From a virus: a stretch of 53,164 nucleotides of DNA. Positions 1 through 53,164 of this stretch are shown here, piece after piece (position 1 is the stretch's first letter; every line of letters starts with the position of its first letter). The DNA is taken from positions 1 through 53,164 of IMG/VR virus record IMGVR_UViG_3300047322_000616; one strand, given 5' to 3'. The translations under genes and the position numbers were made by a program. Below the pieces are notes generated by a model. The model saw nothing but the letters and a program-made list of their open reading frames with translations, had not been told where the DNA came from and searched no databases.

Positions 1-127
1 ATCCATTCCGGGGTTGTCCTGGCGTTGGCCGGCGAAGGGAATTTCCCCGATCGCCAATGGGATGTTAGCACGCTGGGCGCCGTCTTTGCTTCAAAAGAGG
101 AGTGGAGCACAAAAGAGCAGGCGCGCG
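1..127. repeat. Terminal direct repeat, copy 1 (circular-contig overlap)
   Basis: Bases 1-127 are identical to 53038-53164. A 127-base exact overlap at both ends of a contig is the usual signature of a circular or circularly permuted molecule assembled with a k-mer of that length. It need not be a real physical terminal repeat. One reading frame continues across the junction without a break, which supports circularity. Confidence 0.9.
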
Positions 128-324
128 CGGCCGCGCTTTGCAAGGTGGAGGAGTGGAACCAATACCTTTCCGGCGATGTTTGGGGATACGTCATCGAAAC
201 GGAGGAGGGCCAGCACCTTGATTCCTGCTGGGGATTTTACGGGCGCAAGTACGCTGAGCAGGAAGCCCAGCAAGCCCTGGAGTATGCCCAGAAAAACAGT
301 GATTGCGCAGCGTGCCTGATTTGA
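1..324 (+). CDS. Conserved early phage protein, 3' part (gene crosses the circular junction)
   Basis: This is the C-terminal 107 codons of a 172-residue protein whose ATG lies at 52843; 65 codons lie before the junction at 53037 and the frame joins exactly. The protein begins MSIKARIEQDTD and contains an AEYDNNG motif, a pattern seen in a small phage-protein family of unknown function. No signal peptide or membrane segment is visible. It ends in a short ACLI tail before TGA at 322-324. It sits in the early operon between two copies of the structured GAAAGGC leader, so it is probably expressed early. Function is unknown. Confidence 0.85.
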   Translation: MHSGVVLALAGEGNFPDRQWDVSTLGAVFASKEEWSTKEQARAAALCKVEEWNQYLSGDVWGYVIETEEGQHLDSCWGFYGRKYAEQEAQQALEYAQKNSDCAACLI

Positions 325-399
325 CCCGCTTGGACTGCCCTCCAGGGAGGAGGGCGGCGCAAGCTGGTTAAAAGGCCAGCGTAGAAAGGCAAAAACATA
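325..399 (+). promoter_or_regulatory. Structured leader with GAAAGGC translation signal (copy A)
   Basis: The segment holds hairpin 1, GCCCTCC (337-343) with GGAGGGC (349-355). A GCGCAA linker follows, then hairpin 2, GCTGG (363-367) with CCAGC (376-380). After this comes GAAAGGC (384-390), nine bases before the ATG at 400. The architecture matches the leader at 52767-52842, where different stem sequences form the same two stems. Seen directly: the stems and the motif. Inferred: a ribosome-binding or RNA-processing/attenuation element. Confidence 0.7.
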
Positions 400-687
400 A
401 TGAGCATTAAAGACAAGCTCGTGCACGCGGCAACGCGGTACGATGAACGTGAGAGCAAAAAGGCAGGGTATAACCCCTACGCATTGGGGCAATACTTCGC
501 ACGGATCGATGAAGTATCCGCCGACATCGAACGCGGCGCCGATCCCCGGGCGGCTATTGTGGCCGGGTTCAATGGGCGCTTGGCGTCCGCCATGTTAAAG
601 GCCATTGGGCAGGGCGCAATCAGCAAGGGCGAAGCGACAAGCGGATCGTGGTGCTACGCTCCGGTCTCGAAAGGGGGTGCAGCGTGA
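400..687 (+). CDS. Conserved early phage protein of unknown function
   Basis: A 95-residue soluble protein. Its middle part has the YNPYALGQY and ADPRAAIVAGF motifs that recur in a family of small phage early proteins without known function. The start is set by the GAAAGGC signal nine bases upstream. Its TGA overlaps the GTG of the next gene in a GTGA, which indicates translational coupling. No catalytic motif is seen. Confidence 0.85.
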   Translation: MSIKDKLVHAATRYDERESKKAGYNPYALGQYFARIDEVSADIERGADPRAAIVAGFNGRLASAMLKAIGQGAISKGEATSGSWCYAPVSKGGAA

Positions 688-1028
688 ATACTATCACCAA
701 AGCGCCGGCACCACTGGCGGATCTTTACTCGCAGGATCGCGTCAAAGCCTGCCGCCTGGCCTTGCGCCGCACGGCTCACCTACCGGAGCGCGATCGGCTC
801 GACGCTATCGACAAGCTCCTTGGCACGTTCGGCACCGAGGCGATCCGGGGAGAGTGGCAGAATGGCTATTGGTGCGACATCGTCGCGTGCTACTGCAACA
901 CGGGCGACAGCTACGCCGCCACCGTGATCCAGGTCCGGGGCGAATTCTCCGGTCAATCCTCCCGGTTTTTCGTGTCGTCCTGGGGCGACTGGGTAGAGAA
1001 GAACGAAAAGCGATATTCACTGGTTTGA
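684..1028 (+). CDS. Hypothetical protein coupled to the upstream gene
   Basis: A 114-residue protein beginning MNTITKAP. The GTG at 684 overlaps the previous stop (GTGA), and a GGGGG stretch lies just upstream as a Shine-Dalgarno-like site. There is a basic, Leu/Arg-rich helical segment at about residues 18-45 and a Trp/Cys-containing middle (GYWCDIVACYC). The family is not recognised. Being in the early operon suggests a host-interaction or replication-support role, which is inference only. Confidence 0.75.
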   Translation: MNTITKAPAPLADLYSQDRVKACRLALRRTAHLPERDRLDAIDKLLGTFGTEAIRGEWQNGYWCDIVACYCNTGDSYAATVIQVRGEFSGQSSRFFVSSWGDWVEKNEKRYSLV

Positions 1029-1107
1029 TCCTCGCGGACTGCTCCCGGGCGGCCGGGGGCAGCGCGCGGCGATCATGGTGATCCCGTAAAATGAAAGGCA
1101 AAAATAA
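1029..1107 (+). promoter_or_regulatory. Structured leader with GAAAGGC signal (copy B)
   Basis: Hairpin 1 pairs CTGCTCCCGG (1039-1048) with CCGGGGGCAG (1053-1062), ten pairs with one G-U. Hairpin 2 pairs GATCA (1071-1075) with TGATC (1079-1083) over a three-base loop. GAAAGGC (1093-1099) lies eight bases before the ATG at 1108. The stem sequences differ from the other copies but the order stem-stem-GAAAGGC is kept. Confidence 0.7.
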
Positions 1108-1965
1108 ATGAGAACAAGCAATGCAGATTGGAGCACGATCAACCTGGCCGAGCTCCGCAAACTCCCCGTGTACGATGTCGGGGCGCACGGCTACCGACTC
1201 CAGGACGGCTCTGGCAACGGTTGCGCCGGCGATCCGCCTGGCTTCCCTACCTACTACACCCGCGCCGTATATACCCAGCAAGGCAACGATCCCGGCGCCG
1301 GCTATTCAATGGTGATCCAGCACGAGGGAATTAACTACGGGATCGAGTCGATCAAATGGGCCAAGGGCGACACCTGGGAAAAGGTCTCGGCTAAGCGGGA
1401 AACGCTTATGCGCCGGCTCTGGCTGCCGCTACCCCTGGAGCATCCCCGGACGCAAGCCTGGATCGGCGCCACATTCGCCCATCATAACCACTGCTACCAG
1501 GTCCCCGAGCTCCGCGCGGCGGGCAAAAGCTGGAGTGACGCAATGTTGATCTGGCCGGGGGGCACGCTGGGGAAAACTCATTTCGGCACGCTCAAAGATG
1601 TCACTTTCGAGATCAAATGGAAAACCGAGCGCGAAGGGTTCGACAAGTGGAAGCCGGAGGAGCAAGAGAAATTCATTGCCGACATCAAAGCCGAGAACGA
1701 TCGGATCAAGCGGCTATGCAGCGAGATCGCCACGCCTGAAAACCACGACGGGACGATCCTGGTGCGCGAGTATTACCCGGACTTCCAGCCGAGCGCGGAG
1801 TTGATCGCGGCGAAGTTCGAGCGCCCCGGTAATTGGTGGGAAGTTCTGGCGTCTAACCCTGGCCCGGATAAATGCCCCGGCCAGTACAACAAAGCTCACC
1901 CGGTCAATGGCTCCTGGTGTCAATTCTGCGGCTGGCACGCGCAAGCAGAAAGCGAGGCTGCATGA
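1108..1965 (+). CDS. Hypothetical 285-residue early protein with C-terminal Cys/His cluster
   Basis: I do not recognise this family. The first third is Gly/Tyr-rich. Residues about 90-115 are basic. About 180-215 is a charged helical stretch. The C-terminal 40 residues contain KCPGQYN and WCQFCGWH, a possible single zinc site. There is no signal peptide. The GAAAGGC leader gives the start, and the final ATGA overlaps the next gene. It is the first gene of a tight six-gene run (1108-3474) joined mostly by ATGA overlaps, so these proteins are probably co-translated. Confidence 0.8.
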   Translation: MRTSNADWSTINLAELRKLPVYDVGAHGYRLQDGSGNGCAGDPPGFPTYYTRAVYTQQGNDPGAGYSMVIQHEGINYGIESIKWAKGDTWEKVSAKRETLMRRLWLPLPLEHPRTQAWIGATFAHHNHCYQVPELRAAGKSWSDAMLIWPGGTLGKTHFGTLKDVTFEIKWKTEREGFDKWKPEEQEKFIADIKAENDRIKRLCSEIATPENHDGTILVREYYPDFQPSAELIAAKFERPGNWWEVLASNPGPDKCPGQYNKAHPVNGSWCQFCGWHAQAESEAA

Positions 1966-2156
1966 AGCGCTTTATTGTCACGGTAGGCCCGACTTGGGAA
2001 CAGGGCTCAACTAAACTTGTGGCCGACAGCCGCGAAGATGCACTTTGGCAGTACAATTCTTGCCGAGCTCATGACGGGCTACCGCCGATCAAACGGATGC
2101 CGCGCGGTACGAAATACACGCCCTATGCGCCCCGGCAGGAAGTGAGGGCAGCATGA
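1962..2156 (+). CDS. Small basic hypothetical protein
   Basis: 64 residues, starting MKRFIVTVGPTW at an ATG that overlaps the upstream stop (ATGA). Short beta-rich N terminus, then a basic tail (KRMPRGTKY). No known domain is recognised. Confidence 0.75.
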   Translation: MKRFIVTVGPTWEQGSTKLVADSREDALWQYNSCRAHDGLPPIKRMPRGTKYTPYAPRQEVRAA

Positions 2157-2353
2157 TCACCCAAGCTGAGCCCGTCACCTGGGATCTCGACGATCACGCC
2201 GCGCCGGAGCGGGCGGCCGTGGTCGCGTCTGTGGTCCGGGTGGAAGTCAACGATCCCGCGAGGATCGCCCTGTGGCGGGCGATCAACTGGCTGGACCTGG
2301 GCGCACCGGGAAAGGCGCGCGCAATCCTCATTGAATTGGTGAAGGCATTATGA
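2153..2353 (+). CDS. Small hypothetical protein
   Basis: 66 residues, ATGA-coupled at both ends. Acidic N-terminal half and a helical C-terminal half (WRAINWLDLG). No recognised domain. Its position inside an unbroken chain of overlapping genes is the main support for coding. Confidence 0.7.
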   Translation: MITQAEPVTWDLDDHAAPERAAVVASVVRVEVNDPARIALWRAINWLDLGAPGKARAILIELVKAL

Positions 2354-2916
2354 GCAATCCCAGAATAAAAAACCTTCTCGATCTGCTCAAACTGGAGGCG
2401 TGGGATTCCCCGCACGCATTAGGGCGAAGCCTCTACAAATACACGGACTGTGGCCCGTGGGCGTCGTTTTCACTCCCCGGAAAAGCCGACAGCATCTATT
2501 ATGGGGACGACAAAGCCCGCAAGGGTTGGCGGAAATGGGCGCGCCGCTGCTCTGGCATCAACATTGGAAGCATCGTCGAGGGTTCGGACGTTAATGTTGG
2601 CCCGACGCATCTGAGCTTTCCTTTTACAAAGGATGAGTTCTGGGCAGCCGTTAAAGCAATTAACGACGAGGCTGCTTTTTATTGGAAACGGGACAATAGC
2701 CGCAATTACGCCCTGCACCATGACGGCAAGCGGTCAGGCTGGATGACCTGCACGGAATTTGAAGAACCGCAGTGGGATGACGACGTGCCCGCTAAAGTCC
2801 GAAAAGCCCTGCTCAAATGGCTGGAAAACCATTGCTGCCAGCAATACGACAAACAAACCGAATTTGGGCTTCGCGGCTGGACTGTATCACAGTGGGTCGA
2901 TGATTCCACTTTCTAA
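2350..2916 (+). CDS. Hypothetical 188-residue early protein
   Basis: Soluble protein rich in Trp and aromatic residues (ALHHDGKRSGWMTC, FGLRGWTVSQW). No family recognised and no motif for a nucleotide or metal site. Its start codon overlaps the upstream stop, and one base separates its stop from the next ATG at 2918. Confidence 0.8.
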   Translation: MSNPRIKNLLDLLKLEAWDSPHALGRSLYKYTDCGPWASFSLPGKADSIYYGDDKARKGWRKWARRCSGINIGSIVEGSDVNVGPTHLSFPFTKDEFWAAVKAINDEAAFYWKRDNSRNYALHHDGKRSGWMTCTEFEEPQWDDDVPAKVRKALLKWLENHCCQQYDKQTEFGLRGWTVSQWVDDSTF

Positions 2917-2917
2917 A

Positions 2918-3265
2918 ATGAGAAACCAAATTGAATACTACAAGGTCCGCTGCAAATGCGACAAGTGCGGGGCGCCCCAGGTTGTCCCTATCTCGAATAT
3001 TCGTGACGGGCGATGCTGTCGGGGCATGGGACTACTTTCAAAAGCACCCTGCGGCGGGCAGTTGAGCTACTATTCGGATTCGTTCGAGGATGCCATGTCT
3101 AACGCGTTGGCGCTGATTGGCTACATGAACGAAACCGATGCGTATAAGGGCAACGAGCTAATGAGCGAACTACTCGACACAATCAACGACGACCTCGGGC
3201 AGCACTCGGAGCGTCACGCCACGCCTCGGGAAATGGGCTGGGTCGGACAGGACGGATTGCCATGA
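2918..3265 (+). CDS. Small putative zinc-binding protein
   Basis: 115 residues starting MRNQIEYYKV at the ATG directly after the previous stop. The N-terminal part has CKCDKCG and, about 20 residues later, CCRG followed by PCGG, a plausible zinc-ribbon/knuckle. The C-terminal half is acidic and helical. Function unknown. A DNA- or protein-binding early factor would fit but is inference. Confidence 0.75.
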   Translation: MRNQIEYYKVRCKCDKCGAPQVVPISNIRDGRCCRGMGLLSKAPCGGQLSYYSDSFEDAMSNALALIGYMNETDAYKGNELMSELLDTINDDLGQHSERHATPREMGWVGQDGLP

Positions 3266-3474
3266 TCTGCTACGTGCGACTCATGAACACCAAGGGCACC
3301 AGCTACGCGGGTCCGTTCAAGCGATACGCGCAAGCGGTCGCGTGGCGACTGCAGCACGCGGAGCGCTTGGCCATGCTGCGAACAGACGCCGCAATCGCCC
3401 GCAAGACCGATAAAGGGGCCAAGGTGTACGCCCCGGACAAGGCAGCGGCTAAGCTGCTCTCTGAGAATCTATGA
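3262..3474 (+). CDS. Small basic hypothetical protein
   Basis: 70 residues, ATGA-coupled to the gene before. The sequence is strongly basic and Ala-rich (AQAVAWRLQHAERLA), compatible with a short amphipathic helix that binds nucleic acid. No domain is recognised. It ends the first polycistronic block; the next gene is preceded by its own leader. Confidence 0.7.
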   Translation: MICYVRLMNTKGTSYAGPFKRYAQAVAWRLQHAERLAMLRTDAAIARKTDKGAKVYAPDKAAAKLLSENL

Positions 3475-3600
3475 AATTTGCGGGCAGCCGTGCGGTTAAT
3501 GGGGGGCTCAATGCCTTGCGGCCTCCCTGCCTTTCTGCCGGCTGTCCCGCATTCACTAACTGAAAGGCAACCAGCAAGGCACAACGAAAGGCTAGGAAAT
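3475..3600 (+). promoter_or_regulatory. Structured leader with two GAAAGGC copies (copy C)
   Basis: A long stem pairs GCGGG-CAGCCG (3480-3490) with CGGCTG-T-CCCGC (3539-3550). After it come two GAAAGGC motifs, at 3562-3568 and 3586-3592; the second lies eight bases before the ATG at 3601. This copy has a larger stem and a duplicated motif compared with the others. Confidence 0.65.
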
Positions 3601-3882
3601 ATGAACGGAAAACAGCAGATTGAGTCGCTACAGATCACCCGCAACCCGACTTATGTGAGCGTGAACGCGGGGCGCTTTGTGGCCCAAATCAAATTCAAGA
3701 GCGAAACGGGCAACATTGAAGTGCTACTCGCCCCGGAGATCGCGGAGCGGCTCATGGCGTACCTCGCGCCGCTCCTGGCGGAGTTCAGCCGGCGCGCGAC
3801 CGAACAGATCGCCTCCGACATCGCGGAGCAGTGCAAGTTGCTCGAAGCGCCGGCAGCGGCATCCCCGACGATAGCGGTCTAG
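3601..3882 (+). CDS. Hypothetical early protein
   Basis: 93 residues beginning MNGKQQIESLQ, with the start fixed by the GAAAGGC signal. A beta-rich first half (VSVNAGRFVAQIKF) is followed by a long Ala-rich helix and a low-complexity Ala/Pro tail. It lies immediately upstream of the single-strand annealing protein, so a role in recombination is possible but unproven. Confidence 0.75.
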   Translation: MNGKQQIESLQITRNPTYVSVNAGRFVAQIKFKSETGNIEVLLAPEIAERLMAYLAPLLAEFSRRATEQIASDIAEQCKLLEAPAAASPTIAV

Positions 3883-3953
3883 CTTCGCCCTGCGCCGCTC
3901 GTAGGGGGCGGGCGGCGCACAGCGGGATTAATCGCAAACGAAAGGCAAAAATT
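3883..3953 (+). promoter_or_regulatory. Structured leader with GAAAGGC signal (copy D)
   Basis: A perfect 8-bp stem TGCGCCGC (3891-3898) / GCGGCGCA (3912-3919) precedes GAAAGGC (3940-3946), seven bases before the ATG at 3954. A second short stem (GCG/CGC around 3922-3934) is weak. Confidence 0.65.
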
Positions 3954-5354
3954 ATGAGCAAAACCATTGAAGTTGAACAAGTTGCGCCGCAAGCCCTGGC
4001 CGTACGCGAAGCGGGGGCAGTCGGCCAAGCCCTGCCCGCCGAGGCAATCAAAGCGCCCGTGACGGCTGCCCAGGCCAAGGTGGACGCCGTGGCGAACCTG
4101 ACGATGAGCGCCTACGCCAAGGCCGCCACGCTCGCCGTGACGCCGGAGGAAGCCGCGAAGCTGGCCGCCGATTTCCCCGACGAAGCTTTCCAGCCGGGAG
4201 CCGGGGGCAAGGAGCATCTGATCTACATCGAACATGCCCACCTGCGGGATCGGCTCTCAGCCGTCTTTGGGATGGGGCAATGGGCGATTATCCCACGCAA
4301 CCGCTGGGCGGAGGATTTCACCACGGGCCGGGGCACAGCCGGCAGCCGGGTGTACGTCGAGGCGATGCTGGTAATCCGGGGATGCTTCGTCTCGGAAGCG
4401 ATCGGGGCGATGGAATACTACCCGAAGAACGAGGCTCAAAACTACGGGGATGCCGTCGAGGGCGCCAAGACTGCCGCCTTGCGCCGGTGCGCCAAGGAGT
4501 TGGGGGTCGGGCTGCAGGCATGGAAAAAGGAATGGTGCGAGGGGTGGTGGACCCGGAGACGGGGCGGAAATGCCCCAGGACGCGCCGGAGGGGTATCGAC
4601 ACCCAACCCGACGCCCAAAACAGCGGCTACCCGGCAAAGCGCAACAAATCCACCCCCTAAAGCGCAACCATCAGCCGCACAACCCACAACGCCTGCCCAA
4701 AAACAGGACACGACCCGCTACCCCACCGACAAAACCCGGCAATGGATGATTACGGAGCTCCAAGAGTGCGCTGATCTCGCGCTCGAGTACTTCCAAAAGG
4801 TCGGTCCGCCGTCCCAGTTGCTCCCCACCGAGGGCCTGGCCGACCTGCCTTTGCGCTTTGTCCCGATCAATCGCGGGCAAATGGCCGCGCTGAAAGACGC
4901 GATTGCGGCTTTTGGCAACGGAGAGGATGCCTGCCCTGCTTTCCCGCCCAACGCCGAAGCGCCCGGGGAAGCCCCGGCCAAGTCTGCCGGCGAGGTCGCG
5001 GGGGCTGTCACGGCGAGCCCTGCAGCGGCTCAGGCGGCCGCGAAGTCCCCCACCGATGACGAATGGTGGCGCGACATCATCGTTCCCGTGCCGCACAAGG
5101 GAGAGCCGCGCGCCGAATACATGAAGCATCCCGACACGATCGGGAGCCTGTTCGACGCCCGCCACGGCACCGACGACCTGGCCGCCGAGGCCCGTCAACG
5201 GCTGTTCGGCTTTGTAAATCACTATGAGCCCAAGGGTTGGGAGAAGCGCGACGGCACGAAGATGCCGGCCAGCGCTGCGGATCTCAAGTTCCGCGAAGCC
5301 CTGGACGCTTTCGCGGACTGGTTTGAGAAACACCACGAAGGGGAAAAGCTATGA
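3954..5354 (+). CDS. Rad52/Mgm101-like single-strand DNA annealing protein
   Basis: 466 residues. Residues about 80-195 carry the pattern of the Mgm101/Rad52-type annealing family. This is a YIEHAHLRDRL segment, an aromatic/basic strand region, then NYGDAVEGAKTAALRRCAKELGVG and a Trp-rich end. Proteins of this family coat single-stranded DNA and anneal complementary strands in phage recombination and end repair. A Pro/Ala/Thr-rich linker (about 200-255) leads to a second folded part (about 260-330) and an acidic C-terminal domain that often contacts SSB. Its 3' end overlaps the next gene (ATGA), and a nuclease gene lies two genes downstream, a typical annealer/nuclease pairing. Assignment is by motif pattern, not by search. 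Confidence 0.8.
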   Translation: MSKTIEVEQVAPQALAVREAGAVGQALPAEAIKAPVTAAQAKVDAVANLTMSAYAKAATLAVTPEEAAKLAADFPDEAFQPGAGGKEHLIYIEHAHLRDRLSAVFGMGQWAIIPRNRWAEDFTTGRGTAGSRVYVEAMLVIRGCFVSEAIGAMEYYPKNEAQNYGDAVEGAKTAALRRCAKELGVGLQAWKKEWCEGWWTRRRGGNAPGRAGGVSTPNPTPKTAATRQSATNPPPKAQPSAAQPTTPAQKQDTTRYPTDKTRQWMITELQECADLALEYFQKVGPPSQLLPTEGLADLPLRFVPINRGQMAALKDAIAAFGNGEDACPAFPPNAEAPGEAPAKSAGEVAGAVTASPAAAQAAAKSPTDDEWWRDIIVPVPHKGEPRAEYMKHPDTIGSLFDARHGTDDLAAEARQRLFGFVNHYEPKGWEKRDGTKMPASAADLKFREALDAFADWFEKHHEGEKL

Positions 5355-5551
5355 CCAAAAAACAGCGCAACCTCGTGCGGCTCTGGGAGGACTTCGAGAA
5401 AGCCGAACCCGACATTTCCACCGAGCGACTGATGGAAATGGTCTGCCAGGCAGGACGCGCCGACGCGCCAGAAGTAGCCGAGGCGCTAGAGGCTCAAGTT
5501 TTGGCTAAAGATAAGTCGCAACTGTGCGACGATTTGCCGGGAAGCTATTAA
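5351..5551 (+). CDS. Small acidic hypothetical protein
   Basis: 66 residues, ATGA-coupled to the annealing protein gene and followed after one base by the nuclease gene. Helical and acidic (ADAPEVAEALEAQ). No domain is recognised. Tight packing between two recombination genes suggests it belongs to that module. Confidence 0.75.
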   Translation: MTKKQRNLVRLWEDFEKAEPDISTERLMEMVCQAGRADAPEVAEALEAQVLAKDKSQLCDDLPGSY

Positions 5552-5552
5552 T

Positions 5553-6053
5553 ATGGGCTCGACCACTTGGACCCCGGCTGAGGTTGTGGCGTTTGCCAAG
5601 CGCCAGCAGCACCATGCGGTTGCGGCCGTACTCGAGGAGTGCGAGAAGCGAAAGATTATTGGCGCGGGCGGAGAAGTTCCGACGGCGACAGCCCCAGGCA
5701 GGCGAAAGCGCCCCACCCGCGCCAAGTATTCCCATGAGGTAGTCCGCGCCTATTTCGTCGAGTGCGGCTTGCCGGCGCCGGCGTTCGAGTATCGGTTTGA
5801 TTTGCGGCGCAAGTGGCGCTTCGATGTGGCGTGGGCATTCCCCAAGTGCCCAATCGCCCTCGAAGTTCAAGGCGGGATCTGGTCGAACGGGCGCCACACT
5901 CGCGGAGCGGCGCTGCTCAAAGAATGGGAGAAACTAAACGAAGCCGCGTGTCAGGGATGGCGCATCCTCTACGTTCAACCGGACGACTTATGCTTGCTGT
6001 CAACCGTGCAACTCATTAAACGGTGTCTGGCAAATGAAACTCTCCCTGTCTAA
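5553..6053 (+). CDS. DUF559/VSR-like endonuclease (PD-(D/E)XK fold)
   Basis: 166 residues. The C-terminal 90 residues show the phage endonuclease pattern: RKWRFDVAW, then ALEVQGGIW, NGRHTRGA, a helix with EKLNEAACQGW and RILYVQPDDL. This fits the very-short-patch-repair/DUF559 nuclease fold, with D in RFDVAW and E/Q in ALEVQGG as the likely metal-site strand residues. Such proteins in phages cut branched or single-strand-containing DNA and often replace RusA- or RuvC-type resolvases. The N-terminal 60 residues are helical. Its end overlaps the following gene by 20 bp. Confidence 0.75.
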   Translation: MGSTTWTPAEVVAFAKRQQHHAVAAVLEECEKRKIIGAGGEVPTATAPGRRKRPTRAKYSHEVVRAYFVECGLPAPAFEYRFDLRRKWRFDVAWAFPKCPIALEVQGGIWSNGRHTRGAALLKEWEKLNEAACQGWRILYVQPDDLCLLSTVQLIKRCLANETLPV

Positions 6054-6723
6054 ACCGTGGCGGGATCTCCTTCTCGGGCTTGCCCTCCTCGCGCTCTTTT
6101 ACCTGCTCCTTCGCCTGCTGACCAGTTGCGCCACGAAGCCCGCGAAGCCCCCACCTAAGCCGCTCGCGCCGCGCGCAACACTCGCCGCGCCACTGCCAAT
6201 CATGCCAGGAAGGGCCAAGTTCGACGCGCTCACCACGCCTATTCCGCCCAATAAGCTTGCCATGTCTCTACCTGCGCCTTACATGGGCACGGTAACGCTG
6301 ATTTGGGAGCCTTCGCCAGATGCCACAGTCGCCGGGTACTTCCTTTATGTCGGGCTTTCGAGCGGTGTTTATTCCAACAAGATGGACGCTGGCTTCCAGA
6401 CCAACTGCACGGTTGCTGGCCTGATCAGCAGCAACACCTATTACTTTGTGGCGACGGCATACACCACAAACGCGCAGCTAGAGAGCCCCTTCTCGAACGA
6501 GGCGAGTTACACGGTACCGCCCATCTATGCCCCCAACGCGGTCGCGCTCTCGGTGCAAGGATCGGACAATCCTCTCGGCCCTTGGGTGGACCTTGGCGCG
6601 GCTTGGGTGCTTCCGAAATCCGCTGTGAAGCAATACTACCGAATACTCATCGAACAAACTGATTTGCCTCCGCTGACTAATGGAACGTGGCCCTTAAAGG
6701 TCACAATCATTCAAACCAAATGA
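6034..6723 (+). CDS. Membrane-anchored fibronectin type III-like protein
   Basis: 229 residues. Residues about 10-32 form a hydrophobic segment that runs into LLTSC, a plausible lipobox, then a Pro/Lys-rich linker. Residues about 80-165 match a fibronectin III-like domain (TLIWEPSPDATVAGYFLYVG, then YYFVATAYT and FSNEASYTVP). This style is common in secreted proteins of Verrucomicrobiota. It probably sits on the cell surface or in the periplasm. The gene overlaps the nuclease gene upstream and is ATGA-coupled to a two-helix membrane protein downstream, so it may be part of a lysis or surface-modification module. Confidence 0.7.
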   Translation: MKLSLSKPWRDLLLGLALLALFYLLLRLLTSCATKPAKPPPKPLAPRATLAAPLPIMPGRAKFDALTTPIPPNKLAMSLPAPYMGTVTLIWEPSPDATVAGYFLYVGLSSGVYSNKMDAGFQTNCTVAGLISSNTYYFVATAYTTNAQLESPFSNEASYTVPPIYAPNAVALSVQGSDNPLGPWVDLGAAWVLPKSAVKQYYRILIEQTDLPPLTNGTWPLKVTIIQTK

Positions 6724-6899
6724 ACAAATTAACGTGCGTGCTTCTGGCCATCCTGGCTTACGGGTTGGTCGTCGTTTCGGATTACTTCCTGCTGAGTCAC
6801 AAGCTTGTCTCGAACGCTTTCGCGTTGTGTGTCCTGTTCAGTCTGTCGTTTCTAACCTTCGTCCTGGCTATCGTCAGCCTGGCGAGCAACCGCAAATAA
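6720..6899 (+). CDS. Small membrane protein with two hydrophobic helices (holin candidate)
   Basis: 59 residues, starting MNKLTCVLLA at an ATG overlapping the previous stop. Two hydrophobic helices (about 5-24 and 30-53) joined by a short polar turn, and a short basic C terminus (ASNRK). Size and topology resemble class II holins, but many small phage membrane proteins look alike, so the role is only a suggestion. It is flanked by two other membrane or secreted proteins. Confidence 0.65.
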   Translation: MNKLTCVLLAILAYGLVVVSDYFLLSHKLVSNAFALCVLFSLSFLTFVLAIVSLASNRK

Positions 6900-6904
6900 A
6901 CCAT

Positions 6905-7366
6905 GTGAAAACATCATTCCGAGTCTATCCGTTTTCGGTCGCCGTGCTGCTCTGCGCGGCGCTTCTCGCGCTCCCTCCCGGACCCTCAACGGTTCAGGCC
7001 CAAACTCAAACCCTCCGTATCAACGTGCTGGTGCCCCTTCCCGGCCAGCCGATCATTCTGCCCCCGGAGGTTCCCCGTGAACTGCGCGGCGCCGTGTTCA
7101 TGGCGCTGATGAACCTTGCTCCCGGCCAATCAATCAGCATCGACGCCAACAGCCTTCCACCCGAGCCGCCAACCCCGCCGATCTGGCCAGGCTCCCACGG
7201 AAAAATTGCGGGTGTAGTGTGCATCTGGTGGACGGTTGTGATTTTTACCGTGGTGGTGGCTGCGGTCATCGTGTACACCATCTATAAGCTCTGCCAGCTT
7301 CTATCGCCTCCCAAGCCGAATAAGCCCGCCACCAACGCGCTGCCGTTCGATCCTTACCCGGCCTAA
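6905..7366 (+). CDS. Secreted/membrane protein with signal peptide and C-terminal helix
   Basis: 153 residues from a GTG start. The ATG two bases upstream reads straight into TGA and cannot be used. The first 35 residues are a signal peptide ending near VQAQTQ. A Pro-rich exported part follows, and a strong transmembrane helix lies at about 103-135 (WWTVVIFTVVVAAVIVYT). The tail is Pro/Lys-rich. The arrangement could suit a spanin-like or envelope protein. The stop TAA (7364-7366) overlaps the opposite gene's stop in a shared CTAA. Confidence 0.65.
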   Translation: MKTSFRVYPFSVAVLLCAALLALPPGPSTVQAQTQTLRINVLVPLPGQPIILPPEVPRELRGAVFMALMNLAPGQSISIDANSLPPEPPTPPIWPGSHGKIAGVVCIWWTVVIFTVVVAAVIVYTIYKLCQLLSPPKPNKPATNALPFDPYPA

Positions 7367-7524
7367 TAGTAGCCCATCTTGTTTTTGCGCGGCATTGGGT
7401 AGCCCTTCTTGGGCTTGTGCGAGAACTCGCGGGCGACTTTCTTCGACGGGCACCCTTTCGGGGGATGCTTCGAGTGAGCGCACATTCCCATGTAGCGCTG
7501 CTGTTTAGGGCTTTTTGCGGGCAT
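7363..7524 (-). CDS. Small basic phage protein
   Basis: 53 residues, beginning MPAKSPKQQRYMG and very rich in Lys/Arg/His/Pro. The MPAKSxxQxRxMG start is shared by a group of short late phage proteins of unknown function. The ATG follows two bases after the stop of the giant virion protein, and the gene ends the late operon. Confidence 0.75.
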   Translation of the reverse strand: MPAKSPKQQRYMGMCAHSKHPPKGCPSKKVAREFSHKPKKGYPMPRKNKMGYY

Positions 7525-7526
7525 GG

Positions 7527-10500
7527 TTAATCCTTTGGTGGAGGGTGAGAGAAAGCGCCTCGCTTGCGCAACTCGGTGATCGCTTTGTAGCGCTCGCCTG
7601 GCGTCAAGCCGTCCTTCTTGGCCTGCTCATTGAGGAATTTGTAGCGCTGGCTGACGGGCAGGCGGCGCAACTGGCCGGCGAGGTTGTCCGACCAATCCTT
7701 GATCTTCATCGCGGCGTCGATCTTCGCCTGGTCCGGGTTATAGCGGCTGATCTTTAGCCCAACCGACCCAGCCAACTGCTCCAGCCCCGTGAGGCTGCTG
7801 TTGCCGATGCCCAGGAAGCCTCGAATGGAGATTGGCACGGGTTGCAGGGCGAGCTCCTTGGTGGTTTGGCCGGCGCTGACCTTCTTACCGCGCCAATCCA
7901 CACCAGAGGCGTACTGCAGAGCGCCCTTGCCGATGATCGGGCTGAGCCGGGAGTGGGCGTAAAGGCGGGCGTCGTGCATGAGGGATGAAATATCCTCGGG
8001 CACGCTGCGCATGGTGTAGCGGCGCCGCCCCAGGGTGAACTCGAACGGGCGAGTTTTGTCCCAAGTTCCCCCGGTAAGCTTGGCTGCGGTGTAAGCGGTG
8101 GCCGCTTGGGCAATGGCCAAGGTTCCCAGCGCCAGGAATTGCTCGCGCCCCACCTTCGCCCCGGTGGTGCCTTTGATGGCCTGGCCGGCGAACCGAGCGC
8201 GAGATTCGAGGAAGTCGGGTGCCAGGAGGAAAATCTGGCCAAGGTGCTGAATCGTGGGGTTGCGTCCCAGGTCCGCGTAGTTCAGGTGTCCGTAGGCGGC
8301 GTTGGCCTGCTCAGCCGAGAGCGTGCTGATATCCTCGGCGCTCACGCGGCCCGCTGCGAGGTCGCGTGCATAAACCTTGGTATTTCTCCCCACCATCGCC
8401 CGATAGGTCTTGTACTTCAGTCCGGGGATGTATTCGTAGAACAGGTAGTGTGAATACCAGTCGGCGGCCGCTCCGATGCCAGGGATCTTCGAGACGAGTC
8501 CGCTGGTTCGGAAGCCTTCCATGAACTGGCCGGCGCTCGCCCTATCTGGTCTCAGCATCAGCCCGTCTCGCGCAGCCTTCCTCTGCCCGACATCATGCAC
8601 GAGGTCGATCTTGGGGATGTTCCAGAACGGATTGATCCGGTGCCCGATAGCGTGTGTGCCTTCCTGGACCTGGTGGAACGGCGCCAGGAGCCCCAGCATC
8701 GTGCGCTTCGTTTCCGAGTTGGCGAAGTCCAACCCCTTGACGAGCATCTTGGGGATCTGCGCGGTGGCGGTTGTCCGGGTGTCGTACCACTCGCGGATCG
8801 CGGAGCGTCCCAGAACGGATTTGATCCGGTCGTAAGCCTCGGGATGGAGGGCGAGATCGGACTTGAGGAAAACCGGGTTGCCGTCGGTGTCCTGGCTGGC
8901 CCAGCGCCAGTCGTTCAGCGCCGGCTGGTTGGGCATGGTCCGGTAATCCTTCGTGTCGCCCTTGATCGCCTTGGGCATGACGAGCGTGGCGGAAGGGTTC
9001 CCGGCCGGGTCCGTCACCGGCACCCCGACGCCCCGGGCGGCTACCAATGGCCGGCCATCAGACGCTACTCCCCCGCTCATTTCCTCGACCATTTGGCGCG
9101 CGGCGATCACGCTGTTCATCTCGTGAATGTACACCGGGAGGAGCTTCGAGATGTCCTTGGTCTTGGGCACGTATCCGGCCTGCTCACCGTCAAAGAACGT
9201 GTCGAACGTGCTCGCCTTCGAGAACTTGAATCGGTCGCGGAGCGTGCGGGACGATCCGGTGCCGCGCGGGCCTTTCTTGAGGTTCCAAACCTGCGTCACG
9301 TAATTGGGTTTGAACGTGTTCAGGACATCGTAGTGCTGGCCGCGCCTGCCTAGGTCGCGGTAGGTATCCCGCACATCATTGGCCACGGTGATTTCTTCGG
9401 GTGTCAGCGCCAGGGCGGCGTCGTAGCCCGCGATCAGGCGCTTGGCCTGCGGGTGCGGTTTGCCCGTGGTCGGGTCGCGCCAAGCTTCGGTATCGGCGCG
9501 GCGCTGGGCGAGGACGTTGGGATCACCGTCAGCCTGAATCCAGTTGGTGATGCCCTCGCGGCGGATTGGGTCTTTGACGGCGCGGGTGATGTCGCGCTGC
9601 GCCTCGGCGGCTTCGCCGAAAGAGCGTTGGAGCTTTCCCGACCAGTTGAGCACGGCGCGGCGGTAATCGGTCATGCGCGTGAGATTCTGCGCCTCGTGCG
9701 CCACTTCGCGCACGGAGCGGAGAGCATCCTTCGCGTGCGGAGTCAGCCAGTCAACGAGGTCTTTGAGCGGGGCGAGCGAGATAAAAGCCTCCTGCCCCTT
9801 TCCTTTGACTGGACCGCCTCCGACACCACGCGGCTTAGGCTCAATCTTGGGTGCTGCATAAAGCCCCCGCTCGCCCTCTTCACTCATCCAATGCTCTCCA
9901 GTGCCGTGAAATAAGTTGCTGTCGATAAACTGAGCGAGCCCGGGATCTGCGTCTCGCACTTCATAGATGGAGTCTCTCCAATCGTCCAAAATGGCTGCCA
10001 CTTCGTGTGCATCCCGGTCGCCCTCCATCAGCTTAGCTGTGGCAAATGCACGCATGTTTTTTTCCCAATCAGAGGCCATCGCATCCCTATAGCGGTTCGA
10101 GACATCCCAAAGGTCGGTATGGTTCCTTCGGATGTACTCGAGCGCGGCCTTTGCCTTGCCCCCGACGTGCTCCCCGACAGTAAGAAGGTTTGACACTCGG
10201 TCTCGTGTCCATTCCGTTAGCGGAGCCCAAGGATTATTCGCATCTGGTTTCAGGAATTGTCTTTTGAATTGGGAATCGTCAAAGAGGTCGTCGATTAACT
10301 CCCTCTTGTAGTTTCCAAGCCGGGTTGGGCTTTCGTTCGATTGATCAAACTCGTTCCATAGAGCAATCCTCCGCTTGTCGGTGGCAAGGTGCCACTTCTG
10401 GGCCTCCGACATTTCGGGGATCTTCAGCGAAAATTGTTCCCCCGCACTTTTCAGGGATGACCAGATCGCCCCGAGATAGTACCGTGCGCTCTCCCCAAAC

Positions 10501-13500
10501 TTGCCCACCATCTCCTTTGCCCAATCACCGAAACTCTTTACCGCTGAGAAAATGCGCCTGCCGTGTTCGACAATGTGTTGCGGAAGTTTGTCGAGAAGCT
10601 CCTTAACGGGCGCGAGATTGATAAAACCTGATTCTCCGGTTGTGGGCGGGCCTTCGGTCGCGCTGGACCATTTGCTGCGGTTCTGTTGGCCGATGCCCCT
10701 TGCTGGGGCGTCAGTGGGTTTGGCAAAATCGCTTGCGATTTTATCAATCTCCTCGGGGGTTGCCTCAAAGGTTTGTTGGCCACTGGCAGTTTGAATTACG
10801 ATGCGCTCTTTATTAGGCCCTGTTTTTTCCCGCGAAATCACTTTCCCCCTTGGTGTCGGCGCGGTCGTGGTCGGGGCGGCGGGCTCCGGGGTGCCTTCGA
10901 GTGCGGCTTTTTCTTTGGCGGCTTGCTGCTCCCACTCCGCAGCCTTGGACTCGTTGGCCTTGATGAATTCCTGATTTTGAGCGTAGCGGCGCTTCAAATC
11001 TTCGAGGTCGTCTTTGTGCGTCTGGGTCTTGCGTTTGACCTTCTCTATCCTCGCAATCTCATCCTCGAAAGACTTAGCGCCCTCTTTGTAGGTGGCGACG
11101 GCTTCACGCGCCTTCTCCGCCTGCGCTTCGAGCTTCGCGGCATTGGACTGGTTATAGATAGCCTCCTGCAATCTTTGGCCGCGAGAGATTTGCTTATTCC
11201 AGTCCTCGCGGTCCTTAGATTCAGGGGGTGGCTCCTGCGACTGCAAAGCCTCGGTCTGTCTCTTGGCGGCGCGGTAAGCCGCTTCGACGCTGCCATAAGC
11301 CTTTGTGGCGTTGGTGGCCTGATCGGCCATTTCTTCATCGTCAATCGCGCCCGTTTTTCCGCGCACATTGGCCGCCTCTCCGGTCGGTTCCGTGCTGACT
11401 CGTTTCGCCTTCCTCCAAAGTTCGAGCAGGTTTGTCCCGTCTCTCCAAACCGTAAATGTGCCGTCGCCAGGAATTTCAATCGTGACTTTTCCTGAGCCTC
11501 TCGACGAAAGCGCCTTGGCTTTGAAAAGTAGATCCTCGATGGTTTTCCCTTTGATGGTTTCCTTGCCGCCGAGAAAATCACCCCTTATGGCGGCGCTAAA
11601 TCCTTCATCCGATTGCTCTACCTCCATCACCGAACCACCGCCATCCTTGCGCGTGATGGTCCATCGAGCAGGGTTGTCCGGGTCTTGGGTGACAGTGAGC
11701 CCAGCCTTGTTGATCACGTCGTTGATCTCGTCCTCGATGCGCTGGACCAACTGAGTTTTTACCTGTTTGGCGGGGGCTTGCCCGCTGGTCGCCGCTACGT
11801 TCTGAACCTGTTTCTCAACCTTGGCGACGGCTGGCTTAACCGTTGGCGCGGTCGTAACTTCGGCGGCAGCGGTTTTCCCCTTTGATGCCTGATCAAGTTT
11901 TTCGAGGATGGCTCTCTCAATGTCAATTCCCGCTAATTGAGATGTGTCGATGCCAAAAAAATTAGCCAGAGCCGCTTGAGTGGCTTTTGCGCCCGCCTTG
12001 GATTTTGGGGGTCGGGTGCCAGTGATGGCTTCAATAACGTCCTGGCGAAGTTCTTGGTTTCCCGAACCGTAGCCGCTGGACCGTTGCTCATACGGCAGCG
12101 ACAAAAGGCGCTTGGCCAAGATTTGAAACGAAGGCACCTTGGTCGAGAGTCCGGGGCGTGACTCGTTATCTTTAGCTTCCTTTATCCATCGCTCCAGAAC
12201 ACGCTGCGATTTATCACTTGGCCCTTCTTCGCCTTGCCTCTCTGGCAACGGAGCGCTATTCGCCTCTTTCATTTCTCGCCGCGCCTGTTGCTTTAGGGAG
12301 TCAGGCAATTTGGCGATGATGGTTTCCAGTTGTCGCTCGAACCCGGTTTGACGGCGCACAAGTTCCTCGGTGACTTGCTCCTCTCCGGGTGACTGCGTGG
12401 TGACATCTCCCTCAGCGGTTTTCAGCACGTCAGGCGCAGCGGCTTGCTTCTCAGGCGTGGGCGCTGGCAGGGCTTTGGGCGGCTCAGCCTTCTGTTTGAA
12501 GATGTCGAAATTCCCTTTGTTAATCTCGTCAGTGAGCGCCTGATACGCTTTCTGTCGGGCTTCCTGCGGAGTTTTCCCGGTGATCTTCTCGCTGAGTTTG
12601 ATGCTCACCCGGGGCGCAACGTCGCTGGTAAGGATGCCGGGAGGAACAAACGCCATCAGATCGCTGACGCTGTGGGTGCCGTCGGGTTCCTGGGTCGTGG
12701 TCGCTCGAAGCGTGATTTGGCCGCCTTCGCCTTCAATCACGCCATCGGTTCTCGAAGGGTCCGACTGCAACGTGAATCGTTGAGGAGTGGGCGCTGTGGG
12801 CTTGGCGGGCTCCGCTTTGGCTGTGGGTGGCGTGGTCTCGTCGGGCTTCTGCAATTCACGCAGGCGCTCCGATTGCAGCGGCTCTTTCTCGCCAAGTAGT
12901 TTTGACGCCTCCTCGCGTGAAATGAATTTTCCCTTGTAGATGAAGCCATGCTCCGGCTTCGACAAGCGCAACTCTAGCCCAGCCATCTTGTCCTTCGCCT
13001 CTTGCGCCTTGTAGATGTCCTCGTGGACCTGACCTTGCTGGCCCGCGATTGGTTCCCCCTCGGCGGGCTTGAGCGCGGGCGTGAAATCATTTGGCGATGC
13101 AGCGGCGGCAGTCGGCTCGGCCTCAGCCTTGGGAGGCATCCCGCCATTGCGATTCTTGATGGCTTCGATTTCCTTTTGGATCTCGAACTTCTCAGCGACG
13201 GGCGCGGCCTTGAACTTCGTAACCAATTCCTGATAGCGATCGAAGTCGCTTTTCGCGGGTGCTGCTGGTGCTGTTTCCGCTGCAACGGGCGCAGCTTCGG
13301 TCCCTACGCTAGTCACGACGCCGCGCGGAGCAGGCTGTCGCAACTGTGCGCCAGTCGGGTAGTTAATCTTAGCCCGAGGCTCTCGCCCGCCCATCATGCC
13401 CAGCCCCGCCATGCTCACCGTATTTGCCACGGCATTCACGTAGGCGTCTTTGCGCTGGTCCTCGGGAAGCTTCGAGATTTCGTAAAGCTGGTCCGCACCA

Positions 13501-14189
13501 AGGATTCCCGCTGCGCCTCCTGCGCCGCCCAACTTGTTCACCAGCATCCCGGCTTCGTCGGTGGTGACGCCCAGCTTCGATGCGACGGCTTCGGTCGCCG
13601 CACCAAACCATTTTCCGACGATGGGCAGCAACTCGGCAATCGCCGCCTGTTTGATGTCCACCGTGCCCGACGGGGTTATACCAAAGATTGCGCCCGCCGC
13701 TTCGGGCATAGCCGCCGTGGCCGCGAGCTTGGGCAACTGCTCCACCGTGCTGAACACCGCTTGGGACGCAACTCGCGGCACGATGGGCAGGCTTCGGATG
13801 CCTTGCTCGATCGGCGTCTCGCCCGTGTCCTCCGGTTCCGTGACGGCACCGAACTTCTGCAAGAGACTTGCCGGGACGCCCAACTGTTGCGCGGCCATTG
13901 TGGGTTGCCCTATAGCAGCCAGGGCTTGGGCACCGAGCACGTTGCGCACGCCTCGCCCCGCTGCATTCAGGGCAGCCGCAGGCGCACCGAGGGCGGCTTG
14001 GATTTGTGCGGCTTTTTCCTGTTCGGTTTCGCGTGCTCCGGAGATGTCTGGGCGCGGCTGGCTGGTATCGAGTGACGCCCGCTCGTAAGCGGTCATCGGA
14101 GGCGTTACCTGGGTGCGGTCAACGACGAGATCCTGCTCCCACGGAGGCGCATCCTCAACGACAAGATTTTCTTCCCAGGGATCGGCCAT
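7527..14189 (-). CDS. Giant internal virion / ejection (polyvalent-type) protein
   Basis: 2,220 residues, 12.5% of the genome. It starts with two near-repeats (PWEENLVVE, PWEQDLVVD), followed by an Ala/Pro-rich N-terminal region with glycine-rich hydrophobic stretches. A long charged coiled coil lies at about 950-1100. A duplicated motif FI(N/S)LAP(V/L)K(E/D)L occurs near residues 1190 and 1470. The C-terminal 700 residues resemble large polyvalent phage proteins injected with DNA, including NYADLGRNPTIQHLGQ and LLAPDFLESRARF. I see no clear lysozyme or transglycosylase motif. It is last of the virion genes, the usual place of podovirus ejection proteins. The whole length is one frame with no break. 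Confidence 0.75.
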   Translation of the reverse strand: MADPWEENLVVEDAPPWEQDLVVDRTQVTPPMTAYERASLDTSQPRPDISGARETEQEKAAQIQAALGAPAAALNAAGRGVRNVLGAQALAAIGQPTMAAQQLGVPASLLQKFGAVTEPEDTGETPIEQGIRSLPIVPRVASQAVFSTVEQLPKLAATAAMPEAAGAIFGITPSGTVDIKQAAIAELLPIVGKWFGAATEAVASKLGVTTDEAGMLVNKLGGAGGAAGILGADQLYEISKLPEDQRKDAYVNAVANTVSMAGLGMMGGREPRAKINYPTGAQLRQPAPRGVVTSVGTEAAPVAAETAPAAPAKSDFDRYQELVTKFKAAPVAEKFEIQKEIEAIKNRNGGMPPKAEAEPTAAAASPNDFTPALKPAEGEPIAGQQGQVHEDIYKAQEAKDKMAGLELRLSKPEHGFIYKGKFISREEASKLLGEKEPLQSERLRELQKPDETTPPTAKAEPAKPTAPTPQRFTLQSDPSRTDGVIEGEGGQITLRATTTQEPDGTHSVSDLMAFVPPGILTSDVAPRVSIKLSEKITGKTPQEARQKAYQALTDEINKGNFDIFKQKAEPPKALPAPTPEKQAAAPDVLKTAEGDVTTQSPGEEQVTEELVRRQTGFERQLETIIAKLPDSLKQQARREMKEANSAPLPERQGEEGPSDKSQRVLERWIKEAKDNESRPGLSTKVPSFQILAKRLLSLPYEQRSSGYGSGNQELRQDVIEAITGTRPPKSKAGAKATQAALANFFGIDTSQLAGIDIERAILEKLDQASKGKTAAAEVTTAPTVKPAVAKVEKQVQNVAATSGQAPAKQVKTQLVQRIEDEINDVINKAGLTVTQDPDNPARWTITRKDGGGSVMEVEQSDEGFSAAIRGDFLGGKETIKGKTIEDLLFKAKALSSRGSGKVTIEIPGDGTFTVWRDGTNLLELWRKAKRVSTEPTGEAANVRGKTGAIDDEEMADQATNATKAYGSVEAAYRAAKRQTEALQSQEPPPESKDREDWNKQISRGQRLQEAIYNQSNAAKLEAQAEKAREAVATYKEGAKSFEDEIARIEKVKRKTQTHKDDLEDLKRRYAQNQEFIKANESKAAEWEQQAAKEKAALEGTPEPAAPTTTAPTPRGKVISREKTGPNKERIVIQTASGQQTFEATPEEIDKIASDFAKPTDAPARGIGQQNRSKWSSATEGPPTTGESGFINLAPVKELLDKLPQHIVEHGRRIFSAVKSFGDWAKEMVGKFGESARYYLGAIWSSLKSAGEQFSLKIPEMSEAQKWHLATDKRRIALWNEFDQSNESPTRLGNYKRELIDDLFDDSQFKRQFLKPDANNPWAPLTEWTRDRVSNLLTVGEHVGGKAKAALEYIRRNHTDLWDVSNRYRDAMASDWEKNMRAFATAKLMEGDRDAHEVAAILDDWRDSIYEVRDADPGLAQFIDSNLFHGTGEHWMSEEGERGLYAAPKIEPKPRGVGGGPVKGKGQEAFISLAPLKDLVDWLTPHAKDALRSVREVAHEAQNLTRMTDYRRAVLNWSGKLQRSFGEAAEAQRDITRAVKDPIRREGITNWIQADGDPNVLAQRRADTEAWRDPTTGKPHPQAKRLIAGYDAALALTPEEITVANDVRDTYRDLGRRGQHYDVLNTFKPNYVTQVWNLKKGPRGTGSSRTLRDRFKFSKASTFDTFFDGEQAGYVPKTKDISKLLPVYIHEMNSVIAARQMVEEMSGGVASDGRPLVAARGVGVPVTDPAGNPSATLVMPKAIKGDTKDYRTMPNQPALNDWRWASQDTDGNPVFLKSDLALHPEAYDRIKSVLGRSAIREWYDTRTTATAQIPKMLVKGLDFANSETKRTMLGLLAPFHQVQEGTHAIGHRINPFWNIPKIDLVHDVGQRKAARDGLMLRPDRASAGQFMEGFRTSGLVSKIPGIGAAADWYSHYLFYEYIPGLKYKTYRAMVGRNTKVYARDLAAGRVSAEDISTLSAEQANAAYGHLNYADLGRNPTIQHLGQIFLLAPDFLESRARFAGQAIKGTTGAKVGREQFLALGTLAIAQAATAYTAAKLTGGTWDKTRPFEFTLGRRRYTMRSVPEDISSLMHDARLYAHSRLSPIIGKGALQYASGVDWRGKKVSAGQTTKELALQPVPISIRGFLGIGNSSLTGLEQLAGSVGLKISRYNPDQAKIDAAMKIKDWSDNLAGQLRRLPVSQRYKFLNEQAKKDGLTPGERYKAITELRKRGAFSHPPPKD

Positions 14190-14190
14190 T

Positions 14191-15147
14191 TCATTCTACC
14201 TTTTCCCAATTCTCTTTCTTCCGGGGATCGCCGCCCTTGAAGCGATAGCCGCCGCGCACCGCGCCGATGCTAATCGTCTGAGATTTGGAAGCAGGCGCCG
14301 CCACCGGAGCCGCCGCAGCGGGTGAATTGGTGACGCCGACCTTGTTGAAAATGCTCTCGACTTGTGACGCCGGCACGCGGCGCGTGACGTGTCCCTTGTT
14401 CGGATCTTCGGCGTCAACGGGAACGCTGACGGTCGCCACGGCATCGGCCCCGGTCGCGCCAACCCGTGCGGGTGCTCGAGTACTGAGCTTCTCAATGTAG
14501 GACTCGATCTGGCCGGCTGCCTGGGTGTCTCCCGACGCCTTCGCGGCGACGAGTGCTTTCTGTAAGCGCTCCAAATTCGTGGGCGCATAGACCTTCGCGG
14601 CGGGATTCTGCCAGCGCTGGACCTGCGCCTGCTGAAACGGTGTCATCTGACGAGTCCCGGTCATTGCCGTGGTGCCTCTCCCCGCCGTGCCACTGGTGCT
14701 GAAAAAGAGCGCCGGGGAATTGCGTGCAAGAGCTTCGGCGGCCGACTTTCCGCTGGCGAGATCCTGCTGATACCCGCGCATCCCCTGGTAGCGCACGGCT
14801 GCCTGGATGGCTTGCGAGGCTTGCTGAATCGGAACGCCATTGAGCGCCGAGAGGTTCAACCCGGGTTCGCTTACGCCGGTTGTGTCCGGTGCGGTGACGG
14901 CAGCGCGCCGTCGGCTGGCTGCCCCGAGTTCGGCCTGTAGCGCGTCCTGTTGCTGTGGAGTGATGGCGTCGGGCGTCTCGACTTGGATGCGCGCACCCTG
15001 GGGGATTTGCGCCAGGCGCGCATCGCTGATAGCTGGACCGATGTACACGCGCCCTTGAGGAGTCGGCGGTTGAACGGTAGCCGGCTGCGGTTCCTGTGTC
15101 GGGTCCAGTTCGTCGATCTGCTCGTCGGGTGCGGTTACTTCGGCCAT
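14191..15147 (-). CDS. Putative internal virion protein
   Basis: 318 residues from the ATG at 15147; the extended frame upstream is not needed because a GGGGGAGGGGG site lies directly before this ATG. Low-complexity acidic/Pro N terminus, an Ala/Gln-rich helical centre, and a C terminus ending in a YRFKGGDPRKKENW motif. It lies between another helical virion protein and the giant ejection protein, so it is probably a core or ejection component. One base separates its stop from the next ATG. Confidence 0.65.
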   Translation of the reverse strand: MAEVTAPDEQIDELDPTQEPQPATVQPPTPQGRVYIGPAISDARLAQIPQGARIQVETPDAITPQQQDALQAELGAASRRRAAVTAPDTTGVSEPGLNLSALNGVPIQQASQAIQAAVRYQGMRGYQQDLASGKSAAEALARNSPALFFSTSGTAGRGTTAMTGTRQMTPFQQAQVQRWQNPAAKVYAPTNLERLQKALVAAKASGDTQAAGQIESYIEKLSTRAPARVGATGADAVATVSVPVDAEDPNKGHVTRRVPASQVESIFNKVGVTNSPAAAAPVAAPASKSQTISIGAVRGGYRFKGGDPRKKENWEKVE

Positions 15148-15148
15148 A

Positions 15149-16099
15149 TTATCCCCCTCCCCCGTAGTCGTAATTAAATTCCGCATCACTGTAAGCCGGA
15201 GCGCCTCCGGTCAGATCCGTCCCGCCCCCGCCCAGCCACGAAAGATCACCGCTCATGTCCGGGGTCGCCGTGCTCCCGAACTGTGAAGGCCACGCCGTGT
15301 TGTCCTGACCTCCTCCGGTGCCACCTAAATCGTAGCCCATCAAATCCGCCCACCACTGTTCATCCAATCCGCCAGCGCCGGTGCCAGTGAGCCCCGGATA
15401 GCCCACTCCGCCGGTACCGCCGCCAAGCAAATCAGCAATGCTGAACCCGCCGCCTTGCGGTTGAGTGCCGCGAGTGTTTCCCCCGCCGCCCTGATTCTGG
15501 TTTTGATTCTGGTCCGGGGAGGTCGTGCTGCCTGCGGTGGTATTTGTGGTTGTGCCCTGGTTGGTCGTCGTGCCCTGGTTGTTGGTCGTGTAATTGGTGG
15601 TGCTGCTGTTGGTCGGGGAGAGCAGGCCCGTGCTCGGATCGTAGGTGCGCGCGATAGGGTTGCGTGCGGTCGCCGCCGTCAGCCAATCCTGGCCGGTGCC
15701 CTGCATCTGTTCGCTGGTCAATCCCAGGAGGCGCAGGTAAGCCGCATTGGAAGCCATGCCGCTGCTCGGTGCGCTCTCAGCCGATTGCTGGCGCAACAAT
15801 CCTTGGGTGCCCCCCGACACGTTTCCAGCCAGTGCGTCGGCGATGTTCTGAGAGCTCTGAGTTTCCAGCGCCTGCTCGCCGGGGATGCGCCCGTAGTTCG
15901 CGGCGGTTTGGCTACTCTGATTGATCGCATTGATCAGCGAGGTCAACTCGCTTAACTGCGGGATGGCCGCGAGGTTCAGCCCTGCTACCGTTGACGGGTC
16001 TTGCCCGGTCGTCGTCGATGTGCCGGTGCCGGTGCTGGACGTGGTGCCCGTGTTTGAAGTGGTGCCGGAGCTTTGCTGGTTTTGGCTGGTCGTGGGCAT
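15149..16099 (-). CDS. Putative internal virion protein with low-complexity ends
   Basis: 316 residues. The first 40 and the middle (about 165-215) are Thr/Ser/Gly/Asn-rich, and the end is Gly-rich. The folded part (about 45-150) is helical, with NAAYLRLLGLTSEQMQ and GQDWLTAATARNPIA, a pattern seen in internal virion proteins of podovirus-like phages. Codons for the C-terminal Gly-Gly-Gly-Gly double as the Shine-Dalgarno sequence of the next gene. Confidence 0.65.
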   Translation of the reverse strand: MPTTSQNQQSSGTTSNTGTTSSTGTGTSTTTGQDPSTVAGLNLAAIPQLSELTSLINAINQSSQTAANYGRIPGEQALETQSSQNIADALAGNVSGGTQGLLRQQSAESAPSSGMASNAAYLRLLGLTSEQMQGTGQDWLTAATARNPIARTYDPSTGLLSPTNSSTTNYTTNNQGTTTNQGTTTNTTAGSTTSPDQNQNQNQGGGGNTRGTQPQGGGFSIADLLGGGTGGVGYPGLTGTGAGGLDEQWWADLMGYDLGGTGGGQDNTAWPSQFGSTATPDMSGDLSWLGGGGTDLTGGAPAYSDAEFNYDYGGGG

Positions 16100-16102
16100 A
16101 CG

Positions 16103-17146
16103 TCAGATCGGTTGAGGGCGAAGGCGCTGCGAACCCCAAAGTGGAACGGTAATCGCTGGGCGCTCTTTCCCGAGCATGTGATCGATCTGGCCGAACAAGA
16201 GCGCGAGCGCTTCCTTGTGCTTTACCTGGGACATGGCGACGGACGTTTTGCTTTCCATCTTGCCAAACCGTATCGACTCGCACTGCCGAATGAGCGCGGG
16301 GATGTTTGGGATAAGGAGGTAGTCGGGATCGGCTGTCACTGGAACGAAATCAAGCTTGGCCATCGCCGTGACTTGCAGCACGCCGCCGCTCGCGTTGCAG
16401 CAGTTGGCGGGGAGGCCGTTCACGTAGTAGCGACGATAGTTGGCCGCCGTCTCGCTGGGCTCCATCGTCGAAAGCGAGGATTGAACCAGCGTCACGGGGT
16501 TGACCTGGAAGAAGCTTACCGGGCCGTTGGTCGAATCTTTCTGGATGCCGGTGATGGTCGAGAACTGGTTGATCGTCGTGGCAAACGGGACAACGAGGCT
16601 GATGGATTCGCCCAGAACGGGACCGCCTGTGAGGGCGTCGGTGGAGAGGATCGTGGTGCCATTCTGATCCGTGCCTTGAACGATGACGGTGCTCCCCACG
16701 TCACCCGGATCAGCCGGATAGATTCGCACATGGGCGGGTCCGGTGAACGTGCCGAGGGTGGGAACGCTTTCACGGTCATACGCCTGGAGCAAGGTGTTGC
16801 AGGTTGAGGACGTTCCGCCAAGACAATCCTTGGGCTGCAACCCGCGCCCGTAGTCGAGGAATTCGTAAAATCCATTCTGCACTTTTACTGGCATTTTACA
16901 AACATCCATCAGGATGATCCTGGCAACCTCTCGCGGCAGCGTGATGAACGGCTGACCCCGGCTCACGTTGAACACCGTGCGAATCCAGCCGCCCCACCAG
17001 CCTTCGTCGGGCGCATCGGGATCGTAGAGGAGCATTTCTGTCGCCTCATTTATGAGGGCGCAAATTCCAGGGAGGTTAGTTACGCAAAGTCCCACCGCGC
17101 TGGCGAGGCGGGAAGCTCTAATATCGCGCAGTGTAGGACGGTTCAC
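16103..17146 (-). CDS. Putative head-tail connector / tail tubular-like protein
   Basis: 347 residues from a GTG. N-terminal helix with a LINEATEMLLYDPD motif, followed by ITLPREVARI and YEFLDYG, a layout shared by a group of phage connector proteins. The central region is beta-rich and the C terminus is helical, ending with a basic LRPQPI tail. It is positioned after the large beta-rich structural protein and before internal virion proteins. Assignment as a connector is by pattern and context. Confidence 0.55.
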   Translation of the reverse strand: MNRPTLRDIRASRLASAVGLCVTNLPGICALINEATEMLLYDPDAPDEGWWGGWIRTVFNVSRGQPFITLPREVARIILMDVCKMPVKVQNGFYEFLDYGRGLQPKDCLGGTSSTCNTLLQAYDRESVPTLGTFTGPAHVRIYPADPGDVGSTVIVQGTDQNGTTILSTDALTGGPVLGESISLVVPFATTINQFSTITGIQKDSTNGPVSFFQVNPVTLVQSSLSTMEPSETAANYRRYYVNGLPANCCNASGGVLQVTAMAKLDFVPVTADPDYLLIPNIPALIRQCESIRFGKMESKTSVAMSQVKHKEALALLFGQIDHMLGKERPAITVPLWGSQRLRPQPI

Positions 17147-17147
17147 G

Positions 17148-17177
17148 TTGACTCACCTACGCCGCTTGAGGTATAAT
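17148..17177 (+). promoter_or_regulatory. Sigma70-type promoter for the inserted HNH gene
   Basis: TTGACT (17148-17153), an 18-base spacer, then a perfect TATAAT (17172-17177) on the + strand. The following 5' UTR contains a stem ACGCCG...CGGCGT around 17191-17220 before the ATG at 17232. The -35 box lies just upstream of the start of the opposite-strand gene. It gives the + strand HNH gene its own transcript within the - strand late operon. Confidence 0.75.
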
Positions 17178-17231
17178 TGTCAACAGAAAACGCCGCTGGG
17201 CCAGTAACCCGAACGGCGTAAGACTAACGAT

Positions 17232-17852
17232 ATGATTAAGGTAACCCCGCAGCATCTCGCATCGCAAGGATTTTCGTCCACGTTTTCAGACCGATTTTGG
17301 GCCAAAGTGAACAAGAGTGGACTAGTTCCAGCACATCGACCGGAACTTGGTCCATGCTGGGTTTGGACGGCTTGGACCGGACCCGACGGCTACGGCTGCA
17401 TGACCAAAGGCAAGAAAGACCCAATCCGATCCCATGTCGCTTCGTGGATTATTCACTTCGGAGAAATTCCAAAAGGCATTTACGTTTGCCACAAGTGCGA
17501 CGTTAGAAACTGCGTGCGACCAGATCACTTGTTTCTTGGAACACGAGAGGAAAATTTTGACGATATGAGGGCCAAAGGACGAGCAAGGCCGGGATGGGTG
17601 CCGGGAGAAAAATGCGGCCAGCACAAACTGACAGAGTTGCAGGTGCGTGAAATTCTACGCATCGGAGATTCTCAAACCCAAGTCGCCATCGCCGCCAAGT
17701 TTGGAGTCACCGATGGAGCCATCCATCGAATCCTCAAGGGGAAAAACTGGAAACATCTGCACACGCCAATCCAGCAAACGGAGCCTGATCTTTTAAGAGT
17801 CCGTAAAGCTCATAGCCCCGGATTCGGCACCAGCCCTTTATCTCCACCTTGA
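17232..17852 (+). CDS. Free-standing HNH homing-type endonuclease with C-terminal HTH
   Basis: 206 residues. Residues about 20-110 form an HNH fold of the phage type: SDRFWAKVNKSG, PCWVWTAW, GYGC, then VCHKCDVRNCVRPDHLFLGT and a NFDDMRAKGR end. Residues about 130-165 look like a helix-turn-helix (QVAIAAKFGVTDGAIHRILKG) that could read the target site. It is on the strand opposite to its neighbours with its own promoter. The last 119 bp overlap the 3' end of the tail-protein gene in antisense. This is typical of a mobile endonuclease inserted between structural genes. Confidence 0.85.
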   Translation: MIKVTPQHLASQGFSSTFSDRFWAKVNKSGLVPAHRPELGPCWVWTAWTGPDGYGCMTKGKKDPIRSHVASWIIHFGEIPKGIYVCHKCDVRNCVRPDHLFLGTREENFDDMRAKGRARPGWVPGEKCGQHKLTELQVREILRIGDSQTQVAIAAKFGVTDGAIHRILKGKNWKHLHTPIQQTEPDLLRVRKAHSPGFGTSPLSPP

Positions 17853-19602
17853 TCTGAAATTGAAAGCCCCAGTCAGCCGGGCGATTCGTCCCTGGAACGC
17901 AAGGGGCATTTGTGGGCGGAGGAACATCAATCGGGGCTCGGTATTGTTCCCTGAAAGGCGCAAGGGGATAGCACACCGGATTATTCGCGTCCTCGCATGA
18001 TGTTCGGGCAGCGCAGATTTGGGTTTTGTGCCACGGCACCCAGCACGCGCTATAATCGGGGCGATACGAGAAGGCGAAATCGACGGTGCCGAAAACCTTG
18101 TCCACGTAAAGCCGCATCCCATCAAGCTGCTTGAGGTTGTACGGACCACCGCCCGCTGATTGCTTGTAGTTGCTCCAGTCGATAGCCGGAAACTCCACGT
18201 ACCACTCCACCCGTGATTCCTGCACCACGTTTTTTGCGTCCAGGTGCTGATCGAACCGCTGGAAGTCGGTCATTTCCCAAACCTGAATTGAGCCGTTGAC
18301 GCGCGAATGAACCACGGCAAAGGCCCGCTCGCGGCCGCCGAAGTCGCCCGTGAATGCCTGGAGCATGTCCAAGCCTTCATAAACGCCATCCCACGTCGGT
18401 GCCTGCTGGTCCTGCAAAGTGGAGAGCGGGTCGAGGTCGAGCACGCCCACCATCTGGCACGCCACGCCCACGGGCGTTTGCACTGGCCGAATACCCATCC
18501 ACAGGCGGGAGCCGAATTCGATGCCCCACGCAAAGCGCATCAGCGAGCGGTCGTTGAACTGCAGCACGCGCTGAATGTTGTTGGAGATCGGGGTATTGCC
18601 CCAGGTCTGGAAATAGCGCAGCGCCATGAAGTACGAACGGATCGCCGGGTCCAGGCTCTGGTAGAACAAATCGCCGTTGACGGCTACCACGGAGCGATCC
18701 GAAACGCCGCCGTTGTTGCGCATCACCACGCGCTGAATCGGCTGATTGTTGACGGTCGTGGAGATCCAGGTCGTGCGGTCCTTGGGCACGCTCTGGGAAT
18801 AGACAGCCTTGGGCGTGAAGATGAACAGCGTGCCTTCCCCAAGGGTCGCGTCGAGGTCAATGGGGTAAGAGAGCGCGCGCACGTTGCCAGCCGTGGAGGG
18901 CACCGAGAATCCGTCGCCCCCGAAAGCCAGCGGAGATTCCGTCACGTTAAGGATCGCATCGCGCCGCCCGTAGGGTGCCGTGCCGGCAGCGCCAAACATG
19001 ATGTCGCCTGCGGCGTAGGTCGTGTTCCGCGCATACCAGATACGGTTCTGGTAGAACACCATCGCGGTTGCGGCGGGGATTTGATTCACGTTGGGCGCAG
19101 GCGCTCCAATGCCGGGATTAGTGATGCCGATGGATCTGCGGAGCGTCACGCCATCCCAGAACAGGGGCAGGGTGATGCCGTCGCCAGCCTGCTTCACCAT
19201 GAATCGGTCGCCCTGGCAGAAATAAGCCTGAGGCGCCGTGGCGGGGTCTGCAACGGCTCCCGTCACGTCATGCACGCTGTTATCGGTGTCCACCCGGACC
19301 TGATACATGCGCCCGCCGATCGAGAGCATCAGGTAAGGGCCAGGAGCAGCCGGATTCCAGCCGGCGTCGTACATCAGCCCGCCCTGGTAGAGCGCGGTGC
19401 CGTCGTGAACCGTGCAGAGCGGTTGCCAGCCAAGGCGCTGGAGAAGCCCGCCACCACGGCAACCAAGGTTCTGGCCCCATGCGACTTGGGTTGGCCGCAA
19501 TCCCTTGGGCGTCCAGGAGGATTGAATCGTCGGCACCTTGGACGAATCGACCCCATCCGAAAAATCGTTCTGCCCTTGGGATAATCTTACGTCGCTCGCC
19601 AT
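17734..19602 (-). CDS. Large beta-rich virion protein (tail or spike candidate)
   Basis: 622 residues. The N-terminal part carries NDFSDGVDSSKVPT and RGGGLLQRLGWQPL, a pattern shared by a group of uncultured-phage structural proteins. Many short beta strands follow, with Cys-containing loops in the last 100 residues. No enzyme motif is visible. It sits between the connector candidate and the tandem paralogs, so a tail or receptor-contact role is likely. The stop-proximal part is overlapped by the inserted HNH gene, so the end of this protein may differ from that of relatives. Confidence 0.6.
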   Translation of the reverse strand: MASDVRLSQGQNDFSDGVDSSKVPTIQSSWTPKGLRPTQVAWGQNLGCRGGGLLQRLGWQPLCTVHDGTALYQGGLMYDAGWNPAAPGPYLMLSIGGRMYQVRVDTDNSVHDVTGAVADPATAPQAYFCQGDRFMVKQAGDGITLPLFWDGVTLRRSIGITNPGIGAPAPNVNQIPAATAMVFYQNRIWYARNTTYAAGDIMFGAAGTAPYGRRDAILNVTESPLAFGGDGFSVPSTAGNVRALSYPIDLDATLGEGTLFIFTPKAVYSQSVPKDRTTWISTTVNNQPIQRVVMRNNGGVSDRSVVAVNGDLFYQSLDPAIRSYFMALRYFQTWGNTPISNNIQRVLQFNDRSLMRFAWGIEFGSRLWMGIRPVQTPVGVACQMVGVLDLDPLSTLQDQQAPTWDGVYEGLDMLQAFTGDFGGRERAFAVVHSRVNGSIQVWEMTDFQRFDQHLDAKNVVQESRVEWYVEFPAIDWSNYKQSAGGGPYNLKQLDGMRLYVDKVFGTVDFAFSYRPDYSACWVPWHKTQICAARTSCEDANNPVCYPLAPFREQYRAPIDVPPPTNAPCVPGTNRPADWGFQFQIKVEIKGWCRIRGYELYGLLKDQAPFAGLACADVSSFSP

Positions 19603-19640
19603 AGCACGGCTTTACGAAGAAACCTCATAAACGTCAACGG

Positions 19641-20132
19641 CTAAACACTGGTCACGGTGGCCGACACGTCCATGCTGCACGGGATGCCGTCCGCTCCGAG
19701 GCACGGCACCTGCGCCGATGTGAAGATCGAGATCGTATCCGGCACCCCGCCAGTGTCGGGGATCATGAACGGCAGATCGTAGGTGCCGGAAGGATTGACG
19801 TGGGCGTTAAAGCTCAACAGCACGCCGTGCAAGGCGCTCGATATTTGGTAAGCCCCGCACGTAAAGGCGTCTGTGCCGGTCTTGGTCATGACCAGGTGAA
19901 CGGTGGACATGCAGGCCGGTCCGGTGTAGTGAACCGTGCCGGTGCAACTCGCGGCAGCCGTGTCGAGAAACCCATCCGGTGAATTGGCTATAACTTCTGA
20001 ATGCCCGCCATTGCCAACAAACGAGGCGGTGCCCGCGCCGCCTGAGCCGATGAACGGGACTCCCCAAACGACCGCAGCCCAGTCCACGCACGCGGATATA
20101 ACTCGAAACAGAAAATCGTCTTGGCATTTCAT
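19641..20132 (-). CDS. Tandem virion paralog 2 (CQDDF family)
   Basis: 163 residues from the ATG at 20132. A GTG two codons upstream overlaps the previous stop, but the ATG aligns with the start of its neighbour. It shares with the neighbour the opening MKCQDDFLF, a C-x2-W and VW segment, a Pro/Gly loop ending in (T/G)GVP, and the terminal SV motif. Mostly beta structure, with six Cys. No signal peptide. Probably a tail or surface protein; function unknown. Confidence 0.65.
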   Translation of the reverse strand: MKCQDDFLFRVISACVDWAAVVWGVPFIGSGGAGTASFVGNGGHSEVIANSPDGFLDTAAASCTGTVHYTGPACMSTVHLVMTKTGTDAFTCGAYQISSALHGVLLSFNAHVNPSGTYDLPFMIPDTGGVPDTISIFTSAQVPCLGADGIPCSMDVSATVTSV

Positions 20133-20134
20133 GG

Positions 20135-20653
20135 TCACACATTGCTGACGGAACCAACTATGGCTGCGCTTCGATTGATCCCGAACGAGCTTCCCTGCTG
20201 CCTTATGGTGGTCGCTGGCTCAATGCGAATCAGGGTCGGAACTCCGTGGGTGTTGGGAAGCGTGAATGGATAATCGGCGTTGGTGACTCCCACGGGAAGC
20301 GATACGCGAAGCAGCGGCGAAAAACCTCCCCCAACATAAACGGCAACCTCGGCGTTCACCAGAAAGGTGAACAGGTCTGCCGACACGGTTGCATTTATGT
20401 GAAACTTGCAGTTACAGCCCGCCCCGCTGTACATCAGGGTTGCGGCAGTTAAAAAATTCTGCTGCCATCTCACTTCCGCATTAGAATCATGACCGGCTGG
20501 ACCGAAAACGGAGAGCGAAAAGTTTTGGGCCGATGCTGAATGGGTGGTGCTCCCTCCGTCAAAAGTGTGAACGTAAGGATCGGGCCACACCAGCGTTGAC
20601 CAGTTGGGGCAGTCTGATCCAACCGTGAACAGGAAATCGTCCTGACATTTCAC
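20135..20653 (-). CDS. Tandem virion paralog 1 (CQDDF family)
   Basis: 172 residues, GTG start overlapping the upstream stop (GTGA). Opens MKCQDDFLFTVGSDC and is paralogous to the next gene downstream. The identity looks moderate and lies in the N terminus and the C-terminal third. Beta-rich with no transmembrane segment. Being a tandem duplicate beside an Ig-like protein suggests exposed, fast-evolving virion proteins. Confidence 0.65.
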   Translation of the reverse strand: MKCQDDFLFTVGSDCPNWSTLVWPDPYVHTFDGGSTTHSASAQNFSLSVFGPAGHDSNAEVRWQQNFLTAATLMYSGAGCNCKFHINATVSADLFTFLVNAEVAVYVGGGFSPLLRVSLPVGVTNADYPFTLPNTHGVPTLIRIEPATTIRQQGSSFGINRSAAIVGSVSNV

Positions 20654-21639
20654 GCGGAGTCGGTCACGCTTACGGTGATGTTGAAATCCCCGTTCTCGGT
20701 CGGAGTGCCGTGCAAGAGACCGTCGCTATCGAGCGTGATGCCGCCAGGCAACGGTCCCGATTCGAGGTCGAAGGTGTATGGCCCAACCCCGCCCGATGCA
20801 GTGAATTGGAAGCTGTAAGCCGTGCCTTGGGTGGCGTCGTCCGGGTCGCCGCTGGTGATGCCGAGCACGCTGATCGTGTAGCTCTTGGTGACGGTTATGT
20901 GAGACGCATCCTGAGCCGACACCGTGAACGTGTAATTGCCAGGCGTCGTAGGTGTGCCCTCCAGTACGAGCGATCCGGGGATTACGGTCGGGTCGAAGTG
21001 CAACCCGGGAGGCGCGGTGCCCGTCACCGAATACATGATGGGCGAGCGCATGTTCTGCGCGGAAATCTGTTCGGCGTAAAAGCTGTTCGAGCAAGTGGCG
21101 AGCCTGATGTTGCTCAGGTTGGGTCCGGGGGGAGCCGGGTGAATATCTGGGTGCGTAAGCTGGTGAACTGCGTAGCAGGCGATGGAGTGCGCCCAGGCGT
21201 CTGATTGCGCCTGGTTCAGCGCGATGATGCTCCCGGCTGGCACGGTGTAACAGATGAGAACCGTATTGATGCCCGAACCGCTCGTGAAGCAGCATTGCTG
21301 CGCCGTGTTGTGAACGCCGCCGCCGTTGTCTGGATGATCGTCGTGATAATTGCAGTTGATGGCCGCGTAGAGGGCTTGGATCAGGGCGTCGAGTTGCGAT
21401 ACGGTGCTGAGAAAGGATTGGCCGCAAGCCGTAGCCGTCCAGTTCTGGTTAAAGGGCACGCGGTTGCTGCCGGTGCCAACCCAAATCAGCGCGAGGAAGT
21501 CGAGAGTATCGTCGGACTCGCTGGAAAAGTTTGTGATCGGATCGTCGGTTCCTGGGCAATCCACCACAACTGGGCACGTCATCAGCACGCCAAAGGCATA
21601 CGCCCCATGCCCAAAATCGTCAAGGCAAAGGCTTGACAA
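20650..21639 (-). CDS. Ig-like (He_PIG) domain virion or adhesion protein
   Basis: 329 residues from a TTG; an ATG at 21582 is an alternative. The TTG is favoured because the opening SSLCLDDF resembles the MKCQDDF start of the two downstream paralogs. Residues about 180-255 and 260-328 are two putative Ig/He_PIG-type repeats, with PPGLHFDP...LEGTPTTPGNYTFTVSA and PGGITLDSDGLLHGTPTENGDF. Such domains are common on phage tail fibres and bind cell-surface polymers. Genes downstream are coupled by GTGA overlaps. Confidence 0.7.
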   Translation of the reverse strand: MSSLCLDDFGHGAYAFGVLMTCPVVVDCPGTDDPITNFSSESDDTLDFLALIWVGTGSNRVPFNQNWTATACGQSFLSTVSQLDALIQALYAAINCNYHDDHPDNGGGVHNTAQQCCFTSGSGINTVLICYTVPAGSIIALNQAQSDAWAHSIACYAVHQLTHPDIHPAPPGPNLSNIRLATCSNSFYAEQISAQNMRSPIMYSVTGTAPPGLHFDPTVIPGSLVLEGTPTTPGNYTFTVSAQDASHITVTKSYTISVLGITSGDPDDATQGTAYSFQFTASGGVGPYTFDLESGPLPGGITLDSDGLLHGTPTENGDFNITVSVTDSA

Positions 21640-21668
21640 GCAAATGCGTCTGTGGCACGGTTGGGGAT

Positions 21669-22478
21669 ATGACTACACTTGCCCGACCGACTACCCGAAA
21701 CGATGCTCATTGGTATGGAAAAGACGGTACGCCCGCCTACGATCAGCCGAACAAAAGCAAAGGCGGCACACGCCCCACGACGCTGTCCGACGCCAAGAAG
21801 CAAGGGCTTTTGCCCTCAGTGACGACGGTGCTCCAAATCCTCGCCAAGCCCGCGCTCAACACTTGGCTACAGGAACAGGCGATCCTTGCGGTGATGACGA
21901 CGCCGCGCCTCCCCGGCGAGGCCGACGACGCCTTTGTGCAACGGGTGCTGCATACCGACCGCACGCAGGACGAGGAAGCCCGCGTGGCGCGCGAGCGGGG
22001 CACGGAGATCCATTCGGAGTTGGAGAACATGCTGAACGGCGATGGCGTGCCGGATGAAATCCTGCCTTGGATTGCGGGTGCCTTTGAGGCGCTGAACGCG
22101 ATTCCTCGCATCCCCGCGATGGCCGATGCCCCATGCAACGTGCTGGCGACGGAACTAATCCTGGTGGGCGAAGGCTACGCAGGAAAGACCGATCTGATCC
22201 TCGACCGTGGCGATCACGATCTCCTGGTGGATTTCAAGAGCGCCAAGCGCCTGCCCGAGAAAGGCTCCTGGTCCGAACATCGCTTGCAGTTGAGCGCCTA
22301 TGCCGCCGCACACCAGAAGAAGCAGGTACTCGAGAAGCCAATCCGCACGGCGAATCTCTACATCTCGACGGTGGAGTGCGGGCGCTTCGTCCTTTGCGAA
22401 AACCCGGACTGGCAGATCGACTTTGATCGCGGCTTCGCGCCGCTGCTCAAGGTGTGGCGCTGGCAGAACGGCTTTTGA
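21669..22478 (+). CDS. RecB/Cas4-like PD-(D/E)XK exonuclease on the opposite strand
   Basis: 269 residues. The catalytic pattern is visible: a helix ending RGTEIHSELE (H115), E162 in TELIL, D175 in GKTDLIL, and D188-F-K190 in LLVDFKSAK, followed by the QLSAYAAAH helix. This is the RecB-like nuclease family that also includes Cas4 and phage exonucleases. No Cys cluster for an iron-sulfur site is seen. A TTGACA lies at 21633-21638 but no good -10 follows. It could be the exonuclease partner of the annealing protein at 3954. It sits alone on the + strand within the late operon, and its end overlaps the phosphatase gene by 32 bp. Confidence 0.8.
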   Translation: MTTLARPTTRNDAHWYGKDGTPAYDQPNKSKGGTRPTTLSDAKKQGLLPSVTTVLQILAKPALNTWLQEQAILAVMTTPRLPGEADDAFVQRVLHTDRTQDEEARVARERGTEIHSELENMLNGDGVPDEILPWIAGAFEALNAIPRIPAMADAPCNVLATELILVGEGYAGKTDLILDRGDHDLLVDFKSAKRLPEKGSWSEHRLQLSAYAAAHQKKQVLEKPIRTANLYISTVECGRFVLCENPDWQIDFDRGFAPLLKVWRWQNGF

Positions 22479-22908
22479 GCTTCCAGAACCAGATTCTCAA
22501 GGCGGGGAAAGACGTGTTCCAATTATGCTGGTCCATCTCTTTCTCCGCCTCTTTCTTGCTCCAGCCGCATACCCGTATCCGGTAAAGCCCAATCAGCGCC
22601 CCGGTGCGGTTTTCCCCCAACTCGCAGTGGACGACGGTGTTGGGGGCAATCGCCGCGAGCGCCTGATTAAGCGTGTCCTCCACTGGCCCGAACATCTGGT
22701 GAATCCAATCAATCGGGAAACGCTTCACTTCGATTCCTAAGCCCTCAGCCTCAGCGTCTGAACCCTCGGTGTCGGTGTTCAGCTTCACGATCCGGGTGAT
22801 GCCCATCAGCTTTAGCTGATTCACCTGGGCGAGCCCCTCGAACTGGCCGGCGCGCCAGATGTTGGCCAGCGCGCCTTTGACTTCGTAGAGGTTCGGGATG
22901 CCTACCAC
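22447..22908 (-). CDS. Protein tyrosine / dual-specificity phosphatase-like protein
   Basis: 153 residues, GTG start. It contains the PTP signature HCELGENRTG (H94, C95, R101), fitting H-C-x5-R, with a likely general acid in FPIDWIH (D67). These are the key residues for cleaving phosphotyrosine or other phosphates through a cysteinyl-phosphate. The upstream part (RAGQFEGLAQVNQLKLMGI) matches the usual beta/alpha start of dual-specificity phosphatases. Short C-terminal helix. Substrate unknown. It is located between lysis-type genes and tail proteins in the late operon. Confidence 0.8.
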   Translation of the reverse strand: MVGIPNLYEVKGALANIWRAGQFEGLAQVNQLKLMGITRIVKLNTDTEGSDAEAEGLGIEVKRFPIDWIHQMFGPVEDTLNQALAAIAPNTVVHCELGENRTGALIGLYRIRVCGWSKKEAEKEMDQHNWNTSFPALRIWFWKLKSRSASATP

Positions 22909-22913
22909 GACAA

Positions 22914-23144
22914 TTAAGCCGGGAGCATCGCCAGCAGCGCCTTGGCCTGGTCGCTATTGATGTCGATGCCGTTGCGGGCAAAGGCCAGGAGGAGTTGGGA
23001 GCGGGCGTTGTCACCCCGGAGCGCATTCAGCTTGTCCCAGTCGGCTTGAGTGGGCGGGGATTTCTGGCTCCAAAGTGTGAACAGGTATTGGCCCAGTTCG
23101 AGCCCGTACTTGGCGATGATGGGAATAAGGTCGGCCCAACTCAT
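22914..23144 (-). CDS. Small hypothetical protein in lysis-like cluster
   Basis: 76 residues. The amphipathic N-terminal helix (DLIPIIAKYGLELGQYL) and helical remainder do not reach the length of a firm transmembrane segment. Its start overlaps the end of the lipoprotein gene (ATGA). Function unknown; it could be a membrane-active peripheral protein. Confidence 0.65.
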   Translation of the reverse strand: MSWADLIPIIAKYGLELGQYLFTLWSQKSPPTQADWDKLNALRGDNARSQLLLAFARNGIDINSDQAKALLAMLPA

Positions 23145-23506
23145 TGTAATCCTTTCGCTTTGTTAATATCCACGATCACTTGCGCTGAGGCGGATACCAC
23201 GTCAGCCGGCGCGAGTGCGTTTGTGGAGAATTGCGCCGCAGTCAGCGCCACTCCCCAGACGGTTTGAAAGAGGTTGTAGTCTTTGGTCACGACGGGGAAG
23301 CTGTTCGTCGGGATGGACTTCTTGAGAATGAGATCGAGGTAGCCATTGAAGGCGGTATCGGTCGAGCCCTTGATCGTGGCCAGCGTGTTATAAACGGTGC
23401 GCTGATTGGAAGTGGCGCAACCGGAGGGGACCAGGGTGATGGCGCCCATGAACAGACTGAGGGCGCAGACGATGGCGATTTGGAGGCGAGTGAGTTTCAG
23501 TTTCAT
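23141..23506 (-). CDS. Putative lipoprotein (outer spanin candidate)
   Basis: 121 residues. Positively charged start, hydrophobic core and LVPSGCATS, a lipobox with Cys at about residue 30. The mature part is about 90 residues of mixed helix. This is the size and type of an o-spanin or of the lipoproteins common in phage lysis cassettes. It directly follows the two-helix protein at 23503, supporting a lysis role. Confidence 0.65.
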   Translation of the reverse strand: MKLKLTRLQIAIVCALSLFMGAITLVPSGCATSNQRTVYNTLATIKGSTDTAFNGYLDLILKKSIPTNSFPVVTKDYNLFQTVWGVALTAAQFSTNALAPADVVSASAQVIVDINKAKGLQ

Positions 23507-23760
23507 GGATTTGGTTTGGATGGTTCCGCTGGTTTAACTGTGTTCTGGTCGATTACTTTCTGGACCGCACCGCGCTCGTTTCGAGCCACGTTGATCGCGC
23601 CTACGAGAATCAGGCACAGCGCCAGGATGGTGCCCCTGCGGTCGGGAACGATGTCGGGAGACAGCTTGATGCCCAGTGCCGTGGCGAGATAAACAAGCCC
23701 CTTCCAGGTGGATTGCTCGCGGAGCCGGTCAATGAACCAAGCCAGAAGGTTAGCGATCAC
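23503..23760 (-). CDS. Small membrane protein (holin-like)
   Basis: 85 residues with a first hydrophobic helix (about 18-32), a PDIVPDRRG turn, a second hydrophobic helix (about 43-58) and a charged C-terminal tail. This two-helix arrangement with a long polar tail fits a class II holin. Overlaps the lipoprotein gene by four bases. Confidence 0.6.
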   Translation of the reverse strand: MIANLLAWFIDRLREQSTWKGLVYLATALGIKLSPDIVPDRRGTILALCLILVGAINVARNERGAVQKVIDQNTVKPAEPSKPNP

Positions 23761-23798
23761 GATTGCAGAGTCAACCTACTGGGCTTTTGAGTAAAGCC

Positions 23799-24032
23799 CT
23801 ATTTTGTGATGATCTTATGATCCTCGCGGATGGGGCACCCGTTCTTCTGGCAGGGGAGCGAGTCGATTTTCGTCTCGATGCGCGTCAGCCAGCGGCTTAA
23901 CCACCATGCCCCGGCCACCACAACGCCCCCAATGGACATGGCCGTGGCGATGGAAATGTGGAGCGTGTTATCGATCACCTGAGCGGCGGCGGCTAAGGCG
24001 GTCGTCACGCCAAAGAGGGCGGTGAGCTTCAT
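23799..24032 (-). CDS. Small membrane protein with charged tail
   Basis: 77 residues. Two hydrophobic helices (about 5-18 and 28-46) and a polar, Cys-containing C terminus (LPCQKNGCPIREDHK). It could be a holin/antiholin or an inner-membrane spanin. Which of the two small membrane proteins is the holin cannot be told. Confidence 0.6.
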   Translation of the reverse strand: MKLTALFGVTTALAAAAQVIDNTLHISIATAMSIGGVVVAGAWWLSRWLTRIETKIDSLPCQKNGCPIREDHKIITK

Positions 24033-24052
24033 CCGGCTCGTATGGCGCTCCG

Positions 24053-24565
24053 TTAGTCGAACAACGGTTCAGGGGCTTTGAGGGCGGGCGCGGCGGCAGG
24101 CGCATCCAGCACGGTCGAGGAGACGGAGATCGCGTCCAGCAGAAACCCCGTTCTGGCGCTACCAACACCAGCCGTAATCGTCGTGGCTCCTGCTGGACAA
24201 GTCCAAGTCTGCGTGACTGTCTGCCAATCGCCAAAGACCCAATGGGAATACGTGACGGTCGATGACACGGTGAGGGTCGCGCCGGGGACCGAGATCGTCG
24301 GCGGGACGTAGCACAGGCCATCGGTGAAATAGCTCACGCTCACGGTGATCGCGGTCGCGGGAGCGGAGAGCGTCACGGTCGCGGAGCCAGCGTCGGCCAG
24401 ATCCCAAAAGCCTTGGGTGTTCATCACGCTGTCAAACCAGCCGTCGCTGAAAACTCCGGGATGCAGCGTGAGCCATGAAGGCACGCTGTCATTGTCAAAG
24501 GCACATTCCTGAGCCGAAGCGCACAGCGCCAAGGTCAGGCCGATGAGGGTGAGGAGTTTTTTCAT
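24053..24565 (-). CDS. Secreted beta-rich protein
   Basis: 170 residues from MKKLLT, whose ATG overlaps the previous stop (TAATG). A signal peptide ends about residue 19 (CASAQ). The remaining part is beta-rich, with Trp and Thr-rich repeats and a C-terminal Ala/Pro tail. Domain not recognised. Signal peptides are unusual for virion proteins, so it may be delivered to the host envelope. Confidence 0.65.
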   Translation of the reverse strand: MKKLLTLIGLTLALCASAQECAFDNDSVPSWLTLHPGVFSDGWFDSVMNTQGFWDLADAGSATVTLSAPATAITVSVSYFTDGLCYVPPTISVPGATLTVSSTVTYSHWVFGDWQTVTQTWTCPAGATTITAGVGSARTGFLLDAISVSSTVLDAPAAAPALKAPEPLFD

Positions 24566-25776
24566 TAGTGATTTTTCCAAGCTGGCATCGCGTAAGCCGT
24601 GCCTGAGTTGGTGAACCAAACCCAAGCGTCGGGCACAGTTACGCCAATCGTGACGCTGGTTGGAGCCTGATTGGTTGGTAGGTTTCTAAAGTTGTTGGTG
24701 GCTCCAAAGCCTCCCCTTATGATTAAATCTCCGGTGGGAGAAAGGGCCATGTTGGTAGTGCCGCCAGCAAAGGCTTGCGTTCCCACTTTCCACACAAATC
24801 CCCCGTCATTACCTGAGTTGTCTCCATCGGCCGCAAACTGAGTGTCGGACAGTGACCTCACCAGCAACTCCGACGAGGCGTAATAAATATCGGCCCCCCC
24901 AAATTTTCCAAATGGACCGTCCGTTGTTTGATAAGAACCCCCGAGCATACTGATCATGCCATTAACGCCTAACGTGGAGCCCCCAAGTGATGCACCTCCA
25001 ATGTTTACCTTGCCGCTCGCGCTCAACGTGTCATTCGTCGGATTGTAGATGACCCCCGCCGCGCCGTTGGTTGGCACCAGCCGGAAGGAGTTGCTGACGG
25101 TGCCTGCGCCGATGAACTGGCCGGGGACAACCACGGTGCCGTTGGCGATGCCCAGCATGATCTGGTTGGTGTCGGTGGTTGCGGCGCGCTGGCCGAGAGC
25201 GGTTGAGTTTGCTTGATTTACAGAAGCTAAAAAACCAAAAGCCAAGGTGTTGCTGGCTAACGCGGTGGCGCTTGGACCAACAGCCATTGAAAAGGGTTGA
25301 GAGGCTGAGGAGAAAGTCCCCATTGCGAAAGAACTGTCTCCTTTGGCGCTTGCCGCTGCGCCTACCGCAACTGCCGCGTTTGTGGAAAATGAAAAATACC
25401 CTATTGCAACCCCAACGCTTGCCTTATTGGTGGCAAACGGACCAATGGCCACGCCTCCAAAATCTCCGGGGTTGTTGGTAAGGGCAGATGCAGACGGACC
25501 AATCGCTACCGCGTTATTCTGATTTACAAAGCTCAGAGGCCCAACCGCAAGGGAGTTTGTCCCAACCACGTTTGCGCCCCGCCCATAGATGCTTGAGGAG
25601 AAGTTGGTCGCGCTCGCCAAATCGAGATTGGTCACGGATAAATTCTTGGCGTCGATCATCGGTCCTGAATTCGTCGTGAACGGGGAGTGGATAATTGGAG
25701 GCGGGAACTGGCCGTGAGCCCAGACGCACCCGAACACCAGCCAAACCAGCGTGGAGAGTCGAATAAAGGTTTTCAT
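24565..25776 (-). CDS. Secreted protein with YadA-like head repeats
   Basis: 403 residues from MKTFIRLST, an ATG overlapping the stop of the gene before. A signal peptide ends about 22 (AHGQ). Between about 60 and 210 it has many repeats of the form (V/A)AIGP.A.A.. and VAVGAAASAKGDSSFAMG, the left-handed roll repeat of trimeric autotransporter heads. The C-terminal half is Gly/Asn/Thr-rich. Similar repeats occur in phage tail fibres, but a signal peptide on such a protein is unusual. It may be a host-surface or moron-type product. Confidence 0.7.
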   Translation of the reverse strand: MKTFIRLSTLVWLVFGCVWAHGQFPPPIIHSPFTTNSGPMIDAKNLSVTNLDLASATNFSSSIYGRGANVVGTNSLAVGPLSFVNQNNAVAIGPSASALTNNPGDFGGVAIGPFATNKASVGVAIGYFSFSTNAAVAVGAAASAKGDSSFAMGTFSSASQPFSMAVGPSATALASNTLAFGFLASVNQANSTALGQRAATTDTNQIMLGIANGTVVVPGQFIGAGTVSNSFRLVPTNGAAGVIYNPTNDTLSASGKVNIGGASLGGSTLGVNGMISMLGGSYQTTDGPFGKFGGADIYYASSELLVRSLSDTQFAADGDNSGNDGGFVWKVGTQAFAGGTTNMALSPTGDLIIRGGFGATNNFRNLPTNQAPTSVTIGVTVPDAWVWFTNSGTAYAMPAWKNH

Positions 25777-26132
25777 ACGATTTGTTGGGCGATAGCCGAA
25801 AGCTGCATCAGCAAAATGTCGTGCTCGTTGGGACCGCAATTATAGCATTTGGCCTGCTTCATCAGGTTGGTCGGTGTCACGTCGGCGGCCGGGTTCTTGA
25901 CCAGCACAAGCTGGGCGAGCAGGGCCAGTTCCAGCAGCGGTCGTTGGTTGGCCGGGACGCAGGCGTAACACTTGGCCTGGTTCATCAGAGTTTGTGCGGT
26001 TGTGTCAGCCACGGGATTTTGTCCTTTCAACAGTTGCGCCAGGAGGGCGACCTTCATCAGTTCCGGCGAGTCCGAATCGCCGCAGGTGTAGCACTTCGCC
26101 GCCGACAACAGGCTTTGGGCGTCATAGGCCAT
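25773..26132 (-). CDS. CxxC-repeat protein with three repeats
   Basis: 119 residues made almost entirely of three copies of a roughly 40-residue unit: LLSAAKCYTC, LMNQAKCYAC and LMKQAKCYNC, each followed by an LLxxALLAQ helix. The paired Cys suggests a metal knuckle or disulfide between units. Same family as 26427-26837 and 26844-27215. Late position next to the capsid genes suggests a virion or assembly role; function unknown. Confidence 0.75.
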   Translation of the reverse strand: MAYDAQSLLSAAKCYTCGDSDSPELMKVALLAQLLKGQNPVADTTAQTLMNQAKCYACVPANQRPLLELALLAQLVLVKNPAADVTPTNLMKQAKCYNCGPNEHDILLMQLSAIAQQIV

Positions 26133-26430
26133 TGGTCCCCCTTGTCAGCACTGCCCGGGCGCTCCCGTCCTCGACCGGCACGGCCAGGCGCTGCGTGTGC
26201 GCCACGAATCGGAGCAGGGTCTTGTTCCCCGCCCTGGTTTGCTTCAACTCGTGCCGCATTTGCTTGAGCGTGGTGTCCGTAGCTTCCAGTTGGAGTCGGA
26301 GGGTGTCGGCCTCGCGCCGCGCGGTGGCGGCCGCCGCATCTAGATCGGAGATATGCGACCGCACTTCCTCCACAACGCCGCTCCACTTAAAGCAGCGCCG
26401 AAACCAACTGACTTGTTCGAGCCATTTCAT
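26122..26430 (-). CDS. Coiled-coil protein
   Basis: 102 residues, mainly a long charged helix (about 20-80) with Glu/Arg/Gln heptad-like spacing. Overlaps the CxxC genes on both sides. Probably an assembly or structural protein; no domain recognised. Confidence 0.65.
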   Translation of the reverse strand: MKWLEQVSWFRRCFKWSGVVEEVRSHISDLDAAAATARREADTLRLQLEATDTTLKQMRHELKQTRAGNKTLLRFVAHTQRLAVPVEDGSARAVLTRGTNGL

Positions 26431-26837
26431 CCGATGAACTTAATCCAGGCATTGTCGGGACTCGACCAGAACCAGAAATTGCCCGCCGTGGGCGAGGCGC
26501 TGTTATTGTCGTAGGAGAGCCCGAAATCGAACATGCATGGCGCCACAGGCGGTCCGGTCTGGACCACGAGGCAGACGTTGCCGGAGCCGCCGCCCCCGCC
26601 CCCGGTCAGGATCTCGCTGAGAAGCTGAACCTCGATCACCTTCAAATCCTTGGGCGTGAGGCAAGTGAAGCATTTGCCGGCTTCCAGCAGGGCCGATGGT
26701 GATACGTTGGCCACAGGATTTGACGCTAACAGGATCTGGGTGAGCAACTCAACCCGAATCGTGTCAAGCTGGTTAGGAGGCAGACATGCGAAACATTTCG
26801 CCGTCGCCATCAAGGCTGTTGGCGATACGTTGGGCAT
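26427..26837 (-). CDS. CxxC-repeat protein with two repeats and a C-terminal beta domain
   Basis: 136 residues. Repeats LMATAKCFAC and LLEAGKCFTC, each followed by an IxVxLLxxIL helix. Then a Gly6 linker and a small beta-rich domain of about 55 residues (FDFGLSYDNNSAS...WIKFIG). The linker and end domain resemble a receptor- or virion-surface attachment module. Confidence 0.75.
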   Translation of the reverse strand: MPNVSPTALMATAKCFACLPPNQLDTIRVELLTQILLASNPVANVSPSALLEAGKCFTCLTPKDLKVIEVQLLSEILTGGGGGGSGNVCLVVQTGPPVAPCMFDFGLSYDNNSASPTAGNFWFWSSPDNAWIKFIG

Positions 26838-26843
26838 GTCGTC

Positions 26844-27215
26844 CTATGCGTTCTGGCAGCGCAACCAAATCTCAATCGCCCGAAGCTGGCTGTCGCTCAG
26901 GGCGTTCAGCCCAATCGTCAGAGCCCGCACGCCGTTAAACGTGGCGGTTGGTTCAGCCGCGCCGGCGTCGATTGCTTCCTGGCGCTCAATGGCCACCAGA
27001 AACGCATCGAGCATCGAGCCGTTGTTGATCAGGCTCGCGTTGCAGGCGATGCACTTCGCCGAATTGAGCAGGTCTGCTGCCGGCACCTGGGAGGCTACCA
27101 GCGAAGGGTTTTTCTGGTGATAAAGGTAGAGCACCATCGCCGCCCTCTTTTCGTGCGCAGTCAAGGCGTTGAATTGCCCCGCCGCTGTTTCCAAACTTTG
27201 TACGTCGCAATTCAT
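26844..27215 (-). CDS. CxxC-repeat protein with one clear repeat
   Basis: 123 residues. The middle contains LLNSAKCIAC, the signature of the CxxC-repeat family. The N-terminal 45 residues look like a degenerate unit lacking the CxxC (YLYHQKNP matches the unit's end). The C-terminal part is helical. First of the repeat-protein genes after the capsid gene. Confidence 0.7.
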   Translation of the reverse strand: MNCDVQSLETAAGQFNALTAHEKRAAMVLYLYHQKNPSLVASQVPAADLLNSAKCIACNASLINNGSMLDAFLVAIERQEAIDAGAAEPTATFNGVRALTIGLNALSDSQLRAIEIWLRCQNA

Positions 27216-27218
27216 AGG

Positions 27219-27533
27219 CTAATAGCTTCTTCCGGCGCCGGATTGGCTCATTCCGTCCAGTTCGGCATTGGCGCTTTCGCCTTCCCCGGACGATCCCTCC
27301 TCGGTTGCATAAACGGCAGAGAATTCCTCGCCATGATCACCGACGATCTTGAAAACGATCTCGTCGCCAACCTTGAATTCCTTAGCCTTTTCTCCGAGGG
27401 ATTTCTTGGAGATTAGGATTTGGTTTTCGTCGTGCTGGGCGTTTTCCTCGTCAACCGACCCCTTGGTTCCAGCATGGGCGTCGGGCTTGCCGCCCCCACC
27501 CTCGTAAAGCCCATCCATTTCAGAGTCCATCAT
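27219..27533 (-). CDS. Small acidic capsid-adjacent protein
   Basis: 104 residues, strongly acidic, with an ILISKKSLGEKAKEF-type strand and KVGDEIVFKIVG. Lies directly after the major capsid gene. The position suggests a capsid-associated or assembly factor. No known domain recognised. Confidence 0.65.
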   Translation of the reverse strand: MMDSEMDGLYEGGGGKPDAHAGTKGSVDEENAQHDENQILISKKSLGEKAKEFKVGDEIVFKIVGDHGEEFSAVYATEEGSSGEGESANAELDGMSQSGAGRSY

Positions 27534-27610
27534 AATTCACTTTCTGGCCAGGGAAGGGTGCGCGGCCATCACCGCGCACCCCCACACCTGAACTCATACT
27601 GGCCCCGAAA

Positions 27611-29137
27611 TTATACGGTCCAAGGCAAATTCACGTTGGTGCAGACAGCTCCGGTCAGCGTGATGGTGGTGCCGGACGCTACCGCCCAGGTGCCCATCGC
27701 CGCCAAAAGGTTGTTCATCTGCGTCACCAGGTTTGCGAGCGTCTTGGTGCCCGTGATGGCGTCGTGGAAGATCGGAAGCCCGTTGCAAAGAACGCTGTTG
27801 GCCGGGATCTCGTAGCTGGCCGTGTCCGGGTCCAGCGCCGGCGTGAACGTAAGCGTTGTGTTCGCCGTCGGGCAAAGCGCGTTGGCGCTGCCGTAGGACT
27901 GAGGATAAGGATACGGGACGTTGCATAGCGGCACGTCCACGATGCAGGCGGGCTCGCGCAGGGCCAGGAAAGCCTCGGCAAACTCGGGATACTCCGCTTT
28001 CGTGGCGAAGCTGAACATGCTCTGGAACTTGCCCTTGTTCCTCCAAGAGTTGTCCACGGCGATTGGGTTGCCGTTCACGTCCAGGCCGCAGGTCAGGTTG
28101 TCCATCGCGAACATCCATTTGCCGGCAAAGTCGCGCATGGCAAAGGGCATCTCGGGATTGATCGCGGTGCTGTCGCGCACCAGCGAGGTCATCGCCATGC
28201 GGTGCCAGATGAAATCCAACTGGATCGTGGCGTTCTGGTAGTCCTGGTTGACCGATTCCTTGATGCCTTCGGTCGCGCTAATATTGGTGTAGGGGAACAC
28301 CAGGCGCAACTGCCAGGTGCCGTCGGCGTTCTGCACACCGATGTCCTGAAAGCGAAGCGGCATGGCGTCGGCGCGCATCCCGTAGTTTCCAATCTTCCCC
28401 ATCCAGCCGTACTTGTGATACTTCTGGGCGTCGGTGAAATCGGTGAAGCGCCAGTGGTCGGTCAGTTCGGGGTTGCCCTCGCAGATGTCCCACACGCCTT
28501 CCATGTCGAACACGAATTCGAGCATCGGCTGGGTGCCGTAGGATTTCTGGTCCTTCTCGCCCTTGTTCCCGACAACTTCCTCATCCAGCGCGCCTTCGAG
28601 GATCTGCGGGTGGACCCGGCGCTGCAAATGACGCGCGCCAATCTTGCTGGTCGGCCGCACGCTCACGTTCAAAATGGTCTGGGTGGCGTCCCAATACGCC
28701 GTGATCGCCGTCAAACCGCTCGCGCAAGCCCAATGATATTTGGCGATGCGCAAAGCTTCGGTGCGGAAACGGTGGCTCGTGATGATCGACGAGGCCCGGC
28801 GCAGCGTTCGGATGACGTGCGCGAACTGCTGCTTGGCGCGGTCGGCCGAAAGGATCTGGTCGAAGCAGAACAGGTCCGTGCCGTAGGTTTTGCGCTGCAA
28901 CTTGTAGCTGTCGCGCGTGAAGCCCAGGCCGATCTTGGTCTGCGTCGGATCGCAGGGCTGGCCCACGCAAGAGGCAGCGGTAACGTCCTCCCAGAGCCCG
29001 CGAAGGTCGGGAAACACGTTCTCGAAACGGTCAAAGGTGTGCTCCACGCCATCCTCGGCCTTGAAACGGCCGGTGGACACATGGCCGACCCAGGTTCCCC
29101 GGGGGTGGAGTGAACGAATGATCTCGTCGTCGAGATG
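27611..29137 (-). CDS. Major capsid protein, main exon
   Basis: About 508 residues remain after the intron, starting HLDDEIIRSLHP. It is the best major-capsid candidate: placed after the scaffold and GroES genes and before the small acidic protein, of the right size, rich in aromatic residues and beta structure, with a Cys-containing C terminus. The upstream reading frame runs through stem-loops of a group I intron, so its true N terminus must come from a separate small exon. The 3' splice site near 29137/29138 is inferred from the intron 3' end and the open frame. Confidence 0.65.
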   Translation of the reverse strand, partial: HLDDEIIRSLHPRGTWVGHVSTGRFKAEDGVEHTFDRFENVFPDLRGLWEDVTAASCVGQPCDPTQTKIGLGFTRDSYKLQRKTYGTDLFCFDQILSADRAKQQFAHVIRTLRRASSIITSHRFRTEALRIAKYHWACASGLTAITAYWDATQTILNVSVRPTSKIGARHLQRRVHPQILEGALDEEVVGNKGEKDQKSYGTQPMLEFVFDMEGVWDICEGNPELTDHWRFTDFTDAQKYHKYGWMGKIGNYGMRADAMPLRFQDIGVQNADGTWQLRLVFPYTNISATEGIKESVNQDYQNATIQLDFIWHRMAMTSLVRDSTAINPEMPFAMRDFAGKWMFAMDNLTCGLDVNGNPIAVDNSWRNKGKFQSMFSFATKAEYPEFAEAFLALREPACIVDVPLCNVPYPYPQSYGSANALCPTANTTLTFTPALDPDTASYEIPANSVLCNGLPIFHDAITGTKTLANLVTQMNNLLAAMGTWAVASGTTITLTGAVCTNVNLPWTV

Positions 29138-29480
29138 CTGTTTAATGTTATGCCGCCTTTGCGGCACCGTGTCATTTCTGGCACGGACTGGCGCTCACAC
29201 GCCAGAACAGACTATATCTTTACCCTTAGCAGGGCACTTGGCGCGACACGCTGCCTTGCGGCAACCTGCCCGGCTTCAATCTCCAACGAGATTTCTGCCA
29301 TAGTCGTTACACCTTCCGCAAAGTTGCCTCTGCGGCTCGGCTCGGTATTGTCTTGATTCAAGAGTTCCACCGAATTTCCCAAGTTTTTGGATCGTGCTTT
29401 GCGTTTTGCTAAGACGCTGCTTATAGCACGAGGAACGAGGCTATCGCGCTCCTTCTTGAGAGAAAATCCGTGAAAGCTGC
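29138..29480 (-). ncRNA. Group I intron (IA-like) in the major capsid gene
   Basis: Hallmark elements are on the - strand. The P element TTGGGAAATTCGG lies at 29370-29382. The P4 pairing TTCGGT (29369-29374) / ACCGAG (29341-29346) and the P5 hairpin TCTTG/CAAGA (29351-29363) follow. The R region AACGACTAT pairs with the S element AAGATATAGTC (29210-29220) to make P7, GACTAT/ATAGTC. P9-type hairpins CTGGCG/CGCCAG (29188-29206) and TGCCGC/GCGGCA (29150-29166) end the core. No endonuclease ORF is visible inside it. The 5' boundary and P1 are not fixed; the core is secure, the borders approximate. Confidence 0.8.
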
Positions 29481-29726
29481 ACAAGCTACTGGCATAATGT
29501 TTTGTTCTTCTAAAGTGGTTATGCAGGTTGCCGCTTCGATACACGCCGATGCGGACGATCTGCGTTGTTTCTGGGACGGCACGTTTTTTAAGGGCCTACG
29601 CTCCGAAGGCCGTGCGCTCGGTTGAGACGCTCTAACACTTAACCTCTTGTCAGCCGATCCCGGACGGTCGAAGCCGGGACTGAATTACCGACCGTGATGA
29701 ACGACTACGCCAGAAGCGTAGTGCCG
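29481..29726 (-). other. Region between GroES gene and intron; possible capsid exon 1
   Basis: About 245 bases with several small stems (for example GGCCTT/AGGCC around 29600-29625) and one ATG at 29495 (ATGCCAGTAGC, - strand) that could begin exon 1. No Shine-Dalgarno is convincing, and frame joining across the splice sites was not resolved. I see no tRNA or other gene here. Confidence 0.35.
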
Positions 29727-30053
29727 TCAACAGAAAACTGCGAGCACGTCGTCCACGCCCACCAGCTTCAACGTCCTCGGAGGCTGGTTAAGCTGCCTCC
29801 CCGCACCCCGGCGCACGATAACCCGATCCCCCAGGCCAAACCCAAGTTCGCCGTTGTGCGCCCCAATCTTCCTTACCACGCCCTCAATCGGCGCAGGCTG
29901 CCCAGCCGACCGCCGTTCTTCGTCGATATACACGGCGTAGGCTTCTGGAAAGGCGATGCCCCCGGCGCTCACGGGCGGATCGCAGACCTCGATCAGCACC
30001 TGATTGCTCAGGGGCGTGATGTTGGTAACGCGGTAGGTGCGGCAGTCGATCAT
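29727..30053 (-). CDS. groES-like: GroES-like co-chaperonin
   Basis: 108 residues from MIDCRTY. The ATG overlaps the methyltransferase stop (ATGA), and AGGAGG lies 12 bases upstream. Visible hallmarks are ITPLSNQVLIEV (first strand), SAGGIAFPE (mobile-loop/roof region), EGVVRKIG, GFGLGDRVIVRRGAGRQL, and a VDDVLAVF end typical of GroES. GroES caps GroEL and folds proteins; phage versions, such as T4 gp31 by analogy, help fold the major capsid protein. Immediate placement before the capsid gene supports this. No GroEL is present in the window. Confidence 0.8.
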   Translation of the reverse strand: MIDCRTYRVTNITPLSNQVLIEVCDPPVSAGGIAFPEAYAVYIDEERRSAGQPAPIEGVVRKIGAHNGELGFGLGDRVIVRRGAGRQLNQPPRTLKLVGVDDVLAVFC

Positions 30054-30742
30054 GCGAGCGATAAAACCTCCTGTTGCAAGCGCCTCGCGGCGATCTCGCA
30101 ATAGCGTTCCTCAATCTCGATGCCGATAGCTTTGCGCCCAAGGTCTTTTGCGGCGCGGAGTGTGGTGCCGCTGCCCATGAACGGGTCGAGGACCGTTCCA
30201 TTTGTTTTACTGAACCCAATACACCAGCGCATCAACTCTGCAGGCTTCTGGCAGGGGTGAAACTTTGGTCCGTTGGCGACATTATCCTCACCTTCTCGAA
30301 CCAGACCCCTCCAGAGTTGTCTCCAAATCCGCGTGGACATATCCAAACTGGTCCAGCAAAGCTCACAGTCTCCGAAGGCGCACGGTTCCTTGTCTCCGAG
30401 CTTGTCCCAAATAAGCCACCCGCGAGAGTCTGGAAGTTTCGAGGCGTAATTATTTGCGCCCCAAAGCATCACTTCTGGAAACTCAAGGAATGGAGAAGGG
30501 TCAAACGGAGTCTTGTCGCCATTTTGCAACGGCACCCACTTCGGATCTCTGTCAATTTCCACTCCTGCGTTTCGGCCAAAGCCCAAACCTGATTTTCTGG
30601 ACCGTGTCGCATTTACTTTGAACCCAATGCCGTATTGAGGATCGGTGAGCACCAGATCCACCTTGGGCAGCGTCGGTAAAATCTCCCGGCAATCACCGTG
30701 GTAAATTACGATGCCTCGCCCGTCGTCGTAGTACGGGGTCAC
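30050..30742 (-). CDS. DNA N4/N6-type methyltransferase (beta-class order)
   Basis: 230 residues from a GTG that overlaps the scaffold stop. The catalytic motif IV is TDPQYG (D34-Y37, DPQY instead of the usual DPPY). The SAM-binding motif VLDPFMGSGTT lies near residue 187, followed by GIEIEERYCEIA, so the order is catalytic first and SAM motif last (beta class). Such enzymes methylate adenine N6 or cytosine N4 and protect phage DNA from restriction. No companion restriction enzyme is seen. Confidence 0.8.
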   Translation of the reverse strand: MTPYYDDGRGIVIYHGDCREILPTLPKVDLVLTDPQYGIGFKVNATRSRKSGLGFGRNAGVEIDRDPKWVPLQNGDKTPFDPSPFLEFPEVMLWGANNYASKLPDSRGWLIWDKLGDKEPCAFGDCELCWTSLDMSTRIWRQLWRGLVREGEDNVANGPKFHPCQKPAELMRWCIGFSKTNGTVLDPFMGSGTTLRAAKDLGRKAIGIEIEERYCEIAARRLQQEVLSLA

Positions 30743-31956
30743 GACTTGTTCAGGGTGTCGATCTCAGCCATGGCGTCGTCGAGGTAGCTCTTGCCGTTGG
30801 TCGCGCCCGGTTCCCCGCCCGTTGCGGCAGGTTCACTACCTTCGTAGGCTTTCAGGCTTTCTTCCAACTCCCGGATGCGTGCCTTGGCCCGGTTGAGCAT
30901 CAGGACGGTGCGCGGGAAGGCGCGGGCCTGCTGCTGGACGGTCACGAGACGCTCCGTGCGCTGTTCTTCGGTCAGGCTGTTCTTGTGATCGAACACGGAT
31001 TGGACCAGCGCATCGCCTTTTTCGAGCAGGGTGTTGCCCTCGGCGTCTCCTTCAATGGGCGAGAACCACTGGGGATATTTGGTCTGCAACTGCTTCGCGG
31101 TTTGCTGGTAGAGCCCCGAAAGCTTCTCCCGGCGCGTGGCGAGTTGCTGGCTGGTCATCTTCTCGCGCTCCCCGGCCTTGCTGCGGGCTTCGTGCAGGGC
31201 GGTGTCGCGGGCCTCGGCCAGTTCCTTGAGCTTCTCGACGTGGCGAATCGCACGCTGTGCTGATTTCCCGAACCATTTCTCGGCCAGGTCATCGATCTGG
31301 TCCAGGGGCGAGTTGGCCAGAGCCAGCAAATCCTCCACGGTCGCCTTGCGCGTGCTGCCCTCCTCGGTTTCGATGGTCAACTGCGTCACTTCGCCGACGG
31401 CCTTGTTCCAGGCGGCGAGGTAGGGCTTCTCGTACTTGTCCTGATACTCGGGATGCTTGGTGTAATTGACGTAGCGGATCTCGTCGCGCAATTCGTCGCG
31501 CTCTTTGGTCAGAGCGGCGATCTGCCCTTCGAGCGGCTTCACGTCCACGGGTTGGCGCGTCTCCAACTCTTTGAACTTGGCTTGGAGGCTGGAGTGCGCG
31601 GTTTCCAGTTCTTTGACCTTGGCCTTGGACTGGTCGTAGGCGGCGCGAAGGTCGGCGGCCTTGACGGGTTTGACGGGCTCGGCTGGCTTGGCCGGCTCAC
31701 CAGGCTTTGGCTCTGCGGCGTCAGCGGGCTTGGGCTCGGTTACGGGCGTCGGGTCAGAAGGCTTGGTTGCATCCTTCGGCTTGAACTGCCCGCGATTGGT
31801 GCGCTCTTTGGGCGGCGCTTTGTCGGCGGCGTCCAGTGCGTCCAACTCTGCCCCGTAATGGTCAGAGACTTGGACGGGAGCGGCGTCGAGGCTTGCGGGT
31901 TCAGCAGCGGGTGCGACGGCGGGCGCGGCGGGTGCGGGAGGGGCTTCGGCTGGCAT
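30739..31956 (-). CDS. Capsid scaffolding protein
   Basis: 405 residues with a Pro/Ala-rich N terminus and long charged coiled coils (about 105-320) rich in Glu, Lys, Gln and Ala. The C-terminal region is Gly/Glu-rich. No enzyme motif. Size, composition and position between portal-side genes and the capsid gene are those of a scaffold. GTGA overlap with the methyltransferase gene. Confidence 0.75.
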   Translation of the reverse strand: MPAEAPPAPAAPAVAPAAEPASLDAAPVQVSDHYGAELDALDAADKAPPKERTNRGQFKPKDATKPSDPTPVTEPKPADAAEPKPGEPAKPAEPVKPVKAADLRAAYDQSKAKVKELETAHSSLQAKFKELETRQPVDVKPLEGQIAALTKERDELRDEIRYVNYTKHPEYQDKYEKPYLAAWNKAVGEVTQLTIETEEGSTRKATVEDLLALANSPLDQIDDLAEKWFGKSAQRAIRHVEKLKELAEARDTALHEARSKAGEREKMTSQQLATRREKLSGLYQQTAKQLQTKYPQWFSPIEGDAEGNTLLEKGDALVQSVFDHKNSLTEEQRTERLVTVQQQARAFPRTVLMLNRAKARIRELEESLKAYEGSEPAATGGEPGATNGKSYLDDAMAEIDTLNKS

Positions 31957-31959
31957 AGA

Positions 31960-32241
31960 TTAAACGCCCGCCTCGTAGTTCAAAGATGGCGACTTGCGAG
32001 ACTTGGGCGTGGCAATGGGGTGATGGATGGTGGACAGGATGGCGAGAAAGCGTTTGGCCCCGGACATCTGCGAGTGGGCGTCCCAACCCTTGGCCATGTC
32101 GGCGGGATCGGGCATGTCCATCTGCATCTGGAGCAGCGCGGCGTCGGTCGCGGCCTCGAAGGCGGGACTCGTCACGATCTGGCCGAACGCATCGCGCTGC
32201 GCGATGTTAGCCTGAAACTTCTCTCGGGGTGAGCGGGTCAT
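31960..32241 (-). CDS. Small conserved late protein
   Basis: 93 residues, helical, with Met- and Asp-rich parts (LQMQMDMPDPADM). Two bases before the next gene. Probably a minor head protein, by position only. Confidence 0.65.
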   Translation of the reverse strand: MTRSPREKFQANIAQRDAFGQIVTSPAFEAATDAALLQMQMDMPDPADMAKGWDAHSQMSGAKRFLAILSTIHHPIATPKSRKSPSLNYEAGV

Positions 32242-32243
32242 CG

Positions 32244-32456
32244 CTAATAAAAATTAACCCAGCGCGGGTCTCGTTTGTGGATACGCTGGCGCCCCGGACC
32301 CTTCTTCACGGCGAGCGAGCGGAACTTGGTGGTGCCTTTGGCGGGCGATTTGCCCAGCGTGCCTGGCTTATCCATCTTGACCTCGCGGGTGTGTCCACAG
32401 GCGTTGCATTTTCCTCCGGGCGGGGGCGGTGTCGGTGCGGTAACGGGCGCGTCCAT
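32244..32456 (-). CDS. Small basic zinc-knuckle-like protein
   Basis: 70 residues from the ATG at 32456 (MDAPVTAP). An in-frame TTG at 32492 overlapping the previous stop would add 12 residues. One KCNACGH motif, then a very basic C terminus (AVKKGPGRQRIHKRDPRW). Probably nucleic-acid binding; function unknown. Confidence 0.6.
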   Translation of the reverse strand: MDAPVTAPTPPPPGGKCNACGHTREVKMDKPGTLGKSPAKGTTKFRSLAVKKGPGRQRIHKRDPRWVNFY

Positions 32457-32488
32457 ATATCTATTGGTAGCGGGTGGTCCGATTCGTG

Positions 32489-33799
32489 TCAAGCGTCTGG
32501 TGCTAAAATCGTTTCAGGCTCAGGAATGGGCTTGTCGCTGAACTCCATCCCGGCTTCCTCAGCCACGGCGATCTCTTTGAGCAAATCGGCCAGGGACGAA
32601 AACTCGCACCTGAGTCCCGACGGCAATTTGTCCTTCAACCCGCGCAGCTTCTCGATGGCTGCCTGCATGGTTTTCCCGGTGGCGCACAGGTAGCCGACTT
32701 CGGCGCTGTGATACTCGGTGATGGGCACCAGGCACAGCAAATCGTCCACCCGGCAGCAGAAGCCGCCCTTGAGCGCCTCGTCCAGTTCGGCGTCCAGCTT
32801 GAAAGCGTTCCAATCCGTGCGGTCCCCGTCCAGCGTGACGTGCGCCTGCACAACAAATTCGTCCTCGGTTTCAGGCTCGACTAGTTCGCCGTTGGCACCG
32901 TGCCAGATGATCTCGCCCCAGTTCTTGATCAGCAGCATTTCGCCTTGGGACGGGGGGCTGCCAAATCTGCATGTCGGATCGATGAAGAAAGACTCGCCCT
33001 CTTTGGTGATTCGGACCTCGGTGGAAAACTTGAGCGCCCCGCCGTCGGTCAGTTCGTTCAGGATCGGTCCAAAGATTTCGTTCACCTTGCGGACTTCCTC
33101 GGGCAAATCAGCGAAGTCCTGCATCGTGCCGATGAACGCCTTATCCTTCTGCTCCATGCCGTGCAGGATTCGTTTGGGCCATTGGCCGGCCACACAGTAG
33201 GCGTCAACGCCGTCCTCAATCTCGGTGTCGATGGGGTCGAACACGTAGAACGTGACGTGATCCTTGAGCGGTCCAAAGCGCACGGCGTAGCTATCCAGCG
33301 TGCCTTCCATTTCGTCGTAACTGGTCCAGTGCAGGGTTTCCCAGTCGCCACGAAACTTGGTAATCTTAATATACTTTTCGTCATTCTCCTTAAGGTAGGC
33401 GCGGAGGTTGTCCAGTCCCTTGACGACGGTGTGCGGCGCGACGGGAAGCTCCGTGTCTTCCAGCGTGCTTAGGAAAAAGCCCTTGCCGCTTTCGAGTTTT
33501 GAGGCGCGCCCCGGTCCCCAGACGGCGTGGCCCATCGCCTGCAGCGCGGCTTGCTCTCCATCGAAGCCGATATCGGTGAAAACGAAAATATCGCACTCGT
33601 CGCGAACCCTCCACAGGCTGTCCACGCGCTCAATTTCGTCGAAGCCGTCGCCCACGACGCACTCACGGATCAAGGGGCAATCTCGCTCCTCGGGCGTGGT
33701 GTAATACACTTTTGAGAATTGCTTTCCCAGCGTGCGGGCAACGTGAGTGAACCGGCCGTGATCGACGACGCACGCGATTACTTCGGAAACGGGTTTCAC
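32489..33799 (-). CDS. ATP-grasp-type enzyme
   Basis: 436 residues, GTG start overlapping the previous stop (GTGA). It shows the ATP-grasp layout: an N-terminal Rossmann-like part (VIACVVDHGRFTHVARTLG...DIFVFTDIGFDGEQ), a lid-like glycine loop and KITKFRGDWETLHW in the ATP-binding region, and FSTEVRITKEGESFFIDPTCRFGSPPSQGEM near the metal site. The order resembles phosphoribosylamine-glycine ligase. These enzymes join a carboxylate to an amine or thiol through an acyl phosphate. The substrate is unknown. An ATP-grasp in a head-gene operon is unexpected. Confidence 0.7.
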   Translation of the reverse strand: MKPVSEVIACVVDHGRFTHVARTLGKQFSKVYYTTPEERDCPLIRECVVGDGFDEIERVDSLWRVRDECDIFVFTDIGFDGEQAALQAMGHAVWGPGRASKLESGKGFFLSTLEDTELPVAPHTVVKGLDNLRAYLKENDEKYIKITKFRGDWETLHWTSYDEMEGTLDSYAVRFGPLKDHVTFYVFDPIDTEIEDGVDAYCVAGQWPKRILHGMEQKDKAFIGTMQDFADLPEEVRKVNEIFGPILNELTDGGALKFSTEVRITKEGESFFIDPTCRFGSPPSQGEMLLIKNWGEIIWHGANGELVEPETEDEFVVQAHVTLDGDRTDWNAFKLDAELDEALKGGFCCRVDDLLCLVPITEYHSAEVGYLCATGKTMQAAIEKLRGLKDKLPSGLRCEFSSLADLLKEIAVAEEAGMEFSDKPIPEPETILAPDA

Positions 33800-34176
33800 G
33801 GGAGCGCCATCAGTTCTTGTTCGTAGAGCTTCCACGACACGCCCAGTTCGGCAGCCAGAACCCGCTCGATGCCAGAAGCGATGCAGTGCTGTTTCACGTA
33901 GGGCGCAGCGGGGTCGTCGCCGGGCTCGTCCTCGTTGCCCTTCACGCGCTTGCTCTCGAAATCAATGTCGAAATCGTCAACCTGCTTCTGCGTGATGCCC
34001 GCCTGTTTGCACATAAGCACTTCGGCCAGTTCATGCACGGCCACAAGGGCAACGTGCCGCCAGTCGGGCATTTCGCTTACGGCGATCATAAGCTCGTCGT
34101 CGTTAATCCAGATCCAATCCCCGACGGTGGGGTACCTCTGCTCGCTATGAGGGATGGTTTGGATCGTGATTTTCAT
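33796..34176 (-). CDS. Zincin-like late protein (HELxE)
   Basis: 126 residues. Contains AVHELAEVLMCKQAG, with H48, E49 and E52 as in HELxE zincin-like sites; a second zinc ligand is not obvious. The rest is acidic, with DFDIDFESKR. Coupled to the portal gene (stop overlap). It could be a maturation protease-like protein or a structural protein with a metal site. Confidence 0.6.
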   Translation of the reverse strand: MKITIQTIPHSEQRYPTVGDWIWINDDELMIAVSEMPDWRHVALVAVHELAEVLMCKQAGITQKQVDDFDIDFESKRVKGNEDEPGDDPAAPYVKQHCIASGIERVLAAELGVSWKLYEQELMALP

Positions 34177-36524
34177 TCAGTGATCTCAGGTGGTTTTTCC
34201 TTCGGCGTCCGCATCGCGCTGGTCATAACCTCGGTCAGCGCTTTCATCCGGTTGTGGCGCAACTCCTGCGCCGTCTCTATGTTTTTCCTTCGGATGTCCG
34301 CGTTGAGCTCGCGGTCCTTGCGCTGCTCCTGCATTTCGTACGACACCTGCTTCTGCGCCGTGCGGGCCGCGTGGCTTTGCTGGGTGTTCTGCGCCTTGAC
34401 CTTGGCCTGCATCATCATCCCGGCGATCTTCGCCTTCGTCTCCGGGTCAATGCCGCCGCCCTGCCCGTTCTGCTTGCCCATTTGCTCCTGCAGCCGCTGC
34501 GCGAACGCTTTGATCAGGTTCTCGATCTTGCCCAGCGCATCCCCGTATTGCTTGATCTTCGCCTTGTCCTCGGGGTTGGTCGCCATAATGCCCAGGAACT
34601 GCTTGATCGCCTGGGCCATGTTGGCGAATCCCAAAAGCTGGTCGGGTGTGGCCATGCCGCCCATCTTCTGGGTCCGCATCACCATCATGGCGAGGTCTTT
34701 CAGCCAGACCTGAACGTATTCCTCGTACACCATTTCCGGCGAGGGCGTGAACGGCAAGCCGCGCAAGAGCCGGTCGCTGGCAAGCTGGGCGTCGTGGCCC
34801 GATCGGCTGATCGGCTTCTGCCCCTGAGTCGGCGCGAGCAACTCGGCCAAGGAAGGGTTGTCCGTGAACGCTTCGATGGCGATGTGATCGACGTGCCTCT
34901 GGCTCTCGGGCGGGAGGTTCTTGCGGAGCGCCTGCAACTGGTTGGCCTGGGCGATTTCGAGGGTCTTGTTGCCCCCGCCCATCACCCGCTCGGGCTGAAC
35001 GTCCCAGCGCTCAGCGTCGAGCATCTCGGGAGGAACGCCTTCTTTCAGGCAATCCTGTCGGAAATCCCTAGAGTCTTTATAAGGCGAGTTTTTGATGCAA
35101 AAGCGTCGTCCGATCTCGCGCCCCTTACCCACGGCGTAATCGTAGGCGAGGTTCAGCATCCCGCTCACCATCGCGTTGACGCTGTTGACGCGCGCCATCG
35201 TCTCGGTTGCGGTCATTTCATTCTGTTGCTTCTCGTCCAGGTCCTGAGTGTAGCTGGCGGCGTTTTCCTGCATGATCTGCCGGTTCATTCCGATGGCCGC
35301 ACTCACCAGGGCCATGTCGGGCTTGAACCGCTCGTTGGCCGGCACGAAGGCTACTCCGTTAGGGATAACTCCCATGTGAGTGAACATGGCCTTTTTGATG
35401 CGGTTGTAGGACTCCTGGCCGCTCACCCGGAAGAACCACATAAGCTGCTCGAAAACGCTCTCGGTGAACTGGCAGCGCAGCCGGTTCTGGAGGTCGCACA
35501 CGCCCCAGAGCATCCAGCCCAAGGAGCGCACGGAGTGATATTTGAACGGCGCCACGGCTGAGCAATCCCCGAACTGGCAGTGAATGATCTCGCTGATTCG
35601 GTCGGCGTACTTGCGCTTGCCGCTCGAGTACAGAAAGCCGCCGTGCTGTTCGGTGAGATGGGTATTCCTGCTGGTCGGAGCGGTTTTGCTGCTGCCCAAG
35701 TCGCCCTCGCCCACGTCCCAATCAAGGAACACTCGGCGATACCAACCCGTGCCGTCCTCCTGCTCACGAAAATAAAAGTCCCAGATATCCACGGTGGGCA
35801 CCGCATCGCTGCCCCAAAATCCCAAGTCCTGTTTCACCAACTCCTCGATGCGCTCGGGCATGTACTGATAAGCGGTCGCGTTGGGTTGCTTCTGGGTCTG
35901 CGCGCCGACGTAGGCCAGTTCGCCCTGGACGGCCCGCATATTCCAGCCGGGGTCCACTTTGGGTCCGTGCGTCAGGTTGTAAAGCTGGGCGGGCGTCCAC
36001 TCACGGAAGATGGCGAAGTATTCGACGTTCTCAAAGTTGATGTCCGTCTCGCTCGGAATCATCAAGCTCGAAATCGAAATCTCCGACGGCACCGGGCAGC
36101 GGCGATCCCGCCAGTTCACCGGGCCGATGCCGTGCAGCATCGTGCTCGCCCCGGTCGCACGCTCCTGCTCCATCATCAGCCGGTTGCGCTTGAGTTGCTT
36201 GTTCCAGTTGCGCGTGATGATGTGACCATACTCGGCGCGTTTGTGCGCGGGTCCACTGTCGAGCGTGACGGTGTAGTAATTGCCAGTACCAAGAAAGGCG
36301 CGGTTCCATTGGCGGCGCGCCTGCGAGAGCATGTTTGTCCCTTCGAGCCACGACCTGTTGATCTGCCTGGAGTTCTCCTCGTCCTCGGCTGGGTCAAACG
36401 GAGGGTGGCCGTTATACATTCGGTTGAGGATGGCGCGGTTTTCGCCGCGAGGAAGATCGGCGAGGCGCATATTCCAAACGCATTCCTCGACCGCGCCTAC
36501 GCTGGTAAATTTCATCGTAGCCAA
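34173..36524 (-). CDS. Portal protein
   Basis: 783 residues, long for a portal but usual in this kind of phage. It begins MATMKFTSVG with a helical, charged stem region. The middle (about 150-330) contains Trp/Tyr-rich strand segments. The C terminus is a long basic and Gln/Met-rich helical tail. No enzyme motif. Location between the packaging and scaffold genes supports a portal that forms the packaging ring and connects head and tail. Confidence 0.7.
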   Translation of the reverse strand: MATMKFTSVGAVEECVWNMRLADLPRGENRAILNRMYNGHPPFDPAEDEENSRQINRSWLEGTNMLSQARRQWNRAFLGTGNYYTVTLDSGPAHKRAEYGHIITRNWNKQLKRNRLMMEQERATGASTMLHGIGPVNWRDRRCPVPSEISISSLMIPSETDINFENVEYFAIFREWTPAQLYNLTHGPKVDPGWNMRAVQGELAYVGAQTQKQPNATAYQYMPERIEELVKQDLGFWGSDAVPTVDIWDFYFREQEDGTGWYRRVFLDWDVGEGDLGSSKTAPTSRNTHLTEQHGGFLYSSGKRKYADRISEIIHCQFGDCSAVAPFKYHSVRSLGWMLWGVCDLQNRLRCQFTESVFEQLMWFFRVSGQESYNRIKKAMFTHMGVIPNGVAFVPANERFKPDMALVSAAIGMNRQIMQENAASYTQDLDEKQQNEMTATETMARVNSVNAMVSGMLNLAYDYAVGKGREIGRRFCIKNSPYKDSRDFRQDCLKEGVPPEMLDAERWDVQPERVMGGGNKTLEIAQANQLQALRKNLPPESQRHVDHIAIEAFTDNPSLAELLAPTQGQKPISRSGHDAQLASDRLLRGLPFTPSPEMVYEEYVQVWLKDLAMMVMRTQKMGGMATPDQLLGFANMAQAIKQFLGIMATNPEDKAKIKQYGDALGKIENLIKAFAQRLQEQMGKQNGQGGGIDPETKAKIAGMMMQAKVKAQNTQQSHAARTAQKQVSYEMQEQRKDRELNADIRRKNIETAQELRHNRMKALTEVMTSAMRTPKEKPPEITE

Positions 36525-36556
36525 TCCTTACGCCCGCAATGGTAGGTTGTCACGCA

Positions 36557-37816
36557 TCAAACGATCTCGATCTTCGGCACCGGCACGATGAACTTCACTC
36601 CCTTTTGCCGCGCCGCCGAGTTCTTCTCGAGTACTTCGGCAAGGAAGTTCCAGGCGAAGCAGATCACGTAATCCGGTAACTCGCGCAGGATCGCGCCCTC
36701 GTCGGTGATCGGAATATCGCTCCCTGGGCTTGTGGTGAACCATTTGCCAGGCGTGCTGTCCGAGATAAACGCCACGTCTTTGCGAGTGAACTTGCAGGCG
36801 TTCACCCAGACGGTGCTCTTGGCCGACGCCCCCAAGCCCGCCACGGTATGCCCGTCAGCAACCAGGCCGCGCACCATTGAGCCAAGGTCAGCGATTTGCT
36901 TCTGGGCGCGTTGCTTGAACTCGAACCATCTTTCTGGTCCCACGTTCTCAACCTCAAGGAAGGCTTTCACGCTGTCGCTGGATGGCTGGTTGGCCGAGCG
37001 CCGGCGCAACATCAGCAGGATCGCACCGCCGTGGATCGGGTAGCGGATAATCTTTTGTAGCTTGAACGGCGAATCCTTAAAGAGCGCCTTCATCGCGGCG
37101 ATGTTGAGGTAGCTCAGGTGCTCGTGGTAGATCGTATCGAACTCAGTGCCGTTCAGCAGGTCAGCCACGTAAGGCGTTTCGATGCAAACCAGTGTGTTCT
37201 CGGTGCAAAGCGCGTCGAGCGCCTTCACGAATCCGCGCCAATCGTCGATGTGGCAAAAGACGTGGCGGGCGATCACCACGTCCAGCGGCTTCAACAGCGC
37301 CTCCTTTACCTCGGTGGCAACCTGCTCGTTAAAGAGCGCCCGAACCGTTTTCACGCCTCGCCCCGATGCCAGTTGCACCAGATTCGCGGCAGGCTCAATG
37401 CCCCACGCGGTCTTGATGCCCCACCGCTCGCCCAGCACGGACAGCAGGCTCCCATCGTTGCTCCCAATCTCGACTACGCTGAACGGCGTTACCTCGTGCG
37501 CGATGTCCGTAGCCAACTGGTCGAAGTGCCGGCGCATCGTGTCGCTGTGACTGGTCGTGTATAGGTAATTTGAGTACAGGATCTCCGGCTTCACCACGAC
37601 GGAAAGCTGCGCCAGGTGGCACCGGGGGCACAGCAGCACTTCCAGCGGCGCATAACCCGCACGCTCCTCGCCCGCCTTGCAGAAGTCGTTAGCGAGCGGT
37701 TGGAGCCCCAGGTCGAACACAGGCAGAAGGCGCTCGCTGGACGGTGCTGATTTGATGCCGTTGGCGCCGATGGCGGCGTAGTTGCAACTTCTGCAACAGG
37801 AGTGAATTTTATACAT
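36557..37816 (-). CDS. NovU/TylC-type C-methyltransferase with N-terminal zinc site
   Basis: 419 residues. Cys pairs near the N terminus (C8, C11 and C63, C66, in LLCPRC) form the zinc module of the C-methyltransferase group. VVEIGSNDGSLL (about 114-125) is the SAM motif. TPYVADLLNGTEFDTIYHEHLSYL and the C-terminal GLGASAKST segment are typical of the sugar C-methyltransferase family that builds branched deoxysugars. The start overlaps the HNH gene by eight bases. Substrate unknown; the neighbouring glycosyltransferases favour a sugar. Confidence 0.75.
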   Translation of the reverse strand: MYKIHSCCRSCNYAAIGANGIKSAPSSERLLPVFDLGLQPLANDFCKAGEERAGYAPLEVLLCPRCHLAQLSVVVKPEILYSNYLYTTSHSDTMRRHFDQLATDIAHEVTPFSVVEIGSNDGSLLSVLGERWGIKTAWGIEPAANLVQLASGRGVKTVRALFNEQVATEVKEALLKPLDVVIARHVFCHIDDWRGFVKALDALCTENTLVCIETPYVADLLNGTEFDTIYHEHLSYLNIAAMKALFKDSPFKLQKIIRYPIHGGAILLMLRRRSANQPSSDSVKAFLEVENVGPERWFEFKQRAQKQIADLGSMVRGLVADGHTVAGLGASAKSTVWVNACKFTRKDVAFISDSTPGKWFTTSPGSDIPITDEGAILRELPDYVICFAWNFLAEVLEKNSAARQKGVKFIVPVPKIEIV

Positions 37817-38249
37817 GGCGGGTGTCTTTTTCTAATGCTTCACGAATTGTCCAACCTTCGTACAACCTCCTAGAAAGCTTTCCCTTCGGCATTTTAAGAT
37901 GCGCTTCCCACTGGCTCAACGTCATCACCATCCCGTCACATTCGACCCAATGGTTGGTGCGTTTGTTTAGGCATTGCTCAACCCACGTCACCCAACAGCA
38001 GTTTCCGGGGAAATAAGGACCGTTGTTGTCTTTTCTTTCAAGGAAAAGACCTGGCTTCCAGGTCGAGTGCATGTCCTTGATGAAATTCTTAACCTCCAAC
38101 CATTCTTGGCAGACAGTGATTCCCCTTCCTCCGTAATTTTTGTAGCTAGAATGCTTCGGGCTTGTGCATCGCCTTACCATGCTTCTCCAAACACTATAAA
38201 GCGGGTGGGGGTGTTTCCGAGACGACAATCCATGTTTGAATTCTCCCAT
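37809..38249 (-). CDS. HNH/AP2-like homing endonuclease (free-standing)
   Basis: 146 residues. Pattern of phage HNH proteins: LYSVWRSMVRRC, YKNYGGRGITVCQEWL, ERKDNNGPYFPGNCCWVTWVEQ, then a basic end (SRRLYEGWTIREALE). The small C-terminal part looks like an AP2-like DNA-contacting domain. Its 3' end overlaps the methyltransferase start, so it has been inserted between two enzyme genes without breaking either. Confidence 0.8.
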   Translation of the reverse strand: MGEFKHGLSSRKHPHPLYSVWRSMVRRCTSPKHSSYKNYGGRGITVCQEWLEVKNFIKDMHSTWKPGLFLERKDNNGPYFPGNCCWVTWVEQCLNKRTNHWVECDGMVMTLSQWEAHLKMPKGKLSRRLYEGWTIREALEKDTRHV

Positions 38250-38252
38250 AAT

Positions 38253-39326
38253 TCAATCCCATTTCTCGCGGTCGGCGATCATGAAATAAAGGTTCGTCCG
38301 GTACTTGATGCACTGCTGGCAAATCGGGTGATTGGTCCTGCGCTCGATCATCTCGTTGACGTTGGTGCTCAGGTAGTCGCCGATGGTGATGCGCCGGTCA
38401 GCCGTGCAGGAGCACATCTGGATCTTCCCATCGTGCCGGATGAACGTGAAGATGCCCCCGGCACCCACCGGGCACACGGAGCGCACCGGATATTTCTCGT
38501 ACATTTTACGCGCCTCCGTGGGCGGGATCTTGAGCCGGTCCATCGTGTCCCGCCATTGCTGCGAGACAGGCGGGAGCAGTGCGTTCCAATCTGGTTGGCC
38601 ATCCTGAACCTCGTAAGGCGTGGCCTCCGGGTCGTGCTCCCGGCAGTACTGGATCGTGTTCTCCATTGAGATCGCCCGCGCCGTGCTGGTGAACAACCCA
38701 ATGCCGCACTCGGCCGCAAACGCCCGCATCGGCTCCAGCTCCTCGCCGTTGTCCTTATAGACGTGGTAGTTGACAGAGATCGTCACCGGCTTGCTTAGCT
38801 TCGCGTTGGCTTCGCCCAGGAGCCGCATATTGGCCTTTACCTTGTCGATGTTGCCCCCGGCGTGGCCCTTCACATAGACCTCCTGCGTGAACCCGGACAG
38901 CGACACGATCATGTAGTCCAGCCCAGCGGCCAGCGTTTCGTCGAGGCGCTGAACGTAGTTCAGGTTGGTGGACATCTCGCAACGGAGCCCGCGCGCCTTC
39001 ACCGCGGCGATGCACTCAGGCAACCGGGGATTCAGGAACGGCTCGGAATTGCCGTAGAGAAACACGATGGCCTTGTTGTTTTCGTTGCGGATTTTGTCGA
39101 TGCACTGCTCCATTAGCGCCGGGTCCATCAGTCCGGTCTGGTGCTCGTAGCCCTCTTTGTTGCCCTTGGTGCAGGTCGGGCATTTGAGATTGCAGGCGCT
39201 ATTCACTTCGAGGAAAACACGCCACGGGCGCATGGCGCTTTCCAACTCGGTGATCGCGCCGCCGCCGTCGATGAGTGGTCGGCAGGAATCCCGATAAGCG
39301 GCTTCGAGTTCGGGTGAAAGAGTCAT
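38253..39326 (-). CDS. Radical SAM protein with SPASM-type C-terminal Cys cluster
   Basis: 357 residues. The CNLKCPTC motif (C45, C49, C52) is the CX3CX2C iron-sulfur site that cleaves SAM to a radical. VFLYGNSEPFLNP follows, the usual second motif. The C-terminal cysteines (CPVGAGG, CSCTADR, CQQC) are like a SPASM/twitch domain that binds further iron-sulfur clusters. Known relatives modify peptides, sugars or proteins. The substrate here is unknown. The overlapping ends with the glycosyltransferase genes point to a common pathway. Confidence 0.8.
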   Translation of the reverse strand: MTLSPELEAAYRDSCRPLIDGGGAITELESAMRPWRVFLEVNSACNLKCPTCTKGNKEGYEHQTGLMDPALMEQCIDKIRNENNKAIVFLYGNSEPFLNPRLPECIAAVKARGLRCEMSTNLNYVQRLDETLAAGLDYMIVSLSGFTQEVYVKGHAGGNIDKVKANMRLLGEANAKLSKPVTISVNYHVYKDNGEELEPMRAFAAECGIGLFTSTARAISMENTIQYCREHDPEATPYEVQDGQPDWNALLPPVSQQWRDTMDRLKIPPTEARKMYEKYPVRSVCPVGAGGIFTFIRHDGKIQMCSCTADRRITIGDYLSTNVNEMIERRTNHPICQQCIKYRTNLYFMIADREKWD

Positions 39327-40018
39327 GCGTAACAGGTGTAGGCTTTGGCCGGGGTCCAGTTTGGTCCGTGGTAATCCTTCACCAGAGGCAGTCGGCGACC
39401 GTTCCCGATCCAGACCTCAGATTCATACCTTGCCGACAAAGCCTTGAGGCCATCGGACTTTATTCGGGCACGGTCCATGATGGAAGGTAACGTAAGCAAA
39501 AAGTCAGCCTTGGCGAACCAGAAGTTTCCCGCCCACACGGATTGGCCGGGAGGCGTGTCCTTCCCCGTCATCCAGTGGCACCCAACCGATTCGTAGCCGC
39601 TATCCAGATCGCGCACGGTTTGCCGCCAATGCCGGATTGGCCTAGTCATGCAGTTGCGCCAGCGGTCGCACAGCCAATCCAAGCGTGGGTGAGTCGCGCC
39701 CTTGGAGTGGAAGTAGAGCACGTACCAACCGGAGTGCCCTGGCAACCACTTCTCGATCATGCGGATCGTGGGGTTCTCGCTGTGCGAGTCCAGGCCGTGC
39801 AACTCGATCTGCGCCTTGGCTGGGATGAACAGGTGAGCGACTTCGAGGGACTCCGCGCCGCCGTTGATCCCAACGTGGAACTCCTTTGCCTCAGCCAGCA
39901 ACCCGCTGCGCCGAATCTCGCTCATCTGGCCGTGAATGATGTTCACCGCGTTCATCAGGATCGCTGGAGGTTCACCCAAAAAGAACAAACAATGGTAAAA
40001 TACCGCCAAGGGTTTCAT
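39323..40018 (-). CDS. Glycosyltransferase-like protein 3
   Basis: 231 residues, starting MKPLAVFYHCLFF at an ATG overlapping the upstream stop (ATGA). Contains GWYVLYFHSKGATHP and a later WAGNFWF segment, a pattern of uncharacterised glycosyltransferase-like proteins. No DxD is obvious. Last of three tandem glycosyltransferase-like genes; it may transfer a sugar to an envelope or capsid glycan. Confidence 0.6.
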   Translation of the reverse strand: MKPLAVFYHCLFFLGEPPAILMNAVNIIHGQMSEIRRSGLLAEAKEFHVGINGGAESLEVAHLFIPAKAQIELHGLDSHSENPTIRMIEKWLPGHSGWYVLYFHSKGATHPRLDWLCDRWRNCMTRPIRHWRQTVRDLDSGYESVGCHWMTGKDTPPGQSVWAGNFWFAKADFLLTLPSIMDRARIKSDGLKALSARYESEVWIGNGRRLPLVKDYHGPNWTPAKAYTCYA

Positions 40019-40698
40019 CCGTGCGTGTGGAAGTAAGGCGGGAGGCACAGCCGATCCCCAGCGATCAGTCCGCTTTGGTTCCCTTTTTGGTAGCCGTTCG
40101 GATCGTCTCCCCAATTCTGCCAGAGATACTCCCTGGTCCAGGTCACTTCCCAAGACCGCAGTCCCTGAGCCGTTACCCAAGTCGTGAGGCAGTTTGGGCC
40201 GTGTTCAAATGGGAATCGCTGCCCCGGCTGAGTCACCCTCATTGGGTATTCGTTCATCAGTCTCGGCGGCAACCAAAACGCAGTTGTTCTCAGGTGTGGA
40301 GCCACCCCGAACATAGGGTTGCCGCGATTGCCCATCGTGCCGTAGAGCGCGTTGCCGTAGCGGGAGAAAGCCTGAGCCATGCGCTGGAGCCAGCATTTTC
40401 CGTTGAACCACGACGAAGATCCGAAGAACACCATGAGATCGCAAGGCGTGACCCGCGCCGCGTGCTGGAACGCGCCGATGTCGTAGCCGCTGTTGTCGTG
40501 CTCCAGCAGCGTCAGGTTGGGCAGGGCGCTGAACAGGCAGAGCGTTTCGCTGGTGCTGGTCGAGCCGTTGATCACCACGACGCTATCGTGCTCAATGCCG
40601 GGAGGGAAGGCGTGGTAGGATTGCAGAAATCGCACGGCGTACTCGAGATACTTATCACCGAGCATCGCGGGGAAAACGTAAGTGATTGCGATCTTCAT
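40015..40698 (-). CDS. Glycosyltransferase-like protein 2
   Basis: 227 residues. Begins MKIAITYVFP with a Rossmann-type start, then NSGYDIGAFQHAAR and DLMVFFGSSSWF. It is a paralog of the gene upstream: both share YH.FPPG.(E/D)HD, NG, NSG.DI and the LPP.L pattern. These resemble the rhamnan-synthesis (RgpF-like) group of glycosyltransferases. Start overlaps the previous stop (TAATG). Confidence 0.65.
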   Translation of the reverse strand: MKIAITYVFPAMLGDKYLEYAVRFLQSYHAFPPGIEHDSVVVINGSTSTSETLCLFSALPNLTLLEHDNSGYDIGAFQHAARVTPCDLMVFFGSSSWFNGKCWLQRMAQAFSRYGNALYGTMGNRGNPMFGVAPHLRTTAFWLPPRLMNEYPMRVTQPGQRFPFEHGPNCLTTWVTAQGLRSWEVTWTREYLWQNWGDDPNGYQKGNQSGLIAGDRLCLPPYFHTHG

Positions 40699-41399
40699 TA
40701 AGCGAAGGGTTGATCAGCGAACCTCGACCACTTGGCCTTCACGTCGGGCTCAGCCGTTTCCCAGCGGTCGCACAAGCCGATCCGCAGCAGGCAATTCTCC
40801 TGCGTGCCCCGCCACAAGATGTTCAGCGGCATACGCCACATGCGCGGCTCCCACTCACCATCCCACGTCACCAAGCGCACCGGATAGCCCAGTTGCGAGA
40901 GTTGCCGCCAGAACGCCCGAGGCCCGTGTTCGTACGAATACCTGTCAGCCTTCGTCACAACGCGCAACGAATAGCCCGCGATGAGCTTGGGCGGGCAGGC
41001 GAACCCCGTCGTGTTCATGTGCGGGCGCACGGCGTTGCTGCTGAACGCGCCGTACATCCCCGGCCCGTGCCGCTGGTAGGCTTCCACGAAGCGTTTCAGC
41101 CAACCCTCGCGCTGGAAGTACGCCGACTCGCCGAGGCACAGCATCAGGTCGTAGCCCGCGCAAGGTCCGCGAGCGGCTTCGATGTAGCCCGCGATGTCCT
41201 GCCCTTCATTGGAGCGGGCGAAGAACTGCGCGCGCATCGGGGCGAAGATAAGCCCGACCTCGGCGGGGAGCGGTCCACCGTTGCACACGATTACCGTGTC
41301 ATGATCGACGCCGGGAGGGTGATCGTGATACGTGGCCACGAAGCGGGAGGCGTAACAAGCCGTGAGCCAACCGCTCGTGACAGCCACGTACGCGATCAC
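40698..41399 (-). CDS. Glycosyltransferase-like protein 1
   Basis: 233 residues from a GTG that overlaps the previous stop (GTGA); the longer frame upstream is not needed. It is the first of two tandem paralogs, with IVIAYVAVT, FVATYHDHPPG and NEGQDIAGYIEAAR. The catalytic base is not evident. Probably acts on a surface glycan in the same pathway as the other enzymes nearby. Confidence 0.65.
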   Translation of the reverse strand: MIAYVAVTSGWLTACYASRFVATYHDHPPGVDHDTVIVCNGGPLPAEVGLIFAPMRAQFFARSNEGQDIAGYIEAARGPCAGYDLMLCLGESAYFQREGWLKRFVEAYQRHGPGMYGAFSSNAVRPHMNTTGFACPPKLIAGYSLRVVTKADRYSYEHGPRAFWRQLSQLGYPVRLVTWDGEWEPRMWRMPLNILWRGTQENCLLRIGLCDRWETAEPDVKAKWSRFADQPFA

Positions 41400-42073
41400 A
41401 ATCCTTGGTCTCGCTTGGCGATCCAACAGTGAGACGGGAATTCCCTCATCACTTCGGGCTTGGTCTTGGCTAGAATGTGATCCAGCGGGCACCACACTTT
41501 GAGTCGGTTCAGGCAGCGGCATACGTTGCAGGATTTCAGGGAGGCGTCACTTGGCGTCTCCAGTTTCAGATCAGCTCTCGCCGAAAGCGTGCTGCGAATA
41601 ATCTCAGCGGGCGCGGTCGTGTACCAACTGCCATCCACGTTCTGCGGGCACGCCACGCACGTTGCGGCGCGTTTGTTGGCCAAGTCCTGCGCGACGGGTT
41701 TCCCCCCGCTCACCAGCCAGTCCATCACCACGGCGGTTCCCTGTGCGGCGCGTCTAATGTCCGCAGCAGCCCCGGACACCAGCGCTAACATGCCCGGGGC
41801 TACCGATTTTGGGAGCGGGTTATCGGCTGAGAGCATCGGCGCTAGACCGAGGCGCATTCGTGTGTATTGTTCCAACTCATCGCCGACGGCGTTGAAGTCG
41901 GTGGAAAGTTGGTGCTTGATCGTGATGGCGGGGTTAGCGCGGCGCAGCTTGATTATCTGCTCCACGGACTTATCAAAACTCACCATCGCCATTGGGTTTG
42001 TCCATTGAGGGATTTGAGGCTGTACCCATGTCCAACCTCCTCCTGCTGGGAATTCGTGTCGATTGAAACTCAT
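41396..42073 (-). CDS. Conserved late protein with C-terminal Cys cluster
   Basis: 225 residues. The N-terminal two thirds are helical. The C terminus has CVACPQN, CNVCRCLNRLKVWCPLDH and HCW, a likely zinc-binding module. Function unknown. It is the first gene of the chain leading into the glycosyltransferases, and it may recruit or recognise the glycan substrate. Confidence 0.65.
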   Translation of the reverse strand: MSFNRHEFPAGGGWTWVQPQIPQWTNPMAMVSFDKSVEQIIKLRRANPAITIKHQLSTDFNAVGDELEQYTRMRLGLAPMLSADNPLPKSVAPGMLALVSGAAADIRRAAQGTAVVMDWLVSGGKPVAQDLANKRAATCVACPQNVDGSWYTTAPAEIIRSTLSARADLKLETPSDASLKSCNVCRCLNRLKVWCPLDHILAKTKPEVMREFPSHCWIAKRDQGL

Positions 42074-42082
42074 GGCTATCTT

Positions 42083-42535
42083 TTAAGGGTGATTCGCCTT
42101 CCACGCAACGCGCAAAGCCTTGCTCTGTTCCATGAACCGATGCCCGATGCGCTCGGCCAGTTTCGGCAGCAGGTGAATCGTGGCCTCGGCGAATTTAAGC
42201 CACGCGATTTGCTCTCCGGGAGCCAGCGTTTCCCATTGTTTATTTGTCCACGGACGATCTGGCAACAGTCCGAGTTTTTCAAACTCCGCATTGTCGATGG
42301 ACGCCGACAGAGGGCCGTTTGGTCTCGGATAATTGTACCCAAAAGTTCCACAATGCTGATAGAGGTTACGGGCGAACCATTCAAGGTCGCTGTCCTGAGT
42401 ATTCCCCATCAGGTTCGCACCCGCGTTGTGGAGGTAGCAGCCGATGGCGTCAACCTCGCGCTCGAAATCGTTGCGCGGGTCGAACGGCTTTTTCTTATTC
42501 AACGCCTCACGGTAAGATTTAAGTGCTTTTTTCAT
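42083..42535 (-). CDS. Conserved late protein next to terminase
   Basis: 150 residues, helical, with a basic start. Contains FDPRNDFEREVDAIG and WTNKQWETLAPGEQIAWL. The start overlaps the terminase stop. Possibly a packaging accessory, by position. Confidence 0.65.
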   Translation of the reverse strand: MKKALKSYREALNKKKPFDPRNDFEREVDAIGCYLHNAGANLMGNTQDSDLEWFARNLYQHCGTFGYNYPRPNGPLSASIDNAEFEKLGLLPDRPWTNKQWETLAPGEQIAWLKFAEATIHLLPKLAERIGHRFMEQSKALRVAWKANHP

Positions 42536-44334
42536 TGGTAGTTCAGTTCCAGTTTTTTGCGCTTCTGGTGCTCCGTCCGAATCTCGCGTTCCAGCCAGCG
42601 GTCCTCGGGTTCTTTCGCCGGCACGCTCATGTCCGGTATCCGCGCAATGGTGAAGCCCAGCCGTCGCGCCCCCTCGAGTACCGTCACGACGGCATCGGCA
42701 TCGTTGGGGCTCTCCCCAGCCCTCGCCTTGTATTCAGGCTTCGTCTCCAGCTCGTAGCGCTGGCCCAGCGGTCCCGGCACCCAGCGCCATTCGCGCATCC
42801 CGAATTGACCGGCCGCCTCTCTTGGCAGCGATCGCACCTGCCGCCCCTCGGTCGCCTCGCGCATCGAATACCAAAGCTCCGTCACAAACTTGCTGTATTG
42901 CTCGTTGCATTTGATGGGGCGCCGCTGGCCGGTCCTGGGGTCCATCGTGAACAGGTCATTGCTCACTGGCCTCTCGGTGGCCGGCCCGCCGAAATTCACC
43001 GCGTTCACCAGTGGCGATAGCTCGCGGGACATGCTCACGCCCAGCGTGGCGCGCATCCCGGCCTCGAAAAAGACGTTCTCGTAAGGCACTCCCAGCCGGT
43101 CGCAATCCGCCCGCGCAAACGCCGCGATCTGGTCCTCGGGTGTAACCGTCGAGGTTACAGATACCGGGATCATGATCATGGGCGCGAACGCGATTATGTC
43201 CTGGTTGCTGGCGTCCTTGCCAAACTCGGCGTAGCTGGCTTTGCAGGGGTCGCCGCCGTAGCCCGCGTCAATCCCGTACACCTTCGTTCTGGTACCGCTG
43301 CCCCAGACGGCATCCGTGAACGCCAGGCACCGCTCGCACATCTCCACCGTGAGCACGCGGTAGGTGTCCACTCCTGTTTTGCGCACTCCCATGATCAGCG
43401 TCCAGAACTGCGCGGAGTCTTTGCCGTTGCGCGCCGCCACCTTGTCCACGTCGCTCTGGTTGATGAGGTACGGGTAGCGGTTGAGCGTGGCGGCGTCGAA
43501 GTTGGGACTGTCCGTGCCGACGAGGTTGATCGTTATGCCGCCGTATTTGTTCTCCCAGGTGCAGGTCTTGGTCACTTCACCGATGGACGACCAACCGCCT
43601 TTGGGTTCGGCGAGCCTGTCCCCGGCCATGCCGTTGCCGCCGATGGGATTCATGGCAAAGACGCCCTTGAATTCGCCTTTGTCGATGGCGTCCAGAGTGC
43701 TGAGGTACACCAGGTGCATGAATTGGAGCTCGTCACCGAACAAACGGCGGCGCTTCTGTTTGATGCCCTGAAAACGCTGCATACCGACCCATTCGCCCTG
43801 GCCGCCGATGCACGGAACGCACACGATCCCCTTGCGGTGATCCCGCACGTCGCCCGTTTCGTCCAGTTGGTCGGTGAAGATGGCGTGCTTGCTGTCCACG
43901 ACGTTGCCGGCGAGTGCTCCCGGCCAGCGCTCCGTCGCGCGGCGAAACAAGTCTTTGAGATTGCCCCAGACGCGGCGCTCCAACTCGGACGTTCCGGTGC
44001 TTGAGACGAGCGAGAGCGTTTCGTTGGGGAAGCACCAGTAATCGCACAGGATGAATTTGCTGATGGTATTGGTTTTTCCGGTGTCACGAGCCCCTTGCAC
44101 GACCGTAATCCGGTTCGCGCACAAGTGCGTCAGGATCAGGTCGCTCCACCTATGGGAATCCTCCTCCGGCCAGAGGAGCGTCTGCATCTCCCTGAAATGG
44201 TGGAACAGCCCCGCGCCGCACGTCACGCCGTTGGGGTCAGTCCATTGTCCGCCCATCTGGATGCAGTAGCGTTCGATGTCCAGAGCGGTGTACGTCTCCG
44301 GCCAAACCATTTGGTACTTGGTGGTTTCGCTCAC
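42532..44334 (-). CDS. terL: Terminase large subunit
   Basis: 600 residues from a GTG overlapping the upstream stop. The ATPase has a Walker A-like GARDTGKT (81-88) and a Walker B segment RRRLFGDELQFM. The nuclease part has VYGIDAGYGG around 350 and FFEAGMRATLG, and ends with a third acidic PNDADAVV near the C terminus. It packages DNA into proheads and cuts concatemers. Marks the start of the packaging and head genes. Confidence 0.9.
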   Translation of the reverse strand: MSETTKYQMVWPETYTALDIERYCIQMGGQWTDPNGVTCGAGLFHHFREMQTLLWPEEDSHRWSDLILTHLCANRITVVQGARDTGKTNTISKFILCDYWCFPNETLSLVSSTGTSELERRVWGNLKDLFRRATERWPGALAGNVVDSKHAIFTDQLDETGDVRDHRKGIVCVPCIGGQGEWVGMQRFQGIKQKRRRLFGDELQFMHLVYLSTLDAIDKGEFKGVFAMNPIGGNGMAGDRLAEPKGGWSSIGEVTKTCTWENKYGGITINLVGTDSPNFDAATLNRYPYLINQSDVDKVAARNGKDSAQFWTLIMGVRKTGVDTYRVLTVEMCERCLAFTDAVWGSGTRTKVYGIDAGYGGDPCKASYAEFGKDASNQDIIAFAPMIMIPVSVTSTVTPEDQIAAFARADCDRLGVPYENVFFEAGMRATLGVSMSRELSPLVNAVNFGGPATERPVSNDLFTMDPRTGQRRPIKCNEQYSKFVTELWYSMREATEGRQVRSLPREAAGQFGMREWRWVPGPLGQRYELETKPEYKARAGESPNDADAVVTVLEGARRLGFTIARIPDMSVPAKEPEDRWLEREIRTEHQKRKKLELNYQ

Positions 44335-44573
44335 TTTTTTTGAATCCCTTTGACGGCAATAATTTCACGGTCAGTCGTGATGATGTGCCGGATGATTCGA
44401 TAGCATTGCTTCCTCCGCCCAACGCGCTCGCTCTTTCCATCGAATACAAACTTAACGCTTCCCCAATCGTCAAAGTCTCCACCAGTTTGATACCACTCAT
44501 CTTGACCCGACTCAGCGTGAAGCTGTCGGCTTTCGATGGTCCAAACAGTTTTAACGCTTGCAATCATTTGCAC
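44331..44573 (-). CDS. Small hypothetical protein before terminase
   Basis: 80 residues, soluble. Acidic-basic mix with a RRKQCYRIIRHII stretch. The GTGA overlap with terminase suggests co-translation. It is in the place of a small terminase subunit but shows no helix-turn-helix that I can identify. Confidence 0.65.
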   Translation of the reverse strand: MQMIASVKTVWTIESRQLHAESGQDEWYQTGGDFDDWGSVKFVFDGKSERVGRRKQCYRIIRHIITTDREIIAVKGIQKK

Positions 44574-44935
44574 CTTAACTCGTAGGCTAGTAATTCATCC
44601 AGCCGCCGTTCAGCTTCCTCTCGCGTGATGTGTCGCCCTTCGTATTTGCAGGCGTAGAAGCCCGCCACGTAAGGCTTGATCCAAGTCGAGTGCTCAAGGA
44701 AATACGGTATCCACGGATCAACCTTGCCCTGCACTTTCAAATGGCAAACTTGGCATAAGGCGAGCAGGTTCCACCATTCATCGTTGGCCTTGTCTCCGTC
44801 GAAGTGATGCGTCGTGAGGATGCGCCCCGGCACCGACGGCGAGCCGCACCGGATGCACTTGTTTCCGGCGCGTTCGCGGGCCTCGCGGCGCTTCTCTTTG
44901 CCGTCCGCGTTATAGCTGTTGGTGAACCGTCTCAC
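44564..44935 (-). CDS. HNH endonuclease (packaging-associated type)
   Basis: 123 residues. HNH pattern: KCIRCGSPSVPG, ILTTHHFDGDKANDEWWNLLALCQVCHLKVQ. Located directly before terminase, where phages often carry an HNH enzyme needed for cohesive or headful packaging, or else a selfish one. Start GTG overlaps the previous stop. Confidence 0.8.
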   Translation of the reverse strand: MRRFTNSYNADGKEKRREARERAGNKCIRCGSPSVPGRILTTHHFDGDKANDEWWNLLALCQVCHLKVQGKVDPWIPYFLEHSTWIKPYVAGFYACKYEGRHITREEAERRLDELLAYELRCK

Positions 44936-45210
44936 GCGGTCACTGTCTCTGTGGGCTTCGCCGCAACCCTCGCTGCGCGTTTGGGCTTAGTCGCCCGCGT
45001 GCGCTGGCGCTCCTTCTGTTTGAGGATGGTCAGCACGGCATCGCGGTTTTTGATGATGTCGAGCGCGGCGGCTTCCCACGGGCACGGATTTCCGGGGCTA
45101 TCGCCTCCGGCAGCGAGTATGATCGCAATCTCGCGCTGCTGCGCCTCAGCGAGTTTCAGCCACGATTGGCCGTCGGAAGTCAGGTAGGTCTTTGTGAAGG
45201 TGATGGGCAT
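44932..45210 (-). CDS. Small basic hypothetical protein
   Basis: 92 residues. The N-terminal two thirds are helical and the end is very basic (RATKPKRAARVAAKP), suggesting DNA binding. The C-terminal GTGA overlaps the HNH gene. It might be a terminase small-subunit-type protein, but no motif proves it. Confidence 0.6.
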   Translation of the reverse strand: MPITFTKTYLTSDGQSWLKLAEAQQREIAIILAAGGDSPGNPCPWEAAALDIIKNRDAVLTILKQKERQRTRATKPKRAARVAAKPTETVTA

Positions 45211-45212
45211 AA

Positions 45213-45887
45213 TTATTCCTCCCTCTCTTTGTGGGCTTCCTGCACGGCGTCGAAGCTCGCCTTGAATCCATCGGCCAAATCCTTGAGGTTTTCCTTCGCC
45301 CAGGCGTTGACGCGCTTAACGGCGTGCGCGACGGCATCGGGTCGCTGCTTGAACGACCGCTGTTCGCTGTCGAGGCGCTCGGTCAGTTCGAGCTTTCCGA
45401 TGCGCACCCGCAAGGCGCTGAACCATTTGCTCGCCAGTCGCCCCACCACCAGCAGGCCCTCGTCATTATTCTGCGGTTTGAACAGCGTGATTTCCTCACG
45501 GCAATCAAAGGCCGATTCGGCTTGCAGCAGTTCAGCCTGGAAATCGTCCTTGGTCATTTCTTCTTCGAGCACCACGGTCATGTCGCCCCCTTCCAGCGAG
45601 TAGCGCTTCTTGCGCTCAGCAGGATAGAACACCACGATACACCGCTTATTGCGCATCTCGAAGCCGTTGACCAGATCGGTCGAGAGCTTGTCAATGCGGG
45701 CGTCGGCCTCAGTGATGCGCGCCTTGAAGCTGGCCTTAACCTGGTCGAACTCCGCTTCGGTTCCTCTTAGCCCGCCGATGGTGCGGGCCAGATTAGCGCC
45801 GATTTCGTTGCGCTCCTCATTGGTGAAGGAGTGCTTGATGTTCTTGACTTCGATTTTGTCGGGGATGGATTTTTCTTTGATGGGCAT
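45213..45887 (-). CDS. Conserved phage protein (224 aa), function unknown
   Basis: The protein has a helical, charged N terminus (EERNEIGANLARTIGGLRGTEAEF) and a region with FEMRNKRCIVVFYPAERKKRY. This is a layout seen in a group of phage proteins without known function. The C-terminal half is helical. Next to a ribbon-helix-helix-like regulator gene at the start of the late operon. Confidence 0.65.
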   Translation of the reverse strand: MPIKEKSIPDKIEVKNIKHSFTNEERNEIGANLARTIGGLRGTEAEFDQVKASFKARITEADARIDKLSTDLVNGFEMRNKRCIVVFYPAERKKRYSLEGGDMTVVLEEEMTKDDFQAELLQAESAFDCREEITLFKPQNNDEGLLVVGRLASKWFSALRVRIGKLELTERLDSEQRSFKQRPDAVAHAVKRVNAWAKENLKDLADGFKASFDAVQEAHKEREE

Positions 45888-45896
45888 AAGTATGAG

Positions 45897-46082
45897 TTAT
45901 TTGGTTTGGTTCTGCTGCGTTTCAAATTGGTCAAGCCCAAGTGAAATCAGGTGCTCAACGAAAGCGTTTTGCTTGGGGGAATAGAATTGCTTTTCGATAA
46001 CCTTCCGCACGCGCTCAGCCAATTTCGGGGACACGTTGACACGCATTATGAGTCCGTTTTTCTTGGCTTCTTTTGTTACCAT
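45897..46082 (-). CDS. Ribbon-helix-helix-like DNA-binding protein
   Basis: 61 residues, basic start, then a strand-like MRVNVSPKL, and two helices (ERVRKVIEKQF, AFVEHLISLGLDQF). Size and layout fit an Arc/MetJ-type ribbon-helix-helix repressor. It is the first gene of the late - strand transcript, divergent from the + strand operon, so it could control that intergenic region. Confidence 0.6.
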   Translation of the reverse strand: MVTKEAKKNGLIMRVNVSPKLAERVRKVIEKQFYSPKQNAFVEHLISLGLDQFETQQNQTK

Positions 46083-46182
46083 GCGCCCAGCCTCTCACAA
46101 TCCAATTTCACTGGCAAGAACTATTTTGACATTTATTTCATTATTTTGTTGCAACTGTTTTCGGCTGCGCTAAACTTCCGCC
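46083..46182. promoter_or_regulatory. Divergent promoter region
   Basis: AT-rich compared with the rest of the genome. It holds the palindromic-like GTTGCAAC. On the + strand, TTGCAA, a 16-base spacer and TAAACT suggest a promoter for the 46183 gene. On the - strand, TTGCAA is followed by AT-rich sequence, but no convincing -10 was found. The location between divergent operons and beside a ribbon-helix-helix gene suggests a control point. Confidence 0.5.
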
Positions 46183-46455
46183 ATGAAAACGACCCAGCGT
46201 GGGCATTTGGTAATCGTGCCGACCAACACTCCGGCGGGAACGCTTCAGGATTTGCGCAAGGCTGGTTACATCCCAATCCTCAGCGATGACCCCGACAAAA
46301 TCAGGCTGGTCGTTCCGTCATCCGCCATTCTCAGTGGCGACTTATTAATGTCTGCCATGCACGGCGTCGTTACGTCCGGCTCAAGTATTCCGATGGAGCG
46401 ATTCGCCAAAGAACTTTTACGGCGCATGGTTGAGCGTGAGTCAAAGACCCCATGA
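46183..46455 (+). CDS. Hypothetical protein
   Basis: 90 residues starting MKTTQRGHLV. Mixed sequence with a helical C-terminal part (MERFAKELLRRMVERES). ATGA-coupled to the ATPase gene downstream. Function not recognised. Confidence 0.7.
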   Translation: MKTTQRGHLVIVPTNTPAGTLQDLRKAGYIPILSDDPDKIRLVVPSSAILSGDLLMSAMHGVVTSGSSIPMERFAKELLRRMVERESKTP

Positions 46456-47102
46456 CGCTGCCCTGCAACCAATGCCAGGCCCCGGTGGAAGTGCTGGAAG
46501 GCGCACCGACCGAGCACGGCGTGCTGTGCCAGCAATGCACGCAGCGCACCATCGCGGAGCAAGCGGCGCACTCGCGCCAGTTGGCGATGGCGGCGCGGTG
46601 GGGCATCATCTGCCCTGTTCTCTACCGGGACACGGATATGTCAAAGCTGCCATGCCCCGACCGCACTGAGAGGGCTATGCGCTGGCACCCCAATGGGTCT
46701 GGGCGAGGGCTCAACCTTTTCGGATTCCCCGCGACAGGAAAGACGCGGACCCTTTTCCTCATCCTCCAACGCGCCCACTTCGCCGGAGTAACCATAAAAG
46801 TTTACACGTCAGGAGAATTCGAGCGCGATCTGGAACGCCGCTCTTTCAAACGCGCCCCACTCGTAACGCACCTGTGCTCGGTGGACCTGCTGGCCTTTGA
46901 CGATTTCGACAAACTGAACCTTACCCGCGAGATGGAGAAGGTGTTCTTCGCCATAGTGGACCGGCGCATGGCCGACGCGAAGCCCGTGCTGCTCACGCAC
47001 AACTCTACGGCGCCGGAGCTCGAGTACCGATTTCGTTTCGGCGAGCCCCTGGTGCGGCGCATCCGTGATTTCTGCGAGAGTGTGCATTTTCCAAAGCTAT
47101 GA
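46452..47102 (+). CDS. DnaC/IstB-like ATPase (helicase loader candidate)
   Basis: 216 residues. The N-terminal Cys pairs C5/C8 and C26/C29 form a zinc-ribbon-like module. The Walker A GFPATGKT (91-98) and Walker B LLAFDDFD (D150, D151) define the ATPase, followed by a sensor-like THNS and an arginine-rich end. Matches the DnaC/phage helicase-loader group. It probably loads the host helicase, since no phage helicase or primase is found. Start overlaps the previous stop (ATGA). Confidence 0.75.
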   Translation: MTLPCNQCQAPVEVLEGAPTEHGVLCQQCTQRTIAEQAAHSRQLAMAARWGIICPVLYRDTDMSKLPCPDRTERAMRWHPNGSGRGLNLFGFPATGKTRTLFLILQRAHFAGVTIKVYTSGEFERDLERRSFKRAPLVTHLCSVDLLAFDDFDKLNLTREMEKVFFAIVDRRMADAKPVLLTHNSTAPELEYRFRFGEPLVRRIRDFCESVHFPKL

Positions 47103-47323
47103 AATCGCCGCCCTTCCTCGCGGAGCGAGTTTCCGGTGCGTGCCCGAAATGCCAGCACCTGATCCGCATGACGGCGCGGCACTACGACGCCTTGCGATGC
47201 TCCTGTGGCGAGATGCTCTGGACGCTCCGACCGCTGCGCGACGGCCCGCTGGAACTGTTCTCGCACCCCGGCTTTTTCAAAGGCCACCCGGGCTTTGACC
47301 CGGCAGCGAGCATGAAATTCTAA
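47099..47323 (+). CDS. Small zinc-ribbon-like protein
   Basis: 74 residues. GACPKCQHLIR and RCSCGEMLW are two Cys pairs about 20 residues apart, a typical zinc ribbon. Starts with ATGA overlap. Function unknown; may bind nucleic acid. Confidence 0.7.
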   Translation: MKSPPFLAERVSGACPKCQHLIRMTARHYDALRCSCGEMLWTLRPLRDGPLELFSHPGFFKGHPGFDPAASMKF

Positions 47324-47502
47324 TGACCGCCCCCGCCTACATCGTCGTGCTCAGCCCGCACGCTTTCCTCTACGTTGTGCCGGGGACCAACAAGAGCAAG
47401 TACGTCCGCACGTCGGCCGAAGCCACGCGGTTCCAGAACTGGGCGGTGGCAGCGTGGTGGGTGCGCCGGCTCAATGACGGGGCGCAAGTGGAGAAAGTAT
47501 GA
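47323..47502 (+). CDS. Small hypothetical protein
   Basis: 59 residues, MTAPAYIVVLSPHAFLYVVPG..., starting one base into the previous stop (TAATG) and overlapping the next gene by four bases. A basic, Trp-containing end (NWAVAAWWVRRL). Confidence 0.65.
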   Translation: MTAPAYIVVLSPHAFLYVVPGTNKSKYVRTSAEATRFQNWAVAAWWVRRLNDGAQVEKV

Positions 47503-47813
47503 CGCCGAAACTTCTCGGGGTTGACCCCACGACCGGATGCCGGATGTACCACATGGGTCCGTGCCGAGTGCTGCTCTCAGGCCCAAAAGAGCGCGATTGC
47601 ATCGGCTGGCATTTCTCCATCTCATGCCCCGACCGAAACCCGACTTGGGAAGAACAGCGTGATTGCCGCTACGCCATCGTGCCCGACGACATTTACATGG
47701 TGCAAATCCTCCCGCCCAAGTCGCAATACGTGAATCTTCACCAGTTCACGTTCCACTGGCACGAGGCGGGTCCAAAGTTCTTCGACGTGGCCACCGGACG
47801 CCCTTTTCCATGA
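47499..47813 (+). CDS. Conserved phage protein of DUF7694-type pattern
   Basis: 104 residues. CIGWHFSISCPDRNPTWEEQ, RYAIVPDDIYMVQILPPKSQYVNLHQFTFHWHE recalls a small phage protein family of unknown function. Cys and His are frequent but no clear metal site is set. Coupled to the gene before. Confidence 0.7.
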   Translation: MTPKLLGVDPTTGCRMYHMGPCRVLLSGPKERDCIGWHFSISCPDRNPTWEEQRDCRYAIVPDDIYMVQILPPKSQYVNLHQFTFHWHEAGPKFFDVATGRPFP

Positions 47814-47839
47814 AAAACCCCCATTTCTGACGCGCTCGC

Positions 47840-47869
47840 TTGACACGATTCCCCCACTCTGCATATATA
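47840..47869 (+). promoter_or_regulatory. Strong promoter, nearly leaderless
   Basis: Perfect TTGACA (47840-47845), 18-base spacer, then TATATA (47864-47869). The start codon at 47878 lies only eight bases after the -10, so the transcript would start at or within a few bases of the ATG, making the mRNA leaderless or nearly so. Confidence 0.75.
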
Positions 47870-47877
47870 TATGGTAC

Positions 47878-48225
47878 ATGAACGCTCTCAACCGAAAAGC
47901 GCAGTTCCGAGGACTCCCCTTGCGCCTGAACATCAAGGAAGTAGCTCGTCGCCTGGGCTATCGCAGCGAGACGGCCGCCCGCAACGCCTGCCGACGGCAT
48001 CATTACAAATGGCTGGCCGGAGTCGAGCCGACGTTCAGCAAGCGGCGCGTCGCCGCCTACGGCGCCTGGGACTGGTCCCGGCTCAACACCCAACTGGCTT
48101 CGGAGCACGGCGTCTCGCGCCAGGCCGTGGCGCAGATGCGCAAGCGCCTGGAGGACGACGGCCAGATCCCGCACCACGATTTTGCCCATGACAACCACCT
48201 GGTAAGGAAAGGAAACGGACAATGA
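47878..48225 (+). CDS. Putative HTH DNA-binding protein
   Basis: 115 residues, basic. Helix-rich, with IKEVARRLGYRSETAARNA and RQAVAQMRKRLEDDGQI, two regions that look like helix-turn-helix recognition segments. Expressed from its own promoter, so it may be an early regulator. The family is not recognised. Confidence 0.6.
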   Translation: MNALNRKAQFRGLPLRLNIKEVARRLGYRSETAARNACRRHHYKWLAGVEPTFSKRRVAAYGAWDWSRLNTQLASEHGVSRQAVAQMRKRLEDDGQIPHHDFAHDNHLVRKGNGQ

Positions 48226-48326
48226 CCCTTGAAGAAATGCTCTTATTGTTGCTGCTTTATCCCACCGCGATCGACGTGTGGTTTTACTACATCCACGGCG
48301 TCCCTGACTTCGGCCCGTCCAAATGA
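48222..48326 (+). CDS. Very small hypothetical protein
   Basis: 34 residues, MTLEEMLLLLLLYPTA..., with a short hydrophobic helix and an aromatic end (DVWFYYIHGV). Overlaps the previous and next genes (ATGA both sides), which supports translation, but it is very short. Confidence 0.5.
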   Translation: MTLEEMLLLLLLYPTAIDVWFYYIHGVPDFGPSK

Positions 48327-48496
48327 GCCGAGCCAAGGACGTGACGGGGCAACGGCCAATGAGCCTGCGCTGGCTGACCAAGCCCTGGTGGCGGCGCGCG
48401 GTGGCGCGGGCTCGGGGCGTCACGCCGCATCCCATCGGTTACTGGCGCACGGAAGGCGATTGGTGGGAGCGGGCGGTGCGGAGGGCGCGCGTATGA
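48323..48496 (+). CDS. Small basic Trp-rich protein
   Basis: 57 residues with a high Arg/Trp content (RWLTKPWWRRAVARARG). ATGA-coupled on both sides. May bind nucleic acid; no known family. Confidence 0.6.
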   Translation: MSRAKDVTGQRPMSLRWLTKPWWRRAVARARGVTPHPIGYWRTEGDWWERAVRRARV

Positions 48497-48816
48497 CCAA
48501 AGACGAACAACGAATAGCGATTGTGGAGGCGTGTGGAAATATTTACGTGCTTCCAATAGAAGGCATAAATCCAACCGCACATAGAATTGTATGGGAGAAC
48601 AGTCTGCCCGACTACCCCAATGACCTCAACGCGATTGCGGTCGCGGAGAGCACGCTGACGCATGACCAATGGCGCATTTACTTGGGATTCCTGATGGGCG
48701 AGAGAACGATACCAAAACTTGCCAGCATGGAGGAATTTCACAAGGCTTGGAACTCGACCTCCGCCCAACGCGCCGAAGCGTTTCTGCGGACGATTGGGAA
48801 ATGGAAGGACGTGTGA
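48493..48816 (+). CDS. Hypothetical protein
   Basis: 107 residues from the ATG overlapping the previous stop. Mixed sequence with YVLPIEGINP and a helical C terminus. Function unknown. Confidence 0.65.
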   Translation: MTKDEQRIAIVEACGNIYVLPIEGINPTAHRIVWENSLPDYPNDLNAIAVAESTLTHDQWRIYLGFLMGERTIPKLASMEEFHKAWNSTSAQRAEAFLRTIGKWKDV

Positions 48817-48914
48817 AAGAAAGCTTCGCCTGCATCATCTACCCGCTGCTGGGAGTGGCTGTGCTGGTGCTGATCCTCTGGCTGCGCGACCGGCGCAATC
48901 CGCCCCGGCCATGA
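48813..48914 (+). CDS. Single-helix membrane peptide
   Basis: 33 residues. A GTG overlaps the previous stop (GTGA). One transmembrane helix (IIYPLLGVAVLVLILWL), then RDRRNPPRP. Could be a small toxin- or lysis-associated peptide, but with so few residues no function is assigned. Confidence 0.5.
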   Translation: MKESFACIIYPLLGVAVLVLILWLRDRRNPPRP

Positions 48915-49110
48915 CCCCCGGCAAACAAATCCAAAAAATCCATTTGACTTCTCCTCCCACCTGAACTAAATGACGCACATGCTTTACGAGAGCCAGCATG
49001 GCAAGGCATACGCTGAAACACTTTCGGCTGCCTTGCCGAATTATCCGCCAAGCGAGTCGCCCTCCTTTGGCAAACCCCACGTTGCTCGTAACAGCGTGGG
49101 AACTCTTTTG

Positions 49111-49237
49111 GGGCGCGTAAGCGACGGTATCGCACTGGTAAATCAGCGAGTGGCGCCACGGACTGAGACCCAGGCTCAGGCGCAGGGTAATTCCCTCGCA
49201 GCAAGAGTTGCTGGTTCAAAGCCAGCCGCGTCCACCA
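49111..49237 (+). ncRNA. tRNA-like element with T arm, acceptor and CCA end
   Basis: A perfect T arm (GCTGG TTCAAAG CCAGC, 49210-49226) is followed by CGCGTCC (49227-49233) and ACCA. GGGCGCG at 49111-49117 pairs with CGCGTCC using one G-T pair. Inside lie CTGAG/CTCAG with a seven-base loop (49163-49179) and GCGAG/CTCGC. The total of about 127 bases is too long for a normal tRNA, and position 33 of the loop is C, not T. It may be an odd or decayed tRNA, a tmRNA-like fragment or a relic attachment site. Confidence 0.35.
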
Positions 49238-49558
49238 TTTGGCGGCGATCCTCATCCCGCCCCGGATCGGGCCACGCGAGACCTAGCCCTCTCCCGGCCC
49301 GATCCGCATCTTCCCCCGACCCGCACGGGTTGGCCGGGGAGCGCGTGCAGCCCACGCCTCCTGCAGTCGGGCGTTCGACTCGCCCACCTGGTTGGGGGAG
49401 GCCCGTCTTACCACAGGCCCCAATGCAGTATCGGAACAAACCAGAGCAGGCCATTTCCTGCGCGGTCCGAGAAGGTAATGGAAAGTGCGGGGCCGACCAT
49501 GAAACAACGCCGCGCGGCACGGCGAGAGATGAGAAGGCGTCGAAGTCCAGGCCCATCC

Positions 49559-49590
49559 AAGGTATATCCATGCCAAGGTATATCCATGCC
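49559..49590 (+). repeat. Tandem duplication of a 16-base unit
   Basis: AAGGTATATCCATGCC occurs twice in a row (49559-49574, 49575-49590), just before the ATG at 49606. A recent local duplication; effect unknown. Confidence 0.9.
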
Positions 49591-49605
49591 GCAATCAAAC
49601 CTCCC

Positions 49606-49848
49606 ATGAACTCCAACATCACCCGGCTTCCCGACGGCTCAGGCTTCTTCGTGCGGGACATCGATACCTCGCGCAAGCCTCCCGCTAATCCCGTGTACTG
49701 GAACCCGGGAAACAAAGTGGTGCAGGACCATCGCAACGGCGAGATCGATCACACCCTGACCAACATCGAAAGGGCAAAACGAGGACTGCCCGTGCCCTGG
49801 ACTCCGACCATGGCTGAGTCAGAAACCCGGCAAGCCGACATCCCATGA
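49606..49848 (+). CDS. Hypothetical protein
   Basis: 80 residues from MNSNITRLPDG. Contains a mixed soluble sequence with GDHTL-like parts (VVQDHRNGEIDHTLTNIERAK). Ends in ATGA overlap with the next gene, which supports this start. The longer frame upstream is not proposed. Confidence 0.6.
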   Translation: MNSNITRLPDGSGFFVRDIDTSRKPPANPVYWNPGNKVVQDHRNGEIDHTLTNIERAKRGLPVPWTPTMAESETRQADIP

Positions 49849-50042
49849 ACGCCGAACCCAAACCCGGATGGGGCTCGCCCGAGCACCTGGACGCCTTGAA
49901 GAAGATCCGCGAGCTTACGGCCGCCGGCTGGGCGGGCGTGATGCCCAACGGCAACCTCGTGGACCGCCGCGAAAACCCCAACGCGATCCCGGTGCCGAAG
50001 AACTCGCTCCTGGGAGTGCCGGAGCCCAAGTTCTTAGACTAA
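49845..50042 (+). CDS. Small hypothetical protein
   Basis: 65 residues, helical start (HLDALKKIRELTAAG), Pro/Asn-rich end. ATGA-coupled. Its stop overlaps the opposite gene's stop in CTAA. Confidence 0.6.
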   Translation: MNAEPKPGWGSPEHLDALKKIRELTAAGWAGVMPNGNLVDRRENPNAIPVPKNSLLGVPEPKFLD

Positions 50043-50506
50043 CCCCGCTCCTCCGCGATCTGCTCAAACCCCCGCTCATCCCCGCGCTCGGCCGCCTTCA
50101 TCGCTGACACTTCCCCCGTCAAAGGCCGGCTCACATTCCTCGCCCGGTACCGCGCCTGGGCCTGACGGTTCTGCTCCCGGCGCTCCTCCTGATTTCGAAT
50201 CTTCCGGTACTTGGCGCCGTTCACCACCTGATAATCGAACGTGCCGATCTTCACCAGCCGCCGCCCATCCTTTACCTCCGTCGTCGTGTTCCGATCCGGA
50301 CGGCACAAATAATCAATCGCCTCCTGCATCCGTTTCTCCGTATCGCCGATGATCGCCGCCAGCAAAAACGGGTTCAGCCTCACCTGGCTCCCCACCGAAC
50401 GATCCGGCTCCTGCTTGGCGATCGCGTAATTCCACACCGCGAACACATGGCTCCCCGCCCCCACCATCGAGCCCTCGTACATCGAGGCAAACGCTTTACC
50501 AAACAC
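50039..50506 (-). CDS. Conserved phage protein, replication-associated candidate
   Basis: 155 residues from a GTG that overlaps the gene upstream by 11 bases. The pattern (FASMYEGSMVGAG, FAVWNYAIAKQE, LNPFLLAAIIG, IDYLCRPDRNT, VVNGAKYRKIRN) is that of a widespread phage protein that probably folds as a winged helix. The charged C-terminal tail is basic. Next to a parS-like and iteron-like region, so it could bind there; not proven. Confidence 0.65.
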   Translation of the reverse strand: MFGKAFASMYEGSMVGAGSHVFAVWNYAIAKQEPDRSVGSQVRLNPFLLAAIIGDTEKRMQEAIDYLCRPDRNTTTEVKDGRRLVKIGTFDYQVVNGAKYRKIRNQEERREQNRQAQARYRARNVSRPLTGEVSAMKAAERGDERGFEQIAEERG

Positions 50507-50735
50507 GGCTGGCCTCCTTCCGGATTATATCCATCGCCTCCCTCATCCAATCCAAAACGTCCGCTTCGCGTCCGGAAATCCCCATCCCTCCGGACCCCCT
50601 CATTTCCACCCACCGGGGAGGCACCGCCCGAATCCCCATTATTACACGGCTGGTTTCGTCCAGCAAGTAATGCTCACTCCGGAACTCCTTCCTCATCTGG
50701 AAGGAACACTTGATTCTATTGGATTTTTTGCTCAT
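50496..50735 (-). CDS. Small hypothetical protein
   Basis: 79 residues from the ATG at 50735. A basic start (MSKKSNRIKCSF), a helical end (DVLDWMREAMDIIRK). Overlaps the next gene. Function unknown; could be a DNA-binding partner of the neighbour. Confidence 0.6.
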   Translation of the reverse strand: MSKKSNRIKCSFQMRKEFRSEHYLLDETSRVIMGIRAVPPRWVEMRGSGGMGISGREADVLDWMREAMDIIRKEASRVW

Positions 50736-50818
50736 CACGCCACCACATTAACCAACCCATAATGCTTATGTCAACAACTTTGCTTACGTAATCACAAAGT
50801 AATCAATGTAAGCCCATG

Positions 50819-50840
50819 CAGATACAGATACAGATACAGA
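50819..50840 (+). repeat. CAGATA tandem repeats
   Basis: Three exact CAGATA units followed by a partial CAGA, ending just before a GGGGG run. Short iteron-like array; function not known. Confidence 0.85.
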
Positions 50841-50909
50841 GGGGGTACAGGGGGTTTTTCCACCCATTTATCACCCCAAGTAAGCCATCGCCGTAATTCT
50901 CCCCAACCC

Positions 50910-50925
50910 CGTTCCACGTGGAACA
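50910..50925. promoter_or_regulatory. parS-like partition palindrome
   Basis: The 14-bp perfect palindrome GTTCCACGTGGAAC, flanked as C...A, matches the widespread ParB-site consensus TGTTNCACGTGNAACA at all but the first base. ParB proteins of bacterial chromosomes bind such sites. No ParA or ParB is encoded here. Confidence 0.7.
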
Positions 50926-51076
50926 TCATCCCTCTCCTGATCGGCTGCGCTCTACCATTTTCGTGACCTCAGCAAGATGGTCCATGACAATCGCTCACGA
51001 CTCCCTGTGTATGCCCTCTGATTAACACCTACCCCGGGTCGCGGGCGGGGGCTGCCCCCCGGGGGGTGTGGGGACG

Positions 51077-51096
51077 GTCTCCGTGGAAAAGGAGAC
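51077..51096. terminator. Putative terminator hairpin
   Basis: GTCTCC pairs with GGAGAC over an eight-base loop, downstream of the end of the 51121 gene on the - strand. No T run follows on that strand, so the terminator function is weakly supported. Confidence 0.35.
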
Positions 51097-51120
51097 TCCT
51101 TAATTGATAGATGCGCAAGC

Positions 51121-51630
51121 TCATCTTGGCTTATGGAGCAAGGCCACGCTGAGTGGAACAGGCTGGAGTTTAGCAGGCTGAGCTTGTGAGACTGGCGCTG
51201 TCGAGGGCAGGGCCGCAGGCATTGGCTGAGCTACAGGTTGCGCTTGCGCCTGGCGCCGAGTCTCGCGAGGAGATGACGGACGAAGTTGCCCAGGCGATGG
51301 CCGGCCGGCAAGCTGACGCTCTTGCTCTTGCAATGCTGACGCTGCGCGCGCAAGGCGATCAAGGTCAAGTGGATCAGACGCTTGCGCAAGCTTTCGGTCG
51401 AGTCGGATCAACTGTTTGCGTATGCGGGAGAGTCTGTCGGCTATGAAAGGTTCGAGCGTAGACGCCTGGACCTGCGGGGTTATGGCCTTTGCTTCTTGGA
51501 TGGCGAGTTTTCGAGCCCTGGCAAGCTCATGCTTTCTCCGGGCGGCTGCGCTTGCCTTTGCGCTGTCGAACGTCCAGGGCCGGAGAGCATCGGGGAGCGT
51601 CCGCCGGCGGACTGGGGGAGCGTCTATCAT
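51121..51630 (-). CDS. Hypothetical basic/helical protein
   Basis: 169 residues from MIDAPPVRR. The ATG at 51630 has GGAGG 11 bases upstream; a GTG at 51678 is an alternative. A long basic helix (ASAAARRKHELARARKLAIQ), a coiled segment, then a Pro/Gln-rich tail. Function unknown; may be DNA binding. Confidence 0.6.
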   Translation of the reverse strand: MIDAPPVRRRTLPDALRPWTFDSAKASAAARRKHELARARKLAIQEAKAITPQVQASTLEPFIADRLSRIRKQLIRLDRKLAQASDPLDLDRLARAASALQEQERQLAGRPSPGQLRPSSPRETRRQAQAQPVAQPMPAALPSTAPVSQAQPAKLQPVPLSVALLHKPR

Positions 51631-51924
51631 GGTTCGAGCGTCCTCCAGGGAAGAAAGCGCGTCAAGTGAACAAATCACGGGTTTTGGCTGGATCGTGCAA
51701 AATGCAAGCGTCCAGCTTGCCCTATAACGCGCTTTTGCGATGCGAGCGTGGTGTTATAGTGGGGGAAAAGACTGGTTTGATTGCTTGCATGGATTGTGCC
51801 AAGTGGCGTGAATATGTGCAACTTAAGTGTATGAATAAATGATTTAATCTGTTGACGTGCGTGAGATGTCGTGAGAGTATTAGCGCGTAAGGCAAACATT
51901 AACCAATAACGAAAGGCAAAAGCA
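51631..51924 (+). promoter_or_regulatory. Intergenic control region with final leader (copy E)
   Basis: Holds an inverted repeat CTATAAC (51722-51728) / GTTATAG (51753-51759) and a TTGACG (51852-51857) without a good -10 at normal spacing. GAAAGGC (51911-51917) lies seven bases before the ATG at 51925. Only weak stems are seen in this copy. The early + strand transcript probably starts in this region. Confidence 0.5.
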
Positions 51925-52485
51925 ATGAGTGGAAAGACAAATTATCCGGGGATCGATTATGGCTTGGGCAGAGCCAATGTCAGTGAGTCGGGGATCAGAT
52001 TTGGCGTGATCCCGCAAAATGATGTCGGGGCAAGCTGGTACGATTCGAGCGAGGCGGACTACGGAGACCCGACTTGCCCCAAATGTGGCAATCCCGCAAA
52101 AAAGGCGCGCGGAGAATATGCGCGCTTTGAACATGCCAAGCACGAAGGCGCCGACTACGTTTGCCGACCTTGCAAGTACGTGTTCGGCTCAGAGTCGGCT
52201 TTCAGTGATGAGCCCGTGGGCGGACACAATTTAGACGATGGCGAGTACAAGGCCCACGCCGGGGAGGATGGCGACATATTCATTCTGCTTTCCCCGTATT
52301 TCACCTACGCGCAATTCTGCAGCCCTTGCGCGCCTGGCGCCTGCTACTTGCGCAATGAGCTGGAAAGCCCTGACCCGTCAAACCGCGCTTACTGCTTTGG
52401 CCACGACTGGTTTGAGGAAAAGCGCGCGCCTTACACGGTTTATTCGGTGGAAACTGGCGAGATAGTTGAGCCCGCAAAAGAGTAA
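51925..52485 (+). CDS. Conserved early phage protein with zinc-type cysteines
   Basis: 186 residues. NYPGIDYG and RFGVIPQN begin it. PTCPKCG and DYVCRPCKY form a zinc ribbon. QFCSPCAPGACYL and YCFGHDWFE follow. This combination is recurrent in phage early regions and has no known function. It opens the early operon that continues through the junction. Confidence 0.8.
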   Translation: MSGKTNYPGIDYGLGRANVSESGIRFGVIPQNDVGASWYDSSEADYGDPTCPKCGNPAKKARGEYARFEHAKHEGADYVCRPCKYVFGSESAFSDEPVGGHNLDDGEYKAHAGEDGDIFILLSPYFTYAQFCSPCAPGACYLRNELESPDPSNRAYCFGHDWFEEKRAPYTVYSVETGEIVEPAKE

Positions 52486-52493
52486 GGCACCAA

Positions 52494-52766
52494 ATGAAAT
52501 TCACCATTGAACGTAATTGGATCGATGTCGTGGGCAAGATTTGGATGCCAGCAGTGACTTGCTCGCAGCGTATCGACTTGCGCGCTTATGACCTCGAAAA
52601 CATTGGCGAGCCCACGCGCGAAAATGTTGACGCTTGGCTCGCCACTCACACTGGCGACTTCCAATCCATAACGGATTTTCACGCCATCATTGGCGAGGTT
52701 GAAATCCCGTGGGCGACTGAGGAGGGGGAATTGGCTTGGTTCGATTGTCAACCTGAGTGTGCTTGA
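52494..52766 (+). CDS. Conserved early phage protein
   Basis: 90 residues. WIDVVGKIWMPAVTC, RIDLRAYDLENIG, NVDAWLATHTGDF: a pattern recurring in small early phage proteins that often neighbour the previous family. Function unknown. Followed by a structured leader. Confidence 0.75.
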   Translation: MKFTIERNWIDVVGKIWMPAVTCSQRIDLRAYDLENIGEPTRENVDAWLATHTGDFQSITDFHAIIGEVEIPWATEEGELAWFDCQPECA

Positions 52767-52842
52767 CTCGCTTGGTCCACTCCTCCGCGTGGGGAGTGGC
52801 GCAAGCTGGCCAATGCGGCCAGTGAAACGAAAGGCAAACTAA
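52767..52842 (+). promoter_or_regulatory. Structured leader with GAAAGGC signal (copy F)
   Basis: Hairpin 1 CCACTCC (52777-52783) / GGAGTGG (52793-52799), a GCAAG linker, hairpin 2 CTGGCC (52806-52811) / GGCCAG (52817-52822), and GAAAGGC (52829-52835) seven bases before the ATG at 52843. It mirrors copy A with different stem bases, which suggests that structure rather than sequence is kept. Confidence 0.7.
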
Positions 52843-53164
52843 ATGAGTATCAAGGCAAGAATTGAACAGGACACAGACGCAACAAGCCCGGCCGAATATG
52901 ACAACAATGGGCTTTTCCTTATCGCGAAGCATCGTCAATGCTTCATCCCGCCAAGCCCAAAGGAGCGCCACTTTGATGTCGGGGCAGTGATCGAGCAGCA
53001 TCGTGAGACGCACCACGTCTTTTTGCTGGAAGCTTACATCCATTCCGGGGTTGTCCTGGCGTTGGCCGGCGAAGGGAATTTCCCCGATCGCCAATGGGAT
53101 GTTAGCACGCTGGGCGCCGTCTTTGCTTCAAAAGAGGAGTGGAGCACAAAAGAGCAGGCGCGCG
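52843..53164 (+). CDS. Conserved early phage protein, 5' part (wraps to base 1)
   Basis: The first 65 codons (52843-53037) of the 172-residue protein that ends at 324; 53038-53164 repeats bases 1-127. It begins MSIKARIEQDTD, with AEYDNNG shortly after. The GAAAGGC leader precedes it. See the 1-324 entry for the remainder. Confidence 0.85.
   Translation, partial: MSIKARIEQDTDATSPAEYDNNGLFLIAKHRQCFIPPSPKERHFDVGAVIEQHRETHHVFLLEAYIHSGVVLALAGEGNFPDRQWDVSTLGAVFASKEEWSTKEQAR
53038..53164. repeat. Terminal direct repeat, copy 2
   Basis: Exact copy of bases 1-127, showing that the contig closes into a circle of 53,037 bp. Confidence 0.9.

Follow-up and report, generated by a model that had tools for sequence, protein, structure and literature searches.

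A variable slot for glycan-synthesis genes in the head operon of uncultured phages and its probable role in virion glycosylation

Phage-encoded glycosyltransferases and related enzymes

Phage particles are usually held to be unglycosylated, with a few exceptions among the mycobacteriophages. In these, phage-encoded glycosyltransferases modify the capsid and tail (PMC12363180, PMC11256854); the passage of PMC12363180 that cites Freeman et al. 2023 names virion glycosylation for Che8 gp110, Corndog gp38 and Myrna, and in the related F1 phage Maravista, the glycosyltransferase genes lie close to the 3' genome end (PMC11256854). The window analyzed here (the whole 53,164-nucleotide stretch of viral DNA) resembles these phages in encoding glycosyltransferases of its own, and the acceptors demonstrated in mycobacteriophages, structural proteins, would be the acceptors in this case as well. 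However, whereas mycobacteriophages possess one or a few glycosyltransferases, the window contains a multi-gene tailoring and transfer cassette with a C-methyltransferase and a radical SAM protein, located in a fixed slot between the packaging and portal genes in which cassettes are swapped between lineages.

The cyanophage DSL-LC02 (OR032571), a large, metagenome-assembled member of the Kyanoviridae (PMC10611076), encodes a homolog of the methyltransferase of the window flanked by GDP-mannose 4,6-dehydratase and GDP-L-fucose synthase, followed by glycosyltransferases. The likeness lies in the homologous sugar C-methyltransferase accompanied by NDP-sugar enzymes, several glycosyltransferases and FkbM, but DSL-LC02 makes its own 4-keto sugar with the dehydratase, which the block in the window lacks, and within the stretch read, its operon is not at the TerL-portal junction. 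Among cellular enzymes, MtmC (4rv9) and TcaB9 (3ndi, 4e2x) are similar to the methyltransferase over the full length and share the order of the three domains and the YxEH motif; these enzymes serve deoxysugar pathways of actinomycete antibiotics, whereas for the viral protein, the sugar substrate is a predicted one. The Gtr O-antigen seroconversion cassettes are likewise glycosyltransferases carried by phages, but the locus described here encodes no polytopic glycosyltransferase or flippase and does not lie at an integration site.

Gene content and organization of the locus

All the genes listed in the preliminary description are present in the island (36557-42073), on the minus strand in a single operon orientation between the terminase and the candidate portal gene (Table 1); the list omitted an HNH endonuclease gene inside the block, a probable homing-type insert. 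From the terminase to the ATP-grasp gene, neighboring genes abut or overlap, with the largest gap of 41 nt, and the genes from TerL through g126 overlap. The overlapping stop and start codons noted originally are found at Cys225/GTa, GTb/GTc and GTc/rSAM (4 nt each); the overlap is 1 nt for GTa/GTb and 8 nt for HNH/MT. Promoter and terminator scans produced no more sites than shuffled sequences. Recent acquisition, as judged by composition, is rejected given that the GC content of the island shows no departure.

Table 1. Features of the locus and the evidence for their assignment
Feature	Position	Strand	Basis
Candidate capsid protein	27611-29167		
DNA methyltransferase gene, near the island	30050-30742		
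PurD-like ATP-grasp protein, outside the slot	32489..33835	-	hhalign and PDB profile search
Candidate portal protein, right anchor of the slot	34173..36524	-	synteny and size; conserved in relatives
MT, predicted sugar 3-C-methyltransferase (MtmC/TcaB9-like) with Zn domain	36557..37816	-	4rv9 and Pfam
HNH endonuclease, inside the block	37809..38249	-	phrog_3377, E 1e-49
rSAM, radical SAM protein	38253..39326	-	PF04055, E 3.8e-10; alignment; PDB profile
GTc, nucleotide-sugar-transferase-fold protein, probable glycosyltransferase	39323..40018	-	AF2, Foldseek, family alignment
GTb, predicted GT-A-fold glycosyltransferase	40015..40698	-	AlphaFold model and Foldseek
GTa, predicted GT-A-type glycosyltransferase, paralog of GTb	40698..41399	-	identity to GTb, family alignment; fold inferred from GTb
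Cys225, conserved Cys-rich core protein preceding the slot	41396..42073	-	alignment of 32 homologs
150-aa protein without assigned function, window-specific insert	42083..42535	-	no family match
TerL, terminase large subunit, left anchor of the slot	42532..44334	-	PHROG 2 TerL, E 7e-10; homologs in relatives

Two of the three glycosyltransferase-like genes are paralogs, as originally described (33.7% identity between GTa and GTb, E 6e-36). A Foldseek search started with the AF2 model of GTb (pLDDT 95.9, pTM 0.92) identifies the fucosyltransferase WrtF (E 6.6e-8) and SpsA as the top matches, along with viral GT2-like and RgpF-like proteins. The GT-A fold is confidently predicted for GTb and, through the identity between the paralogs, for GTa. 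The DXD motif is absent from both, with G-S/E-S at the position following the DXD strand; given that metal-independent GT-A enzymes exist, the fold assignment stands without this motif, but metal-dependent catalysis is not assured, and the glycosyltransferase activity is putative. Asp73 and Glu165 are candidate active-site residues of GTb. The start of GTa could be a GTG either at 41399 or at 41435, with the longest ORF beginning at 41522; translation most likely starts within 41399-41435, past the first start codon. Similarly, GTc most likely starts at 40018, downstream of its first start codon.

For GTc, the Foldseek search with the AF2 model (pLDDT 93.7) leads to the nucleotide-diphospho-sugar transferase superfamily (TM about 0.4), the nearest solved structures being the cytidylyltransferases KdsB and IspD (TM about 0.4). 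GTc lacks the Lys/Arg-rich N-terminal nucleotide-binding loop of cytidylyltransferases, and its family alignment contains an HxKG...WR motif which presumably resembles that of RgpF-type glycosyltransferases. These features and a weak profile link to GTa/GTb are compatible with GTc being a probable glycosyltransferase. None of the three proteins has a Pfam or PHROG match, and a single-sequence scan of GTc gave no matches; the full GTa/GTb alignment is too weakly conserved for scanning, and in the relatives, only single members of the glycosyltransferase families match Glycos_transf_2 or RgpF.

The rSAM protein belongs to the radical SAM superfamily, with the CX3CX2C motif formed by the invariant Cys45, Cys49 and Cys52, and its best PDB profile match is the sugar enzyme DesII (E 7e-6). 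The initial designation as radical SAM/SPASM holds in its first part, but of the full seven-Cys SPASM pattern (CX9-15GX4C ... CX2CX5CX3C), only C285...GxxxxC305 and C336xxC339 are present and the CX5CX3C part is missing. With these four auxiliary-cluster-like C-terminal cysteines (285, 305, 336 and 339), the protein is better called auxiliary-cluster or twitch-like than SPASM. The NovU/TylC-type methyltransferase was recognized correctly: MT aligns with 4rv9 (MtmC) along its full length (E 1.1e-66) and scores above the cut-off for PF08421, PF13489 and PF08484, that is, the Zn-binding, SAM-binding and C-terminal domains in the expected order. The YxEH motif, the residues of which we take to be the catalytic motif, is present as well (FDTIYHEHLSYL aligned with MtmC FDTIYHEHLSYI). 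By its domains and motif, MT is a sugar 3-C-methyltransferase of the Methyltransf_13/23/14 type, with predicted C3 methylation of an NDP-4-keto sugar.

The Cys-rich protein, Cys225, is present as described and contains six invariant cysteines (139, 142, 182, 185, 187 and 216), suggestive of a zinc- or FeS-like protein, but it is retained in relatives whose slot is empty and is a core gene, not cargo. The 150-aa protein is present, among the compared loci, in the window alone. The portal gene is found at the expected position and has the expected size, but no match to known portals was detected (Pfam, PHROG, PDB profile and P22/N4 comparison), so that it is labeled as a candidate by position and size only. 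The protein correctly placed in the ATP-grasp family beyond the portal matches the profile across the ATP-grasp domain and is PurD (GARS)-like: hhalign aligns it with PurD over 352 columns (21% identity, E 2e-5), and PurD accounts for 6 of 7 matches in the PDB profile search, including the top-ranked one, although these are individually weak (E 0.011-0.11). Given that this gene is PurD-like and lies past the candidate portal, outside the slot, the suggestion of cofactor modification is not sustained.

The slot in related viruses

Cargo was defined as the genes between Cys225 and the portal candidate in 44 related IMG/VR slots. Glycosyltransferases are encoded in 39 of these, which strongly supports the expectation that the block travels together in other phages. 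In the main portal clade, the slot contains glycan genes in each of the 39 phages; in four distant relatives, it is empty or almost so. Random insertion is rejected, given that dozens of contigs have the block at this very position, and the proteins are related to the folds initially proposed; the glycan-enzyme reading of the block is strongly supported. The block was not detected in any isolate phage among 50,697 records searched for TerL, the portal, Cys225, GTb and the c5 family.

Along the portal tree, the cargo changes at least 14 times. The cargo families are mostly glycan-related (RmlD reductases, TylF, Methyltransf_24, FkbM, GT2, GT9 and PLOD-type glycosyltransferases) and include other radical SAM enzymes. 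The rSAM and MT genes co-occur (10/3/3/28, Fisher p 2.5e-5); many slots lack both, so that the slots do not share any one sugar. In bacteria, rSAM homologs adjoin MT homologs in three NDP-sugar loci (L076, L077 and L089), and such loci also contain SDRs and a sugar nucleotidyltransferase-like gene. The dN/dS values for GTa, GTc, rSAM and MT are about 0.04-0.3, as estimated from unsaturated pairs, the all-pairs values being saturated; the cargo is under purifying selection. No protein among the 283 encoded in the slots reaches three predicted TM segments, compared with 6-9 for the polytopic controls, and thus, there is no flippase or polymerase in the slots.

Probable virion glycosylation and alternative functions

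Of the three roles originally considered, decoration of the capsid or virion fits best. The sugar chemistry of the cassette is well supported, and we consider it reasonably likely that the block is a glycan-synthesis and -transfer cassette that glycosylates a phage virion protein. The individual reactions, the identity of the acceptor and the advantage to the phage are inferred as follows. The cassette, which occupies a slot of constant position and variable content in the head operon of these uncultured tailed phages, would be translated along with the late genes. A host NDP-4-keto-6-deoxyhexose would be converted to a branched sugar by the C-methyltransferase, possibly with the participation of rSAM, and the soluble GTa, GTb and GTc would assemble this sugar onto a cytoplasmic acceptor, the likeliest one being a structural protein of the phage, from the capsid, the tail or the vicinity of the portal. 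Cassette swaps would then alter the structure of the virion-borne glycan.

Modification of the host surface, in which the cassette would change the sugars of LPS, O-antigen or capsule and cause superinfection exclusion or receptor change, appears unlikely. Phages often use glycosyltransferases in this manner, the cellular proteins most closely related to rSAM and MT are encoded in loci that resemble surface-polysaccharide loci, and lineage-variable cargo would match variable host glycans. However, unlike the Gtr cassettes, every slot lacks a multi-TM glycosyltransferase, flippase and polymerase, and the cassette is embedded among late head genes with internal gaps of at most 41 nt, which together disfavor this role; furthermore, no integrase was found, so that a benefit to a prophage is unlikely. 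A quite improbable alternative is that the glycosyltransferases and rSAM target, in place of the virion, a protein or RNA of the host (for instance, a protein of defense or transcription) or the precursor of a bacterial glycolipid: any cytoplasmic acceptor is open to soluble GT-A enzymes, but the position in the late operon speaks against such targets, and the diversity of sugar-tailoring genes exceeds the need of a simple inactivating glycosylation.

Hypermodification of DNA, with the glycosyltransferases acting on modified bases of phage DNA against restriction, is very unlikely. Glycosyltransferases of T-even phages act on DNA, and DNA methyltransferase genes are found near the island and near the slot in two relatives (L003 and L004), but the window contains no thymidylate-synthase-family (hydroxymethylating) gene, the fold here is GT-A whereas the T4 DNA glycosyltransferases are GT-B, and we know of no base-modification pathway that includes an NDP-sugar C-methyltransferase or reductases. 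Biosynthesis of a natural-product-like small molecule, suggested by the similarity of MT to deoxysugar enzymes of antibiotic pathways and by the TylF-like and CmcI-like methyltransferases of other slots, is highly implausible given that no aglycone-making enzyme was recognized in any slot examined and such methyltransferases are found in surface-glycan loci too.

Returning to glycosylation of the virion, the particle is probably covered with a glycan that the phage makes itself with a swappable enzyme set and whose chemistry differs by lineage. It is possible, as a tentative extension, that the whole clade obligately wears such a glycan, the locus being comparable to an O-antigen or capsule locus that defines virion 'serotypes', with a C-methyl-branched, rSAM-finished sugar in this particular virus. 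If glycosylation of the virion is indeed the function, the presence of glycan genes in every member of the clade and the repeated changes of chemistry would point to virion glycosylation as a regular, diversifying trait of uncultured phages. The virion glycan could affect adsorption, particle stability and recognition, and the slot would supply compact enzymes for sugar tailoring.

The gene block between TerL and the portal position

On the minus strand of this virus record (window length 53,164 bases), the terminase large subunit gene (TerL, identified by a PHROG 2 match) is followed by genes for a Cys-rich protein (Cys225), three glycosyltransferase (GT)-type proteins (GTa, GTb and GTc), a radical-SAM protein (rSAM), an HNH endonuclease and a sugar methyltransferase (MT). 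The next gene codes for a large protein that is conserved and occupies the place expected for a portal; portal and capsid labels are assigned by synteny. The genes named in the preliminary description are present, but the HNH gene inside the block had been left out. Apart from gaps of 3, 9 and 41 nt, neighbouring genes have no spacer between them, the overlaps being 1-8 nt. GTa and GTb are indeed paralogs, as proposed earlier (33.7% identity, E = 6e-36).

The MT aligns along its length with sugar 3-C-methyltransferases (MtmC, 4rv9, E = 1e-66; TcaB9, 3ndi) and retains the YxEH motif. The rSAM protein contains the CX3CX2C motif and additional C-terminal Cys, and its best PDB profile matches are to the sugar enzyme DesII (E = 7e-6); of the original radical SAM/SPASM assignment, the first part holds, but the SPASM pattern is incomplete. 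Sequence searches yield no family match for the GT proteins of the window, and among their relatives, matches to Glycos_transf_2 (E = 1e-4) or RgpF are limited to individual family members. A Foldseek search started with an AlphaFold model of GTb (51 family members as input, pLDDT 95.9) identifies the GT-A enzymes WrtF fucosyltransferase (E = 6.6e-8) and SpsA, and viral GT2-like and RgpF-like proteins; GTb lacks the DXD motif. The GTc model (pLDDT 93.7) has a nucleotide-diphospho-sugar transferase fold, but its activity is less certain because the best solved-structure matches are cytidylyltransferases with TM about 0.4. The ATP-grasp gene is PurD-like.

Features of the window and of related loci (L numbers)
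Feature	Location	Remark
Cys225	41396-42073	no match in Pfam and PDB searches
PurD-like ATP-grasp protein	32489-33835	immediately follows the portal candidate plus a 126-aa protein; retained by many relatives
N6/N4 DNA methyltransferase	30050-30742	PF01555; adjoins scaffold-like gene
YadA-head-repeat and He_PIG Ig-like proteins	24565-25839 and 20650-21639	
2220-aa ORF	7527-14189 (-)	no match in Pfam search
Mgm101/Rad52-type recombinase	3831-5354 (+)	PF06420, E = 2e-15
DNA methyltransferases between GT genes	L003:3278-4114, L003:4782-5867, L004:4361-5320	C5 type read from sequence
Cys225 tandem duplications	L023:9989-10975, L027:2206-3195, L052:687-1721	
Transaldolase/fructose-6-phosphate aldolase (slot cargo)	L034; L047:8435-9196	

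A fixed slot with changing cargo

IMG/VR scans with the portal candidate, rSAM and Cys225 as queries retrieved dozens of related contigs, from which 44 de-duplicated loci with both Cys225 and the portal candidate were surveyed. TerL is recognised in only 23 of them; the remaining loci either lack the upstream end or have diverged beyond the reach of the profile, and Cys225 was therefore used as the left-hand marker. GT-family genes occupy this slot in 39/44 loci, a figure valid for this phage group rather than phages at large because the loci were fetched via the three queries; the block does travel with other phages. GTa/b-type and GTc-type genes occur together in 27/44 loci, each alone in one, and neither in 15 (p = 1e-9). 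On the portal tree (43 phages), glycan cargo is present in 39/39 members of the main clade, and the four phages with empty or nearly empty slots all belong to a distant branch. Cargo type switches at least 14 times by parsimony count on this quick tree (rSAM, 6 changes; MT, 5).

Other cargo includes Methyltransf_24, TylF, FkbM, GT2, GT9, PLOD-type GT and DUF5672 proteins, a second radical-SAM family, an RmlD-type reductase (4 slots, all 4 with MT), and a family without Pfam match (17 loci) that profile comparison ties to GTa. HNH and DNA methyltransferase genes are further insertions into the slot in relatives, with DNA methyltransferases lying between GT genes in some of them; anti-restriction and HNH genes are thus gathered there as well. 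Few genes in these phages are as widespread as the core gene Cys225, which is present at the empty slots L072-L075; where it is duplicated, the full gene is preceded by a copy of its N-terminal half (about 101 aa, with CCGH as the last residues).

Probable product and acceptor

GTa, GTc, rSAM and MT show dN/dS of about 0.04-0.3 (unsaturated pairs). The rSAM and MT genes co-occur (both, 10 slots; one only, 3 and 3; neither, 28; p = 2.5e-5, uncorrected for phylogeny), and cellular rSAM homologs have MT homologs adjacent or within 10 kb (L076, L077, L079, L088, L089); these loci also contain NAD-dependent epimerases, sugar nucleotidyltransferase-like and GHMP-kinase-like genes and glycosyltransferases (names assigned by reading the sequences). 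Cyanophage DSL-LC02, assembled from a metagenome, has an MT homolog flanked by GDP-mannose 4,6-dehydratase and GDP-L-fucose synthase, followed by GTs.

The block encodes no dehydratase, which suggests that the host would supply an NDP-4-keto-6-deoxyhexose; this sugar would then be C-methylated and a short glycan built on a cytoplasmic acceptor. An envelope polysaccharide is an unlikely product given that no slot encodes a flippase, polymerase or polytopic GT (0 of 283 proteins with three or more TM segments by a plain hydropathy rule; polytopic controls, 6-9). DNA glucosylation by these GTs is also unlikely, because a thymidylate-synthase-family gene is absent from the window and GTa and GTb are of the GT-A type.

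The simplest acceptor would be one of the virion proteins that this operon encodes. The YadA-head-repeat and He_PIG Ig-like proteins, which probably serve as tail fibres or decoration proteins, are possible acceptors of the glycan. Mycobacteriophages Che8, Corndog and Myrna, whose own GTs are described as glycosylating capsid or tail proteins (PMC12363180; PMC11256854), provide a precedent for virion glycosylation by phage GTs. The enzyme classes and phage capsid glycosylation are already known; in the open-licence PMC literature (incomplete coverage), we found no report of a glycan locus that is fixed between TerL and portal across a clade and combines swappable cargo with C-methyl/radical-SAM sugar tailoring. 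In these phages, the slot's enzymes for sugar tailoring and transfer are soluble, conserved and encoded in the late operon; the location is fixed and the cargo changes.
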